Source: Neolewinella litorea
GTDB lineage: Bacteria; Bacteroidota; Bacteroidia; Chitinophagales; Saprospiraceae
Length of the DNA stretch: 64,000 bases
Direction: 5' to 3'
NCBI RefSeq assembly: GCF_004803465.1
Contig: NZ_SRSF01000004.1
Span: 1-64,000, forward strand
Below, piece by piece: positions 1 through 64,000 of the stretch (position 1 is the first letter of the stretch; each line of letters starts with the position of its first letter). The position numbers were made by a program, and so were the translations under genes. The notes beneath the pieces are model-generated. The model was given only the letters and a program-made list of their open reading frames with translations, ran no database searches and had not been told where the DNA came from.

Positions 1-162
1 GGGCCGGCCCTCCCGGGCATAGTAACCGTCCAACTCCTCATCGATCCACGGCCAATCAATTTCCTCGGACAGGCGGCAGAGCTCATGGTCCAGACTGATG
101 ATTGAAGTCAGGCGATTGCGGAACAAATCCGTTTGGTCATGATTGGGCAGCGAGCCTTTCAT
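1..162 (-). CDS. IS5-like transposase, N-terminal fragment cut by the window edge
   Basis: The first 54 codons of a minus-strand reading frame start at the ATG complementary to 160-162 and run open to base 1. The fragment contains LFRNRLTSIISLDHELCRLS, then EIDW and YYAREGRP, the usual N-terminal pattern of IS5/IS1182-type DDE transposases (a short leader, an LFR...L motif, a hydrophobic HEL segment, IDW, and a GRP just before the first conserved helix). The catalytic DDE residues lie outside the window, so activity cannot be judged. The recognition rests on family resemblance only. The start is supported because no in-frame codon further upstream gives a similar leader. Confidence 0.75.
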   Translation of the reverse strand, partial: MKGSLPNHDQTDLFRNRLTSIISLDHELCRLSEEIDWPWIDEELDGYYAREGRP

Positions 163-294
163 TTTTCGCAAGGTTTTGGCCGTATTTGGCCGGTTTCTGG
201 CGAAAAGTTAATATGCCGTCAACAATATAAAAAGATATTAGCCTACTGGTTTTCAACACTTTGCAAGACTGATTCATACTTCTTCAGGGACGAC
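163..294 (-). mobile_element. Probable IS terminal segment upstream of the transposase
   Basis: The AT-richer stretch between the transposase start and about 294 most likely holds the IS promoter and left terminal inverted repeat. Read outward-in on the minus strand, 276-294 gives GTCGTCCCTGAAGAAGTAT, which resembles the GTC(G/A)TCCCTGAA ends I associate with such elements. The opposite end is outside the window, so neither the inverted repeat nor a target-site duplication could be confirmed. The boundary is an estimate. Confidence 0.35.
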
Positions 295-302
295 TATTTA
301 TA

Positions 303-464
303 GTGTTGCGAGCTGTAATTACGCGGCAGCTTTTTAGAGTAGTGCGTGCTGTTTCTACGCGGAATTTTTTTAGAGCTGTGCGGGCTGTTCCTACTTGGCA
401 GCTTTACCCTGTAGTGCAGGCTAAATACTTGGCGGTAGATTTTCTTTGGCCAATGGGGGAGTAA
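303..464 (+). repeat. Four degenerate 36-bp tandem repeats in one open frame
   Basis: Four imperfect copies with a 36-bp period follow the IS end directly. Each contains a variant of GTGCGGGCTGTTTCTACG followed by a CGGnA/T-rich tail. Because 36 is a multiple of three, one frame stays open from a GTG at 303 to TAA at 462-464 and reads as a 12-residue periodic peptide (VRAVSTRNFFRA-like, then VRAVPTWQLYP, then a decayed last unit). Whether it is translated is unknown. The block could be an IS-associated or dispersed genomic repeat. Confidence 0.6.
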
Positions 465-494
465 CTCGCGATATCTTTAGGCTGTTTAGCGGGT

Positions 495-734
495 TTAGAT
501 CCGTTTATAATAGATTGCCAACTTTAAAATACCAGAGAATATTAGAACAATCCCTCCTATCAGCGATAGATAATACATAGCCGCAACTAGGAATATCTCC
601 GATGGGAGTTGATGTGCTAAAGCGTTGTTTTCCTGGTATAATCTCATTCCAGGTCTTAACATGATTTGATTAACTAATATCACCAATACTCCGCTGGCAA
701 AAAAGTACACCGATTTTTCGAGGTGCTTATTCAT
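495..734 (-). CDS. Small two-helix membrane protein, unknown function
   Basis: This 79-residue frame starts at ATG 734 (MNKHLEKS). A longer version from a TTG at 767 is possible but adds no recognisable sequence. It has two hydrophobic segments, roughly residues 10-28 (YFFASGVLVILVNQIML) and 46-70 (FLVAAMYYLSLIGGIVLIF), with a short polar loop between them and a basic C-terminus (YYKRI). That pattern suggests a small inner-membrane protein. It resembles no family I can name. Its codon use is more AT-rich than that of the rest of the window, like the neighbouring IS, so it may be recently acquired DNA. It has no operon partner. Confidence 0.5.
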   Translation of the reverse strand: MNKHLEKSVYFFASGVLVILVNQIMLRPGMRLYQENNALAHQLPSEIFLVAAMYYLSLIGGIVLIFSGILKLAIYYKRI

Positions 735-767
735 TGTGTTGAATGATAGACAGATTTCCAATATCAA

Positions 768-1322
768 AACCTGGAGGATGAATTACCTGTGGTACTGGCA
801 TTTCCGCCAACATTATTACACCCGCATTGCACTTGCGCACGCAATGGCGGTGAAATTATTGACGGGTGTGCGCCATCCGCCCGCCAATAATACGTAATGT
901 CCCGGATTTGCTGGGGAGATAATTGACGGGTGTGCGCGGGTTGACGGGTGTGCGCGCCCGGGATTCTCGGACCCCAATGACATCACCCCGCTAAAACTTA
1001 GCTCGCCATAAGTCCGAGCCGGTGTAAAATGGGGCCAACACTGGACGGTATGGTGGACGGCTAGAGCCCTAGTATATTCTTCCACTCAAAACATGTGGTC
1101 ACGAGATCGTATCAGAGGGGGCGGGGTAGGATAGGGTGGTTTGGACTGCCGGTTAGGTAGCGGGGTGTATCGGCCATCAACCGCGGCCGTAACGGCATTC
1201 CCCGACACCCGCCCCCCGGGCCATTTTTGCCCCCGTCCGCTCCTCCGTACCTTAGCCCGTCGCGCCTTCGGCAGGAGGCCTTGTTATTTTGCCCAACCCA
1301 ACGCCAATAAAAACCAACCCAA
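768..1322. other. Gene-poor interval
   Basis: No convincing gene is seen here. The open frames are low-complexity or antisense and have no family resemblance. The interval holds a short imperfect inverted repeat (ATTATTGACGGG at 855-866 against CCCGCCAATAAT at 880-891) and three copies of a 15-bp direct repeat, listed separately. The last 100 bases must contain the promoter of the aminopeptidase gene. No exact TAnnTTTG box is present, only near matches such as TTATTTTG around 1284. Confidence 0.5.
859..955. repeat. Three copies of a 15-bp direct repeat
   Basis: TTGACGGGTGTGCGC occurs exactly at 859-873, 923-937 and 941-955. The spacing is uneven (64 then 18 bp), so this is not a simple tandem array. 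It could be a protein-binding site cluster or debris of a small mobile repeat. Confidence 0.6.
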
Positions 1323-2636
1323 ATGTTCCCCACCCAGACCTACACCGACCGCCGCCGCCGCCTGGCCGAGGCCCTTGCTTCCGGACTGATCCTGCTGCCC
1401 GCCAACGCCGAGGCGCCGATGAACTACCGGGGCAATACCTACCCCTACCGCCAGGATTCGAGCTTCCGCTACTTCGCCGGCCACAACCGGCCCGGACTGG
1501 TGCTGACCATCGACGCCGGCAGCGGGGAGAGCCGACTGTACGGGGACGATCCCACCCTGGACGACATCGTCTGGATGGGCGAGCAGCCACTGGTGAAGGA
1601 TCTGGCCCAGCGCGTAGGCGCCGAATACGGAGGTACGCTGGAGCAGCTGGGCGGTCAATTGTCCAAGGCCGACACCGTCCACTTCCTGCCGCCCTACCGG
1701 GAGGAGCGCCGCCGCCAGCTGCGGAAGTGGTTGGGTGAAGACCGGGAAGCCAGTGAAGCGCTCATCCGCGCCGTGGTCGAACTGCGGGCCGTGAAGAGCG
1801 CCGAGGAGGTGGCAGAGATGAACAAGGCCGTCCGCACCAGTATGCAGATGCACGAAGCCGCCGAGCGCGCCACCCAGGCGGGCATGACGGAGTCGGAGGT
1901 CGCCGGTCTCGTCGAGGGGCTGGCCATCAGCGCCGGCGGTCGCCTGGGCTACCCGGCCATCGTGACCCGCAACGGCCACATCCTGCACAACCACTACCAC
2001 GGCAACACCCTCCGCGAGGGCGATCTGCTGCTGATCGACGCCGGCGCCGAGGCCCCCTCGGGCTACACCGGCGACATCACCCGCACCTTCGCCGTGGGCG
2101 GGGAAATGACCGACCGGCAGCGGGCCGTCTACGACATCGTGGACCGCGCCAAGTCGGAAACCATCGCCGCCCTGCGCCCCGGCGTGGCTTATCGAGAAAT
2201 CCACGACCAGTCGGCCCGCACCATCGCCGCCGGCCTGAAGGAGCTCGGCCTCATGAAGGGCTCCCCCGAGGACGCCGTCGCAGCCGGGGCCCACGCCCTG
2301 TTCTACCCCCACGGCCTGGGCCACCTGATCGGCCTGGACGTCCACGATATGGAAGACCTGGGCGAGGACCTGGTGGGCTACGACGATGAGTTCAAGCGCA
2401 GCTCGCTCTTCGGCACCCGGAACCTGCGCCTCGGCCGCCGCCTGCGCGAGGGCTTCACCCTTACGGTGGAACCGGGCATCTACTTCATCCCCTTCCTCAC
2501 CGACCGCTGGCGCGCGGAAGGCAAGCACCGGGAATTCATCAACTACAATGCCCTGGAGGCTTACCGCGACTTCGGCGGCATCCGCCTGGAGGATGACGTG
2601 CTGGTGGCGGCGGATGGGCCTCGGGTGCTGGGGTAG
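1323..2636 (+). CDS. pepP: Xaa-Pro aminopeptidase (aminopeptidase P, M24B)
   Basis: This 437-residue cytoplasmic metallopeptidase should remove N-terminal residues that precede proline. Its N-terminal domain (about 1-170) has the aminopeptidase P pattern MNYRGNTYPYRQDSSFRYF. The C-terminal pita-bread domain keeps all five dinuclear metal ligands: Asp239 (LIDAGAE), Asp251 (GDITRT), His334 (HGLGH), Glu383 (TVEPGIYF) and Glu423 (RLEDDV). His330 and the LDVHD motif are also present. Length and motif order match the Escherichia coli PepP class. ATG 1323 is the first in-frame start compatible with the domain. The gene is monocistronic and convergent with the lipoxygenase operon, separated from it by a repeat mosaic. 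Confidence 0.95.
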   Translation: MFPTQTYTDRRRRLAEALASGLILLPANAEAPMNYRGNTYPYRQDSSFRYFAGHNRPGLVLTIDAGSGESRLYGDDPTLDDIVWMGEQPLVKDLAQRVGAEYGGTLEQLGGQLSKADTVHFLPPYREERRRQLRKWLGEDREASEALIRAVVELRAVKSAEEVAEMNKAVRTSMQMHEAAERATQAGMTESEVAGLVEGLAISAGGRLGYPAIVTRNGHILHNHYHGNTLREGDLLLIDAGAEAPSGYTGDITRTFAVGGEMTDRQRAVYDIVDRAKSETIAALRPGVAYREIHDQSARTIAAGLKELGLMKGSPEDAVAAGAHALFYPHGLGHLIGLDVHDMEDLGEDLVGYDDEFKRSSLFGTRNLRLGRRLREGFTLTVEPGIYFIPFLTDRWRAEGKHREFINYNALEAYRDFGGIRLEDDVLVAADGPRVLG

Positions 2637-2645
2637 CCGGATTAT

Positions 2646-3443
2646 TTTACCACAGAGGTGCACAGAGGAATTTCACAGAGGTGCACAGATTATGCCCACG
2701 CGGCGCGTGGGCGGTCCGGGGCTTCCGCTAGCCTGGTGAAAGTCAGCAATTTAAAGGAGGACACCAGGAATCCCACTCTGTGATTCCTCTGTGCTGTACT
2801 CTGTGTCCTCTGTGGTCACCTTACCCCGAGCTTCCGAAGGAAGCGAAGCTGAGAGTTCCATAGTTTGCACGCTTCGCGTGTGTAGGTTTTCTCACCACAG
2901 AGGCACACAGAGGGGTTTCACAGAGGTGCACAGATTCTCCACGGTGAATACCAAATAGCAGGAAAGTCGCCCTTACAGCCGGCCGGATGCCGGGCCGCGG
3001 CAGGGCGTATAAAAATACATACTGTATGAGCCGGGACGGAGTCGTGTGGTGTGGCGAAGCACTATTCGGATCCCCGGCAATGAGGCCTCACTTGAGAACG
3101 TGCGAGTTTGTGGATTTTAGCCCTGACGGGGTTTGGCAGCCGATTAAGCCGGATGTAGAAGCTTGATTTTTTGTTTCTTTTTTATCAAGAAAAAAGAAAA
3201 GCACCAGAGCATCAAATGCCCACGCGGCGCGTGGGCGGTCCGGGGTAAGCAGCACGCATCCGAAAAATCCGCGCCCAAATCCGCGCCTCAATCTGCGTGA
3301 TCTGCGGTGAAAAATAGTGGAAGCTTCCGAAGGAGGCGAAACTCAGAGAATACGCTTCGCGTGTGGGGGTTTTTACCGCAGAGGTACGCAGAGGGTTTCA
3401 CAGAGGTGCACAGATTTAGCCCATGCGGAGCGTGGGTGGACCA
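2646..3443. repeat. Mosaic of dispersed intergenic repeats between convergent genes
   Basis: No gene is evident here. Several modules recur in full or part. The first is an ACCACAGAGG.ACACAGAGG type stretch at 2646-2691, 2893-2937 and 3375-3418, with an inverted copy at 2775-2820. The second is a hairpin-forming CCCACGCGGCGCGTGGG module, with 30 bases identical at 2692-2721 and 3215-3244 and a diverged copy at 3419-3443. The third is a CTTCCGAAGGA-GCGAA...ACGCTTCGCGTGTG module at 2829-2881 and 3324-3364. A fourth motif, AATCTGCGTGATCTGCGGTG, lies at 3291-3310. CACAGAGG-type stretches of this kind are known as dispersed intergenic repeats in many unrelated bacteria. The bases from 3444 to 3545 show nothing recognisable. 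Confidence 0.75.
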
Positions 3444-3545
3444 TACTCCCCCATATCAATCCCCCGTGTAGTCGGGCAAACTGTACAGCAATATCCATCC
3501 AACCCAAGCATCGGAGCCGAAGGCGGTAACCAATTCCAAAAACCG

Positions 3546-5828
3546 CTAAATATTGGTACGCGACTCAATGTTATCCACCGAAATGCCGTAGCGTTCAAAT
3601 TCTTCCGCATGCTCCTGCAGCAGTTCGCCGAAGCGGGGGTTAACGTCGCCATCCGGGTTTTTGGTGATGGCCCCGTACTCGGTGCGGGAGAGCAGGTTGC
3701 TCCACCACAGCATCTGAGTGGCGCGCAGTGGGTCGAGGGCGATCTTGTGGTCCGACTCCGGCCGCAGCACGCCGTCGGGGTGCTCGCCGAAGCGGATGCC
3801 GAGGCTGCAGTACAATACCTCGCCGATGTCGTCGTGCTGGTGTTCGTTGACCCAGCTGTGCAGGAAGGTGGCGTGGTGAATGGCGTAGCAGCACAGCTCC
3901 TTCAGGTTCTCCCAGTCTTCCGTTTTGGCCTGATCGTCGAGGTCCGCGAAGTTCGCCTGCCGGGTGATGGGCGACAGGGCCCTGCACTCGCCGTCGTGGT
4001 GCTCCCGGTGAGTATGTGTCTTGTGCTCAAAGCGGTGCTCGAAGTAGGACATGCACCGGGCCTTGACCTCCTTGTCGTGGCCTTCCAGTCCGTGCAGGTG
4101 ATGGTGGTGGTTGAAGTCGGGCACGCTGTGGGTGACCAGATCCTGCGACATGCGGTAGATCTCGGCCCAGTGCATACGTATTCCCGCCGCGTTCTCGCCC
4201 ATGAATTCCTCGATGTACTGTTCGGTGATTTTCCAGAACAAGGTTTCGGCTTTCGCGTAGTGGTGGTGGTCGTTCACCACGCGCATGGGCTCATAATCCT
4301 TCCAGTTCAGCATACCGAGGGTGTCGCGCACGCGCTGGTGCAATCCCTTTTCCGTCAATGCCGAGGCTCGTGGCAGGTATCCGAACTCCTGGGAAATGAG
4401 CAGGCGGTCGGCGGTGTGGTCGACCAGGGAAACCTCCTTGAGGTGGGGTAGTAGCAGACTGGCGATGGGGTTGAGCCGCAGGTTGCGGAAGGCGGCAATG
4501 GCGTATTGCTCGACGTTGACGTGCGTGCGGGCGAAGTGATCGTCGACCTCGGAGATGAGGCCGCCGACGCACCGCGCCACGCGCTTGGCCTGCATCCACT
4601 TCTTGCCGTCGGTGGGAAAGAAGGTGCGTTCCTGGTAGGGATCGCGGTCAAAGGCACTCAGCGCCCCGGTGAAGGTGATGCTCAGCGGCCGCGGCACGAA
4701 ATCGCCGGGTTGTATCTCAAAGACCATTTCCGTGGTGGGGAAGGCGTAGATGTCGTTGTGGTCGTAGCCCTGGTACCCCCAGTTGACCACGTGGTACAGG
4801 TGGTCGGGGTCGACGTCCTGATAGTGTTCCGCCTTGCGCTTCGTCTGCGCATTGGCGAACGGCTGGAAGGTGAGCGCGTGCATCCCGTTCATCATCCTTT
4901 CCCCGAAGAACATGTCGGAGCGCGTATAGCCAGGCAGCCGCTTTTCGAGGCAGGTAGTGAGGTTGGGGGGGTAGTCGCGCTGTATCTGGTCGATGGTGAG
5001 CGAATCGGGGTGGGCGCGCAGCTGGACGACGTGGCGCAGCTTGATCAGTTCCACGGGAATGAACTGGTCGGTGATCGCATCATCGCGTCCCTCTACGTAC
5101 TTCTCCGGAGCTTCATCCTGGAGGTCGTCGATCTTGACGCGGGGTATGGGGGAGTCGGGGCGGTACGACCAGATGTCGATCTGAATGTCGCGGAGGTTGT
5201 ACTGCATGCCCACGAGGTCGGACTTGGGGATGGGGATCGCCAGGGCAATGCAGTAACAGGGAGACAGTTGGCCGGTCTTGCTGTAGCGGTAGTACTTCTG
5301 CGATACTTCCGCCCGGATCTTCCGCACGGCCACCGAGCGCGCGGTCCGCAGATCGTATTTCAATCTGAAGTTGCCGTCGTGGTCGGAAAAGCCCTTCGCC
5401 AGCCGCCGCCAACTCAGCCACCAGGTGCGGGCCCAGATCTCGACGCGCATGTGGTGGAGGGGCGTGCCCAGGTCTTCCCGGCTGGCGTAGGTGGTGCGCC
5501 CCACGATGACGGAGTCCTTCTCTTTCGGTCCCCATATCTTCGGGTAGCGGGGGAAGAGGTCCATGGCCCACTGGTTGATCTGGTCCCGGACGCGGTCATA
5601 GGTCTCGTAGAGCCAGTCCAGGATCAGGGCGGGGGTGGCCGTGACCATCTTGGAGTAGGCAATATCGAGGTGGTGAAAACCCTTCAGCTTGGGCTTCAGG
5701 ACGCCGCGGTTGCCGGAGGGTACCGGTTTGGTAGACTCGATGCATTCCCGATAGATCCGCTGAACGTTGTCGTAGCCGCCGTACTTGGCGTACGGGTCTT
5801 GGCGGGGGGAGGGAGGTTTGCCGGACAT
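3546..5828 (-). CDS. Lipoxygenase (non-haem iron fatty acid dioxygenase)
   Basis: This 760-residue protein should insert O2 into a polyunsaturated fatty acid to give a hydroperoxide. The lipoxygenase iron ligands are all visible in the expected order: His431 and His436 in DDHFARTHVNVEQYAI (HxxxxH), His657 and Asn661 in FLHSWVNEHQ (HxxxN), and the C-terminal residue Ile760 (ESRTNI), whose carboxylate binds iron in this family. The segment NPIASLLLPHLKEV matches the conserved NPI/HPIYKLLxPH stretch that follows the first His pair. The spacing between His436 and His657 is longer than in soybean lipoxygenase-1 because of a His-rich stretch at about 571-611. No signal peptide or clear PLAT domain is seen. 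It is the last gene of the operon, 6 bp after the catalase-related gene. Substrate and regiospecificity cannot be read from the sequence. Confidence 0.9.
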   Translation of the reverse strand: MSGKPPSPRQDPYAKYGGYDNVQRIYRECIESTKPVPSGNRGVLKPKLKGFHHLDIAYSKMVTATPALILDWLYETYDRVRDQINQWAMDLFPRYPKIWGPKEKDSVIVGRTTYASREDLGTPLHHMRVEIWARTWWLSWRRLAKGFSDHDGNFRLKYDLRTARSVAVRKIRAEVSQKYYRYSKTGQLSPCYCIALAIPIPKSDLVGMQYNLRDIQIDIWSYRPDSPIPRVKIDDLQDEAPEKYVEGRDDAITDQFIPVELIKLRHVVQLRAHPDSLTIDQIQRDYPPNLTTCLEKRLPGYTRSDMFFGERMMNGMHALTFQPFANAQTKRKAEHYQDVDPDHLYHVVNWGYQGYDHNDIYAFPTTEMVFEIQPGDFVPRPLSITFTGALSAFDRDPYQERTFFPTDGKKWMQAKRVARCVGGLISEVDDHFARTHVNVEQYAIAAFRNLRLNPIASLLLPHLKEVSLVDHTADRLLISQEFGYLPRASALTEKGLHQRVRDTLGMLNWKDYEPMRVVNDHHHYAKAETLFWKITEQYIEEFMGENAAGIRMHWAEIYRMSQDLVTHSVPDFNHHHHLHGLEGHDKEVKARCMSYFEHRFEHKTHTHREHHDGECRALSPITRQANFADLDDQAKTEDWENLKELCCYAIHHATFLHSWVNEHQHDDIGEVLYCSLGIRFGEHPDGVLRPESDHKIALDPLRATQMLWWSNLLSRTEYGAITKNPDGDVNPRFGELLQEHAEEFERYGISVDNIESRTNI

Positions 5829-5834
5829 GCTTCC

Positions 5835-6992
5835 TTAATTTTTCTTCTGGACGAGATAGGTGCGGTTGAGGATGCGGGGCGGCTTTTCCCAGTCCGACCA
5901 GTTACGATTATCGTTGTCGGGGATTTCCGGGGGGTAGCCGAAGAGCCGATAGTTCAGCAGCCGGGCCTTGTGCGCTACGGCGGACTGCGCGCGCATGTAG
6001 TTGAGGGAATTGTAGTCGAAGATCGACCGCGCGGGGATGATGCCCAGCGACTCGGGCATATGGGTCAGGCTGAAAGTGGTACGGCAGCTTTCGTTCCAGT
6101 TTAGCGTCTCCGTGATTTCGATTTCGGCCAGGTCGTGCCAGGGGTACAGATCCTCGTTCCAGGGGAGCATATTGTTGAAGATCTCGGGCTTGTCGTCCGT
6201 GGCGGCATTGCGCAGCTGGATTTGCAGCAGGTAGTGGACCGGACCTTTCTTTACCCGGTCGCGGTATTCGTATTTCAGGTAGTTGCGGCCGCGCGGGTTG
6301 TGGGCCGCCACGCGCTGGTTGGGGATCTCACGGGGGTCCGGGTTTTTGAGTTTGCCGGTTTCCTCCGTCTTTGGTTCGCCGGGGATGACGCGGTATTTGG
6401 CGTAACGGGGGATGAAGTCTTCCCCGACAAAGCGGAAGGGTGTTTTGGCGTAATACCGCAGGTCGGAAAAGGACTTCGGATTCTCTCGGATGGCCTCGAT
6501 GGCCCCGTCGAGGCCGTCGGGGTACTTGCGGTAGTATTCTCGGTACTGCACGCCGTACTGCTGCTTGCGCATCCGGGCGAACTGCAGGAAACTGGCCGCC
6601 GACCAGAAGAGGCTCTTTTCCCCGGTGTTCATCTGTAGGTCGAAGGGGCTTTCCAGGTGGTGGTCGGAGAACTTGATGGACATGCTCCGGATGCCCTTCA
6701 CCGCATCGTCCAGGAAGGTAGCGGTGGCGTGCCGTATACGGCAGGGGAAGGTGCGGTCGGGCAGGAAGAACCTGTGGAGGGGGATGTTTGGGTTGTCCAA
6801 GATCCGCACGGTACCCGTGGCGGCGATGCCGTTGTCGTGCGACATGCGCCGCTTGATCATCAGCGAGGCGAATATGGCCACGGCGAGGCCGAACACCTTG
6901 CAGGTCACCCACATGAGGGAGTAGTCCCACGCGTTGCGTATCCAGTCGGCCATGGTCTCGCGAATCAGAGTGGAGTGCTCGGTGTGGCTCAT
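5835..6992 (-). CDS. Catalase-related haemoprotein, allene oxide synthase-like
   Basis: This 385-residue protein looks like the reduced catalase fold used by coral allene oxide synthase and the catalase-related domains of some cyanobacterial lipoxygenase fusions, which rearrange fatty acid hydroperoxides. Visible residues are the distal His88 in CRIRHATATF, Asn122 in LQMNTGEKSLFW, and the proximal haem ligand Tyr348 with Arg344 in ARLLNYRLFGYPPE (RxxxY as in catalases). The length is close to the coral domain and well below typical catalases near 480 residues or more. Residues 22-46 are hydrophobic and could anchor it to membrane. Its ATG overlaps the stop of the kinase-cyclase gene by 4 bp (ATGA), and the lipoxygenase follows after 6 bp. 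The product (allene oxide, leukotriene-type epoxide or other) cannot be predicted. Confidence 0.85.
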   Translation of the reverse strand: MSHTEHSTLIRETMADWIRNAWDYSLMWVTCKVFGLAVAIFASLMIKRRMSHDNGIAATGTVRILDNPNIPLHRFFLPDRTFPCRIRHATATFLDDAVKGIRSMSIKFSDHHLESPFDLQMNTGEKSLFWSAASFLQFARMRKQQYGVQYREYYRKYPDGLDGAIEAIRENPKSFSDLRYYAKTPFRFVGEDFIPRYAKYRVIPGEPKTEETGKLKNPDPREIPNQRVAAHNPRGRNYLKYEYRDRVKKGPVHYLLQIQLRNAATDDKPEIFNNMLPWNEDLYPWHDLAEIEITETLNWNESCRTTFSLTHMPESLGIIPARSIFDYNSLNYMRAQSAVAHKARLLNYRLFGYPPEIPDNDNRNWSDWEKPPRILNRTYLVQKKN

Positions 6993-9900
6993 GTGTGTTG
7001 TATTTGAATTTTCTCCTCGGGTTCCGGCGTGGGGCGGTCTTCGATGAAGTACATATCGATCTGCCCCTTATTCTTGGCGGCGATCTTGCCGCGGTGGATG
7101 AAGGTGTAGCGGCTGCCGATGAGGTCGCGCAGGGCCCCGGAGGCGTTGATCCGGCCGGCCACGCCGCTGGATTCCATGCGCGCGGCGGTATTTACCGTAT
7201 CCCCCCAGATGTCGTAGGCGAATTTCTTGCGGCCCACCACCCCCGCCACCACGGGTCCGGAGTGCAGTCCGATCCGGATCTCGAGGCATTCCTCGCCCCG
7301 GTCGCGGCACCTGCGGTTGTGTTCCTCCATGTAGCGGCGGATGTCCAGGGCGGCGCGCACCATATCCTCGGCGTGGGTGGAGCTTACGGTGGGCAGTCCG
7401 GCCACGCACATGTAGGCGTCGCCGATGGTCTTGATCTTCTCGATGTTGTAGCGGCCGATGATCTCGTCGAAGGCGCAGAAGTGGGCGTCGAGGCTGCGCA
7501 CGAGTTCCTCGGCGTGGAGGGTCTCGGCCAGCCCGGTGAAGCCGCGGAAGTCGGTGAACATCACGGTCACGCTGTCGAACCGCCGCGGCAGGGTGCGGCC
7601 ATTGCGCTTCAGCTCCTCGGCGATCTCCTGGGGCAGGATGTTGAGGAGGAGATCGTCGGACTTCGTCTTCTCCACCGCCAGCTGCTCGGTGCGTTCGCGC
7701 ACCTTTACTTCCAGGTTTTCGTACAGGATAGCGTTGTCGATCGATATGGCGATCTGTCCGGACAGCAGCGCCAGCAGGTCGATCCGCTCAGCGGTGAATA
7801 CGCCCGCCGCGAGCTTGTTTTCCAGGTAGAGGATGCCCACGAACTTGCCGTGGTTGAGGAAGGGCAGGCAGAGGACGGAGCGGGCCCCGCGCTCGAGCAG
7901 GTACGGGTCGAGGGCAAAGCGGTCGTCGTTGGCCGCGTCGTTGATCACCACGGGCTGCCGCGTGCGGTTGACAAACTTGACGACGGATTCGGCGACCAGT
8001 CCGGAGTTTTCCACCGGCAGGGCCTGCAGGACGGTGGTCCTTTCGGCCTCCACCGAGAAAGCGGCCTCGATGAGCAGGCTGCCGTTCCGTTCCAGCAGCA
8101 GTACGCCTTCCTGGGCTCCGGCGTTCTCGATCACGATCGACATGAGGTTGCGGAGCATGTCGCCCAGCTGAATCTGGGCAGAGATGGAGGTGGCGGCCTT
8201 GAGTACCGTCTGAAGGTCCAGCAGGGAGGTATCACCAAAGCTCGTGAGGGCGTGCAGGGTGGTCGTGTTGCCGATGGTGCCGGCGGCCCGCAGTTCCGTG
8301 CCGCGGAGGTGGTCGGGGTAGTGGTTGCGCAGGTCGGCCAGCTTGGCCTCCGCACCCCATTCCCGGTAGGCACTGAAGGCCGACTTGAAGAAGAAGCCCG
8401 CCAGTTGTTCCATGCCCTGTTCCAGGTACGCGCGGCCCGCGAGCTCGTAGGCCAGGGCGGCCTCGTGCACGTACTGCTGCCGGTTGGCTTCCGCGATCGC
8501 CCGGTCGTAGGCCAGTCGGGCCAGGTTGAAGTTGCCCAGTACGCGCTGCCGTTCGGCCTCCATCAGTTCGGCCTTGTGGAGGTAATTTTCGGGGGCCGTG
8601 CGCGACCACTTGCGCATTTTTTTGATGTTGGTCCGGGCCCGGCGCATGATCCGGCGCTGCTCGCGGCGGTCGCTCTGGGGGTAGAGCGCCAGGTTGACAA
8701 GCGCTTCGTAGAAGTGGTGGTTCGGGATCTCGAATTTGGCCAGTACGGCTTCCAGCAACCGGCGGGCGTTTGCGGCGTGCTCGGCCGCGGGGCGGTAGTC
8801 GCGGAAGTGGCAGGCCAGGATGAGCTTGTTGAAGTAGATGAAGAACAGCCCGGTCTTGTCGTCGCGCTCTGTGTTCTGTTCCATCATTTTCGCCTCGTCG
8901 TAGGCGTCGCCGGTCAGGATGAGGGGGTTGGCCGACTTCTTCATGAAGTTGCGCATGCCCTGGCGGTAGACCTCGTTGTAGTTGTAGTTGGTCTCTTGCT
9001 TCAGCTGCAGGTAATTGCGGCTGTAGGCGGCGGTCTCTTCCTCCACCCGCTGCAGGTTGCGGCCGATGAGGTAGGAGTGGATGCAGTAGATGTTGGAATT
9101 GATGCAGGCAAACTCGATGGCGCCGGTCTCCAGTCCGATGTGGTAGCTCTCCTGAAGGGGGCGCAGCGTATTGCGCACGTGCTCGTTCCAGTTGATGATC
9201 AGGGCGTAGACCGGGCAGTAAATCTGGGTGGTCCAGGCGCGTTCCTCGAACTTGTCCATGAGGCGCAGGCCGAGCTTGCCGTAGCGGTAGCCCGACTCCA
9301 TCTGTTCCAGCACCCCGCACATGATGACCCCGTAGGTGGCGAAGGCGAAGGCGCTCAGGGCGGTGTTGCCGTACTTCAGCGACATCCGGCACATGCGGAA
9401 GATGACCAGGGGGAAGAGGTTGGGGCGGGCCCAGTAGGAGCTGGAGGCGATGTCGGCGATGATGCGCATGGCCGCGATCTTGCGCGGCTCGTTCATGATC
9501 GGGAGGTCCTCCAGGGTATGGATATCCTTGCCGTAGAAGCGCAACTTGGTGTAGAGCAGGTCGGACATAACGTTGGGCAGACCCGGCTGCCCGGGGAACT
9601 TCTCACCCAGTTGCTCGAGTACTTCCAGACCGGTGTCGATGGCCTCGTTCAGCTGGTTCTTGGCCTTGAAGGAGAGGATGCGGATCTCGTAGGCCTTGAC
9701 CTTATCGAGCAATTCGGTGGCCTCGTTGAGGATGGTGGCCACCATCCCGTCCATGGTGGCGAATTCCCCGCTCAGGTAATTGCATTCCGCCGCTTCGGTG
9801 TAGAGGTCGCGGCTCAACTCATAGTGACTTTTCCAGCTGCCCTGCGCCGGCAGCAGGTCGATGCCGGCCTGCAGGTACTCGGCACCGCGGCGGAAGGCGG

Positions 9901-12115
9901 AGGCTTGCTTGGCGCGGCGGCCGGCGCGCAGGTTCAGTTCGGCCAGGCGCAGCCGTTCTTCCCCATCGTTGATGGCCGGCAGTCCGCTGTTGAGCTGGGT
10001 GACGATGTCGAACACCCGCTCGTCGAGATGATCGGGGGGCGTATCGGCCAGCAGGAGGCGGCCGATGCGTGCGTGTACCGCGGCCTTGTCCGCATCCGGT
10101 ATGAGGGAGTAGGCCGCCTGCTGGATGCGGTCGTGGGCAAACTTGTACGCCTTGCCGAAGGGCAGGAGCAGGCCTTCCCGCAGGGCGGGGAAAAGGATCT
10201 CTTCCACTTTCTCCGCGTCCACGGATTCGATCACGCAGAGGGTCTCCGGGTCGAATTCATTGCCGATGCTGGCGCCCACCTTCAGCAGGTCCTGCGCGGG
10301 GGTAGGCAGCCGCATGACCTTGGCCGCCATCAGTTCGACCACGTTGTCGGTGATGTTACGCTGGCGCACAAGCGCGAGGTCCCAGGTCCACCGCCGGCTT
10401 TCCGTGTCGAACCACAGCAGCTCTTCCTCGTAGAGCGAATAGAGGAACTGGGTGGTGAAGAAGGCGTTGCCCCGGGTCTTTTCGTACACCAGGGTGGTGA
10501 GCGGCCGCGTGGCGGCGGGCTGGATGCCCGTGGCTTCCGAGATCAGGTTGTTGACGTCGTCCACGCTGAGGTTGCCGATCTCGATGGTCGTGAGCTTGCC
10601 GCCGGCGGATTCGATCTCGCGGACGGTCTGCAGGAAGGGGTGGGAGGCGTCGACCTCATTGTCGCGATAGGCGCCGATGCACAGCAGGTGATTGTTTTCC
10701 AGGTCCGTCATCAGCAGCCGCAGGAGTTCCAGGGAGGCGGAATCGGCCCATTGCAGATCGTCGATGAAGAGCACGATGGGGTGCCGGGCCGTAGAAATGG
10801 AGCGGACGAACTTGCGGAAGACGTAGTTGAAGCGGTTCTGGGACTCCGAACCGGCCAGTTCGGGTACTTCGCGCTGCGGACCGATGATGTGCTCGAGGTG
10901 GGGGATGACCTCCGTCAGTACCCGTCCCTCGGTGCCCACGGCCGCCTGAATCTTTTCGCGGAAGCTGTCTACGGTCTCCTTCTTTTCGGTCAGCACCAGG
11001 TCGACGAAGCGGCCCAGCGCCTGGAGCAGGGCGAAGTAGGGTTCCGCCCGCTGGAACTGGTTGAACTTCCCCTCGACGAAGTAGCCCCGGGACTGGGTGA
11101 TGGGCTTGTGGACCTCATGTACCAGGGCCGATTTGCCGGTACCCGAATAGCCCGCCACGAGCACGGTTTCCAGTCCGCCGCGGCTCACCCGCTCAAAGGC
11201 CGCCAACAGCCGGGCCGTCTCTTCCTCACGGCCGTAGAGCCTCTCCACGATCCGGAATCGGCCGGAAAAATCCTGTTCGCCCAGGATGAAGGGCTGGATC
11301 ACCCCGGTATCCTCGTAGGCCTCGAGACAGTGCTGCAGATCGGCCTCCAGGCCCCGGGCCGACTGGTAGCGGTTCTCGGCGTTCTTGGCCAGGAGGCGGT
11401 CGATGATGAGGGCTACGGACTCCGGCACCTGCGGATTGAGCTTGCGGATGTCGGGAGGGCGCTGGGCGATGTGACAGTGGACCAACTCCAGGGGTTCCTT
11501 GGCCCGGAACGGACAGTGGCCGGTGAGCATCTCGTAGAACACCACCCCCAGGGAATACAGGTCGGTGCGGTAGTCGACCGCGCGGTTCATCCGGCCGGTC
11601 TGCTCCGGGGAGATGTAGTGCAGGTTGCCTTCCAGCACCTCGGGGTTGCCCAGGTTCTGCTCCTTCAGGTCGATCCGCGAAGAGATGCCAAAGTCGATGA
11701 TCTTAACTTCCGCCCGCGGCAGGTCGAGGAGGATATTGTAGGGACTGATATCGCGATGGATGATGCCGGCGGAGTGGACTTCGGCCAGTGCCCCGGCCAT
11801 GGCTACGGCGGCGCGCAGGAAGCCGCCGATGTCGTGCTTGCGGTCCTTGAACACTTCGGCCAGGGTGGGGGCGTCGACCCATTCGAGGTAGAGGTAATGG
11901 CGGTTCTGCGACCGGGTGCGGCCCAGTACGCGGCGGATGGCATCGCCCTCCAGGTTCTTGGTGATCTCGAATTCGCGGTAAAACTTGGCAATCTCGCGGG
12001 GGGTGGGAAACTCGTAGTTCAGGGCCTTGCGCACCACGGGGCCGCCCCATTCGCTGTCTTCCAGGTAATGGATTTTGGTGCGTACGCTTTCATAAACCAG
12101 TTGTTCCGCCTTCAT
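6989..12115 (-). CDS. Kinase-like / AAA ATPase / GAF / adenylate cyclase signalling protein
   Basis: This 1708-residue multidomain protein heads the oxylipin operon. Residues 1-265 are a Ser/Thr kinase-like domain with Lys30, HRD at 120-122 and DFG at 141-143. The glycine-rich loop is unrecognisable, and the catalytic-loop lysine is replaced by Ser124 (HRDISPYN). Residues 294-560 are a predicted ATPase with Walker A GYSGTGKS at 322-329 and Walker B IVLFIDD near 447-453. A long helical, TPR-like region follows, then a GAF domain (about 1320-1470), a coiled coil and a class III cyclase domain (1515-1700). The cyclase has metal Asp1522 and Asp1566, adenine-selecting Lys1562 and Asp1635, and Asn1642/Arg1646, so it is predicted to make cAMP. 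No transmembrane segment is obvious. The layout resembles the large kinase-ATPase-GAF histidine kinases of cyanobacteria, with a cyclase output instead. Confidence 0.9.
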   Translation of the reverse strand: MKAEQLVYESVRTKIHYLEDSEWGGPVVRKALNYEFPTPREIAKFYREFEITKNLEGDAIRRVLGRTRSQNRHYLYLEWVDAPTLAEVFKDRKHDIGGFLRAAVAMAGALAEVHSAGIIHRDISPYNILLDLPRAEVKIIDFGISSRIDLKEQNLGNPEVLEGNLHYISPEQTGRMNRAVDYRTDLYSLGVVFYEMLTGHCPFRAKEPLELVHCHIAQRPPDIRKLNPQVPESVALIIDRLLAKNAENRYQSARGLEADLQHCLEAYEDTGVIQPFILGEQDFSGRFRIVERLYGREEETARLLAAFERVSRGGLETVLVAGYSGTGKSALVHEVHKPITQSRGYFVEGKFNQFQRAEPYFALLQALGRFVDLVLTEKKETVDSFREKIQAAVGTEGRVLTEVIPHLEHIIGPQREVPELAGSESQNRFNYVFRKFVRSISTARHPIVLFIDDLQWADSASLELLRLLMTDLENNHLLCIGAYRDNEVDASHPFLQTVREIESAGGKLTTIEIGNLSVDDVNNLISEATGIQPAATRPLTTLVYEKTRGNAFFTTQFLYSLYEEELLWFDTESRRWTWDLALVRQRNITDNVVELMAAKVMRLPTPAQDLLKVGASIGNEFDPETLCVIESVDAEKVEEILFPALREGLLLPFGKAYKFAHDRIQQAAYSLIPDADKAAVHARIGRLLLADTPPDHLDERVFDIVTQLNSGLPAINDGEERLRLAELNLRAGRRAKQASAFRRGAEYLQAGIDLLPAQGSWKSHYELSRDLYTEAAECNYLSGEFATMDGMVATILNEATELLDKVKAYEIRILSFKAKNQLNEAIDTGLEVLEQLGEKFPGQPGLPNVMSDLLYTKLRFYGKDIHTLEDLPIMNEPRKIAAMRIIADIASSSYWARPNLFPLVIFRMCRMSLKYGNTALSAFAFATYGVIMCGVLEQMESGYRYGKLGLRLMDKFEERAWTTQIYCPVYALIINWNEHVRNTLRPLQESYHIGLETGAIEFACINSNIYCIHSYLIGRNLQRVEEETAAYSRNYLQLKQETNYNYNEVYRQGMRNFMKKSANPLILTGDAYDEAKMMEQNTERDDKTGLFFIYFNKLILACHFRDYRPAAEHAANARRLLEAVLAKFEIPNHHFYEALVNLALYPQSDRREQRRIMRRARTNIKKMRKWSRTAPENYLHKAELMEAERQRVLGNFNLARLAYDRAIAEANRQQYVHEAALAYELAGRAYLEQGMEQLAGFFFKSAFSAYREWGAEAKLADLRNHYPDHLRGTELRAAGTIGNTTTLHALTSFGDTSLLDLQTVLKAATSISAQIQLGDMLRNLMSIVIENAGAQEGVLLLERNGSLLIEAAFSVEAERTTVLQALPVENSGLVAESVVKFVNRTRQPVVINDAANDDRFALDPYLLERGARSVLCLPFLNHGKFVGILYLENKLAAGVFTAERIDLLALLSGQIAISIDNAILYENLEVKVRERTEQLAVEKTKSDDLLLNILPQEIAEELKRNGRTLPRRFDSVTVMFTDFRGFTGLAETLHAEELVRSLDAHFCAFDEIIGRYNIEKIKTIGDAYMCVAGLPTVSSTHAEDMVRAALDIRRYMEEHNRRCRDRGEECLEIRIGLHSGPVVAGVVGRKKFAYDIWGDTVNTAARMESSGVAGRINASGALRDLIGSRYTFIHRGKIAAKNKGQIDMYFIEDRPTPEPEEKIQIQHT

Positions 12116-12238
12116 GGTGCCTCGTGCCTCTGGCGGTGGATACTGCCTCCGCTTGATTACGTAATATAAGATGTACCAAGCATTTAGGCCGTGCGATGCG
12201 GCGCTGAGCCACTTTTGCCGGCATTAAGTGGGGGGTAC

Positions 12239-12258
12239 GGCACCCGCGACCGCGCCCC
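12239..12258 (+). repeat. Dispersed GC-rich motif, variant copy
   Basis: GGCACCCGCGACCGCGCCCC is a variant of the 21-bp motif found exactly at 15391, 18376 and 42080. It lies in the divergent gap between the kinase-cyclase and TPR genes. Confidence 0.5.
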
Positions 12259-12330
12259 AACCCGGAAAAGCCGGAAAGGCTACACCTAAAAGCGGTCCGC
12301 CGCGTTAATTTGACGTAATCCCCCCGAACG

Positions 12331-14133
12331 ATGCGCTACCTCCTCCTCTGTTGCTTCCTTGGCCTGGCCCCGCTGTGGCTCGGCGGACAGTCGAACCAGC
12401 TCGCCCAGCAGTACTACATGGACGGGGAATACGAAAAGGCGGCCGAGCTCTACCGGGCCCTCGCCGAAGAGAGCTATAACTCCTTCTACTTCGACCGCTA
12501 CGTGAGCAGCCTGATGAACCTGCGGCGCTACGACGAGGCGGAATCCGCGCTGAAAAAACAACTGAAACGCACCCCCGAGGACCTGACCCTGCACGTCAAG
12601 TACGGCCAACTGCTCGAACAGGAATTTTCCGAGGACAAGGCACGCAAGCAGTACGAGGAGGCCATCGACAACCTGCGGGCCGATAAATTCCAGATCACCC
12701 AGCTGGCCAACGCCTTCCTGGTGCTCACCAAGTACGACTACGCCATCCGCACCTACGAGCGCGGCACCCAGCTCCTGAAGGAAGACGGCGCCTTCAGCCT
12801 CAATCTCGGCGACCTCTACCGCCGCAAGGGCGATACCGGACCCATGATTGCCAACTACCTCGACGCAATGGCCGAAGATCCCCGCCACGCCCGCAACGTA
12901 CAGACCTACTTCCAGCGCTACCTCGACGCCGACGGACTGCTGGAGGCCCAGAAGCAACTCTACGCCCGCATCCAGCAGGACCGCAAGGAAAATCCCCTCT
13001 ACCCCGAGATGCTGGCCTGGGTGGCCATCCAGCGCAAGGATTACAAGGGGGCCCTGCGGCAGGTCCGCGCCCTCGACCGCAAACTGGAAGAGAACGGGGA
13101 GCGCGTGCTCGACCTGGGCCACCTGGCCGCCAACGACCACGACTACGAAACGGCCATCGCGGCCTTCGACTACGTCGTGGAGAACAAGCCCCCCGGCTCG
13201 CCCTTCTACCTGGAAGCCAAGCGCTCCGGGCTGCTGACCCGCCGCCAGGCCATTACCGACGGCTACGACTATACGGAAGCCGACCTGCGCATCCTGGAAA
13301 CGGCCTACATGGAGTTCCTCCAGCAGTTCGGCCGTAACCCCGCCTCGGCCCGCATCGCCATCCAGCTGGCCGAACTCGAAGCCCTTTACCTCAACGACCT
13401 CGAGCAGGCCACGCAGATCCTCCAGGGCGTGGTCGACCTCAACGGCGTCGACGAAACCGTGCGCGCCGAAGCCAAACTGGCGCTGGCCGACTACTACCTC
13501 ATGCAGGGCGAGGTATGGGAATCCACCCTGCTGTACAGCCAGGTAGACAAACAATTCAAGGAAGACCTGCTGGGCCATGAGGCCCGCTTCCGCAACGCCC
13601 GCCTGAGCTACTTCCGCGGCGACTTCGAGTGGGCGCAGTCGCAGTTCGACGTGCTCAAGGCCAGCACCTCCCGGCTGATCGCCAACGATGCCCTGGACCT
13701 GTCGGTCTTCATCATGGACAACCTCGGACTCGACACCACGGCCACGGCCCTGCAGACCTACGCCGACGCCGAACTGCTCATGTTCCAGAACCGCTACGAC
13801 GAGGCCTTCGCCACCCTGGACGGGCTGCTGCGCGACTTCCCGGGTCACGACCTGGAAGACGACGTGGTGTACCTCCGCGGCCGCATCTACCAGAAGTTGC
13901 GGCGCTACGAAGACGCCGCCGCCCAGTACCGGCAGGTGATCGATACCTACCCCGAAAGCATCCGCCTCGACAACGCCCTCTTTGCCCTGGCCGGACTGTT
14001 CGAAAACGAACTCGGCAACAAGGAAAAGGCCCAGGAGCTCTACGAAACCCTCTTCATCGACTACAGCAACAGCATCCTCGCCGTGGAGGCCCGGAAGCGG
14101 TACCGCATCCTGCGCGGCGACGCCGTGCAATGA
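12331..14133 (+). CDS. Secreted TPR-repeat protein
   Basis: The 600-residue protein begins with a signal peptide (residues 1-20, LLLCCFLGLAPLWLGGQ) and is then almost entirely tetratricopeptide-like helices. Examples are residues 24-60 (LAQQYYMDGEYEKAAELYR), a repeat near 130-160 (YDYAIRTYERG), and the C-terminal units DAAAQYRQVIDTYPES and NKEKAQELYETLFIDY. Such proteins serve as scaffolds in the periplasm or at the outer membrane in Bacteroidetes. No enzymatic motif is seen. Composition is rich in Asp, Glu, Tyr and Leu. It is divergent from the kinase-cyclase operon and followed after 116 bp by two small TonB-like genes on the same strand. The specific partner is unknown. Confidence 0.85.
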   Translation: MRYLLLCCFLGLAPLWLGGQSNQLAQQYYMDGEYEKAAELYRALAEESYNSFYFDRYVSSLMNLRRYDEAESALKKQLKRTPEDLTLHVKYGQLLEQEFSEDKARKQYEEAIDNLRADKFQITQLANAFLVLTKYDYAIRTYERGTQLLKEDGAFSLNLGDLYRRKGDTGPMIANYLDAMAEDPRHARNVQTYFQRYLDADGLLEAQKQLYARIQQDRKENPLYPEMLAWVAIQRKDYKGALRQVRALDRKLEENGERVLDLGHLAANDHDYETAIAAFDYVVENKPPGSPFYLEAKRSGLLTRRQAITDGYDYTEADLRILETAYMEFLQQFGRNPASARIAIQLAELEALYLNDLEQATQILQGVVDLNGVDETVRAEAKLALADYYLMQGEVWESTLLYSQVDKQFKEDLLGHEARFRNARLSYFRGDFEWAQSQFDVLKASTSRLIANDALDLSVFIMDNLGLDTTATALQTYADAELLMFQNRYDEAFATLDGLLRDFPGHDLEDDVVYLRGRIYQKLRRYEDAAAQYRQVIDTYPESIRLDNALFALAGLFENELGNKEKAQELYETLFIDYSNSILAVEARKRYRILRGDAVQ

Positions 14134-14249
14134 TCGTCGGAGGTCACGGAGTGGCGGCCAACGGACAGCCCCGGACATCGCCGGGATGAAGTGAGAATCG
14201 TCCGAAAAATGTGGTGCGGATTTCCTATTTTTAAGGAAACACCACCCCT

Positions 14250-14792
14250 ATGCGCTACCCTGGCCTCCCCTCCCGGTTCTTCCTGGTCGGACTGCTGCTG
14301 TCCGCCGTAGTATCCCTGGTGGCGTGGGGCTTCCGCACCGCTCCCGATGCCGCCCGCCAACAATTGATGGAGCAGACCCGCCCCCGGCAGGAAATACGGG
14401 TGGAGCAGCGCACCACCGTGCGGCACCACCGCCACGGCGGACGGCGGATGCAGTCCCCCCTCTTTCCGGCCTGCCCCAACCAGCCCGATTACCAGAAGCG
14501 CAAACGGTGCGCGGACCGTGAACTGCTGCAGTACGTGCAGATGCACCTCAAGCACCCGGAAACCCTCACGGGGCCGGCGACCGGCTCGGTGGTGGTCCGC
14601 TTCCGGGTCGAGGCCAGCGGACTGACGGGGCAGCCAGAAGTGGTGCGCAGTAGCCACCCGGCCTTCGGTCGCGCGGGCCGCGAGGTAGTCCGGCGCATCC
14701 TGCACGAACACCCCGTGTGGGAACCCGCTCTCCGCGGCGGCCGGCCCGTAGCGTCGGAATTCATTCTGCCTATCCGCTTTCACCTACGCTAG
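14250..14792 (+). CDS. Small TonB C-terminal-domain protein
   Basis: This 180-residue protein has an N-terminal membrane anchor (about 10-27, FFLVGLLLSAVVSLVAWGF) and a short Arg/His-rich linker. A TonB C-terminal-like domain follows from about residue 70, with the pattern LFPACPNQ...KRCADRELLQYV, GSVVVRFRVEASG, and a final VWEPALRGGRPV...ILPIRF. Cys75 and Cys87 match the cysteine pair common in Bacteroidetes TonB-like domains (FPxC...C). It is unusually short for an energy transducer and lacks a long proline-rich spacer, so it may not span the periplasm. It is followed by a paralogue after 12 bp, and the two probably form an operon. Confidence 0.8.
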   Translation: MRYPGLPSRFFLVGLLLSAVVSLVAWGFRTAPDAARQQLMEQTRPRQEIRVEQRTTVRHHRHGGRRMQSPLFPACPNQPDYQKRKRCADRELLQYVQMHLKHPETLTGPATGSVVVRFRVEASGLTGQPEVVRSSHPAFGRAGREVVRRILHEHPVWEPALRGGRPVASEFILPIRFHLR

Positions 14793-14804
14793 AACCCGCC
14801 ATTG

Positions 14805-15383
14805 ATGAACCCTGATACCCTGAATTCCCGCTTCCTGCTCACCGGCCTGCTGCTGGCGATGCTGCTTTCGGCGGCCGTGTTCGGGTTTCGGCGGGGGTAT
14901 TCCGCTGATCCAAAGGTCGCGCCGGAACGTGTTGAGGAAGCCGCGGACCACTGCGGTGACGGCACGGCCTGGAACCCCATGAAGATATACGGGCTACCGT
15001 TTTCCTACCGTCCGAAACTCCCCAGCGAGGAGAACATGACCTTGCCGATCTTCCCCGGCTGCGAGGGGCAGTCCGACTACGAGGAGCGGGTGTTCTGTGG
15101 CTTCCGGCGCCTGCTCGCCTTCGTCGACGACCACCAGTATCAACCCCCGGGCTCGGCCGCGGAGCGGGTCTTCGTGAAGGTCACCATCGACCAGTACGGC
15201 CGCATGGCCACCCCGGAAGTGACCCAGGGCGCCGACCTTCGCAACCGCAGCGAGGCCCTCCGCATCGTCAACCTCCTCATGGACCGCGACGTTCGCTGGA
15301 CGCCGGCCACCCGCGGGGGCATTCCCGAGGCGCGCGCCTTCGTTTTCCCCTTCACCTTCCACGGCGCCACCTGCTCCCTCTGA
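14805..15383 (+). CDS. Small TonB C-terminal-domain protein, paralogue
   Basis: The chosen start is ATG 14805. A TTG one codon upstream is less likely. The 192-residue product has the same plan as the preceding gene: an N-terminal anchor (about 10-28, FLLTGLLLAMLLSAAVFGF), a linker and a TonB-like domain with IFPGCEGQS...FCGF (Cys86, Cys98), VFVKVTIDQYGRM and a terminal VRWTPATRGGIPEARAFVFPF. The two proteins differ in the linker and look like a diverged tandem duplication. As no ExbB/ExbD or TonB-dependent receptor is nearby, the role in transport is only inferred from the family. Confidence 0.8.
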   Translation: MNPDTLNSRFLLTGLLLAMLLSAAVFGFRRGYSADPKVAPERVEEAADHCGDGTAWNPMKIYGLPFSYRPKLPSEENMTLPIFPGCEGQSDYEERVFCGFRRLLAFVDDHQYQPPGSAAERVFVKVTIDQYGRMATPEVTQGADLRNRSEALRIVNLLMDRDVRWTPATRGGIPEARAFVFPFTFHGATCSL

Positions 15384-15390
15384 CTCCCCG

Positions 15391-15411
15391 GGGCGGCGGC
15401 GCGCGGGTGCC
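15391..15411 (-). repeat. Dispersed 21-bp GC-rich motif, exact copy
   Basis: One of three identical copies (also 18376-18396 and 42080-42100). Read on the minus strand it starts GGCACCCGCGCGCCG and ends CCGCCC. It lies just after the second TonB-like gene. Confidence 0.65.
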
Positions 15412-15486
15412 ATACCCTGCGGTACCATCTCGCAACGATCTTCGGGCCACGCCGTTTACCCTTTGCGATCTACCGTATTACTATCC

Positions 15487-16887
15487 GTGCGTAAACTATT
15501 GGTCTTCCTTACCCTGGCCCTGCTCGTGGCCTGCAACACCTACCAACCCCTGGCCCTGCCGGAACCGGAGGAGGCACCCTGGAAGTCCCGGGTGATACCC
15601 CCGAGTCCGCAACCGCAGGACGGCGACCCGGTGGCCGGACTCGATTACCTGATCCACGGCGACTATATCGGCAGCGGCATTCCGCTGGAGATAATGCGTA
15701 AGCAGTCCGACAAAATGCCGCATCTCGACAGCCTCTACCCGCGCAACGCCCTCAACGAGGGGATACCCTACTACATGACGGCCTTCATTGCCCCGAACGG
15801 GGCCGAAACGGTGAACGGAAACTGCTTCACCTGCCACGCCGGGCGGGTGGATGGGCAGCTCGTCTTGGGGCTGGGCAACAGCTTCGCGGAGTGGGAAAAG
15901 AGCATGGTGCCGATGGGGACCATGATGCGCCTGGGCATGGCCGTGAAGTACAAAAAGGAGGATCCGGAAACCGTGGCGTTTGAAGACTTTGGCAAGTACT
16001 TCAAGGAGATGGCCCCGACCGTGAAGGTCACCCAGCCCGGCGCCAACCCGGCCTTCCGCCTCGCCGAGGCCTGCATGATGCACCGCAACCCCGAAGACCT
16101 CACCTACGTCGAGGAGCCGCTCTACGACATGTGGAACTATAACATCGGCACCGACACGCCGCCGCTCTGGCACGTGGGGAAAAAGAACAGCCTGTATTAC
16201 ACGGGCACCGGCCGCGGGAGCATGCCGAAGTTGCTCTTGCAGGCCAGCGTACTCGGGGTGCCCGACAGCAGCCATACCCGCCGGTCGGTAGAGGCCTTCC
16301 GCGACGTGTACGCCTACTTGAGCCAACTCGAACCCCCGGCCTACCCGCAGGCGATCGATGAGCCCCTGGCCCGGCGCGGCGAGGCCATCTTCAACGACAA
16401 CTGTTCCGGCTGCCACGGCACCTACGGCGCGGAAGAGACCTATCCGAACAAGGTCATCAACGTCGACGTGGTCAAAACCGACCGCCTCTACGCCGACTAC
16501 ATCCAGCAATCGGCCATCGTCGACTGGTACAACAGCAGTTGGTTTGCGACCAGTGAGCCGAAATCCTCCTTCGAACCCGTGCACGGCTACGTAGCCCCGC
16601 CCCTCGACGGCATCTGGGCCACGGCCCCGTACCTGCACAACGGCTCGGTTCCCACCGTCTACGAACTCCTGAATTCCGCGGCCCGCCCCGCGCGCTGGAC
16701 CCGCGACGGCCGCTCCACCTCCTACGACCACCGCAAGCTGGGCTGGCAATACGACCCCGCCCCGAAAAACCAAAAGTGGACCTTCGACACCTCGGTGCCC
16801 GGCTACGGCAACGGCGGCCACACCTTCGGCGACAAGCTGAGCGAGGACGAGCGCTGGGCGGTGGTGGAGTACCTGAAGACGCTCTAG
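15487..16887 (+). CDS. Di-haem cytochrome c lipoprotein
   Basis: The chosen start is GTG 15487, which gives a clean lipoprotein signal (RKLLVFLTLALLVAC, lipid-modified Cys near residue 16). The longer frame from TTG 15463 has no support. The mature protein of about 450 residues has two haem c sites, Cys113-Cys116-His117 (NCFTCHAG) and Cys306-Cys309-His310 (NCSGCHGT). A later TAPYLHNGSVPTVYELL stretch is typical of large di-haem cytochromes related to MauG/cytochrome c peroxidase and RoxA-type proteins. It is predicted to be anchored to the envelope and to transfer electrons or act as a peroxidase or oxidase. The substrate is not readable. A strong hairpin follows the stop directly. Confidence 0.85.
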   Translation: MRKLLVFLTLALLVACNTYQPLALPEPEEAPWKSRVIPPSPQPQDGDPVAGLDYLIHGDYIGSGIPLEIMRKQSDKMPHLDSLYPRNALNEGIPYYMTAFIAPNGAETVNGNCFTCHAGRVDGQLVLGLGNSFAEWEKSMVPMGTMMRLGMAVKYKKEDPETVAFEDFGKYFKEMAPTVKVTQPGANPAFRLAEACMMHRNPEDLTYVEEPLYDMWNYNIGTDTPPLWHVGKKNSLYYTGTGRGSMPKLLLQASVLGVPDSSHTRRSVEAFRDVYAYLSQLEPPAYPQAIDEPLARRGEAIFNDNCSGCHGTYGAEETYPNKVINVDVVKTDRLYADYIQQSAIVDWYNSSWFATSEPKSSFEPVHGYVAPPLDGIWATAPYLHNGSVPTVYELLNSAARPARWTRDGRSTSYDHRKLGWQYDPAPKNQKWTFDTSVPGYGNGGHTFGDKLSEDERWAVVEYLKTL

Positions 16888-16917
16888 CCGTTGGACGGTC
16901 CCCCCACCGTCCAACGG
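16888..16917 (+). terminator. Perfect 12-bp-stem hairpin at the cytochrome stop codon
   Basis: CCGTTGGACGGT (16888-16899) pairs perfectly with ACCGTCCAACGG (16906-16917) around a CCCCCC loop, starting at the base after the stop. No T-run follows. Instead GGTTGGACGGTTGGACGG continues as a short direct repeat to about 16937. It could stop or stabilise the transcript. Confidence 0.55.
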
Positions 16918-17031
16918 TTGGACGGTTGGACGGTCCCCTGGTGCGACCACTAAGCCGTCGGACCAGATATCGCCGGAGCAACTTAACTTACGGGAACCAC
17001 GTTCCAATCGAACCAACCAAAACCACCACCC

Positions 17032-17424
17032 ATGGAAACCAAACGACAGCGGCAGGTCGCCGAGCTCATCAAGCGCAACTTCAGCATCGTACTCCAGCAG
17101 GAAGGCCCCTACATTTACGGCGCCCAGCCCCTGGTGACGGTGATGGACGTACAGGTGAGCCCCGACCTCAGTGTGGGCAAGGTGTACCTGAGCATCTGGA
17201 ATACTGACAACAAGCAGGCCGTAATCCTGCAAATGGATGAGGAGCACTCCCGCCTGAAGAGCGCCCTGGCCCACCGCCTGCGCCGGCAGCTGCGCCGTCT
17301 CCCCGACCTATCCTACTTCATCGATGAGACCCTCGACGAAATGAACAAGGTGGACAACATCTTCGAAAAGCTCTACGCCGAGGATCAAATGCCCGAGGGC
17401 CAGCAGGCTCCGAAGGACGAATAA
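17032..17424 (+). CDS. rbfA: Ribosome-binding factor A
   Basis: The 130-residue product matches RbfA, the late 30S maturation factor that binds 16S rRNA. It has an N-terminal RQRQVAELIKRNFSIVLQQ helix, VTVMDVQVSPDLSVGKVYLSIW as the KH-type strand and helix core, and the family signature RRLPDLSYFIDETLDEMNKVDNIFEKL at the C-terminus. The length is normal. ATG 17032 gives the standard N-terminus. It is followed after 12 bp by a rhomboid protease gene on the same strand, with which it probably shares a transcript. Confidence 0.95.
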   Translation: METKRQRQVAELIKRNFSIVLQQEGPYIYGAQPLVTVMDVQVSPDLSVGKVYLSIWNTDNKQAVILQMDEEHSRLKSALAHRLRRQLRRLPDLSYFIDETLDEMNKVDNIFEKLYAEDQMPEGQQAPKDE

Positions 17425-17436
17425 ACCCCGCGCCCC

Positions 17437-18168
17437 ATGCTCAGCAAGCGCAATCTCGGTAACGTCATCCGGTGGCCGCTGGGCCTGCTGGCGGTGATGT
17501 ACGTTGTCTTCATCTTCGACTACTACCTCACGGGCGGACTGCTGAGTGCTTACTACGGACTCCACACCCGCGAGCTGGCCGGCCTGCCCGGCATCATCAC
17601 CGCGCCCTTCCTGCACGGCAGCTGGGGGCATCTGCTGAGCAATACGGTACCCTTCGTCTCGCTGGCCGGATTGCTGGTCTTTTTCTATCCCCGGCTGTGG
17701 CCGCGGGTACTGGCCTCCCTCTGGCTCGGTACCGGGGTGCTTGTATGGGTGCTCGGTCGCCACGTCACCCACATCGGCGCCAGCGGGGTAGTGTATGCCC
17801 TGGCGGCATTCCTGGCCTTCAGCGGCATCTTCCGGCGCGACTTCCGGGCCATAGTCGTGTCCTTGCTCGTCCTCTTTTACTACGGCGGCATGATCGTGGG
17901 CATCCTCCCCGGCGAGGAAGGCGTCAGCTGGGAAAGCCACCTCCTCGGTCTCGTCATGGGCGTCCTGGGCGCTTACGCCTACCGCGGCGAGCGGGAAGAA
18001 CACGAAGTCATCGCCGAGCGCAAAAAGGAAGAAAAAAAGCGCCAACAACGCAAGAAGGAACCCTTCCTGGATACCGACACCTTCGACAAGACCAAAAAGG
18101 AAAGGGACAACGAAGCCTTCTGGCAAAAGCTCAAGGAACTCAGCGAACGCGAACGCCTCCAACGATAG
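17437..18168 (+). CDS. Rhomboid family intramembrane serine protease
   Basis: This 243-residue membrane protein has about six hydrophobic helices between residues 8 and 185. The catalytic dyad is Ser116 in HIGASGVVYAL and His168 in SWESHLLGLVMG. The HGSWGHLLSN motif in the second helix region supplies the conserved HxxxN-type residues. The last 55 residues are highly charged (EREEHEVIAERKKEEKKRQQ) and likely form a cytoplasmic helix. It should cleave transmembrane substrates, which are unknown. The gene sits 12 bp after rbfA, and its stop codon is followed within 6 bp by the first hairpin array. Confidence 0.9.
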   Translation: MLSKRNLGNVIRWPLGLLAVMYVVFIFDYYLTGGLLSAYYGLHTRELAGLPGIITAPFLHGSWGHLLSNTVPFVSLAGLLVFFYPRLWPRVLASLWLGTGVLVWVLGRHVTHIGASGVVYALAAFLAFSGIFRRDFRAIVVSLLVLFYYGGMIVGILPGEEGVSWESHLLGLVMGVLGAYAYRGEREEHEVIAERKKEEKKRQQRKKEPFLDTDTFDKTKKERDNEAFWQKLKELSERERLQR

Positions 18169-18174
18169 TAAAAC

Positions 18175-18356
18175 GCTGCCTCAGTCAGCGCCAGCACAAC
18201 GCTGCCTCGGGCAGCGCCAGTACAATGCTGCCTCGGGCAGCGAAAGCACAATGCTGCCTCAGGCAGCGCCAGTAAGATGCTGCCTCAGGCAGCGCCAGCA
18301 AAATGCTGCCTCGGGCAGCGAAAGCAAAATGCTGCCCAAGACAGCGCCACCACTTA
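18175..18356. repeat. Hairpin array: seven 26-bp units
   Basis: There are seven consecutive units of exactly 26 bp. Each has a 6-bp stem GCTGCC / GGCAGC closed by a 3-base loop (TCA or TCG), then an 11-base linker like GCCAGCAAAAT. The outer units (first and last) carry stem mismatches while the inner five are perfect, as in arrays that grow internally. The array begins 6 bases after the rhomboid stop and ends 46 bases before the stop of the convergent phosphatase gene. There are no unique spacers, so it is not CRISPR. See the sister array at 39575. Confidence 0.85.
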
Positions 18357-18375
18357 AAGGAGGTTGGAACGTCCC

Positions 18376-18396
18376 GGCACCCGCGCGCCGCCGCCC
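18376..18396 (+). repeat. Dispersed 21-bp GC-rich motif, exact copy
   Basis: Identical, in opposite orientation, to 15391-15411 and 42080-42100. It lies between the hairpin array and the stop codon of the phosphatase fusion. Confidence 0.65.
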
Positions 18397-18402
18397 CCCT
18401 CC

Positions 18403-20175
18403 CTACTTCGGGATGCCAAGAGCAGCCAGGATGCGGTGAAAGACCTCCGTATTATCAAACACGCCAGTAAAATTCCGGGCGCCCGGGCCGTAGGCAAACA
18501 GGGGTACCAGGGTGCCCGAATGATCGACGCTCAGAAAATCCGCCCGCACTTCGCCCGCCGCGGAGCCACCGGCAATGCCCAGACCACCGGTTTCGTGGTC
18601 GGCGGTGACGATGACCAGGGTTTCCCCGTCGGCATCGGCGAATCGCAGGGCCTCACCGACCGCCCGGTCGAAATCCAGCAGCTCCTTGACGATGGTTGAA
18701 ATCTCGTTGGCGTGGCCGCCATTGTCGATCTGGGCGCCCTCGACCATAAGGAAGAAAGGGCGTTCGTCCTGACCCAGGACCGACAGGGATTTGGCCACAC
18801 TCTCGGGTAGAAAGGCCTCACGGCCGGCCGCGATGGCCGGCATCTTGTCGGTGCCGTTGAATATGGCTACTGAATGGTCCAGGGTTTCGAACTGGCTCAG
18901 GGAGGTAGGGGTGAAGCGGCCACTGATGGCCTTTTCCAGCCCCTCCCCGCCGGAAATGAAGAACGACAGGTCGCTCCGGACCAGGTCCTCCATAATCTTT
19001 TCGGAGTCGTCCCGTTCGGGCGTGTGGGCGTAGAAGGCCGCGGGGGTGGCCCCGGCAATGCCGTCGGTGGTGATGATGCCCGTGCGGTAGTTGTGATCAC
19101 TGAGGTGCTCGACGAGCGACCGCAACGGTCGGCCGACGGTATCGACCCCGATGGCGCGGTTGTTCGTCTTCACCCCCGTAGCCATGGCGGTGCCGGCCGC
19201 GGCCGAATCGGTAACGGGGTCGTCGGCGGCCGCGGTGCCCACCAGACCGATGTGGGTCAGGCTGGTGATCGACAGGGCTCCCCGGTTGGCCATCCGTGCC
19301 GCGGAAATGTGGGCCAGCCCGTTGCCGTCGCCGATCATCAGGATGATGTTCCGGGGGGAGGCGGAAGCGTCGATCTGGTTCCGGGGGGTATAAGTCGCAG
19401 ACGGGGGATCCGCCGCGTACGTATGCTGGTTCAGCTTGTCTAGAAAGGCCCGGGCCGCGGAGGGTTGGTCGGTATTGATGTAATCCACTCCGAGACGGGC
19501 GTAGGTCGCCCAGGCCGTTTTGGTGTCGGGGGTTGCCCAGAAGCGGAAGGGGATACCGGTGTTTTGCGCCCGCTGGATTACCGAGTCTACCCGGGCCAGG
19601 TCCTGAGCGGTCATCCTGCCGTAGCCGTTCCAGACGGAATACCCGCGGAAGCTCTGACTGATCATCGCCACCCGGGAAAGGTCTACCCGATCAAGGTCCT
19701 CCAGGTTCTGGTGGTCGAAATAGATGAAGTCCGGGTAGTTGGCGTAATCTTCCGGGGGCGGGCGGTTGCCGGAGATGATGAAGGTAACCTTGTCACCCTG
19801 TGCCAGCTCAGGGTAGGCGGCGATCGCGGCAACCACGCGATCCAGGGTAGCGTAGGCTTCGGTCTTCAGGTCGATGAGCAGGCGGACCGGGCGCAGGTTC
19901 CCCTTGCCCGCCAAGCGGGCAAGTTCTTCCAAATAAGTGCCAGAGAAGGTTACGGCAGGGTCGATCTCCTGCCGGGCGTGGGCGACGTACAGAGTATCGT
20001 GGTGCAGGACCAGGTCTGCCTCAATCGAGGCGGCGCCACTACTGTACGCACGCCAAAAGGGTACTTCCTGCAGGTAGTCGTTGTGGGAGTGGACCAGATA
20101 TTCCGTTTGGGCCAGCAGGGTAGTGGCCGCCAAAAGGAACAGGCTTGCGGTCAGCCAGTGGTGGATTGTAGTCAT
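18403..20175 (-). CDS. Phosphodiesterase (PI-PLC/GDPD-like) - alkaline phosphatase fusion
   Basis: The chosen start is ATG 20175, giving 590 residues. A frame to 20571 exists, but its extra N-terminus is unrelated and overlaps the next gene. Residues 1-22 are a signal peptide (ASLFLLAATTLLAQ). Residues 25-250 form a PI-PLC/glycerophosphodiesterase-like barrel with LVHSHNDYLQ (His29, His31, Asn32, Asp33), Glu52/Asp54 and the later DYINTDQP. Residues 272-590 are an alkaline phosphatase domain with metal Asp283 (IGDGNG), Ser324 nucleophile (VTDSAAAGTAMATG) and VTADHETGG near the end. The secreted protein could release phosphate from phosphodiesters in two steps. No Pho-type site was recognised. 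Confidence 0.9.
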   Translation of the reverse strand: MTTIHHWLTASLFLLAATTLLAQTEYLVHSHNDYLQEVPFWRAYSSGAASIEADLVLHHDTLYVAHARQEIDPAVTFSGTYLEELARLAGKGNLRPVRLLIDLKTEAYATLDRVVAAIAAYPELAQGDKVTFIISGNRPPPEDYANYPDFIYFDHQNLEDLDRVDLSRVAMISQSFRGYSVWNGYGRMTAQDLARVDSVIQRAQNTGIPFRFWATPDTKTAWATYARLGVDYINTDQPSAARAFLDKLNQHTYAADPPSATYTPRNQIDASASPRNIILMIGDGNGLAHISAARMANRGALSITSLTHIGLVGTAAADDPVTDSAAAGTAMATGVKTNNRAIGVDTVGRPLRSLVEHLSDHNYRTGIITTDGIAGATPAAFYAHTPERDDSEKIMEDLVRSDLSFFISGGEGLEKAISGRFTPTSLSQFETLDHSVAIFNGTDKMPAIAAGREAFLPESVAKSLSVLGQDERPFFLMVEGAQIDNGGHANEISTIVKELLDFDRAVGEALRFADADGETLVIVTADHETGGLGIAGGSAAGEVRADFLSVDHSGTLVPLFAYGPGARNFTGVFDNTEVFHRILAALGIPK

Positions 20176-20356
20176 ACGTGTAGCCGGTGTCCCGCTAAAG
20201 TACGCGGACAACATCCGATGTCGAAATTGCCGCCCCCCGGCGAAGCGAGGGAAAAGCGCAACACCAATCCCACAACTTAATGACCCAAAGACTGACCTTT
20301 CACTAAAAAATGAAACTTCCCCCGCAACTACCCCCACCCTCAGCCGTTTTCCTCCC

Positions 20357-21499
20357 ATGAACACTGCCGAACTGCTGGAAAAAGGCCTTAACCGCGAATG
20401 GCTCACCGCCGAAGAAGGGGTTTGGCTGCTGGAAAACGCCGCGACCGCCGAACTGATGTACGTCGCCGACCGCCTGCGTTTTGAATCCGTGCCCGAGCGG
20501 ACCGTCACCTGGATCATCGACCGCAACAGCAACACCACCAACGTCTGTATCGCGAACTGCAAGTTCTGCAACTTCTACCGCCGCCCCGGCCACGCCGAGA
20601 GCTACATCACCAGCATCGAGGAGTACAAGCAGAAGATTGAAGAAACCTTCGCCTTCGGGGGCGAACAGCTGCTGCTGCAGGGCGGGCACCACCCCGACCT
20701 GGGACTGAAGTACTACGCCGACCTCTTCCGGAAACTGAAGGAACTCTACCCGAACCTGAAGCTGCACGCCCTCGGTCCGCCCGAGATCGCCCACGTGGCC
20801 AAGCTGGAGGGAATGAGCCACTACGACGTACTGAAGGAACTGCACGCTGCCGGACTCGACAGTCTGCCCGGCGCCGGTGCCGAGATCCTCAGTGACCGCG
20901 TGCGCCGCCTGATCTCCAAAGGGAAGTGCGGCGGCGAGGAGTGGCTCGACGTGATGCGCGCCGCCCACCAGCTCCACATCACCACCTCCGCCACGATGAT
21001 GTTCGGCCACATCGAGACGAACTGGGAGCGCATGGACCATCTGGTCCGGATACGGCAGGTGCAGGGGGAGAAGCCCGAAGGTGCCAAGGGATTCCTCGCA
21101 TTTATCCCCTGGCCTTTCCAGGACGAGGACACCATCCTCAAGAAAATCAAGCGCGCCCGCAACACCGTGACCGGCGACGAATACATCCGCATGATCGCCC
21201 TGAGCCGCATCATGTTGCCCAACGTAGTCAACATCCAGGCCAGCTGGCTCACGGTGGGCAAGCAGGTTGCGCAGTTGTGTCTGCACGCCGGCGCCAACGA
21301 CTTTGGCTCCATCATGATCGAGGAGAACGTGGTGAGCGCCGCCGGAGCCCGCTGGCGATTTACGGCCGACGGCATCCAGGAGGCCATCCGGGAAGCCGGC
21401 TTCCGGCCCCAGCTGCGTACCCAGCAGTACGAGTACCGCGAACTGCCCGCCAACGTCCGCCAGCAACAACTCGATACCGCGGAGCTGATCGTAGATTAG
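20357..21499 (+). CDS. mqnC: Cyclic dehypoxanthinyl futalosine synthase
   Basis: The start ATG 20357 gives 380 residues, the usual length. Earlier in-frame starts run into the divergent gene. The radical SAM cluster is Cys64-Cys68-Cys71 (CIANCKFCNF), followed by LQGGHHPDLGL, GLDSLPGAGAEILSD and TSATMMFGHIE, all characteristic of MqnC within the MqnC/MqnE/CofH group. It catalyses the radical cyclisation step of the futalosine route to menaquinone in the cytoplasm. The other mqn genes are not in the window. The methyltransferase gene follows after 5 bp. No promoter box was seen in the 181-bp divergent gap. Confidence 0.92.
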   Translation: MNTAELLEKGLNREWLTAEEGVWLLENAATAELMYVADRLRFESVPERTVTWIIDRNSNTTNVCIANCKFCNFYRRPGHAESYITSIEEYKQKIEETFAFGGEQLLLQGGHHPDLGLKYYADLFRKLKELYPNLKLHALGPPEIAHVAKLEGMSHYDVLKELHAAGLDSLPGAGAEILSDRVRRLISKGKCGGEEWLDVMRAAHQLHITTSATMMFGHIETNWERMDHLVRIRQVQGEKPEGAKGFLAFIPWPFQDEDTILKKIKRARNTVTGDEYIRMIALSRIMLPNVVNIQASWLTVGKQVAQLCLHAGANDFGSIMIEENVVSAAGARWRFTADGIQEAIREAGFRPQLRTQQYEYRELPANVRQQQLDTAELIVD

Positions 21500-21504
21500 C
21501 CCGC

Positions 21505-22224
21505 ATGAGCAGCGGCACCCTTTACCTCATTCCCTCCACCCTCGGGCCGGGGGCCATCGATACCATTCCCCCACGGACGCTGGCCGCCATCCGGCCGCTG
21601 CGGCACTTCGTGGTGGAGACCGGGAAGGTGGCCCGGGCCTTCCTGAAGGAAGTGCAGCTCGATCACCGATTGCAGGAGTGCCACTACTACGAGCTGAACA
21701 AACGTACCCCCGATGAGGCTTTGCCCGCCCTCCTGGAACCCGCGCTCGCCGGCCAGAATGTAGGCCTGCTCTCCGACGCCGGCGCGCCCGGCGTGGCCGA
21801 CCCCGGGGCCCGACTGATCCTGCTGGCCCACCGACACGGAGTGCGCGTGGTACCGCTGGTGGGGCCCTCCGCCATCCTGCTCTGCCTGATGGCCGCGGGA
21901 CTAAACGGGCAGTCTTTCACCTTTCACGGCTACCTGAGTCCGAAGCGCCCGCAACTGGCCAAGGACCTGAAACGCCTAGAAGCGGAGAGCCGGCGCCACC
22001 AACAAACCCAGCTCTGGATCGAGGCCCCGTACCGCAACCAGGCCACCCTCGAGGTTGCCGTGGAAGCGCTCGCACCGTCTACGCTGTTCTCCGTAGCCGT
22101 CGATCTCACCACCGAAACGGAGTGGGTACGCACCGCCGCGATCAGCGATTGGATCGGGGACGACGCTCCGGCGATCGGTGCCGGCTTACAGAAGCGACCG
22201 GCGATGTTCCTCCTGCTGGCCTAG
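21505..22224 (+). CDS. RsmI-like SAM-dependent methyltransferase (tetrapyrrole methylase fold)
   Basis: The start ATG 21505 gives 239 residues. The fold is that of the tetrapyrrole methylase superfamily. It has an N-terminal GTLYLIPSTLGPG, the family motif LLSDAGAPGVADPGARLI, VVPLVGPSAILLCLMAAGL, and later FTFHGYLSPK and LWIEAPYRN. These resemble RsmI, which methylates the 2'-O of C1402 in 16S rRNA. The N-terminus is shorter than in E. coli RsmI, and the C-terminal small domain is missing, as is typical of the divergent Bacteroidetes version, so the exact target is uncertain. It lies 5 bp after mqnC and probably shares its transcript. Confidence 0.85.
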   Translation: MSSGTLYLIPSTLGPGAIDTIPPRTLAAIRPLRHFVVETGKVARAFLKEVQLDHRLQECHYYELNKRTPDEALPALLEPALAGQNVGLLSDAGAPGVADPGARLILLAHRHGVRVVPLVGPSAILLCLMAAGLNGQSFTFHGYLSPKRPQLAKDLKRLEAESRRHQQTQLWIEAPYRNQATLEVAVEALAPSTLFSVAVDLTTETEWVRTAAISDWIGDDAPAIGAGLQKRPAMFLLLA

Positions 22225-22373
22225 GCCCACCAGCGTAGGCCACGTAAAATCTACGCCATAAATCTCCCCTAAACGCGCTTATCCGGCCACGAGCCGTGAC
22301 CGGACATAACTACCGCATCCGCTAGGGCGTTATCTTTTCCACTTTTCGCCCGCTTCCGGAAAATTGTTTGTCT

Positions 22374-24953
22374 ATGGCCGCACGGCTTACCCTCCTCCTG
22401 AGTTTGTTTTCCCTGGCCCTGAGCGCCCAGTTTGCGAGCCCCATTTCCTGGACCTTCGAAGCCCGGCACCTGGAGGCCGATCGCTACGAGTTGGTCGCCA
22501 CCGCCCACGCGGAGACCGACTGGTCGATCTACAGTCAGTTCACCGACGACGGCGGTCCCGTACCGACCACTTTTTACTGGGACGAGGGCGACCACTACGA
22601 ACGCATTGGCCCGGTGACCGAAAGCGGCCACAAGAAGGAGGGAATGGACGAGCTCTTCGGCGTCAACGTCATCAAATACCTGAGCGACAAACCCGCCGTG
22701 TTCCGCCAGACGGTCCGCATCCTGGAGTACGGAGTCCCCATCACGGGTGAAGTGGAATACATGTGCTGCGACGATACCCAGTGCCTGCCGCCCACCACGG
22801 AACCTTTCTCGTATTCCCCGGCACGCGTTACTTCGGGGGCGGCGGAGCGCAAGGAGCTGGCCACTACCCCAAAGCCAAAACCCGACGGCACCATCGTCGA
22901 TAAGGAAACCGCCCCGCCGCCGGTCGCTAATTTGCCCGCCGAGGAGGTACTGAATACCTACGAGGCCGCGCTGCCCCCGCCCACCCAGGAGGAACCGGTG
23001 AGCTGGCGCTTCCGCGTGGAGGAACTGGACGGGAGCCGTTACCGCCTTTCCATGGTGGCTACGCTGGCCGATGAGTGGACAGTTTACAGCCAGGACATCG
23101 ACCCCGAGATCGGACCCATCCCCACGGAAATGGTAGTAGAAGCCGGTCCGGGCGTACAGCCGATTGGCACCGTAACGGAAACCTCCGCCACCCTGAAAAA
23201 GAAATACGACAACACCTGGGAAGCCGAGGTGAGCAAGGTCGATGGTGGTACCGTGACCTATTCGCAGGTGGTCCGGATGGACGACAACGCTACCGTTTCC
23301 GGCTACCTCACCTTCCAGACCTGCAACGATGTGATGTGCCTCCCCCCGCGGGACGTGCCCTTCACCTTTGATGCCGCGGCGGGCGTGGCTACGGTCGACG
23401 GCATCAGCGGCACGGACCACGATCCCTTCGCGGTCAACGACGACCGCGCCGTGGTGGGAGTCCAGCCGCTCGGCGACTACAACTTCAACGCGGAACCCCT
23501 GGCCGCCTGCAACGTGGGTGAGGCCGTAACCCGGGGACAGGGCCTGTGGTCGATCTTCGGACTGGGCCTGCTGGGCGGTCTTTTTGCCCTCATCATGCCT
23601 TGTATCTTTCCGATGATCCCGCTCACGGTGAGCTTCTTCACCAAAAGTGGGGGCAGCCGGGCGGAAGGCGTCAAGCAGGCCGCACTCTACGGTTTCTTCA
23701 TCTTCCTCATCTACGTACTGCTGAGCGCGCCCTTTCACCTGATCGCTGGTATCGACCCCTCCATCCTCAACAGCATCGCGAGTAACCTCTGGTTGAACCT
23801 GCTCTTCTTCGTGGTCTTCATGGTCTTCGCGGGCAGCTTCTTCGGCTTTTACGAACTGACGCTGCCGCAGAGCTGGAGCAACCGGGCCAGTCAGGCCGAA
23901 GGCGTAGGCGGGGCAGTGGGCATCTTTTTCATGGCGCTCACCCTGGCGCTGGTCAGTTTTTCCTGTACCGGGCCGATCCTGGGTAGCCTGCTGGTGGAGG
24001 CCGTCAGCGACGGTGCCTGGCCGCTCACGGCGGGCATGGCGGGATTCGGGGTGGCCCTGGGCCTGCCGTTCGCCCTCTTTGCCGCTTTCCCCGGCGTCCT
24101 GAACAGCATGCCAAAATCGGGCGGCTGGCTCAACAGCGTGAAAGTGGTGCTGGGCTTCGTGGAGGTGGCCCTTGCATTCAAGTTCCTCAGCAACGCCGAC
24201 CTCGTGGGCGACTGGAACCTGCTGCGCATCGAACCCTTCCTGCTCATCTGGATGCTCTGTTCGCTGGGCATCGCCGCCTACCTCTTCGGGTGGATCAGCT
24301 TCCCCCACGACAGCCGCAATCGCAAGGTCGGACCGGTAGCCGCCATCATCGCCGTGGCCGGCGTGCTCTTTACCGCTTACCTCGCCTTTGGCTTCACCAA
24401 GAACGAGGAAACCGGCAGCTATGAATCCCTCAACCTCCTCAGCGGCATTGCCCCGCCAGTCTGCTACAGCTACATGAACCCCTGCGACTGCCCCCAGGGC
24501 ATCACCTGCTTCAAGGACCTGGATGCCGGACTGGCCTACGCCCGTGAGGTGAACAAGCCGGTCATGCTCGATTTCACCGGCTACACCTGCGTCAACTGCC
24601 GCAAGATGGAAGAGAACGTGTGGAGCCAGGACCGCATCAACGACATCCTGACCGAGGATTATGTCCTCATCAGCCTCTACGTTGACGACCGCAAGGAACT
24701 GCCCACCGACCAACACCAGGAGGTGGCCCGCCTCGACGGTTCCGGTCGCAGCATTCTGATCGACCAGGTAGGGGAGAAGTGGCACTACTTCCAGCAGAGC
24801 GTGTTCCAGCACGCTACGCAGCCTTACTATGTGCTGGTCTCGCCGGACGGCCAGACCCTCAACCCGCCCGTGGCCTATACCCCCGATGCGGAAGCCTACG
24901 AAGCCTTCCTGCGCTGCGGGCTCGATACGTTCGAAGAATTACAGGGTAAATGA
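22374..24953 (+). CDS. dsbD: Thiol:disulfide interchange protein DsbD with doubled N-terminal domain
   Basis: The chosen start is ATG 22374 (MAARLTLLLS), two codons after a TTG, giving 859 residues. After a signal peptide (1-20) come two DsbD-alpha-type domains (about 22-155 and 205-335), each ending in a cysteine pair motif (CCDDTQCLPP and CNDVMCLPP). A transmembrane beta domain (about 385-700) carries one cysteine in MPCIFPMIPL and one in SFSCTGPILG. A thioredoxin-like domain has Cys739-Val-Asn-Cys742 (YTCVNCRKME). It should carry electrons across the inner membrane to periplasmic thiols. E. coli DsbD has a single N-terminal domain. The SCO1 gene follows 63 bp later, consistent with a role in cytochrome oxidase or cytochrome c assembly. 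Confidence 0.93.
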   Translation: MAARLTLLLSLFSLALSAQFASPISWTFEARHLEADRYELVATAHAETDWSIYSQFTDDGGPVPTTFYWDEGDHYERIGPVTESGHKKEGMDELFGVNVIKYLSDKPAVFRQTVRILEYGVPITGEVEYMCCDDTQCLPPTTEPFSYSPARVTSGAAERKELATTPKPKPDGTIVDKETAPPPVANLPAEEVLNTYEAALPPPTQEEPVSWRFRVEELDGSRYRLSMVATLADEWTVYSQDIDPEIGPIPTEMVVEAGPGVQPIGTVTETSATLKKKYDNTWEAEVSKVDGGTVTYSQVVRMDDNATVSGYLTFQTCNDVMCLPPRDVPFTFDAAAGVATVDGISGTDHDPFAVNDDRAVVGVQPLGDYNFNAEPLAACNVGEAVTRGQGLWSIFGLGLLGGLFALIMPCIFPMIPLTVSFFTKSGGSRAEGVKQAALYGFFIFLIYVLLSAPFHLIAGIDPSILNSIASNLWLNLLFFVVFMVFAGSFFGFYELTLPQSWSNRASQAEGVGGAVGIFFMALTLALVSFSCTGPILGSLLVEAVSDGAWPLTAGMAGFGVALGLPFALFAAFPGVLNSMPKSGGWLNSVKVVLGFVEVALAFKFLSNADLVGDWNLLRIEPFLLIWMLCSLGIAAYLFGWISFPHDSRNRKVGPVAAIIAVAGVLFTAYLAFGFTKNEETGSYESLNLLSGIAPPVCYSYMNPCDCPQGITCFKDLDAGLAYAREVNKPVMLDFTGYTCVNCRKMEENVWSQDRINDILTEDYVLISLYVDDRKELPTDQHQEVARLDGSGRSILIDQVGEKWHYFQQSVFQHATQPYYVLVSPDGQTLNPPVAYTPDAEAYEAFLRCGLDTFEELQGK

Positions 24954-25016
24954 TGCCATCGCTCACGCGGCACTTGCCCGACCACCCAGGTCCTACCGGA
25001 CCACTAAGTAAAAATT

Positions 25017-25733
25017 ATGCGCATTCGTTCCCTCGTACTGCTGTCTGTCCTCTCCTTCTTCGTAATCGCCTGCGGTCACGACCATGAGAACGGGATCGAC
25101 CCCGAGCACGCCCCCGGCTACCTGCAGCATCACCCTATTGATCCGGAGTCCGGACTGATCCTCGTGGATACCCTCGGCTACCCCGGCAACCACCCCACCG
25201 ATCCGGTCACCGGGGAAGTAGACCCGCAGCCGGTGCGGGATTGGGAATACATCGACCAGTCTAACCGGCCCTTCGGGACCAGCGAATTGCGGGGAAAGGT
25301 CTACGTAGCCGACTTTTTCTTCACGTCCTGCCCTACCATCTGCCCCAAGGTCAAGAGCCAGATGCTGCGCTTGGAAGAGCGATTCAAGGATAACCCCGAC
25401 TTTCAATTGGTCTCCTTCACCGTAGACCCGAAGCGGGATACCCCGGAACGCATGACCGAGTACGCCCAAAAGCTGGGTATCGAGGATATGGACCGTTGGC
25501 GGTTCATTCAGGGCGATAAATTCGAGATTTACGACCTGGACGAGGATTACTTGAGCGTAGCCCTGGAAAACGACGCTGCGCCCGGTGGATTCGACCACAG
25601 CGGGTACCTAGTGCTTGTCGACCGGGAAGGGTACGTGCGCGCCTACGCCAGCGGACTGGTGGAAGAAGAAGTTGACCACCTGATGGAGGACATTCAATTG
25701 CTGCTCGACGACGAGGACGGCTCCGCGCGGTAA
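25017..25733 (+). CDS. SCO1/SenC-family copper chaperone lipoprotein
   Basis: The 238-residue product begins with a lipoprotein signal (LVLLSVLSFFVIAC, Cys near residue 19) and a His/Asp-rich segment (GHDHENG). The thioredoxin-like SCO domain has Cys105-x3-Cys109 (TSCPTICPK) and the distal His194 (GFDHSGYLVLVDREG), the three copper ligands of SCO proteins. VSFTVDPKRDTPE is the family middle motif. It should deliver copper to the CuA site of a cytochrome oxidase or reduce its thiols, on the periplasmic face. It lies downstream of dsbD on the same strand. The convergent HD-family gene ends 10 bp away. Confidence 0.93.
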   Translation: MRIRSLVLLSVLSFFVIACGHDHENGIDPEHAPGYLQHHPIDPESGLILVDTLGYPGNHPTDPVTGEVDPQPVRDWEYIDQSNRPFGTSELRGKVYVADFFFTSCPTICPKVKSQMLRLEERFKDNPDFQLVSFTVDPKRDTPERMTEYAQKLGIEDMDRWRFIQGDKFEIYDLDEDYLSVALENDAAPGGFDHSGYLVLVDREGYVRAYASGLVEEEVDHLMEDIQLLLDDEDGSAR

Positions 25734-25743
25734 GCCGCTGAGC

Positions 25744-26346
25744 CTAGAGGTCGCGTAGTTCCCGCCACAGGTTTTCCCGCGCCTGGGCTTCGTAATGTTC
25801 CCTGCCGTAGTCGGTATGATAAATGTGCGGCCGGTCCAGGAAGGCCGTAATGGCTTCGGAACGCTTGGGCCGGAAGGTGAAGTAGGGCAGCATCCAGTAT
25901 TCCTGCCGCAGGGCGGCGGCGTATTGGGCGTAACCGGCCGGATCGCGGGCCAGTACCACCAGGTCCAGGTCGACCAGCAGGGCTTCATCGCCATCGTCCC
26001 GGTCGGAGGGTTGGTAGTCCTTCGTGGCCAGGATAAGTTGTCGGCACCGATCGACCCGATCCGCCGCGAGATCACTCATCTGCTGCAGGTCCCGGACGGC
26101 AGACTGCGCACTGCGCTCCTCGTTGTCGATGCGGGTGGGTTTGTAGACGATGTCGTGGTAAAGCAGGGCAACGCCCAGCATGTCGGCGTCGGCCGGGGGC
26201 CGGTGGCGCGGCAGGTGTGCAACCATTTCCTCGAGGTGCTCCAGGTTATGGTAGGGCCGTCCGGCGTACGCGCGGCGAAGATTGTTCCAGTTCAGACCGG
26301 CCGTGGGGAGCCGCCGCACGAGATCATCAAAAAATGGTTTGACCAC
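25744..26346 (-). CDS. HD-superfamily metal-dependent phosphohydrolase-like protein
   Basis: This 200-residue cytoplasmic protein belongs to the small HD-like family annotated as predicted metal-dependent phosphohydrolases. Visible are RPYHNLEHLEEM (His33, His37), the HD pair His64-Asp65 (LLYHDIVY) and a late DLDLVVLARDP (Asp126/Asp128). The spacing is that of the family, which often begins with YHNxxHI. The substrate is unknown, as for most members. The ORF is read minus, convergent with the SCO1 gene and divergent from nadC, with about 100 bp between the two start codons. Confidence 0.85.
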   Translation of the reverse strand: MVKPFFDDLVRRLPTAGLNWNNLRRAYAGRPYHNLEHLEEMVAHLPRHRPPADADMLGVALLYHDIVYKPTRIDNEERSAQSAVRDLQQMSDLAADRVDRCRQLILATKDYQPSDRDDGDEALLVDLDLVVLARDPAGYAQYAAALRQEYWMLPYFTFRPKRSEAITAFLDRPHIYHTDYGREHYEAQARENLWRELRDL

Positions 26347-26378
26347 GGGATGTAATTTAATAGGGCCGACTGAAGGCG

Positions 26379-26386
26379 TACCTTTG
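26379..26386 (+). promoter_or_regulatory. Bacteroidetes-type -7 box upstream of nadC
   Basis: TACCTTTG fits the TAnnTTTG consensus and lies 59 bases before the nadC ATG. No TTTG was found at the expected -33 spacing, so support rests on the -7 element and its position alone. Confidence 0.5.
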
Positions 26387-26445
26387 CGGCCCGAGACCTA
26401 ACTGAAACATCCGTCCCGAACGTGGCGGAACTCCAAAGTAACCAT

Positions 26446-27312
26446 ATGGCGGCTAACATAGACGAAACCCTGCGGCAACGGATCCTGCAATTTATCAACG
26501 AAGCCCTGGCGGAAGACGTTGGGCCCGGCGATTTCACGAGCGAAGCTACCATTCCGGCCACCAAGCGGGATACGGCCCGCCTCCTGGTCAAGGACGTCGG
26601 CGTACTTGCGGGCGTAGAGATGGCCAAGATGATCTTCCTGACGGTGGACCCCAAGGCGGAATTCGATCAGCGGATGGAGGACGGTGATTACATGCACGTC
26701 GGCGACGAAGCCTTCTACGTGACCTGCAACTCCCGCGCCCTGCTCCAGGCCGAGCGCCTCGTGCTGAACACCATGCAACGGATGAGTGGCATCGCCACCC
26801 TGGCCAACCGCTACGCCTTCGAGGTGGAGGACCTGCCGGTGAAGGTGCTCGATACCCGCAAGACCACCCCCAACCTGCGGTTCCTGGAAAAGTGGGCCGT
26901 ACGCCTCGGCGGCGCCCACAACTACCGCGACGGCCTCTACGATCGCATCATGATCAAGGACAACCACATCGACGCCGCCGGCTCGATCACCAAGGCCATC
27001 GAGGGGGTCCAGGCCTTCTTCCGCGAGAACGATATGCAACTGCCGATCACCGTGGAGGTCCGCAACCTCGTGGAACTGATGGAAGTGCTGGAAGTGGGTC
27101 AGGTCGACCGCATCATGCTCGACAACTTCGAACTGCCCCTGCTGCGGGAAGCCGTGGCCCACATCGGCGGTCGCTTCGAGACGGAAGCCAGTGGAGGCAT
27201 CACCCTGGGAAGCATCCGGAAGGTGGCTGAAACCGGCGTGAACTACATTTCCGTCGGAGCGCTAACCCACTCGGCCGTCAGCCTCGACCTGAGCCTGAAG
27301 GTGGTAAAATAA
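26446..27312 (+). CDS. nadC: Nicotinate-nucleotide pyrophosphorylase (carboxylating)
   Basis: The start ATG 26446 gives 288 residues. A GTG eight codons upstream is possible but unneeded. The enzyme converts quinolinate and PRPP to nicotinate mononucleotide in de novo NAD synthesis. Family motifs are present in order: EDVGPGDFTSEA near the N-terminus, LQAERLVLNTMQRMSGIAT, VLDTRKTTPNLR with the substrate-binding Arg/Lys, GGAHNYRDGLYDRIMIKDNH, and the C-terminal LDNFELPLL and EASGGITLGSI. Length and order are normal. nadA and nadB are not nearby. Confidence 0.96.
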   Translation: MAANIDETLRQRILQFINEALAEDVGPGDFTSEATIPATKRDTARLLVKDVGVLAGVEMAKMIFLTVDPKAEFDQRMEDGDYMHVGDEAFYVTCNSRALLQAERLVLNTMQRMSGIATLANRYAFEVEDLPVKVLDTRKTTPNLRFLEKWAVRLGGAHNYRDGLYDRIMIKDNHIDAAGSITKAIEGVQAFFRENDMQLPITVEVRNLVELMEVLEVGQVDRIMLDNFELPLLREAVAHIGGRFETEASGGITLGSIRKVAETGVNYISVGALTHSAVSLDLSLKVVK

Positions 27313-27315
27313 AAA

Positions 27316-27350
27316 GACCGGCATCCGACCCCGGGGGGTGGATACCGGTC
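27316..27350 (-). terminator. Intrinsic terminator of ssb, minus strand
   Basis: GACCGGCATCC pairs with GGATACCGGTC (one mismatch) with an inner CCCC/GGGG, and on the minus strand it is followed by TTTTTATTTTA. It lies about 160 bases past the ssb stop and also right after the nadC stop on the other strand. Confidence 0.7.
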
Positions 27351-27512
27351 CTGCCTCTACAGCTACCGGTGGGGATGAAACGTGCCTGGTTTTCTCTAAG
27401 TCGGTCTACTGGTGACGTACCCGGTGCCGGCGAGGCTTCATTGGGTTGCAAAAATCCCTCCCCGACGATCCCGGTTAGCAATCAAGGGACGTAAGGGATG
27501 TATGCCCCGGTC

Positions 27513-27998
27513 TTAAAAGGGCAGGTCTTCGGCTGGGGTGACGACGGCCGCGGCCGCCTTTTTACCCCGCCGCTTCGCGGTCTTCTTGGGAGCGGGCTCG
27601 GCGGCCAACATGGAAGCCTCAGAAGCCTCCTCGTCTTCGTTTTGCCCGGCCTGGTAAGACTTGTCGTCCCGGCCGCCCAAAAAGGTGAACTGGTCGAGGA
27701 TGATCTCGGTGGACACGCGGTTCTGCTCGAACTTGTCCGTCCACTTGCGGTACCGCAGGGTGCCGGTAATCGCCAGGGCACTGCCCTTGGTGACGTAGCG
27801 CTCCAGGACGTCCACGACCTTGCCGAAGGCCTTGACTTGGTGCCACTCGGTGCGGGTGACCTTTTCCCCCTCGCGGTTGCGGTAGGTGTCGTTGGTGGCG
27901 AAACTGAACTCGATCACCCGGCTGCCGCTCGAAAGCGTCTTGATGGCGGGGAGCTGGCCTACGTTGCCGATAAGGGTTACACTGTTACGTACTTGCAT
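27513..27998 (-). CDS. ssb: Single-stranded DNA-binding protein
   Basis: The chosen start is ATG 27998 (MQVRNSVTLIGNVG), giving 161 residues. A longer frame to 28163 has no similarity in its extension. The OB fold spans about 1-108, with FATNDTYRNREG, RTEWHQVKAFGKVVDVLERYVTKGSALAITGTLRYR and the TEIILDQFTFLG strand. A disordered Ala/Lys/Glu linker follows, and the C-terminus is the acidic tip AEDLPF that binds partner proteins. It coats single-stranded DNA in replication and repair. Its upstream region holds an AT-rich 10-bp repeat (28169-28218) that could be part of its control region. Confidence 0.96.
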   Translation of the reverse strand: MQVRNSVTLIGNVGQLPAIKTLSSGSRVIEFSFATNDTYRNREGEKVTRTEWHQVKAFGKVVDVLERYVTKGSALAITGTLRYRKWTDKFEQNRVSTEIILDQFTFLGGRDDKSYQAGQNEDEEASEASMLAAEPAPKKTAKRRGKKAAAAVVTPAEDLPF

Positions 27999-28168
27999 AA
28001 TAAAAGGAGTTGATAATGGCTCGTACCCGTTGTCGCATGAATAAGTGGATACGAGCATTGGTGATGAAATGCGCCCCCAGTGAAGCGACCCGTGAAGCAG
28101 CACACGGTGGTTTCGGTTGGTGACAGGACAAAGGTGAGCGCACTCCAAACCGCTAATCGTCAATTATG

Positions 28169-28218
28169 CGTTTACTTGCGTTTAAATACGTATATAGACG
28201 TTTAAATACGGTTAACTA
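28169..28218. repeat. Helically phased 10-bp AT-rich repeat upstream of ssb
   Basis: Five consecutive 10-bp units each begin with CG: CGTTTACTTG, CGTTTAAATA, CGTATATAGA, CGTTTAAATA and CGGTTAACTA. The period equals one helical turn, so the T/A tracts all face the same side of the DNA. It sits 170-220 bases upstream of the ssb start and could be a bent-DNA or operator region. Confidence 0.65.
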
Positions 28219-28314
28219 TCATACAATGTTCTGATTTACAAGCAATTGCATTTATCGGGCGATCTGTATTTTTTTTGATCTTTTTTCTCCCGCCCGGCAC
28301 CGTTTGCGGATGTC

Positions 28315-28335
28315 GGCACCCGCGGCCGCGCCCCC
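28315..28335 (+). repeat. Dispersed GC-rich motif, variant copy
   Basis: Starts GGCACCCGCGGCCGCG and continues in a C-run. It is the same motif family as 15391-15411. Confidence 0.45.
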
Positions 28336-28621
28336 CTGAGGCTTATCTGATTTCAACGGAAATGGGAAGGCATGCGGCCTGCCCATGAATGGCACGGGGG
28401 AGTGTTGAAGAACTTACGGCCGGTGCTTACCCAGCAAGGTTTCGACGATGGTGAAGTCAAGATTGGACTTCCCCACATGACCTCACGACCCGGCGGTAAT
28501 GTGATTTTGCGGGAACTGGCAGGCCGGTATTGATAAACCAGGCTTCCGGGCATCAGACAGATTAGCTACAACGCATGAAAGTTGCGGGGCGGCGGGGAAC
28601 ATTTGGCAACATCGCGAGGCG

Positions 28622-29326
28622 ATGGCATCTACGAACAAATCGTCCCGCAGCGCCAGTTACCAAGCCATGAGCGATTTTCCGATTCACTCCGTGCTGGAGC
28701 GGTGCGCCGCAGCCGTAGCCGACAAGCCCCCCGCCGCGATGTTCGGTCTGCGAGACGAGGGCTACGGCAGTCTTTACGAACAGTTGGTTAGCAGTCTGCT
28801 GAGCGTGCGAACGTACGATGAGGTAAGCACGGAAGTGAGCCGTCGCCTCTTCAGCCTCGCCCGCACCCCCGCCGAAATGGTGCGACTGGATCGGGAAACT
28901 ATTATACAGACCATCAGCGAGGCTACCTTCGCGCCCGCCAAGGCCGACAACATTCTCGCCCTCAGCCAAACCATCGTCGACGATTACGGCGGCGTCACCC
29001 CCGCCGACTACGACCGACTGATTGCCTTCCGCGGCGTAGGACCCAAGGTCGCGAGCCTGGCCCTCGGGGTGGCCCTCGACCGGCCCGTCATTGCCGTTGA
29101 CATCCACGTGCACCGCATCACCAATCGCTGGGGCTACGTAGCCACCTCCTCGCCGGATAAGACCCGCGACGCGCTCACCCAAAAACTTCCCCAAGACCTC
29201 TGGATTGAGATCAACCGCGTGCTGGTCCCCTTCGGCAAACACGTTTGCACCGGAACGCGCCCCCGCTGCAGCACCTGCCCCGTCTTCGACGACTGCGCCC
29301 GGATCGGCGTCACCAACAGCCGATAG
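28622..29326 (+). CDS. nth: Endonuclease III (DNA glycosylase/AP lyase)
   Basis: The 234-residue frame starts at ATG 28622. ATG 28667 (MSDFPIHS) is an equally good start. The helix-hairpin-helix FRGVGPKVASLALG carries the catalytic Lys142, and VDIHVHRITNRWGY carries Asp160. The 4Fe-4S ligands are Cys209, Cys216, Cys219 and Cys225 (C-x6-C-x2-C-x5-C). It excises oxidised pyrimidines and nicks the abasic site in base excision repair. The N-terminal helical core (LYEQLVSSLLSVRTYDEVS) is slightly divergent from E. coli Nth, where LSAQATD is usual. It is divergent from ssb and convergent with DUF721. Confidence 0.92.
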   Translation: MASTNKSSRSASYQAMSDFPIHSVLERCAAAVADKPPAAMFGLRDEGYGSLYEQLVSSLLSVRTYDEVSTEVSRRLFSLARTPAEMVRLDRETIIQTISEATFAPAKADNILALSQTIVDDYGGVTPADYDRLIAFRGVGPKVASLALGVALDRPVIAVDIHVHRITNRWGYVATSSPDKTRDALTQKLPQDLWIEINRVLVPFGKHVCTGTRPRCSTCPVFDDCARIGVTNSR

Positions 29327-29340
29327 CCAGACAGCATACC

Positions 29341-29400
29341 CCTAAAGAACTAAAGAACTAAAAGACTAAAGAACTAAAAGCCTATAGTACTAAAGAACTA
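29341..29400. repeat. Short tandem repeat of CTAAAGAA type
   Basis: Variants of CTAAAGAA/CTAAAAGA repeat about seven times between the endonuclease III stop and the convergent DUF721 stop. The array directly abuts the last codon of the DUF721 gene. Confidence 0.65.
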
Positions 29401-29703
29401 CTTAATCACCACCTCCAAAAAATACTCCTCCCCAAATTCCTCATTCAGCCGCTGGCGTATGCCTTCCCGGACCATGGTCAATTGATTGCGCAGCGGGGCG
29501 TTCGTGACGTAGACGTAGAGCTTGTGGTTGCGGACCAGGAAATCGCGGGTGTTGTCGGCCGTGTGTTTGCCGAAGAATTTCTCCCACACCAACTTGGTAC
29601 GTGCCTTGAAGTAGCCGGCCTCGTTCTTCTGGTTGCGGAGCAGGCGCAGGAAGGCTTGCTTGAGTTCCTGCGGCTCGGGCTTGGGGGGTATCTTTTTGTA
29701 CAT
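29398..29703 (-). CDS. DUF721 (RecF-associated) family protein
   Basis: The chosen start is ATG 29703 (MYKKIPPKPE), giving 101 residues. The longer frame to 29742 overlaps recF. It matches the DUF721/DciA-like small protein that commonly follows recF in Bacteroidetes. The pattern is an N-terminal helix LKQAFLRLLRNQ, VWEKFFGKHTADNTRDF, and a C-terminal KLYVYVTNAPLRNQLTMVREGIRQRLNEEFG with strands and helices resembling the nucleic-acid-binding fold of DciA, a helicase-loading factor in other bacteria. It lies 11 bp after recF, so co-transcription is very likely. Function here is inferred from the family and context. Confidence 0.85.
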   Translation of the reverse strand: MYKKIPPKPEPQELKQAFLRLLRNQKNEAGYFKARTKLVWEKFFGKHTADNTRDFLVRNHKLYVYVTNAPLRNQLTMVREGIRQRLNEEFGEEYFLEVVIK

Positions 29704-29714
29704 GGCGGCGACGG

Positions 29715-30851
29715 CTATTCTTCTTCTAAGAACCGCTTCCACTCCGCTTCGTTGCGTGCGACGCCCTCGGCAACGATAAAGCGTTGCCAGTCGACCCCCT
29801 GCAGGCGGCTCACCAGGGCACTGATGCGTTCCGGATCGGTGTCGGTGATGAAGAGCTGACCGAAGGCCGAGGTCATCACCAATTCCAGCAACTGCCGCAC
29901 ACGTTCGTGGTCGAGCTTGTCGAAGATGTCGTCGAGCAGCAGGATCGGGGTGCGGTTGGTGCTCTGCTCCAGCAGCCGGTACTGGGCCAGTTTAAGGGAC
30001 AGGACGAAAGATTTTAACTGCCCCTGACTCGCCACCCGCCGCAGGGGATGGCCGTCCTGGGTGAAGATGAGGTCGTCGCGGTGGATCCCGCCGGTGGTCC
30101 GCTGAAGGACGCGGTCCTTTTCCGCGCGCTCCCGCAGGAGATCCTCCCAGCTGTGGTCCGTGAGGTGCGATTTATACTCCAGCCCGACTTCCTCCCGCTG
30201 CCCGCTGATCGCGGCGTAGGCCTCCAGCAGCAGCTCGGTGAAGGGCCCCACGAAGGCGCGGCGTTTCTTGTAAATGTAGTTCGCCGGCTCCCGCAGCTGC
30301 TCGTCGTAGACCGAGAGCAAGCCGGAAGTGTCGGGGCGGCCGTCCAATTCCTTGAGCTGCGCGTTGCGGTTCTCGAGGAGCTTGTTGTAGGTGATCAGGT
30401 GGTTGAGGTAGCACGGGTCCGTCTGGCTCAGACTGTTGTCGAGGAGGCGGCGGCGGGTGGCGCTGCCTTCCAGTACCAGACTGATATCGTCCGGGGTCAC
30501 GATCACCACGGGGTAGCGGCCCACGTGCTCGCTGATGCGTTCGTAGGCGGTGCCGTTGCGCTCGATCACCTTGCGCTGCCGCTTGCGCAGTTTTACTACG
30601 ATCCGGTCTTCCCGGTCGTCGTCGAGTTGGAAAATGCCCTCCAGCCGGGCACCGGCGTCGCCGTGGCGGATGTTGTATTGGTCGGCCAGGCTCCCGTAGC
30701 CCTTGCTCATGCACAGGTAGTAGATCGCCTCGAGCAGGTTCGTCTTGCCCGCCCCGTTGAACCCTACGAAGCAGTTCAGCCGCGGACTGAACGCGAGCGT
30801 CTGTCGCGCGTAGTTCTTGAACTGGGTCAGTTTCAGGGAGGAAAGGTGCAA
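29715..30851 (-). CDS. recF: DNA replication and repair protein RecF
   Basis: This 378-residue SMC-like ATPase helps load RecA at gapped DNA. It begins MHLSSLKLTQFKNYARQTL, has Walker A at residues 30-37 (GFNGAGKTN), the family signature SLSQTDPCYLNHLITYNKLLENRNAQL, the ABC-type signature VASQGQLKSFVLSLKLAQ and Walker B TPILLLDDIFDKLD. Length is normal. It is read minus, followed by DUF721, with dapD ending 109 bp upstream. dnaA, dnaN and gyrB are not adjacent. Confidence 0.96.
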   Translation of the reverse strand: MHLSSLKLTQFKNYARQTLAFSPRLNCFVGFNGAGKTNLLEAIYYLCMSKGYGSLADQYNIRHGDAGARLEGIFQLDDDREDRIVVKLRKRQRKVIERNGTAYERISEHVGRYPVVIVTPDDISLVLEGSATRRRLLDNSLSQTDPCYLNHLITYNKLLENRNAQLKELDGRPDTSGLLSVYDEQLREPANYIYKKRRAFVGPFTELLLEAYAAISGQREEVGLEYKSHLTDHSWEDLLRERAEKDRVLQRTTGGIHRDDLIFTQDGHPLRRVASQGQLKSFVLSLKLAQYRLLEQSTNRTPILLLDDIFDKLDHERVRQLLELVMTSAFGQLFITDTDPERISALVSRLQGVDWQRFIVAEGVARNEAEWKRFLEEE

Positions 30852-30960
30852 GTGGATTACGGTTTACCGGATACAATCTACCCGTTGGCAGCACTGGGCG
30901 CGGCCGCGGGTGCAGGGATGGAATACAGGGGCCGGGCAGGGTGGTTCGCGTCCGCGATCC

Positions 30961-31779
30961 CTACACCGCTACGTCGTGCTCCCGCAGGGCGGCGTTCAGG
31001 CTGGTCTTTTTGTCGGTGCTTTCCTTGCGCTGGCCGATGATCAGGGCGCAACTCACCTGGTAATCGCCGGCCGGGAAGGACTTGGTGTAACTGCCGGGGA
31101 TGACCACCGAGCGCTCGGGGACCACGCCGCGGTGGGTCACCGGTTCGTCGCCGGTCACGTCGATGATGCGGGTACTCTGGGTCAGCACCACGTTGGCGCC
31201 CAGTACGGCCTCCTTGCACACGCGTACGCCCTCCACCACGATGGACCGTGAGCCGATGAAGCAGTCGTCTTCGATGATGGTGGGGGTGGCCTGCAGGGGT
31301 TCCAGCACGCCACCGATGCCTACGCCGCCGCTCAGGTGGACGTTGCGGCCGATCTGTCCGCAGCTGCCCACGGTAGCCCAGGTGTCGACCATGGTGCCGC
31401 TGCCCACCCAGGCACCGATGTTGACGTAGCTGGGCATCATGATCACGCCCTTCTCCAGGAAAGCCCCGTAACGGGCCACGGCGTGGGGCACCACCCTAAC
31501 GCCCATGGCAGCGTAGTCTTTCTTCAGGGCCATCTTGTCGTGGAATTCAAAGGGACCGACCTCGATGGTCTCCATCTGCCGGATGGGGAAATAGAGCACG
31601 ACGGCCTTCTTCACCCAGTCGTTGACCTGCCATTCGCCGTCCGCGCCAGGCTCCGCTACGCGCAGCCGGCCCTTGTCCAGTTCCTCAATGACGGCGTTGA
31701 TGGCCTGCTGGGTATCCCGCTCCTTGAGCAGGTCGCGCTGTTCCCAGGCGGCTTCGATGGCGGTGCGGAGGTCTTGCAT
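30961..31779 (-). CDS. dapD: Tetrahydrodipicolinate N-succinyltransferase
   Basis: The start ATG 31779 (MQDLRTAIEAAWEQRD) gives 272 residues, matching the family. The longer frame to 32112 has an unrelated extension. The enzyme transfers succinyl from succinyl-CoA to tetrahydrodipicolinate in lysine and diaminopimelate synthesis. The N-terminal helical domain is followed by hexapeptide repeats forming a left-handed beta helix (MPSYVNIGAWVGSGTMVDTWATVGSCGQIGRNVHLSGG, then GVLEPLQATPTIIEDDCFIGSRS). The trimer active-site regions are intact. The other dap genes are not in the window. Confidence 0.96.
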   Translation of the reverse strand: MQDLRTAIEAAWEQRDLLKERDTQQAINAVIEELDKGRLRVAEPGADGEWQVNDWVKKAVVLYFPIRQMETIEVGPFEFHDKMALKKDYAAMGVRVVPHAVARYGAFLEKGVIMMPSYVNIGAWVGSGTMVDTWATVGSCGQIGRNVHLSGGVGIGGVLEPLQATPTIIEDDCFIGSRSIVVEGVRVCKEAVLGANVVLTQSTRIIDVTGDEPVTHRGVVPERSVVIPGSYTKSFPAGDYQVSCALIIGQRKESTDKKTSLNAALREHDVAV

Positions 31780-31891
31780 ATTGGTGGTTTTTGGGGTGTA
31801 TCCTGAAGCGGCAAAGATGCGGAAAAACGCCCGGATGCCCGCCGTTACTGCTTCTGCGATTATCTTGTCCGGCAAAGCTTTACCGGTTAAC

Positions 31892-32209
31892 ATGATACTT
31901 CCGTCCACCGCCTTTCTTTCGGGGCCGGCTCCCAAAGGCCTACCCGATCCACTTTGGGACCGGGAACGTGAGGACGCGGCGGTCGCTTCGCGCCGGCACG
32001 AGGCGTGGAGGAGCCACACTGCTTCGGAGCATGACCGGGGCCAACGGTCGGGGCTCTTCTTGTTCAGTGCCGGAGGATCCTTGTCGGAGAGTGCAGAGGA
32101 GGTACTGGTCACCCCGCTTTGGGCCTATCTGCTGAGCGCGGCGCTCGTGGTGGCAATCCTCTATTATTTCTTCCGGGTGCTGCGGGCGTCTACGGCGTAC
32201 GAGTCGTAG
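31892..32209 (+). CDS. Possible small membrane-anchored protein
   Basis: A 105-codon frame starts at ATG 31892. The first 70 residues are polar and of low conservation value. The C-terminal part has one clear transmembrane helix (TPLWAYLLSAALVVAILYYFF) followed by a short basic end, as in tail-anchored proteins. The last 20 bases overlap the convergent membrane protein gene. No family is recognised and no promoter was seen. It could be a chance frame. The hydrophobic helix and the lack of a better gene in 31780-32189 are the only support. Confidence 0.35.
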   Translation: MILPSTAFLSGPAPKGLPDPLWDREREDAAVASRRHEAWRSHTASEHDRGQRSGLFLFSAGGSLSESAEEVLVTPLWAYLLSAALVVAILYYFFRVLRASTAYES

Positions 32210-32771
32210 CCAGTTCGCCAAGTCGGTCGCGCAGGGCCCGCCAGTGGGAGGCCAGGAAAAACACCCGCAGCAGTTGGACCGGCCGGTGCCCTTCGGAATG
32301 CACGGTGATCTTGTCTTCCGTGCCGCTCACCTCGGTGATCTGAAACAGCGGAACTTCCACGGGAGCCCGGAAGCCGGTCTTGGCTTGGAGGGTGAGGTTG
32401 TCGATCCGTACGCGGAACAGGTTACGCGTAGCGAAGGCCAGAAATACCGGTACGAGCAGCAGGGTAGCGGGGCCCAATTCACGCCCCGTCGCCCCTGCGA
32501 ACACCAGGTAGGCCGGCAGCCCGATCACGCTGAACAGCAGGATGAACAGGGAGGCGTTGCGCATGGGGAAGAGGTAGCCGGCGCGGTAGTCCCGCCACAT
32601 CAGCCACAGTTCCATAACCGTGCCCAGCAGCACCAGTGCCGCCACTACCCACGCCAGCGTGAAGGTCCACGGCGGCAGTTGGCCGGGAAAGAAACGGTAG
32701 GCCGCCAACACGAACGCGACGAGGAGGATGCTCCCTACGGTAGCAATCAGCTGGTAGGGCGGCGTTTTCAT
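32190..32771 (-). CDS. Membrane protein of unknown function
   Basis: The start ATG 32771 gives 193 residues. There are four hydrophobic segments: 9-24 (IATVGSILLVAFVLAAY), 36-55 (FTLAWVVAALVLLGTVMEL), 72-90 (NASLFILLFSVIGLPAYLV) and 98-112. A C-terminal soluble stretch then contains VPLFQITEVSGTEDKITVHSEG, which resembles a PH-like beta segment. The ATG overlaps the stop of the upstream isomerase gene by 4 bp, so the two are translationally coupled. No specific function can be assigned. It overlaps the end of the doubtful plus-strand small gene by 20 bp. Confidence 0.8.
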   Translation of the reverse strand: MKTPPYQLIATVGSILLVAFVLAAYRFFPGQLPPWTFTLAWVVAALVLLGTVMELWLMWRDYRAGYLFPMRNASLFILLFSVIGLPAYLVFAGATGRELGPATLLLVPVFLAFATRNLFRVRIDNLTLQAKTGFRAPVEVPLFQITEVSGTEDKITVHSEGHRPVQLLRVFFLASHWRALRDRLGELATTRTP

Positions 32772-33625
32772 ACCTCGCAGATACGCAGCCCCTCTTCCAG
32801 TGCCGCGATCTTGTCCTCGTAGGTCGGGATGTACTCCTGGGCGATGAAGCCCTGGAAGCCCGTTTCGTGGATGGCGCGTACGATGGCCGGGTAGTTGAGC
32901 TCCTGACTGTCGTTGATCTCGTGCCGTCCGGGTACGCCGCCGGTGTGGTAATGGCCGATGTAAGGGTGGTATTTCTGAATCGTGGCGATGATGTCGCCCT
33001 CCATGATCTGCATGTGGTAGATGTCGTACAGCAGCTTGAAACGGTCGGAGCCGATCATTTCGGCCAGTCCGGCCCCCCACGCGGTGTGGTCGCACATATA
33101 GTCGGGGTGGTTGACCTTACTGTTCAGCAATTCCATCTGCACGGTCACGCCGGCCTCTTCGGCAAGCTTTACGATGGGGCGCAGGCCCACGGCGCAGTTG
33201 CGCATCCCGTCGAAGTCGCTCATGCCGCGGCGGTTGCCACTCATGACGATGACGTTGGGAATTTCGTGGTCGGCCGCGTCCTTGATTACCTGTTTGTACT
33301 GCTCCTGCAGCTTGGCGTGGTTGGCCGGGTCGTTCCAGCCGGTTTCGATGCTGAAATTGCTGTGGGTGCCCATGGCGCAGGTCAGGCCGTGCTTTTTCAG
33401 CACGGGCCACTGGTCTACGGTGGTCAGCTCGATACTCTGCAGGCCAATGTCCTTGCCGCGCTCGGCCAGTTCTTCCAGGGGGATTCCGTTGTAGCACCAC
33501 AGACAGGTGCTGTGGTTGGTCTTGTACTTTCCGGCCGTGGCCTGGTCGGTGGCGCAGATGGCGTTGGAAAGACTAAGGGCGCCCAGTCCAAGGGCGGCAC
33601 TTTTGAGGGCGTTGCGGCGATTCAT
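32768..33625 (-). CDS. Hydroxypyruvate isomerase-like TIM-barrel protein with Tat-type signal
   Basis: This 285-residue protein begins with a twin-arginine-like signal (MNRRNALKSAALGLGALSLS), so it is probably exported folded. The rest is a xylose isomerase-like TIM barrel. LLYDIYHMQIMEGDII, YIGHYHTGGVPGRHEI and a late GFQGFIAQEYIP are the metal-site segments of the hydroxypyruvate isomerase group, with the catalytic-type Glu in VTVQMELLNSKVNHPDYMCD. It likely isomerises a small sugar or sugar acid. The true substrate is unknown. It is coupled to the following membrane protein gene, and a GMC oxidoreductase gene lies 245 bp upstream on the same strand, which suggests sugar oxidation. Confidence 0.85.
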   Translation of the reverse strand: MNRRNALKSAALGLGALSLSNAICATDQATAGKYKTNHSTCLWCYNGIPLEELAERGKDIGLQSIELTTVDQWPVLKKHGLTCAMGTHSNFSIETGWNDPANHAKLQEQYKQVIKDAADHEIPNVIVMSGNRRGMSDFDGMRNCAVGLRPIVKLAEEAGVTVQMELLNSKVNHPDYMCDHTAWGAGLAEMIGSDRFKLLYDIYHMQIMEGDIIATIQKYHPYIGHYHTGGVPGRHEINDSQELNYPAIVRAIHETGFQGFIAQEYIPTYEDKIAALEEGLRICEV

Positions 33626-33870
33626 GATGCAGACGTTTAAGGTGGTAATGCGGCTTCAAGATAGGGAATTGTCAGCTTGACAATCCGGCACAAATCCCGG
33701 GCGTCCGGAATTGCCGGTCCGCCGGATGGGAATGTAAAAGAAAGGGTGGGTAACCCTTAAGCCCTCGGGCCAGATAGAGGCTATAGCGATCCCTTCGTTC
33801 CCCCTCGGGTATTGGCGTTGCACGCGGGTGCCGGCCGCTGCGGGAATGCCGTGCCGGCCCGTACAGGGCG
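33626..33870. other. Intergenic region with a palindrome
   Basis: No gene is seen. It contains the perfect inverted repeat at 33668-33684 and, near 33823-33835, a partial copy (CGCGGGTGCCGGC) of the dispersed GC-rich motif. No exact TAnnTTTG box was found on the minus strand. Confidence 0.5.
33668..33684. promoter_or_regulatory. Perfect palindrome, possible operator of the isomerase gene
   Basis: ATTGTCA and TGACAAT flank a 3-base spacer (GCT). It sits 43 bases upstream of the isomerase start, where a dimeric repressor or activator could bind. No regulator gene is adjacent. Confidence 0.4.
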
Positions 33871-35589
33871 CTAAAGATTTTGTCGGTTGAGTTCACCGAC
33901 GGCGTGGTCGACCGCCCGGGCCGTCAGGGCCATATAGGTCAGGCTGGGGTTCACGCAGGCGGTACTGACCATGGCCGATCCGTCGGTAACGTAAACATTG
34001 GGGGCGTCCCAGATCTGGTTGTGCCGGTTTAGGACGCTGGTGCGCGGGTCGTTGCCCATCCGAGCGGAACCCATTTCGTGGATCGAGAACCCGGGGTGGG
34101 CGGGGGTCCGGTAGGTGCTTACGTTACGGGCGCCGGCGGCCTCCAGCATCTCGGCGGCCGCGGTGTCCATGTCGTCGCGCATGCGTTTTTCATTTTCCCC
34201 GAAGGCCACGTCCATGGTGAGGGTGGGTAACCCGTCCTTGTCCAGCAGGTCGTGGTTTAGGGTCACCCGGTTATCCGGATTGGGCAGGCATTCTCCGAAG
34301 GCGGTCATGCCGACGGTCCAGCCGCCGGGCTCCAGCAGTTTTTCCTTGAGTTCGGGGCCGAGGGTAAGGTCGGTCTCCCGGATCAGGCGCCACCAGCCCG
34401 CCCGGCTGGCCCCACCCTGGTAGCCGAAGCCGCGCAGGTAGTCGCGTTTGGTGTCGCGGTCGCCGAGGTTGACGAAGCGGGGAATGTAGAAGCCGTTCGG
34501 CTTGCGCCCCTTTTCGATCTTGTCGGTATAGCCGTCAAAATTGCCCGAGGCCCCGATGCGGTGGTGGTGGTCCATGATGTTGCGGCCCACCTGGTCGTTG
34601 TTGTTGCCGAGGCCGTTGGGCTGACTGTCGGAAGTGCTGGCCAGCAAGATGGCGGCCGTATTCAGGGTGGAGGCGTTGAGGAAGATCACGCCGCGGCTGA
34701 AGTATTCGGTGTCCTCTCCGGTTTCCGACAGTCGGACCCGCACGCCGGTGGCGCGGCCCGCGTCGGCGTCGTAGATCACTTCCCGCACGGCGGCATTATT
34801 GACCAGGGTGAGGTTGCCGGTCTCGGCCGCGACGGGGATGGTTCCGGAGTTACTGGAAAAGTATCCCCCGTACGGACAGCCGCGGATGCAGCGGTCGCGG
34901 TATTGGCAGTTGCCCCGGGTGCCGAGGTGGACCGCCGGGTCATAGGCCGTAAGGTGAGCGGCGCGGCCGGGCGTCACGCGGCGATCGGGGAAGCGGGCCT
35001 GCACCCGGTCGCGGAACAGGCTTTCCGCGCAGTTGAAGGGCATTTCGGGCAGGAAGGGTCCATCGGGCAGGTGCGCGAGTTGCTCGGCGCGGCCAGTCAC
35101 CCCCACGAAGCGTGAGACGTAGTCGTACCAGGGCTCCAGTTCGGCGTAGCGGATGGGCCAGTCGATGGCGATGCCGTCGCGGGCGTTGGCGCTGAAGTCG
35201 AGGTCGCTCAGGCGGTAGCACTGCCGGCCCCACATGAGGCTGCGGCCTCCGGTCTGGTAGCCGCGGATCCAGTCGAAGCGCCGCTTTTCGGTGTAGGGGT
35301 ATTCGTCGTCCTTGACGAACCAGTGCTTGCTGGCCTGCTTGGTGATGTAATCCTTGCGGCTAAGCTTGGGGTAGTGCGCGCGAATCTCCCGCGCCGGGAC
35401 CTCGTTGCGGAAGGGGAGGTCCCAGGTGTCGAGGGTAGCGGTGGGGTAATCGCCGTGGACCACGTGGCGGCCCCGCTCGAGCACCAGGGTCTTGAGGCCG
35501 GCGCGGCACAGTTCCATGGCGGCCCAACCCCCGCTGATGCCCGTTCCGACCACGATGGCATCGTAGGTGTGTGCTTCTTTTCCTTTCAC
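33871..35589 (-). CDS. GMC family FAD oxidoreductase
   Basis: The 572-residue frame begins at GTG 35589. The N-terminal FAD-binding motif is YDAIVVGTGISGGWAAMELCRAG followed by LVLERG. The GMC middle region (GGRSLMWGRQCYRLSDLDF) and C-terminal active-site segments (FSIHEMGSARMGNDPRTSV, then NVYVTDGSAMVSTACVNPSLTYMALTARA) carry the catalytic His and the conserved Asn. A CQYRDRCIRGCPYGGYFSS cluster, common in the bacterial GMC group linked to sugar or alcohol dehydrogenation, is present. No signal peptide is seen. It may oxidise a sugar related to the substrate of the downstream isomerase. It is divergent from carA. Confidence 0.92.
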   Translation of the reverse strand: MKGKEAHTYDAIVVGTGISGGWAAMELCRAGLKTLVLERGRHVVHGDYPTATLDTWDLPFRNEVPAREIRAHYPKLSRKDYITKQASKHWFVKDDEYPYTEKRRFDWIRGYQTGGRSLMWGRQCYRLSDLDFSANARDGIAIDWPIRYAELEPWYDYVSRFVGVTGRAEQLAHLPDGPFLPEMPFNCAESLFRDRVQARFPDRRVTPGRAAHLTAYDPAVHLGTRGNCQYRDRCIRGCPYGGYFSSNSGTIPVAAETGNLTLVNNAAVREVIYDADAGRATGVRVRLSETGEDTEYFSRGVIFLNASTLNTAAILLASTSDSQPNGLGNNNDQVGRNIMDHHHRIGASGNFDGYTDKIEKGRKPNGFYIPRFVNLGDRDTKRDYLRGFGYQGGASRAGWWRLIRETDLTLGPELKEKLLEPGGWTVGMTAFGECLPNPDNRVTLNHDLLDKDGLPTLTMDVAFGENEKRMRDDMDTAAAEMLEAAGARNVSTYRTPAHPGFSIHEMGSARMGNDPRTSVLNRHNQIWDAPNVYVTDGSAMVSTACVNPSLTYMALTARAVDHAVGELNRQNL

Positions 35590-35692
35590 GTGGACAAATT
35601 AAGCCATCGAATGCGCGCAACTATCCGGTACTGTCCGGAGGCGCGCGCCGCAGGTATTATTCGCACAATCCTCACCCACGCATCGAATTGTC

Positions 35693-35700
35693 TATCTTTG
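35693..35700 (+). promoter_or_regulatory. Bacteroidetes-type -7 box upstream of carA
   Basis: TATCTTTG matches TAnnTTTG exactly and lies 29 bases before the carA ATG. A clear -33 TTTG at the standard spacing was not found. Confidence 0.6.
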
Positions 35701-35729
35701 CGGCCACCACGTACAAGCCCCGTCAAAAT

Positions 35730-38233
<2,504 letters not shown>

Positions 38234-38240
38234 GTGAGGA

Positions 38241-38283
38241 GGTAGCGAACGGTCCGCGAAACCGACGTGGGCTGTTCGCTACC
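38241..38283 (+). terminator. Hairpin after eno
   Basis: GGTAGCGAAC (38241-38250) pairs perfectly with GTTCGCTACC (38274-38283) over a 23-base loop. A weak T-rich stretch follows. It may terminate or attenuate before the FtsB-like gene. Confidence 0.5.
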
Positions 38284-38333
38284 TGCTACACCCTTATTTC
38301 CTATCTTCACCCGACAACCCTGACCTGTCGCAC

Positions 38334-38651
38334 ATGGCCTCCCGTAAAGCCCAGAACCCCCTTACCGCACTTTGGATGCGCGTACCGCCCTACCTGCGGA
38401 ACCGGTACTTCGTGACTTTACTGCTGTTCCTGGTCCTGATGATCTTTATTGACCGTCACGACCTGTCTACCCAGTTCCGCCTTCACCGTACCGTGAACCG
38501 GCTCGAAGCCGATCTGGAACGCTACGACCGGCTGACCGCGGAGGCCGAAGCGGAAAAGCTGGACATGGAGCAGAACCGCGAGCGCTTTGCCCGCGAGAAC
38601 TACTATATGCAGCAGGACGATGAGGATGTCTTTATTATCGTCGATCAATAG
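38334..38651 (+). CDS. FtsB/DivIC-type septum formation initiator
   Basis: This 105-residue protein has one transmembrane helix at about 26-42 ([14 protein letters not shown]) followed by a predicted coiled coil ([44 protein letters not shown]), the FtsB/DivIC plan. RFARENYYM near the end matches the conserved IAREKYxM-type segment of this family. It would act in the divisome with FtsL and FtsQ. Position after eno is typical. The ending is acidic and short (EDVFIIVDQ). Confidence 0.88.
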
Positions 38652-38698
38652 GGGTTACCGGAATTTCAACGCAACCCAAAAAACAGTTAACAATACAG

Positions 38699-39571
38699 AT
38701 GGCAGTACTAGTCACCAAAGATTCAAATGTAATCGTACAGGGTATCACCGGTAAGGAAGGAAGCTTCCACGCCGAGCAAATGATCGAGTACGGAACCAAC
38801 GTCGTAGGCGGCGTAACCCCCGGAAAGGGAGGACAGACCCACCTGGACCGCCCGGTCTTTAACACCGTAGCCGAAGCCGTCAAGGAGGCCGGCGCCGACG
38901 TATCCGTCATCTTCGTACCCCCGCCCTTCGCCGCCGACGCCATTATGGAGGCCGCCGCCGCCGGGATCAAGGTCATCATCTGTATCACCGAGGGCATTCC
39001 CGTTCAGGATATGGTGAAGGTGCGCTCCTACATCAACGATTACGATACCCGCCTGATCGGCCCCAACTGCCCCGGCGTGATCACCCCCGGACAGGCCAAG
39101 TGCGGCATCATGCCCGGCTTCATCCACACCCCCGGTAAGATCGGCATCGTGAGCCGCTCCGGCACCCTCACCTACGAGGCCGTTGACCAGGTAACCAAGG
39201 CCGGTATGGGCCAGAGCACCTGCATCGGCATCGGCGGTGACCCCATCATTGGCACCACCACTAAGGACGCCGTGGAGCTGCTCATGAACGACCCCGACAC
39301 GGAAGGTATCATCATGATCGGTGAGATCGGCGGCACCATGGAAGCCGACGCCGCCCGCTACATCAAGGAGCACGGCACCAAGCCCGTCGTCGGCTTCATC
39401 GCCGGTCAGACGGCCCCCAAAGGCCGCACCATGGGCCACGCCGGCGCCATCGTCGGTGGCCACGAAGACACCGCCGAAGCCAAGATGAAGATCATGGAGG
39501 AATGCGGTCTGCACGTGGTCAAGAGCCCCGCCGATATCGGCACCACCATGGCCCGCGCCCTCGGCCGGTAA
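38699..39571 (+). CDS. sucD: Succinate-CoA ligase, alpha subunit
   Basis: This 290-residue TCA-cycle subunit binds CoA and carries the phosphohistidine. It has [20 protein letters not shown] at the N-terminus, the CoA-binding [55 protein letters not shown] and [18 protein letters not shown]. His247 is in GHAGAIVGG. Length is normal. The beta subunit gene (sucC) is not adjacent. The stop codon is followed within 3 bases by the second hairpin array. Confidence 0.97.
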
Positions 39572-39574
39572 AAT

Positions 39575-39706
39575 GCGGTCTCAGACCGCGACGGTACAAC
39601 GCGGCCTCAGGCCGCGCAAGCAAAACGCGGTCTCCCGACCGCGCCAGTACGAAGCGGTCTCCAGACCGCGCCAGCAAAATGCGGCCTCCGGCCGCGACCA
39701 CAAAAA
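39575..39706. repeat. Hairpin array: five 26-27-bp units with covarying stems
   Basis: Five units each have a 6-bp stem, a 3-4-base loop starting TC, and an 11-base linker such as GCCAGCAAAAT. Units 1, 3 and 4 have stem GCGGTC/GACCGC. Units 2 and 5 have GCGGCC/GGCCGC, so the T-to-C change on one arm is matched by A-to-G on the other. The array starts 3 bases after the sucD stop and ends at a terminator before the convergent fcl gene. It shares period, loop and linker with the array at 18175 but not the stem sequence. Confidence 0.85.
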
Positions 39707-39737
39707 AAGGGCGTCGAGAGCAATCTCGACGCCCTTT
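39706..39737. terminator. Bidirectional intrinsic terminator between sucD and fcl
   Basis: AAAGGGCGTCGAGA and TCTCGACGCCCTTT form a perfect 14-bp stem with a GCAA loop. An A-run precedes and a T-run ends it, so it can act on both the sucD and the fcl transcripts. Confidence 0.8.
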
Positions 39738-39767
39738 GTCGTAGGCGATCCTTCCAAAATAAAGATA

Positions 39768-40700
39768 TCAGTACCAGTCCTGGTCCTCAAGTTCAGCGTA
39801 CACCCGTTCAATCCCGTCCCGCAGGTCGATCCGGTGGTGCCAGCCCATGGCGTGGAGTTTATCCACGTTCATCAGCTTGCGGGGGGTGCCGTCGGGTTTG
39901 GTGGGGTCCTTGGTGATCTTGCCTTCGTAGCCGACCACTTCCTTGATCGTCTCCGCCAGGGAGAGGATGCTGAGGTCTTCGCCGGTACCGACGTTGACGA
40001 AACCGTAGTCGCTGAAATTCTGCATGAGGAACACGCAGGCATCGGCCAGGTCATCGGCGTGGAGGAACTCCCGTTTCGGGGAGCCGGTGCCCCACATCAC
40101 GACTTCCGGGCGGTTTTCCTTTTTCGCTTCGTGGAACTTGCGGATCAGGGCCGGTAGTACGTGGCTGCTTTGCAGGTCGTAGTTGTCGTTCGGGCCGTAG
40201 AGGTTGGTCGGCATCACGGAGATGAAGTCGCAACCGTACTCTGAGCGGTAAGCGTCGCAGAGTTTGATCCCCGTGATCTTGGCGATGGCGTAGGGCTCAT
40301 TGGTCGGCTCCAGGGGGCCGGTCAGCAGGGCGTCTTCCGTCAGGGGCTGGGGGGCCATCTTCGGGTAGATGCAGGAGGAGCCGAGAAACTGCAGCTTCTT
40401 CACCTCGTGGACGCGGGCGGCCTCGATGACGTTGGCCTCGATCATGAGGTTGTCGTAGAGGAACTGTCCGCGGTAGGTGTTGTTGGCCATAATGCCGCCC
40501 ACCTTGGCGGCCGCGAGGAATACGTAATCCGGGCGTTCGTCGGCGAAGAAGTCCTGGACCGCCTCCTGTTGGCGCAGGTCCAGTTCCCGGCTCGTACGCG
40601 TCACGATGTTCTCGTACCCGAGGCTGCGCAGTTTGCGCACCAGGGCCGAGCCAACCATGCCGCGGTGGCCCGCAACGTATATTTTCTGATCGGGATTCAT
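39768..40700 (-). CDS. fcl: GDP-L-fucose synthase
   Basis: The chosen start is ATG 40700 ([18 protein letters not shown]), giving 310 residues. A GTG three codons upstream also exists. This SDR epimerase-reductase converts GDP-4-keto-6-deoxymannose to GDP-L-fucose. The NADP motif is AGHRGMVGS. The segments [34 protein letters not shown] (catalytic Tyr-x3-Lys), [13 protein letters not shown] and [15 protein letters not shown] are diagnostic. It pairs functionally with gmd at 46851. It follows ugd by about 9 bp on the same strand and ends before the terminator. Confidence 0.95.
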
Positions 40701-40709
40701 GTCGGCCAC

Positions 40710-42032
40710 CTAGTCTTGTGCTCCGACGGGCTGACGGCCGATGCTGTCGTAATGGAATCCGGCCTCCTGCATCCGGGCGGTGTCGTAGAGGTTACGCCCG
40801 TCGAATATGATCGGGCTGCTGAGCAGGTTCTTCATCTTGTCGAAGTCGGGCGTGCGGAAGACGCTCCACTCGGTCACGATGGCCAGGGCGTCGGCTCCTT
40901 CCAGGGCCTCGTACTGATCGGCACAGTAGGTCAGCTTGTCGCCGTAAAGGGCGCGTACGTGCTCGGTGGCCTCCGGATCGAAGGTGCGCACCTTGGCACC
41001 GGCTTCCAGCAGGCGGTCGATGGTGTAGAGGGCCGGGGCTTCCCGGATATCGTCGGTATTGGGCTTAAACGCCAGTCCCCAGAGGGCGATGGTGCGGTTC
41101 GAAAGGTCGTCGCCGAAGTAGGCCTCGATCTTGTCGGCAATGCGGAAGCGCTGCTTGGTGTTGACGTCCATGACCGCGTTCAGGATGCGGAAACTGTAGT
41201 CGTGCTGACCGGCCGTGTGGGCCAGTGCCTGCACGTCCTTGGGGAAGCAAGATCCGCCGTAGCCGACCCCGGGAAACAGGAAGCGTTTGCCGATGCGGGA
41301 GTCGCTGCCCATGCCGCGGCGCACGGCGTCTACGTCGGCGCCGGCCTTTTCACAAAGGTTGGCGATTTCGTTCATGAAGGAAATCCGGGTGGCGAGGTAG
41401 GAGTTGGCGGCGTACTTGGTCATCTCGGCCGAACGGAGGTCCATGAAGATGATCGGGTTGCCGCTGCGTACGAAGGGCTCGTAGAGGCGGCGCAGTTTGT
41501 CCTCAGCCTGCTGGCTGTCGGTGCCGATTACCACGCGGTCGGGCTTGAGGAAGTCGTCCACGGCTACCCCTTCCCGCAGGAATTCCGGGTTGGAGACCAC
41601 GTCGAAGAGGCTTTCGTCGAGGTTTTCGGCCAGGGCGGCGTGTACCTTCTCGGCCGTACCTACGGGCACGGTACTCTTGTCGATGACGATGGTGTACTTC
41701 GTGATCAGTTTGGAGAGGTCCTTGGCAACGCCCAGGATGTAACGGAGGTCGGCGGACCCGTCCTCGCCCGGAGGAGTGGGCAGGGCCAGGAATATGATAT
41801 CGGAAGCGTCAACGGCTTCCTTCAGGTCGGTGGTGAATTTGAGGCGGCCCTGCCGGTGGTTGCGCTCGAAGAGCACGTCCAGGTCGGGTTCGTAGATCGG
41901 CACTTCGCCGTTCTGCATGCGTTTCACTTTGGCGGCGTCGATATCGACGCACACTACTTCGTTGCCGGTTTCGGCAAAACAGGTTCCGGTAACGAGTCCA
42001 ACGTATCCGGTCCCAACTACTGCAATTTTCAT
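40710..42032 (-). CDS. ugd: UDP-glucose 6-dehydrogenase
   Basis: This 440-residue enzyme oxidises UDP-glucose to UDP-glucuronate. It has the N-terminal NAD motif MKIAVVGTGYVGLVTGTCFAE, STVPVGTAEKV, EFLREGVAVDDF and the catalytic cysteine region FPGVGYGGSCFPKDVQAL. The UDP-binding ALWGLAFKPNTDDIREAPA follows. Length is normal. The product is the substrate for the UXS-type decarboxylase encoded upstream (42154) and both probably feed the exopolysaccharide cluster. The fcl gene follows almost immediately. Confidence 0.96.
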   Translation of the reverse strand: MKIAVVGTGYVGLVTGTCFAETGNEVVCVDIDAAKVKRMQNGEVPIYEPDLDVLFERNHRQGRLKFTTDLKEAVDASDIIFLALPTPPGEDGSADLRYILGVAKDLSKLITKYTIVIDKSTVPVGTAEKVHAALAENLDESLFDVVSNPEFLREGVAVDDFLKPDRVVIGTDSQQAEDKLRRLYEPFVRSGNPIIFMDLRSAEMTKYAANSYLATRISFMNEIANLCEKAGADVDAVRRGMGSDSRIGKRFLFPGVGYGGSCFPKDVQALAHTAGQHDYSFRILNAVMDVNTKQRFRIADKIEAYFGDDLSNRTIALWGLAFKPNTDDIREAPALYTIDRLLEAGAKVRTFDPEATEHVRALYGDKLTYCADQYEALEGADALAIVTEWSVFRTPDFDKMKNLLSSPIIFDGRNLYDTARMQEAGFHYDSIGRQPVGAQD

Positions 42033-42079
42033 AGTGTAGGGAGTAAAATGTGAGTTAAGTGGGGTTAAATGGAATAATA

Positions 42080-42100
42080 GGGCGGCGGCGCGCGGGTGCC
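42080..42100 (-). repeat. Dispersed 21-bp GC-rich motif, exact copy
   Basis: Third identical copy, in the 121-bp gap between the UXS and ugd genes. Confidence 0.65.
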
Positions 42101-42153
42101 ATGCTCCATCAAAGAGCCGGGCCGAGAGGGACTAAACCCGTAGCCGCCGGAGG

Positions 42154-43113
42154 TTATTTCTTTTGGGCGTCGGCCTGGGCTACGGTTTCCAGGAAGTACG
42201 GCAGGGTGCGCCGCAGTCCTTCTTCGCGGCTGACCTTCGGCGACCAGCCTAGCAATTTCTTGGCCAGGGTGATGTCGGGCTGCCGCACCTTCGGGTCGTC
42301 GGTGGGCAGGGGGCGGCGGTCGAGATAGGCGTCGGGGTTACCTACGAGTTCCATGATCTCCTCGGCAAACTGCATGATGGTGGTCTCGTCCTGGTTGCCG
42401 ATGTTGACCGGCTGGGCGTAGTCGCTCATCAACAGGCGGTAGATGCCCTCCACGAGGTCGTCAACGTAGCAGAAAGAGCGCGTCTGGCTGCCGTCGCCGA
42501 AGACGGTGAGCCCCTGGCCGCGGATGGCCTGGCTGAAGAAGGCGGGCAGTACGCGGCCGTCGTTGAGGCGCATGCGGGGTCCGTAGGTATTAAAGATGCG
42601 CACGATACGCGTCTCGAGTCCGTGGAAGGTGTGGTAAGCCATCGTCATGGCCTCCTGGAAGCGCTTGGCCTCGTCGTAGACGCCACGGGGGCCGACGGGG
42701 TTGACGTTGCCCCAGTAGGTCTCCTGCTGGGGGTGCTCGAGTGGGTCACCGTAGACCTCGCTGGTGGAGGCGATCAGCATGCGGGCCTGCTTGGCCTTGG
42801 CCAGTCCGAGGAGGTTGTGGGTACCCAGGCTGCCCACCTTCAGGGTTTGAATGGGCATCTTTAGGTAGTCAATCGGGCTGGCCGGACTGGCGAAGTGCAG
42901 GATATAGTCGAGGTCACCGGGTACGTGGACGAACTTACTGACGTCGTGGTAGTAAAATTCGAATTCCTTCAGCGGCATCAGATGGGCGATATTATCCATC
43001 GAGCCGGTCAGGAGGTTGTCCATACCCACCACCCGGAATCCCTCCGCAATGAATCGATCCGAAAGGTGGGATCCGAGGAATCCGGCGGCACCGGTAATTA
43101 AGACTGTACGCAT
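42154..43113 (-). CDS. UDP-glucuronate decarboxylase (UDP-xylose synthase type)
   Basis: This 319-residue SDR enzyme should convert UDP-glucuronate to UDP-xylose. Features are the NAD motif [55 protein letters not shown], the catalytic [14 protein letters not shown] (Tyr-x3-Lys), [10 protein letters not shown], and [21 protein letters not shown]. The ASPxSPxxY and YGDP motifs are those of the UXS group rather than general epimerases. It lies upstream of ugd, 121 bp away, on the same strand. Confidence 0.92.
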
Positions 43114-43205
43114 ACTGGGGGGTTCTTGAAAATAAGCGGCAAACGAGCCGGAAAGTTTTTCTTTAACAGCTTACCAACCGGAAAAGTACATCCCTAAAAG
43201 CAAAA

Positions 43206-43230
43206 CCAGGGGAGCGTAAGGCTCCCCTGG
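43206..43230 (-). terminator. Intrinsic terminator of the DUF1800/DUF1501 unit
   Basis: CCAGGGGAGC and GCTCCCCTGG form a perfect 10-bp stem with a 5-base loop, followed on the minus strand by TTTTGCTTTT. It is about 64 bases past the DUF1501 stop. Confidence 0.85.
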
Positions 43231-43293
43231 TAACAGTAACATGACAAGTGTGCGTCTTTTCGGGTGTGTCCTTTAGTCTAGAAAAGAGGGTTG

Positions 43294-44856
43294 TTATTCG
43301 AAGACTACCTTCCGGGAAATGGTTCCGCCGGTTTCCGTAGCCAGGCGCAGGGAGTAAGTCCCCGAGGAAAGGCGGCTGGGCCGGGAGAAGAGGAGGTAGT
43401 CGGATTTGTCGTTGACGGCGATCTCGTTGGCCAGGACCAGGCGACCGCGACCGTCGAAGAGTGAGTAGCGGAGCCGGTTATTGGCCGGGCTGCCGATGTT
43501 GAGGTACACCTCCTTACGTGCCGGGTTGGGGTAGGGCTCGCCGAAGGTCCATCCTTCGCTGGTGCTGTCGGTGCCGTCGCTGACCGCTTCGTTACACTTC
43601 CCGGCGAGGGGCAGGTATTTGAAGTCCTGATGCAGCATATTCTTAACGCTGAGGGCCGGAACGTCGAACCAGTCGACAAGGATGGATCCGTACACGTCGC
43701 GGAAGTCAAACTGCATGGGTACACCTTCACCCTGGCTTACGTCCTTGTCGACCTCCACGTTATCGCCGAGAATTCCGCCGTTGACGCAGCTTCCGAAGAG
43801 GAACATGGGACCGGCCGTGCCGTGGTCGGTACCGAAGCTGGCGTTGGGCCGGATGCGGCGACCGAACTCACTGAAGGTCATTCCCATCACGCGGTCGTCC
43901 TGATTTTGGGCTACCATGTCGCGCTGGAAGACGTCAATGGCTTCGCTGACCTGACGGAGCAGGTCGGCGTGGGCACCGATGGTGGTGTTGGCCTCCACCT
44001 GCTTGGCGTGCAGGTCGAATCCGCCGAGGTATACGGTATATACTTTGGTCTTCAGGCCGCCACTGATCATACGGGCTACCTTTTGCAGCTGAACCGCCAG
44101 GGGGTTGGAGTTGCCGGGGTAGGGTACGGCATTCTTGCCTTTGGCAGCCGCTTCCTTGATCACGTTGTTGTAATCGTTGGTCTGCTGCATGGTGGTCTGG
44201 ATGAACTTCAACTCCCCGCCGTAGCGGTCGCCGGAGTACATGTCGGCCATGGCGCCGGAAAGCTCGGTCGTATTCAGGGGGTCATTGACCGTCTGGCTGA
44301 AGTTGATCTTCACCCCTTCACAGGTGGGGTGGGCAACGTTTCCGATCGAGATCGCCGGGGGGTGGGGCTGGGTCTGGTTGGGGTAACCCGCGGGGTAGCC
44401 GGGCAGCTGGGAATCCAGGTACCGACCCACCCAGCCGGTGTTCAGGAACTCATCCGATTTGGAAGCCGAAGTCCAGATGTCGGTGGAGCGGAAGTGGCTG
44501 CGGTTCTGGTTGGGATAGCCGGCGCTCTGGATGATCTTGAGGCGACCGTCCTTGAACATGTTGGACATGCCCTGCATGCTGGGGTGCAGCGCCACCGTAT
44601 CGGTGATCTTGTGCGTCAAATCCGCTTTCAGGTAGAGGCGGGGCCGGACTGCGGTGATACCATCATACTGATCCAGGGGGATGACGGTATTGAGGCCGTC
44701 GTTGCCGCCGAACAGGTGAACGATCACGAGTACCCGATCGCTGTCGGAATTGATAAGGGAAGTGAACCGGGAGCTACTGGCTTTCATGCCGGGAAGGGGC
44801 ATGAAGGTCGGAATGGTAAGAGCAGCCGCGGTCTGGAGGAAATTTCTACGTTTCAT
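43294..44856 (-). CDS. DUF1501 protein with type IX secretion sorting domain
   Basis: This 520-residue protein begins with a basic signal-like stretch (MKRRNFLQTAAALTIPTF) of Tat or Sec type. The body is the DUF1501 domain, related to the sulfatase/alkaline phosphatase superfamily: VHLFGGNDGLNTVIPLDQY, SHFRSTDIWTSA, GGFDLHAKQ, MTFSEFGRRIRPN and FGTDHGTAGPMFLFG. The last 75 residues are a C-terminal sorting domain (PYPNPARKEVYLNIG ... GTYSLRLATE ... KVVFE) that marks export by the type IX system. The enzymatic role is unknown. It follows the DUF1800 gene by 13 bp, the usual pairing. Confidence 0.92.
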   Translation of the reverse strand: MKRRNFLQTAAALTIPTFMPLPGMKASSSRFTSLINSDSDRVLVIVHLFGGNDGLNTVIPLDQYDGITAVRPRLYLKADLTHKITDTVALHPSMQGMSNMFKDGRLKIIQSAGYPNQNRSHFRSTDIWTSASKSDEFLNTGWVGRYLDSQLPGYPAGYPNQTQPHPPAISIGNVAHPTCEGVKINFSQTVNDPLNTTELSGAMADMYSGDRYGGELKFIQTTMQQTNDYNNVIKEAAAKGKNAVPYPGNSNPLAVQLQKVARMISGGLKTKVYTVYLGGFDLHAKQVEANTTIGAHADLLRQVSEAIDVFQRDMVAQNQDDRVMGMTFSEFGRRIRPNASFGTDHGTAGPMFLFGSCVNGGILGDNVEVDKDVSQGEGVPMQFDFRDVYGSILVDWFDVPALSVKNMLHQDFKYLPLAGKCNEAVSDGTDSTSEGWTFGEPYPNPARKEVYLNIGSPANNRLRYSLFDGRGRLVLANEIAVNDKSDYLLFSRPSRLSSGTYSLRLATETGGTISRKVVFE

Positions 44857-44869
44857 GGTAATTAGGGTT

Positions 44870-46525
44870 TTACTGGAGTTGGAATTCGCCTAAAGAGAAT
44901 AGGTCCACAAAGAATAAAGCCATACGACCTTCGATCGGCTTCGAGTAATTGGAGTTACCCGGATTGGAGAGAAAATCGCTGCAACTCATGGTCCATTCCT
45001 TGTCTTCCAGTCCACCCATGATGGTTTCCTTCAGTGCAGCAGTCTGCTGTGCGGAAATCGGACGAGGCAAAAAGATGAGGACAATCTCATCGATAACTGA
45101 ATTAATGTCAAGCGGATTCGTCAAAGCCTTGAGAAACGAATAGTAGTCGATCGTCAGCCGCGTACCGTTGATGTGGAAATCACCGTCGATGATGGCGGTT
45201 GAGATCTGCACACGGCGCTGCATCAGCGCGGGGCTGATCCAGTGGCGGTAGTACTGGGGCGAATCGTAGTAGGCCTTCCAGCCGGCAATGGTGGGGGGGT
45301 CCAGGAATTCCATTCCCAGATCGTAGATGTAATCGCAGTACTTGCCGCCCAGCTCGTAGCGCATGCGCAGATCCTTCATCGGACCGTCGTGCCAGAACTC
45401 CTTGAAGGGGCGAACGATGCTGCACAGGAAGTCGTGCGGGTTCTTGATGATCGCACCCGTATTGGCGGCCTCGAAGAAGTGCTCCGAGGAGAGCAGCTGC
45501 TTCAGTACCGGCTTGATCTCGTAGTTGTTGTTGCGCAGGGTCTGGGCCAGGGGCTTGATGATCTGATCTTCAACCGATGAGTTGATGTCGTGAAAAACGA
45601 AGTAGCGGTACAGTTCGCGGCAGAAGTGAAGGGCGGTGGCCTCCTGCTTCAGCAGAATATCGATGACCACTTTGTATTCGTCCGCTCCGGCGTTCTTGAT
45701 AACGACGTTGCCGAGCCGGTTGCTGAGTTGCTTGTCACCAGTGTCGTGGTCGTTTACGTCGAAGTGGCTGTCTACCGGAGTATCATCCTTGGCAAAGCGA
45801 TAGTTGTTGATCTTCCAACCCGTGAGGGCACGGGCCAGGGCCGCGACATCCTTCTCGGTGTAGGTGGTGTAGTCTCCGTCGCCTACCTGAGGGCCTTTGC
45901 CCAGCGTGAAGAGCTCCATGAGCTCACGGGCGTAGTTCTCGTTGGGGTTCGCCTTGCTATTGACGTCGCCATTCAGACACCGCAGCATCCTGGGGTCCAC
46001 CGTCACCTTTTGCAGCATCCTGCGCAGGTTACCGGTAGCCTCCTCCTGGTACAGGCGGATATGCTTGTACATGGCCCGCGGGTCAGAGTTCGGGGCGGAA
46101 ATCGAGAAGTAGTTGAGCCAGAAAAAGGACATCCGCTCCTGAATATTGGAGGGGCGATCCGCCTGGACCATATTGTTGTAGTACCATCCCTTCAGGGAGT
46201 GGGCACGGTAGAGGTTGGTGCCGCGGCAACTTTTATCAACCCAGGTTTCTCCCATCTGCAGGTACTCGTCGTCATCATTGCGATACTTGACGGGCGGCGG
46301 CGGGACGGCTATGGGGCTGAGGAGGAGATCGATGGTCCGGCTAAGGCCATCGCGCTGGGCCCGGTTGATCTCATCGATGCGTGGGCCGAGAACCGTGCGT
46401 CGAAGCAGGTGGGCTGCTTTTTGGCGGTCCCAGGCTCCGGAGAAGGTGGTTAAAGGGGCGATAACCGTAGAAAACCGTTGACTAGACTGGTAGGACAAAT
46501 CACAGGTATTTAAAATGTAGAACAA
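44870..46525 (-). CDS. DUF1800 family protein
   Basis: This 551-residue protein has the DUF1800 signature. It has an N-terminal AAHLLRRTVLGPRIDEIN, MSFFWLNYFSI, NENYARELMELFTLGKG, DVAALARALTGWKI, LKQLLSSEHFFEA and the late PPTIAGWKAYYDSPQYYRHW. No cleavable signal is obvious with the ATG at 46525. A good promoter 110 bases upstream supports this start. Its molecular function is unknown, but it almost always accompanies a DUF1501 protein, as here, and the pair is thought to act at the cell envelope. It is the first gene of an independent two-gene unit. Confidence 0.9.
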   Translation of the reverse strand: MFYILNTCDLSYQSSQRFSTVIAPLTTFSGAWDRQKAAHLLRRTVLGPRIDEINRAQRDGLSRTIDLLLSPIAVPPPPVKYRNDDDEYLQMGETWVDKSCRGTNLYRAHSLKGWYYNNMVQADRPSNIQERMSFFWLNYFSISAPNSDPRAMYKHIRLYQEEATGNLRRMLQKVTVDPRMLRCLNGDVNSKANPNENYARELMELFTLGKGPQVGDGDYTTYTEKDVAALARALTGWKINNYRFAKDDTPVDSHFDVNDHDTGDKQLSNRLGNVVIKNAGADEYKVVIDILLKQEATALHFCRELYRYFVFHDINSSVEDQIIKPLAQTLRNNNYEIKPVLKQLLSSEHFFEAANTGAIIKNPHDFLCSIVRPFKEFWHDGPMKDLRMRYELGGKYCDYIYDLGMEFLDPPTIAGWKAYYDSPQYYRHWISPALMQRRVQISTAIIDGDFHINGTRLTIDYYSFLKALTNPLDINSVIDEIVLIFLPRPISAQQTAALKETIMGGLEDKEWTMSCSDFLSNPGNSNYSKPIEGRMALFFVDLFSLGEFQLQ

Positions 46526-46850
46526 TCAGGTGAGGCCTATACGGCTTGCGTCGTACAGATCTAATCAAGAGAGTTATGCAAATTGGAATACCGTGTGACT
46601 ACAAAAAAGTCTGATGCTCAGGTGTCTAAGCGGCAGCAAAACTACAGGTGCCTACAATAATTTGCAAACCGAAGGCGGGCAAATTTGTGAAAGCTCCTGT
46701 TCGCTTACACGGGAAAGCTCATTTCCACCTTCCGGGCAACGGCCTGAATGTTAGGCTATTGTTGAGTCTCCGGGGTGGGTAAGTGTCGATTAGTTAACTG
46801 CGGAGCCCCGAAATTTATTTTTCAAATCGACAAACATTTTTTTGCGGGGG
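46526..46850. other. Intergenic region upstream of the DUF1800 gene
   Basis: No gene is seen. It contains the promoter at 46637-46668. The AT-rich 40 bases next to the gmd stop include a possible weak hairpin (GCCCCG / CGGGGG arms with a long loop) that might terminate gmd transcripts. Confidence 0.5.
46637..46668 (-). promoter_or_regulatory. Bacteroidetes-type promoter of the DUF1800/DUF1501 unit
   Basis: On the minus strand, TTTG (46668-46665) lies 20 bases upstream of TAGTTTTG (46644-46637), matching TTTG / TAnnTTTG with normal spacing. Transcription should start near 46630, giving a leader of about 105 bases. Confidence 0.7.
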
Positions 46851-47966
46851 CTATTCAAATTGGTTCCGGACCTCAAAACCTTCCCGTTTCAGCAGCTGAT
46901 CCCGCTCGAAGAGCGCAATGTCGGCCCTGACCATTTCGGCGCACATGGTGGCCAGGTCGTAAGTTGGTTCCCAGCCCAGTTTGGTTTTGGCCTTGGTGGG
47001 GTCGCCTAGCAACAGCTCTACCTCCGTGGGTCGGAAGTATCGGGGGTCTACCGAGACGACGGTAGTGCCTACGGGCAGCGGAAACTCATCATTGTGTACT
47101 TCCGAGATGACACCCGTTTCTTCGGCTCCTTCTCCTTTGAATTCCAGTTCGACGCCGACTTCCCGGAACGACATCCGCACGAAATCGCGCACCCGGGTGG
47201 TCACGCCGGTAGCCAGTACGTAATCGTCGGCCTCATCCTGCTGCAGCATCCGCCACATTCCCTCGACGTAATCCTTGGCGTGGCCCCAGTCGCGCTGTGC
47301 GTCCAGGTTTCCGAGGTAGAGGTGTTGCTGCAGGCCCAGCGCGATCTTGGCTACGGCACGCGTGATCTTGCGGGTCACGAAGGTCTCACCCCGCAGCGGG
47401 CTTTCGTGGTTAAACAGGATGCCGTTGCAGGCATACATATTATAGGCCTCTCGGTAATTGACCGTAATCCAGTAGGCGTACAGCTTGGCTACCGCGTAAG
47501 GGGATCGGGGGTAGAAGGGGGTGGTTTCCGACTGGGGGACTTCCTGCACCAGGCCGTAAAGCTCTGAAGTCGACGCCTGGTAGAAGCGTGTCTTTTCCGA
47601 CAGCCCGAGCAGACGGATCGCCTCCAGCAGGCGGGTAGTGCCGATGCCGTCCGCGTCCGCAGCGTATTCGGGCATTTCGAAGCTGACCTTCACGTGGCTC
47701 ATGGCCGCCAGGTTGTAGATCTCATCGGGCTGTACCTCCTGTACGATCCGGACTAGGTTCGTTGAGTCGGTAAGGTCGCCGTAGTGCAGGATGAGGTTCC
47801 GATCCGATACGTGGGGGTCCTGGTACAGGTGGTCGATCCGATCAGTATTGAACTGGGAGGCACGACGCTTGATGCCGTGCACTTCGTATCCCTTCTTCAG
47901 CAGAAGTTCCGTGAGGTAGGCGCCGTCCTGACCGGTCACTCCGGTGATGATTGCTTTCTTGGCCAT
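46851..47966 (-). CDS. gmd: GDP-mannose 4,6-dehydratase
   Basis: This 371-residue SDR enzyme makes GDP-4-keto-6-deoxymannose. It has the NADP motif [73 protein letters not shown] and the catalytic [34 protein letters not shown] follows. All are diagnostic for Gmd. The C-terminal [22 protein letters not shown] is typical. Its partner fcl is at 39768, separated by other genes. It follows the glycosyltransferase gene by 2 bp on the same transcript. Confidence 0.96.
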
Positions 47967-47968
47967 GG

Positions 47969-49120
47969 CTAAATTGATTTAATGGGGTAAATGCTCTGGT
48001 TGTTGTGAACGCGGAGAAAGAGGTTTTCGTAAGCGTCGATCAAACGCTCCTCGTCGAAACGGGAAAGAATGGTTTCAGCGCGTTTGAGGTGTTGCGTTTG
48101 CAGGTTTTTATCCGAGGCAAGTTGGTACATCGCCTCGCTCAGGGCCTCAGCGTCGCTGTTGGGCACGGCCAGACCGGCGTCGGCTACCAACTCGGAAAGG
48201 GCCCCGTCGCGTGAAACGATCAGGTTCTTGCCCGCGGCCATGAGTTCGGTCGCGACCCCCCCGAAGGGCTCCTCCCAGGTAGAAGGCAGCACGGCGATGC
48301 GGCAGCGGCGGAGTAGGTCGATGAGGTCGGAGCCAGTCGTCATGCCGGCAAAATGGACGTATGCGTCCAAACCTGCGGCAGTGACCCGTCCCTCCAGGTG
48401 ATTCCGTTCCGGACCGTCACCGATGATGCAGAGGCGGTAGGCGTTGCCGGTACGACCTTGAAGGCGGATGAAGGCGTCGATCAGGACGGCCACCCCCTTT
48501 TCCGAGATCAGGCGACCCAGGAAGAAGAAATCGTAATCGTAGCTCCCGTCGGTATTCCGCGCCCCGGCAAATTTGGAAATGGGGAAGGGGTTGTGAATAC
48601 GCACGTGATTCGAAAGCGGATGACGGTCCTTCATCCAGTCTGAGATGGCTACGTTGGCCCGGACAACGTGGTTGGCATACAGCCGCAAGGCAGTAACCTT
48701 GAGCAGGCCACGCAGGGCGAAGAACGGATTGCCGCGCTTGAGGTGATACCAAAAGGAAGGCAGCGGCCGCAGCGGCGCCGGGCCGCCGGCGTACCATCCC
48801 GCCCCGTCGATACAGGAAACCTGGTATCCATCGTGGCGCATCACCACCGGGCGGCGTACAAGCAGCGTATAGGGAGCAATGTAAAGGCTGGCGCCGTTGC
48901 AAAACACCAGGTCCGACCAGCGCACCAGGTCCAGCAGTTCCCCGGGAGCGGCCTGCCTTACCACACGGAAGGGCTCGTTATCGGACACCTCGCTGGTGAT
49001 CGGGGTGACCACTACCACTTCGTGACCCCGGTCCGTCAGGTGACGGGCGGTGTTCAGGGCGAGGGTCTCTATCCCCCCAACCATCGGTTTGAATACCGGG
49101 GTGGAGAGTAAAATTTTCAT
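47969..49120 (-). CDS. Glycosyltransferase, GT4 family
   Basis: This 383-residue GT-B glycosyltransferase has an N-terminal [28 protein letters not shown] (glycine-rich acceptor loop). Its C-terminal GT4 donor domain has [35 protein letters not shown] and the E-x7-E motif in [21 protein letters not shown]. It probably adds one sugar to the lipid-linked repeat unit at the cytoplasmic face. The donor is not predictable. It lies 2 bp upstream of gmd and begins 18 bases after a terminator-like hairpin. Confidence 0.9.
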
Positions 49121-49138
49121 AGGGGAAGTCTCTAAAAA

Positions 49139-49179
49139 GCATCACGGTACCACGTGCGGGAAACGTGATACCGTGATGC
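49139..49179 (-). terminator. Terminator or attenuator inside the exopolysaccharide cluster
   Basis: GCATCACGGTA and TACCGTGATGC form an 11-bp stem, extended by CACGT/ACGTG pairs, and on the minus strand it is followed by TTTTTAGAGAC. It separates the phosphoglycosyltransferase gene from the GT4 and gmd genes. Confidence 0.8.
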
Positions 49180-49202
49180 GGCGGATATGGGATAAGGGAC
49201 GC

Positions 49203-50621
49203 TTACAGCGCGTTCTCCTCTCCTTTGATGGCGTTATAGACGGTCATGACGACACAGCGGATGTCCATCAGTATGCTCCAGTTTTCCAGGTACCATACGT
49301 CGTACTCCACCCGCTTCTCCATCTTCCAAACCTCGTCGGTTGGGCCGCGGTATCCGTTGATCTGCGCCAGTCCGGTCACGCCAGGCTTTACCTTGTGGCG
49401 GATCATGAATTTGTCGATCAGGCGGGAGTATTCCTCGGTGTGCTTGATCATGTGGGGACGTGGTCCGACCACCGACATGTCACCCAGGAACACGTTGATG
49501 AACTGGGGGAACTCGTCCAGACTGGTCCGGCGCAGGAAAGCGCCCACTTTGGTGATGCGGGAATCGCCGCGGGTGGCTTGCTTGTCGTCGGCGCGGTCGT
49601 TGATGCGCATGGAACGGAACTTCCACATCTTGAAGACCTTGTTGAGGTAACCCGTACGTTCCTGGCGGAAGAAGATGGGGCCCGGGTCTTCGCGATAGAT
49701 CGCGATGGCCACGATAGGCATCAGGATGGGGTAGATGAACAGTATCACCAGGCTGCTGACCACCAGGTCAAAGGCCCGTTTCAGCACCTTGTTGCGCAGT
49801 TCGTTCAGGGGTTCCTCCTTCAGCGTGAGCATGGAAAGGTCGCCCAGCTGTTGGCTTTTGTACGTCCGGGGGAAAAGGGTGGTTTCCCGCGGAGCTACTT
49901 CCACGTCGATGAACTGGGTTTCGCAGATGCGCATGATCTCCCGTTCTTCTTCCAGGGTAAGGTCACTGTAGAAGAAGATCAGTTTGTCGATGTCCGGCTG
50001 CGTGCTCAGGTAATCCATGAGGTCGCCGTAATTGCCGATGTTGGTTACGTTGGCGTGCGGCGTATTGCCGAAGCGGCCCACCAGTTCGGCGCTGCCGGGA
50101 AAGCAGTAATCAAAGGCCTTGAACAGCTGTTGCAGGTTCTCGGCCTTGCCGCCTACCACTACGTAGCGGAACTTTTCAAAGGGGCTTTCTTCCCGGACGC
50201 GGTGAAATACCCGGCCGGTGGAAATGAGGATCAGCGCCAGTCCGTGCGCCAGGAGGATGAAGGGAGTGTGCGGAGCCTCCCCCAGTACGTTGTAGTAGAA
50301 CAGCGAGGTGAAAGCGAGCAGAAAGATCAGGATCTTGAAGACCTTGGAGAGTTGCTGCTCCATCCTTACCCGTTCGTACCAGCGGTAAGCATTAAAATAA
50401 ACGCAGAGCCAGCCCCAGGCAATGTTGACGAAAACAATCAACGCAAGGTTCCTCCCGGTCATCGCGGCGCTGTAGTCCAGTACCCCATAAGTGATAAGAC
50501 TGGCCAGCAGGAAGGAAAGATTGATCAGGAAAAAGTCAGTCGCTATAAGGTCGTAACGGTGTGGCGTCGACCGCAACACCCTCGAACTCGAGGTTGCGGT
50601 TAACTGAGAGGTGAATTCCAT
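49203..50621 (-). CDS. Polyprenyl-phosphate sugar phosphotransferase (WcaJ/WbaP type)
   Basis: This 472-residue membrane enzyme should start repeat-unit synthesis by moving a sugar-1-phosphate to undecaprenyl phosphate. Four to five transmembrane helices occupy about residues 25-130, followed by a Rossmann-like domain (YVVVGGKAENLQQLFKAF). The catalytic bacterial sugar transferase domain at about 270-472 has KRAFDLVVSSLVILF, DPGPIFFRQERTGYLNKVFKMWKFRSM, the DE motif in RRTSLDEFPQFINVFLGDMSVVGPRPH and KPGVTGLAQINGYRG. Length is normal for the long form. Its start overlaps the upstream GT4 gene by 22 bp. Confidence 0.95.
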   Translation of the reverse strand: MEFTSQLTATSSSRVLRSTPHRYDLIATDFFLINLSFLLASLITYGVLDYSAAMTGRNLALIVFVNIAWGWLCVYFNAYRWYERVRMEQQLSKVFKILIFLLAFTSLFYYNVLGEAPHTPFILLAHGLALILISTGRVFHRVREESPFEKFRYVVVGGKAENLQQLFKAFDYCFPGSAELVGRFGNTPHANVTNIGNYGDLMDYLSTQPDIDKLIFFYSDLTLEEEREIMRICETQFIDVEVAPRETTLFPRTYKSQQLGDLSMLTLKEEPLNELRNKVLKRAFDLVVSSLVILFIYPILMPIVAIAIYREDPGPIFFRQERTGYLNKVFKMWKFRSMRINDRADDKQATRGDSRITKVGAFLRRTSLDEFPQFINVFLGDMSVVGPRPHMIKHTEEYSRLIDKFMIRHKVKPGVTGLAQINGYRGPTDEVWKMEKRVEYDVWYLENWSILMDIRCVVMTVYNAIKGEENAL

Positions 50622-51853
50622 GTGTTGTGTTGTTTAGTGTTCTGTGTCAAAATCTGTCTAAAACCAAAAAGGATGTTCCGCTTATCTAACTGTTCTGCGG
50701 CAAAGGTGCGGGCTCCGCGGTAATTCGTTTCACATTCGCCCGCTAAAATTTTCCTCAATCCCTGTTCCAGTGCATCAATGTCTTCGGGAGCAACCAGTGT
50801 TCCGAGATGGTGAGCCTTTACGAGGTCATGTAGGGTAGTTCCTGCTTCGGCGGTGATGAGAGCATGCCCACCCACCGCCAGGATGTTGGTCAGCTTGGAC
50901 GGCATCACGAGATCGGCTGCAGCTTTTTTCTGCAAAACCAGATGAACGTCTGCCGCGGCCAGGCTGGCCGCCAATCTGTCAAGGGGTTGTAAGGGTTTAA
51001 AAATTACGTTGGTAAGTTCCAGTCTTTCGGCCTCCGCCATAAGGCGGGACTTAGCACCCCCCTCCCCGATAATTAGGAAGGTGAGATCTGGAACGTCGCG
51101 CATCCGATCCGCAAGTTGAAGAATATTTTCCAATCCCTGCTTCTCGCCGAGATTGCCGGCATACAATACCAGGCGATCGTTATCGCCAAAACCCCATTCT
51201 TCTCTCGCAGAATCTTTCCGCGACACTGGATATACGAGGTCTCCGTCTACCCAGTTTGGAAACATGATAATTTTGTCCGTGTTTATGCCCTTCTGCAGAA
51301 TCTTTCGCTGCATGCCATCGCTGATCGTGGAAACGGCGGTCATGCGTTGCAGCAACCACCGTTCCGAACGTTCCAGCAGCCGCAGCAACCAGTTCTGCCG
51401 GATGATGCCCAGGTCGCGGGCCGCGTCTACCTGCAGGTCCTGGATGTGATTGATGACGGGCGTACCGTGCAACCACTGATGCAGCAAGGCGGGAAAGCCG
51501 AGGTGAAAGGGCGGACTCACGCAGATGATGGCATCATAGGAGCGGAAGTAGCGGGGTATCCAGTATCGCAGGGAACTGAGCACGAAACTCATCTCATGCA
51601 GGATGCGCCGCAGACCGGTTACCTCCTCGGGCACGTACAGGGGGCTGCGCAATACCCGTACGCCATCGATATTCTCTTCCCGGTACGCGTTGACGTAACC
51701 CGATTTTACCTTCCAATGGGGGTAATAGGGGGGAGCGGTGATGACTTCCACCTCGTCACCCTGAGCGGCGAAGTAGGCCGCCATTTCACCCGAATACTTG
51801 CCAATGCCGGTCAGTTCCGGGGCAAAGTTGATGCCGTAGATTAGTACTTTCAC
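50600..51853 (-). CDS. Glycosyltransferase, GT4 family (WcaI-like)
   Basis: The chosen start is GTG 51853 (MKVLIYGINFAPELTGIGKYSGE), giving 417 residues. The 453-residue frame from 51961 overlaps the acetyltransferase gene. The N-terminus with TAPPYYPHWKV resembles WcaI-type colanic acid transferases (VITAPPYYPxW). The donor domain has LVLYAGNLGEKQGLENILQLA, LIIGEGGAKSRL and VMPSKLTNILAVGGHALITAE with PSKL typical of this group. It is predicted to act on the cytoplasmic side in repeat-unit assembly. The last 22 bases overlap the next gene. Confidence 0.92.
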   Translation of the reverse strand: MKVLIYGINFAPELTGIGKYSGEMAAYFAAQGDEVEVITAPPYYPHWKVKSGYVNAYREENIDGVRVLRSPLYVPEEVTGLRRILHEMSFVLSSLRYWIPRYFRSYDAIICVSPPFHLGFPALLHQWLHGTPVINHIQDLQVDAARDLGIIRQNWLLRLLERSERWLLQRMTAVSTISDGMQRKILQKGINTDKIIMFPNWVDGDLVYPVSRKDSAREEWGFGDNDRLVLYAGNLGEKQGLENILQLADRMRDVPDLTFLIIGEGGAKSRLMAEAERLELTNVIFKPLQPLDRLAASLAAADVHLVLQKKAAADLVMPSKLTNILAVGGHALITAEAGTTLHDLVKAHHLGTLVAPEDIDALEQGLRKILAGECETNYRGARTFAAEQLDKRNILFGFRQILTQNTKQHNTWNSPLS

Positions 51854-51929
51854 GATATATAGCCCGCCGGTATCAACCCGGGGGTTTAGAGACACCCGCT
51901 TTTCAGGGCGGGCTAACTGGGATTTACTT

Positions 51930-52508
51930 TCAAACCAAACCGCCGGCGGGGGAGCCGGCAACTCTTTTCCTTATCACCCGGGCGGGAGATCCCATACAGA
52001 TCATGCCCGGCGGTAGGTCCTTGAATACAGAGGAACGGGCCCCGACCAGGGTGCCCCTACCTATTGTAACCCCCGGGGCGACGTAAACGTCAGTTGCTAT
52101 CCAGCACTCGGCACCTATACTAATAGGTCGACTGTAGATAGCAAATGCTGTGCTCTCAGGGTCATGGCTACCGGTACAAAGATAACTCTTCTGAGAGACA
52201 ACGGCATGGGGTCCAATGTGGATAGCCCCCAAACTATACAGTACGACGTCGTCGCCGATCCAGGCAAAATCACCAATGGAAACCTTCCAGGGAAACTGCG
52301 TGCGCACCGTCGGGCGTATGATTGCGCCCCGCCCGACCGTCGCTCCGAATGATCGCAAGAGCCACCGTCGCCAGCCGTACATGAACTGGGGCGAAGGCCG
52401 GAACAACAAGGCCTCCACGATCCACCACAACTGTACGACCCAGCCGGGGCGGCCCCGGAAGTTCTCCGGCAATTCAAAGGTACTCAGGTCCTGGTAGCGC
52501 TCCTCCAT
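51930..52508 (-). CDS. WcaF-like O-acetyltransferase
   Basis: This 192-residue left-handed beta-helix acyltransferase resembles the colanic acid acetyltransferase WcaF. It has an N-terminal DLSTFELPENFRGRPGWVVQLWWIVEALLF, MYGWRRWLLRSFGATVGRGAIIRPTVR, repeated hexapeptides (IGDFAWIGDDVVLYSLGAIHIGPHAVVSQ), LCTGSHDP and GAECWIATDVYVAPGVTIG. It should add an acetyl group from acetyl-CoA to a sugar of the polymer. It starts 1 bp after the stop of the upstream glycosyltransferase gene. Confidence 0.92.
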   Translation of the reverse strand: MEERYQDLSTFELPENFRGRPGWVVQLWWIVEALLFRPSPQFMYGWRRWLLRSFGATVGRGAIIRPTVRTQFPWKVSIGDFAWIGDDVVLYSLGAIHIGPHAVVSQKSYLCTGSHDPESTAFAIYSRPISIGAECWIATDVYVAPGVTIGRGTLVGARSSVFKDLPPGMICMGSPARVIRKRVAGSPAGGLV

Positions 52509-52509
52509 A

Positions 52510-53436
52510 TCAGACTACGGCGGGTTCTTTGTTCAGGAAGACGTTCACGTCCAGGCCGTACTTGTCCCACACTACGGCTTCCAGTGGGCGGTGCTTCATC
52601 TCCTGCTTGATCTCGTAAATGGTGGAATCCACCAGGAAGCGGAACCAGAAGCCTTGCAGGAAATGGAAGATGAGCCCCTCCTTGCCGTCCAGGAAACCCA
52701 GTTTGATGATGTAGCGGTGGAAGAGGTACAGAAAACTCCGCAAGAAAAGGGGGGAGCGCTGAAATACCTTGCTCTTCAGCCAGCGCTTCCGCTCAATCGG
52801 GTTGCCGGTGAGCCGGGCCTTCACTTCGCCGGGATCTTCTTCGCTAAGGATAGACTCCACGGCCTCGAAGACCGCCCAGCGGGCGTGGCTGACGGTAAAG
52901 TCGCGCAGGCTGCTCATTACGCCGTCCTCAAGATCCGCGCCCCGGCCCGCCTTGGCGGTATTGCCATCGACGACGAAGTGCTGGTCGTACACCTTGTTCT
53001 CGCAGTGGCCCAGGTGGCGGCGGTACAGGCGCAGGTGGTATATGGGGTGGTAGCCGCCGTGCTTGATCCAGCGGCCGAGGAAGATGGCGCGACGGGCAAA
53101 CATGTAGCCGTCGACGGTCTTGTCCACCGGATCGAACGATTCGTTGATCCAGGTGACCATTCCCGGGGTAAGGCGCTCTCCGGCGTCGAGGTGCAGCACC
53201 CATTCCCCTTCGTACGGGAGGTTGCTTTGGGCCCAGTTGCGCTGGGCGGCGTAGTTTTTGAAGGCGTGCTGAGTATAGGGAATACCCCGCCGGTCCAGAA
53301 TCTCCAGGGTGCGGTCCTGGGAGTAAGAATCCACCACGAAGATGGGGGCATTTACCCCCGCCAGGGAGTCCAGCAGATTCTCAATGTTGGCTTCCTCATT
53401 GAAGGTGAGGATAACGATGGTTAGCGGGTGGTGCAT
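52510..53436 (-). CDS. Glycosyltransferase, GT2 family
   Basis: The start ATG 53436 (MHHPLTIVILTFNEEANI) gives 308 residues. The GT-A fold shows LTIVILTFNEEANIENLLDSL, IFVVDSYSQDRTLEI and the DxD-like region WVLHLDAGERLTPGM, then YMFARRAIFLGRWIKHGGYHP. KVYDQHFVVDG, and a C-terminal hydrophobic segment (FLRSFLYLFHRYIIKLGFLDGKEG) follow. This is the WaaE/KdtX-like branch of GT2. Metal-dependent inverting transfer is expected. It overlaps the upstream GT4 gene by 16 bp. Confidence 0.92.
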   Translation of the reverse strand: MHHPLTIVILTFNEEANIENLLDSLAGVNAPIFVVDSYSQDRTLEILDRRGIPYTQHAFKNYAAQRNWAQSNLPYEGEWVLHLDAGERLTPGMVTWINESFDPVDKTVDGYMFARRAIFLGRWIKHGGYHPIYHLRLYRRHLGHCENKVYDQHFVVDGNTAKAGRGADLEDGVMSSLRDFTVSHARWAVFEAVESILSEEDPGEVKARLTGNPIERKRWLKSKVFQRSPLFLRSFLYLFHRYIIKLGFLDGKEGLIFHFLQGFWFRFLVDSTIYEIKQEMKHRPLEAVVWDKYGLDVNVFLNKEPAVV

Positions 53437-54563
53437 GAGATCACTTTTTGGTAGGCGGCTTCCCATTCGCCAACATTGGCGTGGATGCTGAACTCTTCGC
53501 GGGCCAGTCGCAGGGCGTTCTTGTTCATGATTTTCATTTGGTCGGGGGTAAGGGTATGGATGTGTTCGATCGTCCGCAGCAGACTGTCGGGGTCGTTCGG
53601 GATCCAGTAGCCGGCTTCGTGCTTTTCCAGGATCTCCCAGGGCGTACCGGTGGAGGCTACCGCCGGCGTACCCTGAGCCAGGCCCTCCATCACCACAATT
53701 CCGAAGTTCTCCGTGTGGGAAGGCATGAAGGTGAACCAGGCCGCGGCCAGCAACTCCTCCTTCTCGCGTCCGTCGCGGTGGCCGAGGAAGCGGATCTTGT
53801 GGGTAAGCCCCAGGTCCTCAACCTGTTTGACGAGTGAACGTCCGTAATCGTTGTAATAATCACCGACAATTTTCAGGGTAAATTCACTTGAAAGAAAGGC
53901 CGTGGATCTAGACATGGCCTCGATGAGGTTCTCGATCGCTTTCTTCGGGTCGATGCGGCCGATGTACATGAAGTACTTTTCCTTGTTGGTCTCGATCCGC
54001 TCGGGCAGTTCCATATAGTTGGGGATCTGTACCACCTTGGCGTCCTCGCCGAAATTGTCGCGGATGTAGCGGGTCTCGGCATCACAGGTGGAGTGAAACC
54101 ACAGCAGGTCCTTGTCCACCAGCGAATTGATGAGCTTGATCATCGTAGCCTTCTTTTTCGGGGAACGCAGGAGCATGGGCGGGTCGAGGTCGCCCCGCGA
54201 AGACCAGAGCATCGGCTTGCGGTAGAAGTAGGAATTGATCACCGCCATGGTCAGGGAGGCGGGATAGGTGATCATCGAGAGGTGGAGCACATCCACTTTC
54301 TTCAATTGACGCAGGGCCCGAAACACCAGGTTAACGGGCAGGTAGTGCAGCGGATTCCGGGTATAGATGATGGTACCGTAGTCGGTATCCAGCCACCGGT
54401 CGCGGGGCATGGGCAGTCCCTGCCCGCGGTCCGTGGTTGAGACGATCGGCTTATGCCCCCGGCGGGTCAGGGCCTTCGTGATCCAGTAGACGGTATTGTC
54501 GGGTCCGCCCGTCTGGGCCGGATAAAAACTTCCGGCGGGAAAAAGGATCTTGAGTTTCTTCAA
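53421..54563 (-). CDS. Glycosyltransferase, GT4 family
   Basis: This 380-residue GT-B enzyme begins KKLKILFPAGSFYPAQTGGPDNTVYWITKAL (acceptor loop). Its donor domain has KYFMYIGRIDPKKAIENLIEAM, LKIVGDYYNDYGRSLVKQVEDLGL and the E-x7-E motif in PSHTENFGIVVMEGLAQGTPAVAS. The motif WSSRGDLDPPMLL is like those of GT4 enzymes of capsule clusters. Sugar and acceptor cannot be told. It begins in a 4-bp overlap with the upstream gene and ends in a 16-bp overlap with the GT2 gene. Confidence 0.9.
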   Translation of the reverse strand: MKKLKILFPAGSFYPAQTGGPDNTVYWITKALTRRGHKPIVSTTDRGQGLPMPRDRWLDTDYGTIIYTRNPLHYLPVNLVFRALRQLKKVDVLHLSMITYPASLTMAVINSYFYRKPMLWSSRGDLDPPMLLRSPKKKATMIKLINSLVDKDLLWFHSTCDAETRYIRDNFGEDAKVVQIPNYMELPERIETNKEKYFMYIGRIDPKKAIENLIEAMSRSTAFLSSEFTLKIVGDYYNDYGRSLVKQVEDLGLTHKIRFLGHRDGREKEELLAAAWFTFMPSHTENFGIVVMEGLAQGTPAVASTGTPWEILEKHEAGYWIPNDPDSLLRTIEHIHTLTPDQMKIMNKNALRLAREEFSIHANVGEWEAAYQKVISCTTR

Positions 54564-55573
54564 AGCAAACTGGAGTAAAGGTCAAGGTAACGGTTGGCTA
54601 CGGAGTCGATGTGGTAATCCACAACGTTCTCCCGCCCGCGTTCGATGAGCTGATTTCTGTATTCTGGGTGCCGGATCACCTGCAATATACCTTCCCGGAT
54701 AGCGGCGGGTTCGAAGGGGTCTACCAGGGCTGCTCCACCGGGACCCGCCACTTCGCGGTGCGGCGAGAGGTTGCTGGTCACTACCGGCCGCCCCGTCACC
54801 TGCGCTTCGAGGATCGGCAATCCGAATCCCTCGTAGGTCGAGACGAAGGCCAGTAGGTCGCATTCCGTATAGCGTTGGCGCACTTCAGCGTCGGATAATC
54901 CGGTGGCCCAGTTGAATTCAATGTTGTGGGCTTCAAGGGCCGCGAGATCGTCGTCGGAGGGCTGGCCAATAATTTCAAGGCGACAGGGAACGCCGGCCAG
55001 GGCCTCGGCCAGGCGGGCGAGGTTCTTGTTGGGTTTCACCCCGATTTGCAGGATGGTCGGACGTGCCGTGTTGAACGGTCGGTCACGGGGCACAAAAGCC
55101 GGATCCACGAAATTGGGGATCACGTGCAGTTTCTCCTCCTTTACACTGGTCAGTTCCACGAGCTCGCGCCGCGTCTTTTCGGATATCACCGTCACGGCCG
55201 CCGCCCTGCGCGCGGGGCCCTCAAAGATCATCCAGCGGTAAAACCAGTACCGGGGGTGCCACCGCGGATACCGCAACAGCGGGTTGCAATCGTGGATGGT
55301 GATCACCGACGGCCCCCGCAGCGCGAAAACGATGGAGTTGACGTCGCCGGTCACGTGGTGGATGCACGGCTCTTTGCGGGAACAGCCCTGCACCTGCGTC
55401 CGCGCCCAACGGTTGTTGCTGCGCACGTTGCCCAGTGTATTGTTGTATTCCGGGAGTTCCAGACGGTGCACCGACACGCCCCGCTGCACGAATGCCTCCG
55501 ACAACTGATCGAACAGGCGCTCGATGCTGAAGGCGGTGGGGTAAGCCTTGCGGAAAAACAGGTTAAGCCGCAT
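54560..55573 (-). CDS. Glycosyltransferase, GT4 family
   Basis: The start ATG 55573 (MRLNLFFRKAYPTAFSIERLF) gives 337 residues. The longer frame to 55636 overlaps the polymerase gene heavily. A GT4 donor domain is clear: PTILQIGVKPNKNLARLAEAL, RLEIIGQPSDDDLAALEA and the E-x7-E motif in STYEGFGLPILEAQVTGRPVVTSNLS. The N-terminal half has SVITIHDCNPLLRYPRW and VTVISEKTRREL, as in the mannosyltransferase-like GT4 group. It is overlapped by the polymerase stop by 11 bp and overlaps the next gene by 4 bp. Confidence 0.9.
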   Translation of the reverse strand: MRLNLFFRKAYPTAFSIERLFDQLSEAFVQRGVSVHRLELPEYNNTLGNVRSNNRWARTQVQGCSRKEPCIHHVTGDVNSIVFALRGPSVITIHDCNPLLRYPRWHPRYWFYRWMIFEGPARRAAAVTVISEKTRRELVELTSVKEEKLHVIPNFVDPAFVPRDRPFNTARPTILQIGVKPNKNLARLAEALAGVPCRLEIIGQPSDDDLAALEAHNIEFNWATGLSDAEVRQRYTECDLLAFVSTYEGFGLPILEAQVTGRPVVTSNLSPHREVAGPGGAALVDPFEPAAIREGILQVIRHPEYRNQLIERGRENVVDYHIDSVANRYLDLYSSLL

Positions 55574-56903
55574 AAGCCCGATTTTCCGCCGGCTCGTTGA
55601 AACTGGCGATGAGTAAGCCGCCCGTGACCACCGCAAACCCCAGGGCGGTAGGTTGCGACCAGTTGGCGGTGATGATCTGTACCAATCCGAAGCTCGTGAG
55701 CAACCAGGGCAGGGGCTGCCGCCGGAAGACGTAGATCACGCTGCGCACCAGGAAATGAATGGCCAGGACTACCCGGGTGAGTATCGTGAGGATGCCCAGC
55801 AGTGGCCCCATCTCTCCGATGACGCGACCCCACTCGCCCTCCGCCACCAGGAAGGTGTCGGACGATCCGGTGAGCAGGGTGGCCCCTACGATGGTACCCT
55901 TGCCGAGGCCCTGCCCCCAGAACGGCAGATCGTCGGCGCCGCCCACGGCCTCGATCATGCTGCCGATGAAGCGGTCTCCTAGCGTCCCTTCCAAGCCACC
56001 CTCGGCGAGACTGGCCTTGGTAAAGCGGTCGGTAAATACGGTGATGCCGTTCTGCACGAAGTCAAAACCGCTCAGGATCATTAATAGTATCGGGAGGGCT
56101 ACGGCGGCCAGGCCCAGACGACCCACGGCGCGGCCCCCGCCCACCAGGCTTCCCATCACGAAGAAAACCGCCGTGATGATGAGCTGAAACAGGTACCCCC
56201 GGCTGATGGCCAGCGGGATGGCGACGATGATGCCCACGCTGGCGGCCAGGAGGATGAGGAAGTTGACCTTCCGCGTCGCCTGCCAGAAGTAGAAGACGAA
56301 CACCGCCGTAAGGCTGAAGAACAGCGTGGTCCCGTTGGTAAACGAAAAGGTGCCCGGCGGGCGGAAGTAACCCATCGCACCGTCAAAGCCGCCGCCCTCG
56401 CCGCCGCCCACGGCCCGGTTGACCCACGCTGACTGCGGACTGTAAAATTGCAGCGCGATCAGCACCGTCATGAACGGGGCTACCCAAAGCAGGAACTTGC
56501 CCATGCGTTCCACGTCGAGGCGGGAGAAGACCTGCCCGATGATGAAGATCAGGGGAAAATGCAGGATCGTGATCCGCAGTCCGTAGATGGCCACGTAGAG
56601 GTTCTGGTGTCCGCTCAGGAAGGTCATCAGAAATGAAAGTATCGTGGTGAAGAAGATCACCAGCGTATAGGGGTTCAGGATGCGCACGTGCCGGTTGGCC
56701 GCCTGCAGTATGATCAGCAGGGCCACCGGATCGCGCACGATCAGCAGGGGAGCCTGCAAACCCGGCAGGACCCATTTCCGCAGGGCTCCTTCAAAGAGCA
56801 GCAGCAACAGGTACAGCCATATCAGCCGCTTCGTCAGCCGGTGCTGTTGCTCGACGGCCGCGGGGGGCGGAGCCAGGGGGCGTTGCAGGACGGCGGCGTT
56901 CAC
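55563..56903 (-). CDS. Wzy-like polysaccharide polymerase / O-antigen ligase family membrane protein
   Basis: This 446-residue integral membrane protein has about ten hydrophobic helices, beginning LIWLYLLLLLFEGALRKW. A large periplasmic loop follows FGGLxTx-type segments at about 290-350 (GDRFIGSMIEAVGGADDLPFWGQGLGKGTIVG), and then come the final helices. The FEGALRKWVLP motif near the N-terminus is common in Bacteroidetes Wzy/ligase-like proteins of capsule clusters. It should polymerise repeat units at the periplasmic face. Which polymer linkage is made is unknown. It overlaps the upstream GT4 gene by 4 bp and the downstream one by 11 bp. Confidence 0.85.
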   Translation of the reverse strand: MNAAVLQRPLAPPPAAVEQQHRLTKRLIWLYLLLLLFEGALRKWVLPGLQAPLLIVRDPVALLIILQAANRHVRILNPYTLVIFFTTILSFLMTFLSGHQNLYVAIYGLRITILHFPLIFIIGQVFSRLDVERMGKFLLWVAPFMTVLIALQFYSPQSAWVNRAVGGGEGGGFDGAMGYFRPPGTFSFTNGTTLFFSLTAVFVFYFWQATRKVNFLILLAASVGIIVAIPLAISRGYLFQLIITAVFFVMGSLVGGGRAVGRLGLAAVALPILLMILSGFDFVQNGITVFTDRFTKASLAEGGLEGTLGDRFIGSMIEAVGGADDLPFWGQGLGKGTIVGATLLTGSSDTFLVAEGEWGRVIGEMGPLLGILTILTRVVLAIHFLVRSVIYVFRRQPLPWLLTSFGLVQIITANWSQPTALGFAVVTGGLLIASFNEPAENRAYAA

Positions 56904-58150
56904 GATACGGTGGCGGGTGAGAGATCAGCTAGTTCGCGGGCTACCGTCCCCCCGTAAGCCGGCCAGGTGTAGGCGGCGGCGTGGCGGCGGGCGGCCTCCG
57001 ACATCCGTGGCAACTGGTCGCGGTGGTCGCAGAACCACTGGATGGCCTCCGCAATGGCCGCCGGAGAGCGGATGGGAACCAGGATACCGGTTTCGTCCGG
57101 CACGACCAGGTCGGCCCCGCCGGTATTGGGGGTGATGATCACGGGCAGGCCGCGGCTCATCGCCTCTTGCATGACCAGGGCACGGCCCTCCACGATGCTG
57201 GGCAGGCAGAAGACGTCGCAACTGGCCATCAGTTCGAGTACACCGGCGTGGGGGCGCGTCGGCTCGTAGGTGAAGTCAGGGTATTCCTGGCGGTAGAATT
57301 CCATGGGGGCCTGCAGACTGCCGAGCACTACAAGTTCTACTTGGGGGTTGTTCAGCAGTTTCATCGCCTCAAATAGGTCGCCCAGCCCCTTGCGCTGCCC
57401 CATCGAGCCAACAAAAAGGACGCGGAGTTTCCCGTTAGTGGAGGGGGTGGCGGCGCGCGCGGGTGCCGCGGGAGAAACCGGGGAGCCGAAAGGGGAAACG
57501 ATCCGCCTTTTGTGGGTTGCCCAGTCCGGCAGGGAGTCCATTACGAAGGAGCCGGGGCCCACTACCACGTCGGCCAGTTCCATTTCCTCCGTCTTGCGGT
57601 CCAGTTTCTGCTGGCTGTCGCGGATGCCGCCCCCGAGGGTGTCGGCCCAGGCGGGCCGCCGTTCGGCTTCTTCCCGGATGAGTTCGCGCAGGGTCTGCCA
57701 GTAGGCGATCGGCAGGTCGTACACGCAGGTGAGGCCGCGGGCTTTGGCCGCCTTGAAGGATTCCAGTGCACCGTCTTCGTAGGCGTAAACGGCGGTAGCC
57801 TCCTCGGCTTGCCTTACGTCGGCCGCAACCTGGCGATCCAGGGCGTGGTAAATGTGGTCGACGCTGAAGACGCCGGTCTCGTGGGCGGTAAGCGATCGGA
57901 GCCCGGCCCGACCCGCGGCCAGCCGGCCCAGCTCCAGCCAGGGGTGCTGGCGGGTGTATGCCCTTAGCTCCGGCCGGAACCGCCGGCGTTCAAATTCGTG
58001 CAAGGGGGGCAGTTGGCCGATCTTGTCCCACAGGTTACCGGGAAAATTGGCAATCGAAGTATGGAACCGCAATAGCAGGTTCCTTTCCCGTAGCCCGTCG
58101 AGGATGGCGCGTACGTTGGCGTTGCCGGTGGGGTGGGATACAATTATCAT
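56900..58150 (-). CDS. Glycosyltransferase, GT4 family
   Basis: This 416-residue GT-B enzyme has an N-terminal domain starting MIIVSHPTGNANVRAILDGLRERNLLLRF. The C-terminal donor domain has LRVLFVGSMGQRKGLGDLFEAM, VELVVLGSLQAPMEFY and the E-x7-E-type segment in PSIVEGRALVMQEAMSRGLPVIITPNTGGADLV. Between the domains lies an Ala/Pro-rich linker (VSPAAPARAATPSTNG) encoded by a copy of the dispersed GC-rich motif (57446-57466), probably an intragenic insertion tolerated in a flexible loop. The gene follows the GT-B gene encoded at 59359-58184 by 33 bp. Confidence 0.9.
   Translation of the reverse strand: MIIVSHPTGNANVRAILDGLRERNLLLRFHTSIANFPGNLWDKIGQLPPLHEFERRRFRPELRAYTRQHPWLELGRLAAGRAGLRSLTAHETGVFSVDHIYHALDRQVAADVRQAEEATAVYAYEDGALESFKAAKARGLTCVYDLPIAYWQTLRELIREEAERRPAWADTLGGGIRDSQQKLDRKTEEMELADVVVGPGSFVMDSLPDWATHKRRIVSPFGSPVSPAAPARAATPSTNGKLRVLFVGSMGQRKGLGDLFEAMKLLNNPQVELVVLGSLQAPMEFYRQEYPDFTYEPTRPHAGVLELMASCDVFCLPSIVEGRALVMQEAMSRGLPVIITPNTGGADLVVPDETGILVPIRSPAAIAEAIQWFCDHRDQLPRMSEAARRHAAAYTWPAYGGTVARELADLSPATVS
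57446..57466 (-). repeat. Dispersed GC-rich motif, intragenic copy
   Basis: A variant of the 21-bp motif inside the GT4 gene. On the minus strand it reads GGCACCCGCGCGCGCCGCC and encodes part of the Ala/Pro-rich interdomain linker. Confidence 0.55.
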
Positions 58151-58183
58151 AATGGGGCTTCTTAGCCGGTCTTGAGACCGGTG

Positions 58184-59359
58184 CTAGTAGTCTGATCCGG
58201 GCGAACTGTTGGAGGAAATGAAATTATGTGCCGGTGAAAGCGACAGGTCGTTCAGGAAACACCGGGCTACGCCCTGCGGCGATATAGGATGGGTGTCGAG
58301 CGAACCGGCGGCCCGCATGGCGGACAACAGGCCCGTCTCACTGAAGGTTTCGAGGGTGGCGGCCGTCAGGCCGGGCGTGAAGAAACTCGGGGCATGCTCC
58401 GTCCGGTAGGGCGCGGCTACCGGGATTCCGTGGTTCAGGAAAGCGGCCACCGTTCCGCTCTTGCCGATCAGGTGGTGATCGACCGGGGTGATGCCGAGGT
58501 CCAGCCGGCTCAACTCCCGACTCAGTGCTTCTGCGGACAGGAAGCCCGAGGCATTTATCGTCGCCTGCGGGAATTCGGCCGCCAAAATGCGCCGGGTTTC
58601 CGCTACTCGGTCCGCTCCGCCACCGAGCAATTGGATGTCCAGCTTCCGGCCGTCGGTGGTGCGGAGCCAGGTATCGAGCGATCGGATGAAGGGGATCACC
58701 CGCTCGGGGATGAACTGACTGAAAAAGCCCAGCCGGAAGCTCCCCCCGCCGGAGTCAGGGCCGGCAGTGCCCACCTGCGGGGCAATGTTGGCGAACAGCG
58801 GCAGCGGCCGGGCGGTGATCCCGAGTTGCTTCAACTGCGCCTGGTAATATGGGATGTGCGTATGGATTACCGCTGGCCGTAGCACCTTGGTCAGGCCCAG
58901 GACGGCCAAGCGTTGTAAGGCAGACACCACTGTATCCTTTGGCGTTCGCACACCCTGGTTCTTGATCCAGAGTTCGTGAAACATCACGTGCCACCGGCCG
59001 CGGTAGCGCAGGGATCGCAGTTGTTGGATCAGGGAAAAGGGCAGGCCGTACGGACTGAAAGAGTAGGGCACGTATTGCAGACTCAGCAAGCCGGGGTGGT
59101 AGCCATCAATGCTATCCTGGATCCGGCGGATTCGTTCCTGCTGCGGTGCACCGTAAGGTATACGCACTACGGGTACGGCCACTGTTCCCTCCCGTTGCTC
59201 CTCTTCCGTCGTTTCCGCTACCCCCTTGTCGTGGGTGGCCAGCAGACGCACGCCGGTACCACCGGCGATGAGTTCGGCAGCCATTTTGCGGGCGTAGTCG
59301 CCGACACCGTCCTTGCCGGGGACGAGGGAACCACAGAGGAAAAGGATACGATCAGACAC
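58184..59359 (-). CDS. Probable GT-B glycosyltransferase
   Basis: The chosen start is GTG 59359 (MSDRILFLCGSLVPGKDGVGDY), giving 391 residues and a 2-bp gap to the upstream gene. The 408-residue frame would overlap it. The N-terminus with GKDGVGDYARKMAAEL is the glycine-rich acceptor loop of GT-B enzymes. The C-terminal half has FRLGFFSQFIPERVIPFIRSLD, LDIQLLGGGADRVAETRRIL and DLGITPVDHHLIGKSGTVAAFLNHGIPVAAPY, a donor site lacking the classic E-x7-E motif. It is therefore assigned to GT4-like proteins with less certainty. The sugar is unknown. Confidence 0.75.
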   Translation of the reverse strand: MSDRILFLCGSLVPGKDGVGDYARKMAAELIAGGTGVRLLATHDKGVAETTEEEQREGTVAVPVVRIPYGAPQQERIRRIQDSIDGYHPGLLSLQYVPYSFSPYGLPFSLIQQLRSLRYRGRWHVMFHELWIKNQGVRTPKDTVVSALQRLAVLGLTKVLRPAVIHTHIPYYQAQLKQLGITARPLPLFANIAPQVGTAGPDSGGGSFRLGFFSQFIPERVIPFIRSLDTWLRTTDGRKLDIQLLGGGADRVAETRRILAAEFPQATINASGFLSAEALSRELSRLDLGITPVDHHLIGKSGTVAAFLNHGIPVAAPYRTEHAPSFFTPGLTAATLETFSETGLLSAMRAAGSLDTHPISPQGVARCFLNDLSLSPAHNFISSNSSPGSDY

Positions 59360-59361
59360 GA

Positions 59362-60291
59362 TTATCCGAGGCTCTTGTAATAGCGGCCGCCGAAGCGCAG
59401 GGTTTTGCACAGCCGTTGCATCTTGCGCACCTTGCTGTCCGGCACCGGCTGCAACTCTGAACCGTTGACGTTCTCCCAGAATATCAGGTCGGAATCCCGC
59501 GGGGGTTTTCCGTTGAAGAACTCACGGGTGAAGTTGCGGGTCCAGGGTTTGGGGCCGATTGGGTGGTGCATCAACCGCAGTCCGTAGATGAAGCCCATAG
59601 CTTCGGGGCCCATCAGGGATAGCGGCTGGTCGGTGGTCATCATCGCCAGGTTCAGGGAATCCTGGTTGGTGCTCAGCACTACGGCCGTGCGGTCGTACAC
59701 ACGGAATTCATTCATGTTGCCGCTGTGCGGTGCCAGCAGGGCGAATGCGTCGTTCCAGTCCTGGATGAAGGACTTCGTCTCCTGCGTCCAGCCCAGAAAT
59801 CCGCTGTTGTAGTAGTCGTCGAGTTCGTTGGTGATCGTACGGCCCCCTTCGCGGGCAATGCGCGCCCATTTTTGCCGGATCGGGTGGCGGCGGTTGAACA
59901 CGAAGTTGACGTCGCCGCAGATCGCTACGCCCTCTTGCACCCATTCGCCGAAGAAATCCATCCGGGTATTGATCACGATGTCGGAATCGAAGAAGAAGTA
60001 CTCGGTAGCCTCCGGAGCCAGCACTTCCGTTACGTGCAGGAACCATTTGGGTTTCTCGTGTACCATATGCAGGCTGCCGTTGAGTTCGACAAGCTCTACC
60101 TCGACGCCGCCGGAGGTGGTGAAGGACTGACCGTGACGGGAAGAGGCCAGCGGCGGCAACCAATCGGGCAACGCTTCCCGGTAGCCGACGATCACCTTGT
60201 CAACGTAGGTTCCGTGGCGGGCCATGGAGTTGAGCAGGGCAGCGAGGCCGAGAAAGTAATCGCGTTCGGCGAGGGTGGTCATTATCTTCAT
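59362..60291 (-). CDS. GT-A-type glycosyltransferase-like protein
   Basis: This 309-residue protein resembles nucleotide-diphospho-sugar transferases of the GT8-like or DUF-type capsule groups. It begins MKIMTTLAERDYFLGLAALLNSMARHG, has a DxD motif in EYFFFDSDIVINTRMDFFGEW, then GVAICGDVNFVFNRRHPIRQKW and YYNSGFLGWTQETKSFIQDW, a common pattern in these enzymes. The C-terminus has HHPIGPKPWTRNFTREFFNGKPP, in which the HxxGPKPW stretch is like the GT8 HFxGxxKPW motif. Family placement is by these motifs only. It is followed by the GT-B gene after 2 bp. Confidence 0.75.
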   Translation of the reverse strand: MKIMTTLAERDYFLGLAALLNSMARHGTYVDKVIVGYREALPDWLPPLASSRHGQSFTTSGGVEVELVELNGSLHMVHEKPKWFLHVTEVLAPEATEYFFFDSDIVINTRMDFFGEWVQEGVAICGDVNFVFNRRHPIRQKWARIAREGGRTITNELDDYYNSGFLGWTQETKSFIQDWNDAFALLAPHSGNMNEFRVYDRTAVVLSTNQDSLNLAMMTTDQPLSLMGPEAMGFIYGLRLMHHPIGPKPWTRNFTREFFNGKPPRDSDLIFWENVNGSELQPVPDSKVRKMQRLCKTLRFGGRYYKSLG

Positions 60292-60338
60292 ACTGGCGGA
60301 ATGGTCGTAGGGCGTATTGTGTGCGACGGTTTACAGAA

Positions 60339-61643
60339 TCAGGCGGCGGCGGTTGACGGATCTTCCTCCTCCATCCCCTCGTTGCGGACCAGGGTACGGT
60401 ACAGGAAGTCGACGATCCGGTATGCGATCGTCAGGATGGCCGAATAGACCGAAAAAAGGATGACCCCGCTGAGGGTAGTATAATCTACTAGGAAGTATAG
60501 GACAAATACCTGGGTCAGGATCGTCGCGGCGATGAAGAGGTAGGGGTTCGGGATAATTCCCCGGGAGGACGACATCACGTGGGCCACCCCACTAATCATC
60601 ATCAAACAGCTGCCCAGGGTCATCAGCACCACCTCCGTTTCGAGGTCCTGGTACTTGCTACCCAGTATCCAGAGGAAGATATCGGGAAACAGGTAAACCG
60701 CTCCGACGATGAAAGCCGAAAGCACCAGCAGTAGTCCGAGCACCTGAAAGAAGCGCAGGATGATCACCCGCCGATCCGGGGGCAGGCGCGCGTAGCGCGG
60801 TACGATGAGCATGTCTATTGAAAGCCGCACCAGCGTGAGCAGCATCATCAGCCGGGAAAGCGCGCCGATCTGGGCGATGCTTTCCGTGGTGCTGAAAATG
60901 GCGATCAGCCAGACGGTGATCTGTCCGGATACACAATAGTAGATACTGCCTGGCAGAATCCGCTTTACGGTCTTCAGGATGCGCTTGCGGTAATATTCGC
61001 TGCTCCCGGTCTGCCAGTCTGCCTTCCTGAGCGACAACTCGCGGAACTGGAGGTTGCCCCGCACCTGACTGGCCCCCGAGGCGAGAATCGCCACGGCGGC
61101 GAAGGGGAAGAAGAGCAGGCTCGGAATGGTGATCAGCAGCCGCAGCACGTTGATCTGCACGTTGACCTTCAGCAGGTCGTTGATGTCCTGGTGGAGCTTC
61201 GGGACGGTCTGCAGGAGCGAACCCGACAACTGCGCCCAGAAAGTTGGCGTGAGGCACAGGATAAGCAGGATGGATTGCCACCACACCACCCCCTGCTCCT
61301 GCAAGAGGTAGTAGAGTATGGGCACCGATACGAGCAAGCTGCCGACGGCAAATTGCCGGCGCATGTGCATGCCGGTCGCCAGGATCTTGCCCAGCTCGGG
61401 TTTGTCCCGCCAGTTCTTGCCGCCCTCCGACATCACCCCCGTGGAGATGCCCCCGTCGGCCAGCACCGTCATGGTCCCCAGCATCGTATTGGCCAGAGTG
61501 TAATAGGCGTACTGCTCCGTGGACAGCACGTGGATGATGAAGATGCCGCAAATGAATCCGACACCCTGAATAAGCAGCTGAGCGCCCCCCGTTACACTTA
61601 CCAGTTTGCCCCATTTGACCAACTGAGGAGCACGCGCCGCCAT
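60339..61643 (-). CDS. Polysaccharide flippase (Wzx-like)
   Basis: The chosen start is ATG 61643 (MAARAPQLVKWGKLVSVTGG), giving 434 residues. The longer frame to 61715 overlaps the Wzc gene. The protein has about 12 hydrophobic helices in the polysaccharide-transporter/MATE-like pattern, such as GAQLLIQGVGFICGIFIIHVLS at the start and YYTLANTMLGTMTVLADGGISTGV. It should flip lipid-linked repeat units across the inner membrane before Wzy acts. It sits 25 bp after the wzc-like gene and begins the assembly part of the cluster. Confidence 0.88.
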   Translation of the reverse strand: MAARAPQLVKWGKLVSVTGGAQLLIQGVGFICGIFIIHVLSTEQYAYYTLANTMLGTMTVLADGGISTGVMSEGGKNWRDKPELGKILATGMHMRRQFAVGSLLVSVPILYYLLQEQGVVWWQSILLILCLTPTFWAQLSGSLLQTVPKLHQDINDLLKVNVQINVLRLLITIPSLLFFPFAAVAILASGASQVRGNLQFRELSLRKADWQTGSSEYYRKRILKTVKRILPGSIYYCVSGQITVWLIAIFSTTESIAQIGALSRLMMLLTLVRLSIDMLIVPRYARLPPDRRVIILRFFQVLGLLLVLSAFIVGAVYLFPDIFLWILGSKYQDLETEVVLMTLGSCLMMISGVAHVMSSSRGIIPNPYLFIAATILTQVFVLYFLVDYTTLSGVILFSVYSAILTIAYRIVDFLYRTLVRNEGMEEEDPSTAAA

Positions 61644-61668
61644 TTTAGAAAAAGATTGCAACAAGGAC

Positions 61669-64000
61669 CTATTCGTAATAGCCGTAACCGTAGCCGTAGG
61701 ACGACTTGGGATCAATTCCGTTAATAACCAGGTTTACCCGCGGCAGTTTCCCGGCCTCGACCATCTCGTTGATGTAGCCGGCGCTCTTTTTGGGCGTCAC
61801 GTTTATCCGGGCGACGAATAGCGTAAGGTTGACCAGATCTTTCATGAGAAGTCCGTCAGTTACAATGCCAACGGGCGGCGCGTCGAGGATGACCACGTCG
61901 AACTCCTGTCGCAGCCGGTGGACGAGGTTTGTCATCCTGCCTTCCATCAGCAGTTCGGCGGGGTTGGGGGGTAGGGGGCCACTCGTGATAAGGTGCAGCC
62001 CCTCCTGCGAGGTGGGGCGAATGATATCTTCGTAGGACGACTTGCCGATGAGGTAATTGGACAATCCGACGGCTTTGTGGTCAACGGCTTCGTCGGTCAC
62101 CATCTCCGCCAGCCGGGGCTTACGCATGTCCAGCCCAACCACAACTACCCGTTTTTTGGATAGGGCCAGGGCGGCGGAAAGGTTGGTGGCAATGAAACTC
62201 TTTCCTTCCCCACTCACGCTCGAAGTGACCAGAATCACCGACGATTGCTCGCTGGGCAGCAAAAAGCCCAGGTTGGTGCGCAGCAGACGGAAGGCTTCCG
62301 CCGCTCCGTTCCGGTTCGTCTTGGTAACGATCACCGTTCCGTGGTCGGGACTCTTGATGATGCGACCCACGACGGGGTAGGGCATGTACTTCATAATCTC
62401 CCGCTCCGTTCCGATGGTGGTGCCGAGCAATTCCCGCAGGAAGATCAGGCTGCCGGGGATGAATAGGCCCATTCCGATGGCCAGCAGGTAAAAGGCCGGT
62501 TCGTTCGGGGAGATCGGCGCGGACGTGCTGGATGCCCGGTCGATGATCCGGGTGTTGGGCACCTGGGCGGCGATCGACAGGGCGGCCTCCTCCCGTTTTT
62601 CGAGCAGGAACATGAAGAGGTTTTGCTTGATCTCCTGCTGGCGCATGATCTGCAGCAGCCGTTGCTCGTTGCCGGGGATGCGCGTCATCTGCGCCTGCAA
62701 GGGACGGATGCGTTCCTCGATCTTGGATACCCGTTCGTTCGTCTCACGCAAGAGGGAGTTGACACTCCGCAGGATGCTGCGTTTCAAGTCGCCCAGCTTT
62801 TCGTCGAAGGTGGCCACCATGGGGTGATCAGGCGTGACGGTCTCCAGGCGCTGGTCGCGTCGGAAGATCTGGTCGTTGTACTCCGTGATCAGTTGGGCGA
62901 GGACGCCGGAAATGATCTCCGAGGAAACGGGCAACATCTCGAAATTCTCGTCGCCCTCCGTCAGGGTGTTGCGGATGTCAATGATCAGGTCCCGGCGGAC
63001 CTGCAACTCGGCCAGTTGCGCGTCGGCCTCGTTCATCTGCGCAAGGTAGTTGGCACCCTGGGTCTGGATATCCACGCTCAGGTTGGCGCTACGCTTGAAA
63101 CTGGCTACGTTGCTTTCGACTTCGTAGAGTTCATCGGTGACGTAATCGAGGCGTTCCTCAAGGAAGCTCAGGGTCTGCCCGCCCGTCTGGCTCTGCTGTT
63201 CCACGATCTGCTGCTCGTAGACCGTGACCAGCGCGTCGAGTATGTCGCGGGCCTTATCCGGGATCGGGTCGGAAAGGTAAAGGGTAACTACGCCCGAACG
63301 CTCCACCTGCTGTACGCTGAGCGAGTTGTTGTACTGCAGGGCTACCCGGGTCGGGTTCATGACGTTGACCTGGTAAATGGAGGTGTTGTCCTCGGGTGGA
63401 TCGTCGCTGGAGATCGTCATGGCAAATTGCCGGTTGCCGATTTCAAACGGCTCGCCGTAGCTGACGCTCGTGGTGTCGCCTCCGTAGCGGATCAGGGAGA
63501 AAGTGCTGGGATTGTCGAAACGCACCATCACGCTTCCGTACTCCACCGGGGTATCGGGGGTGGCCTTGGTAGTGTCGAGCAGCACCAGGCCGAAATTCTC
63601 GGGCTGGTATATCTCGGTGTTTCTGACGGCACCCTGGTGGATGTAGCTGATGTCGAGCCCCAGCAGGTTGACTACCCGCTCCATCAGGTACTTCGACCGG
63701 AGCATATAGATCTCGTTGTCGATCACGTAGGTGTTCTCGAAGCCCAGTTGCTGGGAGATCACTTCTTTGGACAGGCCGGCCTGGCCGCCCGACTGTTCCT
63801 GGATGAGCATTGACGTCTGCGCCAGATAGACAGGGGTGGTATACCGGAGGTGCAGCCAGGCGGCACCGACGCAGGCGGCAATGGCCAGGACGAACCAGTA
63901 CCAGTTCCGCTTCATCCGGTTCAGCAGCGAGGCATAGTCGAGTTGCACCGCCGGAGCGAAGTCCTGCTGGCCCGGACTTCCGGTCCGCCAGTTCTGGGGG
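61669..64000 (-). CDS. Wzc-like tyrosine autokinase / chain-length regulator, 5' end beyond the window
   Basis: The reading frame is open to the right edge (codons before GTG 63948 read GQQDFAPAVQLDYASLL), so the true start is outside and the gene is partial. The visible part has an N-terminal transmembrane helix (NWYWFVLAIAACVGAAWL), a long periplasmic Wzz-type region with coiled coils, and a second helix (AFYLLAIGMGLFIPGSLIF). A BY-kinase domain follows with Walker A VSGEGKSFIATNLS, Walker A' VVVVGLDMRKPRL and Walker B FDVVILDAPPVGI. The C-terminus is Tyr-rich (SSYGYGYGYYE), the autophosphorylation cluster. It controls chain length and export with a Wza-type channel, probably encoded beyond the edge. 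Confidence 0.94.
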   Translation of the reverse strand, partial: PQNWRTGSPGQQDFAPAVQLDYASLLNRMKRNWYWFVLAIAACVGAAWLHLRYTTPVYLAQTSMLIQEQSGGQAGLSKEVISQQLGFENTYVIDNEIYMLRSKYLMERVVNLLGLDISYIHQGAVRNTEIYQPENFGLVLLDTTKATPDTPVEYGSVMVRFDNPSTFSLIRYGGDTTSVSYGEPFEIGNRQFAMTISSDDPPEDNTSIYQVNVMNPTRVALQYNNSLSVQQVERSGVVTLYLSDPIPDKARDILDALVTVYEQQIVEQQSQTGGQTLSFLEERLDYVTDELYEVESNVASFKRSANLSVDIQTQGANYLAQMNEADAQLAELQVRRDLIIDIRNTLTEGDENFEMLPVSSEIISGVLAQLITEYNDQIFRRDQRLETVTPDHPMVATFDEKLGDLKRSILRSVNSLLRETNERVSKIEERIRPLQAQMTRIPGNEQRLLQIMRQQEIKQNLFMFLLEKREEAALSIAAQVPNTRIIDRASSTSAPISPNEPAFYLLAIGMGLFIPGSLIFLRELLGTTIGTEREIMKYMPYPVVGRIIKSPDHGTVIVTKTNRNGAAEAFRLLRTNLGFLLPSEQSSVILVTSSVSGEGKSFIATNLSAALALSKKRVVVVGLDMRKPRLAEMVTDEAVDHKAVGLSNYLIGKSSYEDIIRPTSQEGLHLITSGPLPPNPAELLMEGRMTNLVHRLRQEFDVVILDAPPVGIVTDGLLMKDLVNLTLFVARINVTPKKSAGYINEMVEAGKLPRVNLVINGIDPKSSYGYGYGYYE

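Follow-up and report, generated by a model that had tools for sequence, protein, structure and literature searches.

A lipoxygenase (LOX), a catalase-related protein and a giant multidomain sensor protein are encoded as one coupled unit in Neolewinella litorea, and the three genes stay linked in other genomes. Both the enzyme beside the sensor and the sensor's own output domain are exchangeable. The retention of the trio in distantly related bacteria suggests an undescribed make-and-respond system for oxidised lipids. We regard the trio as probably a conserved lipid-oxidation signalling module, for which we infer the substrate, the product and the direction of signalling.

The window, that is, the whole stretch of DNA analysed, comprises 64,000 nt (positions 1-64,000 of contig NZ_SRSF01000004.1, assembly GCF_004803465.1). 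The original prediction described three minus-strand open reading frames coupled by a 4-bp overlap and a 6-bp gap, and both junctions are present.

6989..12115, minus strand: gene for the giant sensor protein, 1708 aa
11357..12055, minus strand: Ser/Thr protein kinase domain of the sensor (aa 21-253), K-HRD-DFG-SPE motifs in place
10679..11242, minus strand: AAA_16 ATPase domain of the sensor (aa 292-479), Walker A/B in place
7739..8167, minus strand: GAF domain of the sensor (aa 1317-1459)
7040..7585, minus strand: class III adenylate cyclase domain of the sensor (aa 1511-1692), metal Asp, K...D substrate pair and N/R in place
6989..6992, minus strand: 4-bp ATGA overlap of the sensor stop and the catalase-related start
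5835..6992, minus strand: gene for a catalase-related member of the coral allene oxide synthase (AOS) family, 385 aa, proximal haem Tyr missing
6861..6980, minus strand: N-terminal helix of the catalase-related protein (aa 5-44 in the model), hydrophobic stretch
6837..6845, minus strand: M50-S51-H52 of the catalase-related protein (distal site), equivalent to coral A65-T66-H67
5979..5993, minus strand: R334-A338 of the catalase-related protein, equivalent to coral R349-Y353, Tyr missing
5829..5834, minus strand: 6-bp gap between the catalase-related and LOX genes
3546..5828, minus strand: LOX gene, 760 aa, closest solved relative Cyanothece LOX 5ek8
4536-4538 (H431), 4521-4523 (H436), 3858-3860 (H657) and 3846-3848 (N661), minus strand: LOX iron ligands
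3549..3551, minus strand: C-terminal Ile760 of LOX, iron ligand

The tie between the sensor and both enzymes extends beyond what had been proposed. A full-length sensor homologue shares a gene run with the catalase-related gene in 16/18 loci, where L018, whose contig ends inside the LOX gene, is scored as a sensor miss. A LOX of the window family is likewise present in 16/18 loci. Algoriphagus and Indibacter are among the culturable hosts of the module. In L017 the sensor and catalase-related genes are kept and LOX is reduced to an N-terminal remnant. L022 was omitted as it comes from the same genome as L010, and the gene starts of L012, L013, L014 and L017 are ORF or homology limits. The gene order varies (kinase-catalase-LOX, kinase-LOX-catalase, LOX-catalase-kinase) with the trio retained, and the sensor gene comes first, followed by the enzymes, in 14/16 modules that have a sensor.

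The presence of the three genes was scored in 395 Bacteroidota genomes. The catalase-related protein was found in 6 of them and LOX in 7; sensor cores with 50% identity or more occur in 6, and all three coincide in the same 6 genomes. The hypergeometric P for the overlap of catalase and LOX is ~1.4e-12, a value that ignores relatedness among the 395 genomes. The LOX profile (A2) is incomplete, as a 472-aa LOX-like protein of G076 escaped detection. A second full-length sensor homologue occurs in 2/11 module genomes searched whole (G406 and G275), and the second copy of G406 carries one internal stop. In a quick tree (L009, L018 and L020 not included) 15 sensors from LOX/catalase modules group together as a single clade (SH-aLRT 100). 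The catalase, LOX and sensor trees, each with 15 rows (L017, L018 and L020 not included), have four well-supported groups in common. In the trees of LOX and of the sensor, Rhodobacterales rows cluster with Bacteroidota rows. The module loci labelled as non-Bacteroidota (L012, L014, L015, L018, L019 and L020) come from metagenome assemblies and may have been binned wrongly. The gene is rare in Alphaproteobacteria, since a match was found in only 1/289 genomes, namely the centre genome itself. Among plasmid records LOX had zero matches, and the catalase had only weak matches, in 5 Sinorhizobium records.

The LOX assignment held, with the five proposed iron ligands present and aligned to those of 5ek8, a 9R-LOX of Cyanothece PCC 8801 and the nearest solved LOX. 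Each of H431, H436, H657, N661 and I760 is invariant in 16/16 aligned relatives. The sequence match to 5ek8 has E=3e-93, and Pfam PF00305 clears its cut-off of 23.6 bits with a local match only (26.9 bits). Structure prediction and superposition, one of the proposed checks, gave a model that agrees with 5ek8 (TM 0.74/0.84) and in which the LOX fold spans the whole catalytic domain. The two proteins are 28% identical in the structural alignment, and the window protein is a predicted dioxygenase of 1,4-diene lipids.

The catalase-related protein was expected to be a mini-catalase of the coral AOS type, and this is borne out by its match to 1u5u (E=1.4e-59). On superposition the best Foldseek matches were the coral AOS structures 3dy5/1u5u (TM ~0.7, 34% identity). 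The active site proposed for it fared less well. Asn122 equals coral N137 and is kept in 18/18 aligned rows. The distal His is not His88, as coral T66-H67 aligns to S51-H52; Ser51 replaces the coral Thr in 18/18 rows and retains the hydroxyl. Nor do Arg344/Tyr348 form the proximal site, as coral R349xxxY353 aligns to R334xxxA338. Tyr is absent from position 338 in 18/18 rows, where the residues are A (2), G (2), E (11), D (2) and V (1), and Y348 is kept in 15/18 only. The proximal Tyr, labelled Y353 in coral AOS in the available text of PMC5617202, is found in coral AOS and in the G887 (planctomycete) and S. fredii relatives. L021, which has an interrupted frame, and G887 were excluded from the set (A1) before counting. 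One of the frames of L021 likewise lacks Tyr at the proximal site.

S51, H52, R87, N122, R334 and R344 are invariant in 18/18 rows. F135, also invariant, corresponds to F150 of coral hydroperoxide lyase as given in the same text, unlike the AOS residue. AOS activity is unsupported because the coral proximal haem Tyr is missing in 18/18 relatives, and the match of F135 to the lyase weakens that part of the original prediction further. The sequence thus points to a haem that is arranged differently or to a role other than the classical one. The N-terminal helix stands directly before the distal site, and its hydrophobic stretch is conserved in relatives, which makes a membrane anchor possible.

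All four domains proposed for the 1708-residue protein were detected: Ser/Thr kinase and AAA_16 ATPase towards the N terminus and, after a long stretch in between, GAF and class III adenylate cyclase. This middle stretch is TPR-like by weak matches only. The cyclase motifs FTDF, EKIKTIGD and YDIWGDTVNTAAR hold the two metal Asp, the Lys/Asp substrate pair and the Asn/Arg of class III adenylate cyclase, and the residue set is complete. Kinase motifs were found in 16/16 aligned module sensors. Cyclase residues are present in 12/16 and missing in 4/16; of these four, three were scanned and all (3/3) have a C-terminal HisKA/HATPase output. Because the output is a cyclase in 12/16 sensors and not in the other four, cAMP is not the conserved link, and the proposed tie of oxylipin synthesis to a cAMP signal is weakened as an essential feature.

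More distant sensors of Bacteroidota also stand near other oxidative enzymes. In 18/22 full-length Bacteroidota sensor loci, a count that includes the 6 LOX plus catalase loci, a gene for such an enzyme is at most two genes away; the classes counted are LOX, RPE65-type, MPAB/Lcp and FAD oxidase. The census omits G273 (no kinase domain), G381 (contig end), G122, G393 and shorter or weaker matches, and in the four loci without an oxidase the scan covered only 5 neighbour proteins. Among 7 genomes selected for having an RPE65 or MPAB neighbour, so that the figures are ascertained, RPE65 is single-copy and adjoins a sensor in 3/3 genomes that have it, and MPAB lies near a sensor in 4/5. Related kinases were found in 184 plasmid records. 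Among 12 plasmid loci an FAD/NAD(P)-type oxidoreductase lies at most two genes upstream of the sensor in only 4, of which 2 are Bacteroidota. Outside Bacteroidota, sensors of the window type are often without an oxidase neighbour.

Several known systems resemble parts of the locus. The coral AOS-LOX and HPL-LOX fusions (Plexaura homomalla, 1u5u/3dy5; Capnella imbricata) combine the same two protein families, acting on one substrate chain, and coral AOS shares the distal His and Asn with the window protein. However, coral AOS-LOX is one fusion protein, whereas the window has separate genes and a third, signalling gene linked to them. Coral Thr66 has become Ser51, Tyr353 is lost, Lys60/Lys107, which bind carboxylate, are not retained, and at coral position 150 the window protein has Phe, as does the coral lyase. 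A fungal catalase, Fg-cat, reportedly acts on the product made by an adjacent LOX gene. Its substrates are fatty acid hydroperoxides according to the available text of PMC11719350. The cyanobacterial fusions of Anabaena and Acaryochloris share the catalase-LOX pairing; as described in that text, neither they nor Fg-cat are assigned a kinase/cyclase partner, whereas the window has one. The cyanobacterial dual kinases HstK / cbSTKIII also have an N-terminal Ser/Thr kinase and GAF followed by an output domain. This class is defined by a C-terminal His kinase, and the window sensor falls outside it, as its output is a cyclase. Window-type sensors differ further in being linked to lipid-oxidising enzymes and in having mostly cyclase output. 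Cyanobacterial plasmid matches to the sensor are ~36-41% identical over the AAA/middle core, among the matches listed, and the cyanobacterial STK Tery_2857 combines GAF and cyclase (PMC2176072, available text). In the oxylipin-dependent quorum sensing (ODS) of Pseudomonas aeruginosa, oxylipin-making genes adjoin an oxylipin receptor gene (PMC6377657, available text), a precedent for the arrangement proposed for the module. ODS consists of diol synthases and a LysR-type regulator, whereas the window has LOX, a catalase-fold protein and a kinase/cyclase; the likeness is one of gene arrangement alone.

The module could operate in three steps. LOX would combine O2 with a polyunsaturated acyl chain to give a lipid hydroperoxide, for which its family and ligands argue strongly. 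The hydroperoxide would then be received by the catalase-fold partner, probably attached to the membrane by its N-terminal helix. As this partner retains the distal Ser-His-Asn pocket and lacks the haem-ligating Tyr, it would either have an unusual haem site with hydroperoxide-lyase/isomerase-like activity or bind the lipid and pass it on. Finally, the kinase-AAA-GAF protein may detect either the product or the enzymes' own state, with an exchangeable output that would be cAMP in N. litorea and a histidine phosphorelay in some relatives. FA_desaturase has one match in the genome of the window and zero in G022. The PUFA synthase PfaA was above the cut-off in 0/13 searched genomes, and self-supply of PUFA by PfaA is unsupported.

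For the second step there is an alternative, compatible with the other readings, that we rate a little below even. The catalase-related protein may be an active haem AOS or hydroperoxide lyase with an alternative axial ligand, such as Y348 or a residue from elsewhere, and the operon a coral-like two-enzyme oxylipin pathway. The six invariant residues, the fold match to 1u5u/3dy5, the lyase-like F135 (PMC5617202, available text) and the conserved LOX partner all favour this. However, Y348 is missing in 3/18 rows and residue 338 is A, G, E, D or V. Moreover, helix 329-351 is continuous in the predicted structure, so that no loop would carry Y348 to the site, although this model is haem-free and of low confidence in the distal region, including M50-S51-H52.

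The signal may also run the other way, which we think rather unlikely. The sensor would then perceive energy, redox or a GAF ligand and control the enzymes by Ser/Thr phosphorylation or cAMP, and the oxidised lipid would be an effector (allelochemical or membrane remodelling) rather than a sensed signal. The kinase motifs in all 16 aligned sensors and the leading position of the sensor gene in 14/16 modules fit such control, as does expression of Anabaena dual kinases that varies with nitrogen source or iron (PMC2176072, available text). However, the neighbouring enzyme class varies (LOX, RPE65, MPAB, FAD oxidases) and the sensor type is constant, which suits a synthase-receptor pair at least equally. 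Defence against lipid peroxides, in which hydroperoxides are detoxified and the sensor reports oxidative damage, appears improbable; the reaction of LOX yields hydroperoxides and does not remove them, and the catalase-related protein is without the haem ligand of catalases. In favour of defence are the catalase fold and the frequent role of GAF and kinase sensors in stress responses. We give almost no weight to accidental placement of common giant kinases beside LOX genes. Such kinases are indeed numerous elsewhere, as in the 184 plasmid records, but the coincidence in the same 6/395 genomes (P ~1.4e-12), the scarcity of second sensors (2/11) and the single clade of module sensors (SH-aLRT 100, quick tree) refute chance adjacency.

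Oxylipins are regarded chiefly as eukaryotic hormones. Bacterial LOX genes are rare, in <0.5% of sequenced species according to the available text of PMC6612559, and no LOX/catalase/kinase module was found among the matches listed in open-licence full-text literature, as far as the text of these sources was available. Beyond the conserved signalling module, we tentatively offer a wider joint reading, which we hold with less than even confidence. The giant kinase-AAA-GAF proteins of Bacteroidota would be receptors for oxidised lipids or terpenoids, with ligands made by a nearby enzyme gene (LOX, RPE65-type, MPAB/Lcp or FAD oxidases) and interchangeable outputs; the AOS-like protein of the LOX branch would be a haem-ligand-less carrier or a new enzyme type; and the module would be one case within a broad class of bacterial lipid-hormone systems that has yet to be described. 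With LOX tied to a dedicated sensor, the bacterial enzyme acquires a physiological role that can be tested. The 18/22 pattern offers a route to ligand prediction for a large family of orphan sensors, and the catalase fold lacking Tyr provides a natural test of the capacities left to such a fold once the haem ligand is gone.

The three open reading frames of the original prediction, with the 4-bp overlap at 6989-6992 and the 6-bp gap at 5829-5834, were confirmed on the minus strand.

6989-12115, minus strand: sensor, 1708 aa; protein kinase, AAA_16, GAF and Guanylate_cyc domains (Pfam)
5835-6992, minus strand: catalase-related protein, 385 aa; no Pfam match
3546-5828, minus strand: lipoxygenase (LOX), 760 aa; local Lipoxygenase match (Pfam)

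No NCBIfam match above the cut-off was displayed for the trio proteins. Sequence comparison with solved structures upheld both family assignments, the 385-aa protein matching coral allene oxide synthase (AOS) 1u5u (E=1.4e-59) and the 760-aa protein matching Cyanothece LOX 5ek8 (E=3e-93). The intergenic region beyond the LOX gene (2642-3442) contains several direct repeats of the CACAGAGG and GCCCACGCGGCGCGTGGGC types, with copies of 47-50 nt. Elsewhere on the minus strand (40713-58150), sugar-nucleotide and glycosyltransferase genes with interspersed DUF1501/DUF1800 genes (10 proteins scanned) likely form an exopolysaccharide cluster.

The LOX residues named in the prediction, H431, H436, H657, N661 and C-terminal I760, align with those of 5ek8 and are invariant in 16/16 aligned relatives. 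The AlphaFold2 model (mean pLDDT 80, pTM 0.84) had 5ek8 as its best fold match (E=5.9e-41, TM 0.74/0.84), followed by other LOXs at 4e-14 and weaker.

Catalase-related loci were collected from a genome-contig scan (14 loci) and a whole-genome search of 395 Bacteroidota (6 genomes). After one duplicate genome was removed and locus L021 was set aside, 18 loci, including the window, were aligned. In 16/18 loci the gene run that holds the catalase gene also includes, on the same strand, a full-length homologue of the sensor, either touching the catalase gene or separated from it by LOX. The exceptions are L018, where the contig ends first, and L020 (Planctomicrobium), whose kinase-AAA protein is a different one. 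The LOX family of the window protein is likewise represented at 16/18 loci. The L020 LOX is of a different type (PF00305, 208 bits), and in L017 (9599-11113) an N-terminal LOX remnant (LOX aa 102-218) lacking the catalytic part is joined in frame to the catalase-related protein, which may be a real deletion or an assembly fault. Gene order is sensor-catalase-LOX in four Lewinellaceae (including the window and L010), sensor-LOX-catalase in seven loci, that order interrupted by a receiver-kinase gene in two, LOX-catalase-sensor in two and sensor-catalase in L017. On one strand of L020 (1-11053) are LOX, the kinase-AAA protein and a Tyr-less catalase-related gene, and the opposite strand carries an additional LOX-like piece together with an 827-aa protein whose C-terminal domain is catalase-like; the trio in L020 may have come together independently.

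Four strongly supported groups recur in the catalase, LOX and sensor trees (15 rows each): the four Lewinellaceae, Indibacter with Algoriphagus, three Rhodobacterales, and L025 with L026. A larger group (L016, L019, L024 and Rhodobacterales) appears in the LOX and sensor trees and is not resolved by the catalase tree. The loci of Neolewinella, Lewinella, Indibacter and Algoriphagus come with strain names; those of Rhodobacterales, Ignavibacteria and planctomycetes are on metagenome-assembled contigs and are possibly mis-binned. The catalase-related gene was found in 1/289 Alphaproteobacteria, the centre genome itself, and in 2/246 genomes of the phylum of G407, namely G407 and the planctomycete G887.

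Among the 395 Bacteroidota genomes, catalase was found in 6, LOX in 7 and a sensor core with 50% identity or more in 6, and all three occur in the same 6 genomes. The catalase/LOX overlap has P of about 1.4e-12, ignoring relatedness of the genomes. In 7/7 LOX genomes one end of the LOX gene is no more than about 2 kb from a sensor gene. In the seventh, G076 (L066, 6240-15263), a LOX on the other strand is followed by a 472-aa protein and then a kinase/cyclase sensor. The 472-aa protein, which occupies the place of the catalase-related protein, matches 15-LOX structures (E=1e-7) and is putatively LOX-like; the LOX profile missed it and thus does not count every LOX gene.

By sequence and predicted fold the catalase-related protein is a member of the AOS family. 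Its model (mean pLDDT 74, pTM 0.74) had 3dy5 and 1u5u as top fold matches (E below 1e-27, TM about 0.7). Residues 43-52, including distal S51-H52, are modelled with low confidence. The haem residues of coral AOS are R64, R102 and R360, distal T66, H67 and N137, and proximal Y353, according to PMC5617202. In the alignment T66-H67 corresponds to S51-H52, R102 to R87 and N137 to N122. His88, originally named as a haem residue, corresponds to coral H103, and the distal His is H52 by alignment. The final aligned segment is EDYNSIGELRVAV in coral AOS versus FDYNSLNYMRAQSA in the window protein, and the residue right after the coral stretch is Y353 by the numbering of PMC5617202. At the proximal Tyr site, position 338, Tyr was found in 0/18 aligned relatives (E in 11, A, G and D in 2 each, V in 1), all of which keep S51, H52, R87, N122, F135, R334 and R344. 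Tyr348 is unlikely to replace it as proximal ligand: it is kept in only 15/18, and residues 329-351 form a single continuous helix in the model, so that no loop brings Y348 into the haem site. Because a defining catalytic residue is missing from the sequence, AOS activity must not be assumed.

Tyr is kept in register in two relatives outside the aligned set, G887 (LDYRSLAYARAFVY) and a Sinorhizobium fredii gene piece (DDYASLGHARAIVY). The G887 gene has a LOX gene of a different type in its vicinity, and no sensor relative was found on its 12.8-kb contig. In S. fredii pNGR234a (L093, 4901-10954) an interrupted catalase-related gene adjoins di-haem peroxidase and patatin-like phospholipase genes. 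Further coral positions were mapped by offset from the alignment. The counterparts of the substrate carboxylate residues K60 and K107 (PMC5617202) are residue 45, which varies, and position 92, which is T, S or P. Coral residue 150, a Leu in AOS but a Phe in the lyase (PMC5617202), corresponds to invariant F135. All 18 relatives have a hydrophobic stretch ahead of the distal site (best 19-residue hydropathy 1.16 to 2.56). The model also matches fungal chanoclavine synthase (9jdc, rank 32, E=3.9e-12), a possible guide to a non-classical use of the catalase fold.

Kinase, Walker and cyclase motifs are all present in the window sensor. Cyclase residues are kept in 12/16 aligned module sensors and absent in L019, L024, L025 and L026; of these, L024, L026 and L019 were scanned, and each carries a C-terminal HisKA/HATPase. 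L019 and L024 also have a receiver-histidine-kinase gene within the module, between sensor and LOX. A second full-length sensor homologue was found in 2/11 module genomes searched whole, G406 (one internal stop) and G275.

Sensor-core matches occur in 54/395 Bacteroidota genomes, and 22 loci were judged full length (kinase-AAA-GAF, with the alignment covering roughly 70% of the core or more). In 18/22 an oxidative enzyme gene adjoins the sensor or lies one to two genes off: LOX plus catalase in 6, LOX plus LOX-like in 1, amine-oxidase-type FAD enzymes in 3, an FAD_binding_4/ALO oxidase in 1, RPE65/carotenoid-oxygenase family in 3 and MPAB/Lcp oxygenase family in 4. Neighbours outside the LOX branch are as follows.

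L071, L074, L082: RPE65/carotenoid-oxygenase genes directly upstream of sensors, with about 106, 0 and 3 bases between
L072, L073: MPAB/Lcp-family oxygenase genes upstream of sensors, with a methyltransferase
L075: MPAB/Lcp-family oxygenase gene upstream of sensor
L080: MPAB/Lcp-family oxygenase gene upstream of sensor, with a Pyr4-like terpene cyclase and a bestrophin-like gene
L067, L068, L087, L069, L070, L097: FAD amine-oxidase-type or FAD-linked oxidase genes near sensors

A second protein, about 305-320 aa long, is common to L067, L068 and L087; the L067 copy has no Pfam match. None of the listed enzyme families was found among the 5 neighbour proteins scanned at the other four full-length loci, G194 C46, G076 C1, G275 C12 and G283 C118. 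Copy counts were made in 7 genomes picked for having such neighbours: RPE65 is single-copy and adjoins the sensor in 3/3 genomes having it, and MPAB is single-copy in 5 genomes and near the sensor in 4/5. A quick tree of 37 sensors, whose long branches leave deeper joins unsure, places the 15 LOX/catalase sensors that it includes in one clade (SH-aLRT 100). Neighbour types required 10 changes (minimum 9, shuffled mean 20.9), and single groups were less clean (MPAB 3 changes, RPE65 2).

This neighbour pattern is weak beyond Bacteroidota. Among the 12 plasmid loci inspected, 4 have an FAD/NAD(P)-type oxidoreductase at most 2 genes upstream (Rufibacter, Flammeovirga, Nostoc UHCC 0302 and Azospirillum); two of these are Bacteroidota, and the Flammeovirga match spans only 39% of the sensor core. 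Calothrix and Aulosira plasmid sensors adjoin short-chain dehydrogenase genes, with a monooxygenase next to the dehydrogenase in Calothrix, and on Microvirga and Oscillatoria plasmids dehydrogenase-type genes are one or a few genes from the sensor. The remaining four loci have no such enzyme gene next door.

Each part of the module belongs to a known family, and catalase-LOX pairing (PMC11719350) and dual kinases with GAF (PMC2176072) are already known. Our search of the open-licence literature turned up no account in which LOX and catalase-related genes are linked to a kinase-AAA-GAF sensor, and none of the wider enzyme-sensor pattern; nor, though not aimed at Tyr loss as such, did it find the Tyr-less branch described. 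The window's genome has one FA_desaturase match, and PfaA was above cut-off in 0/13 genomes searched, which leaves, as candidate LOX substrates, a polyunsaturated fatty acid from an outside source such as algae, the product of a desaturase, or some other polyene.

Gene linkage is also compatible with the reverse direction, in which the kinase controls the oxidative enzymes. In a maker-and-sensor pair, the oxidative enzyme would make a signal that the kinase-AAA-GAF protein would sense, for which oxylipin quorum sensing in P. aeruginosa is a like case. The presence of oxidative enzymes and the kinase-AAA-GAF part are constant, while the enzyme class varies across the family and the output within the LOX branch; this pattern fits the expected look of a maker-and-sensor pair.
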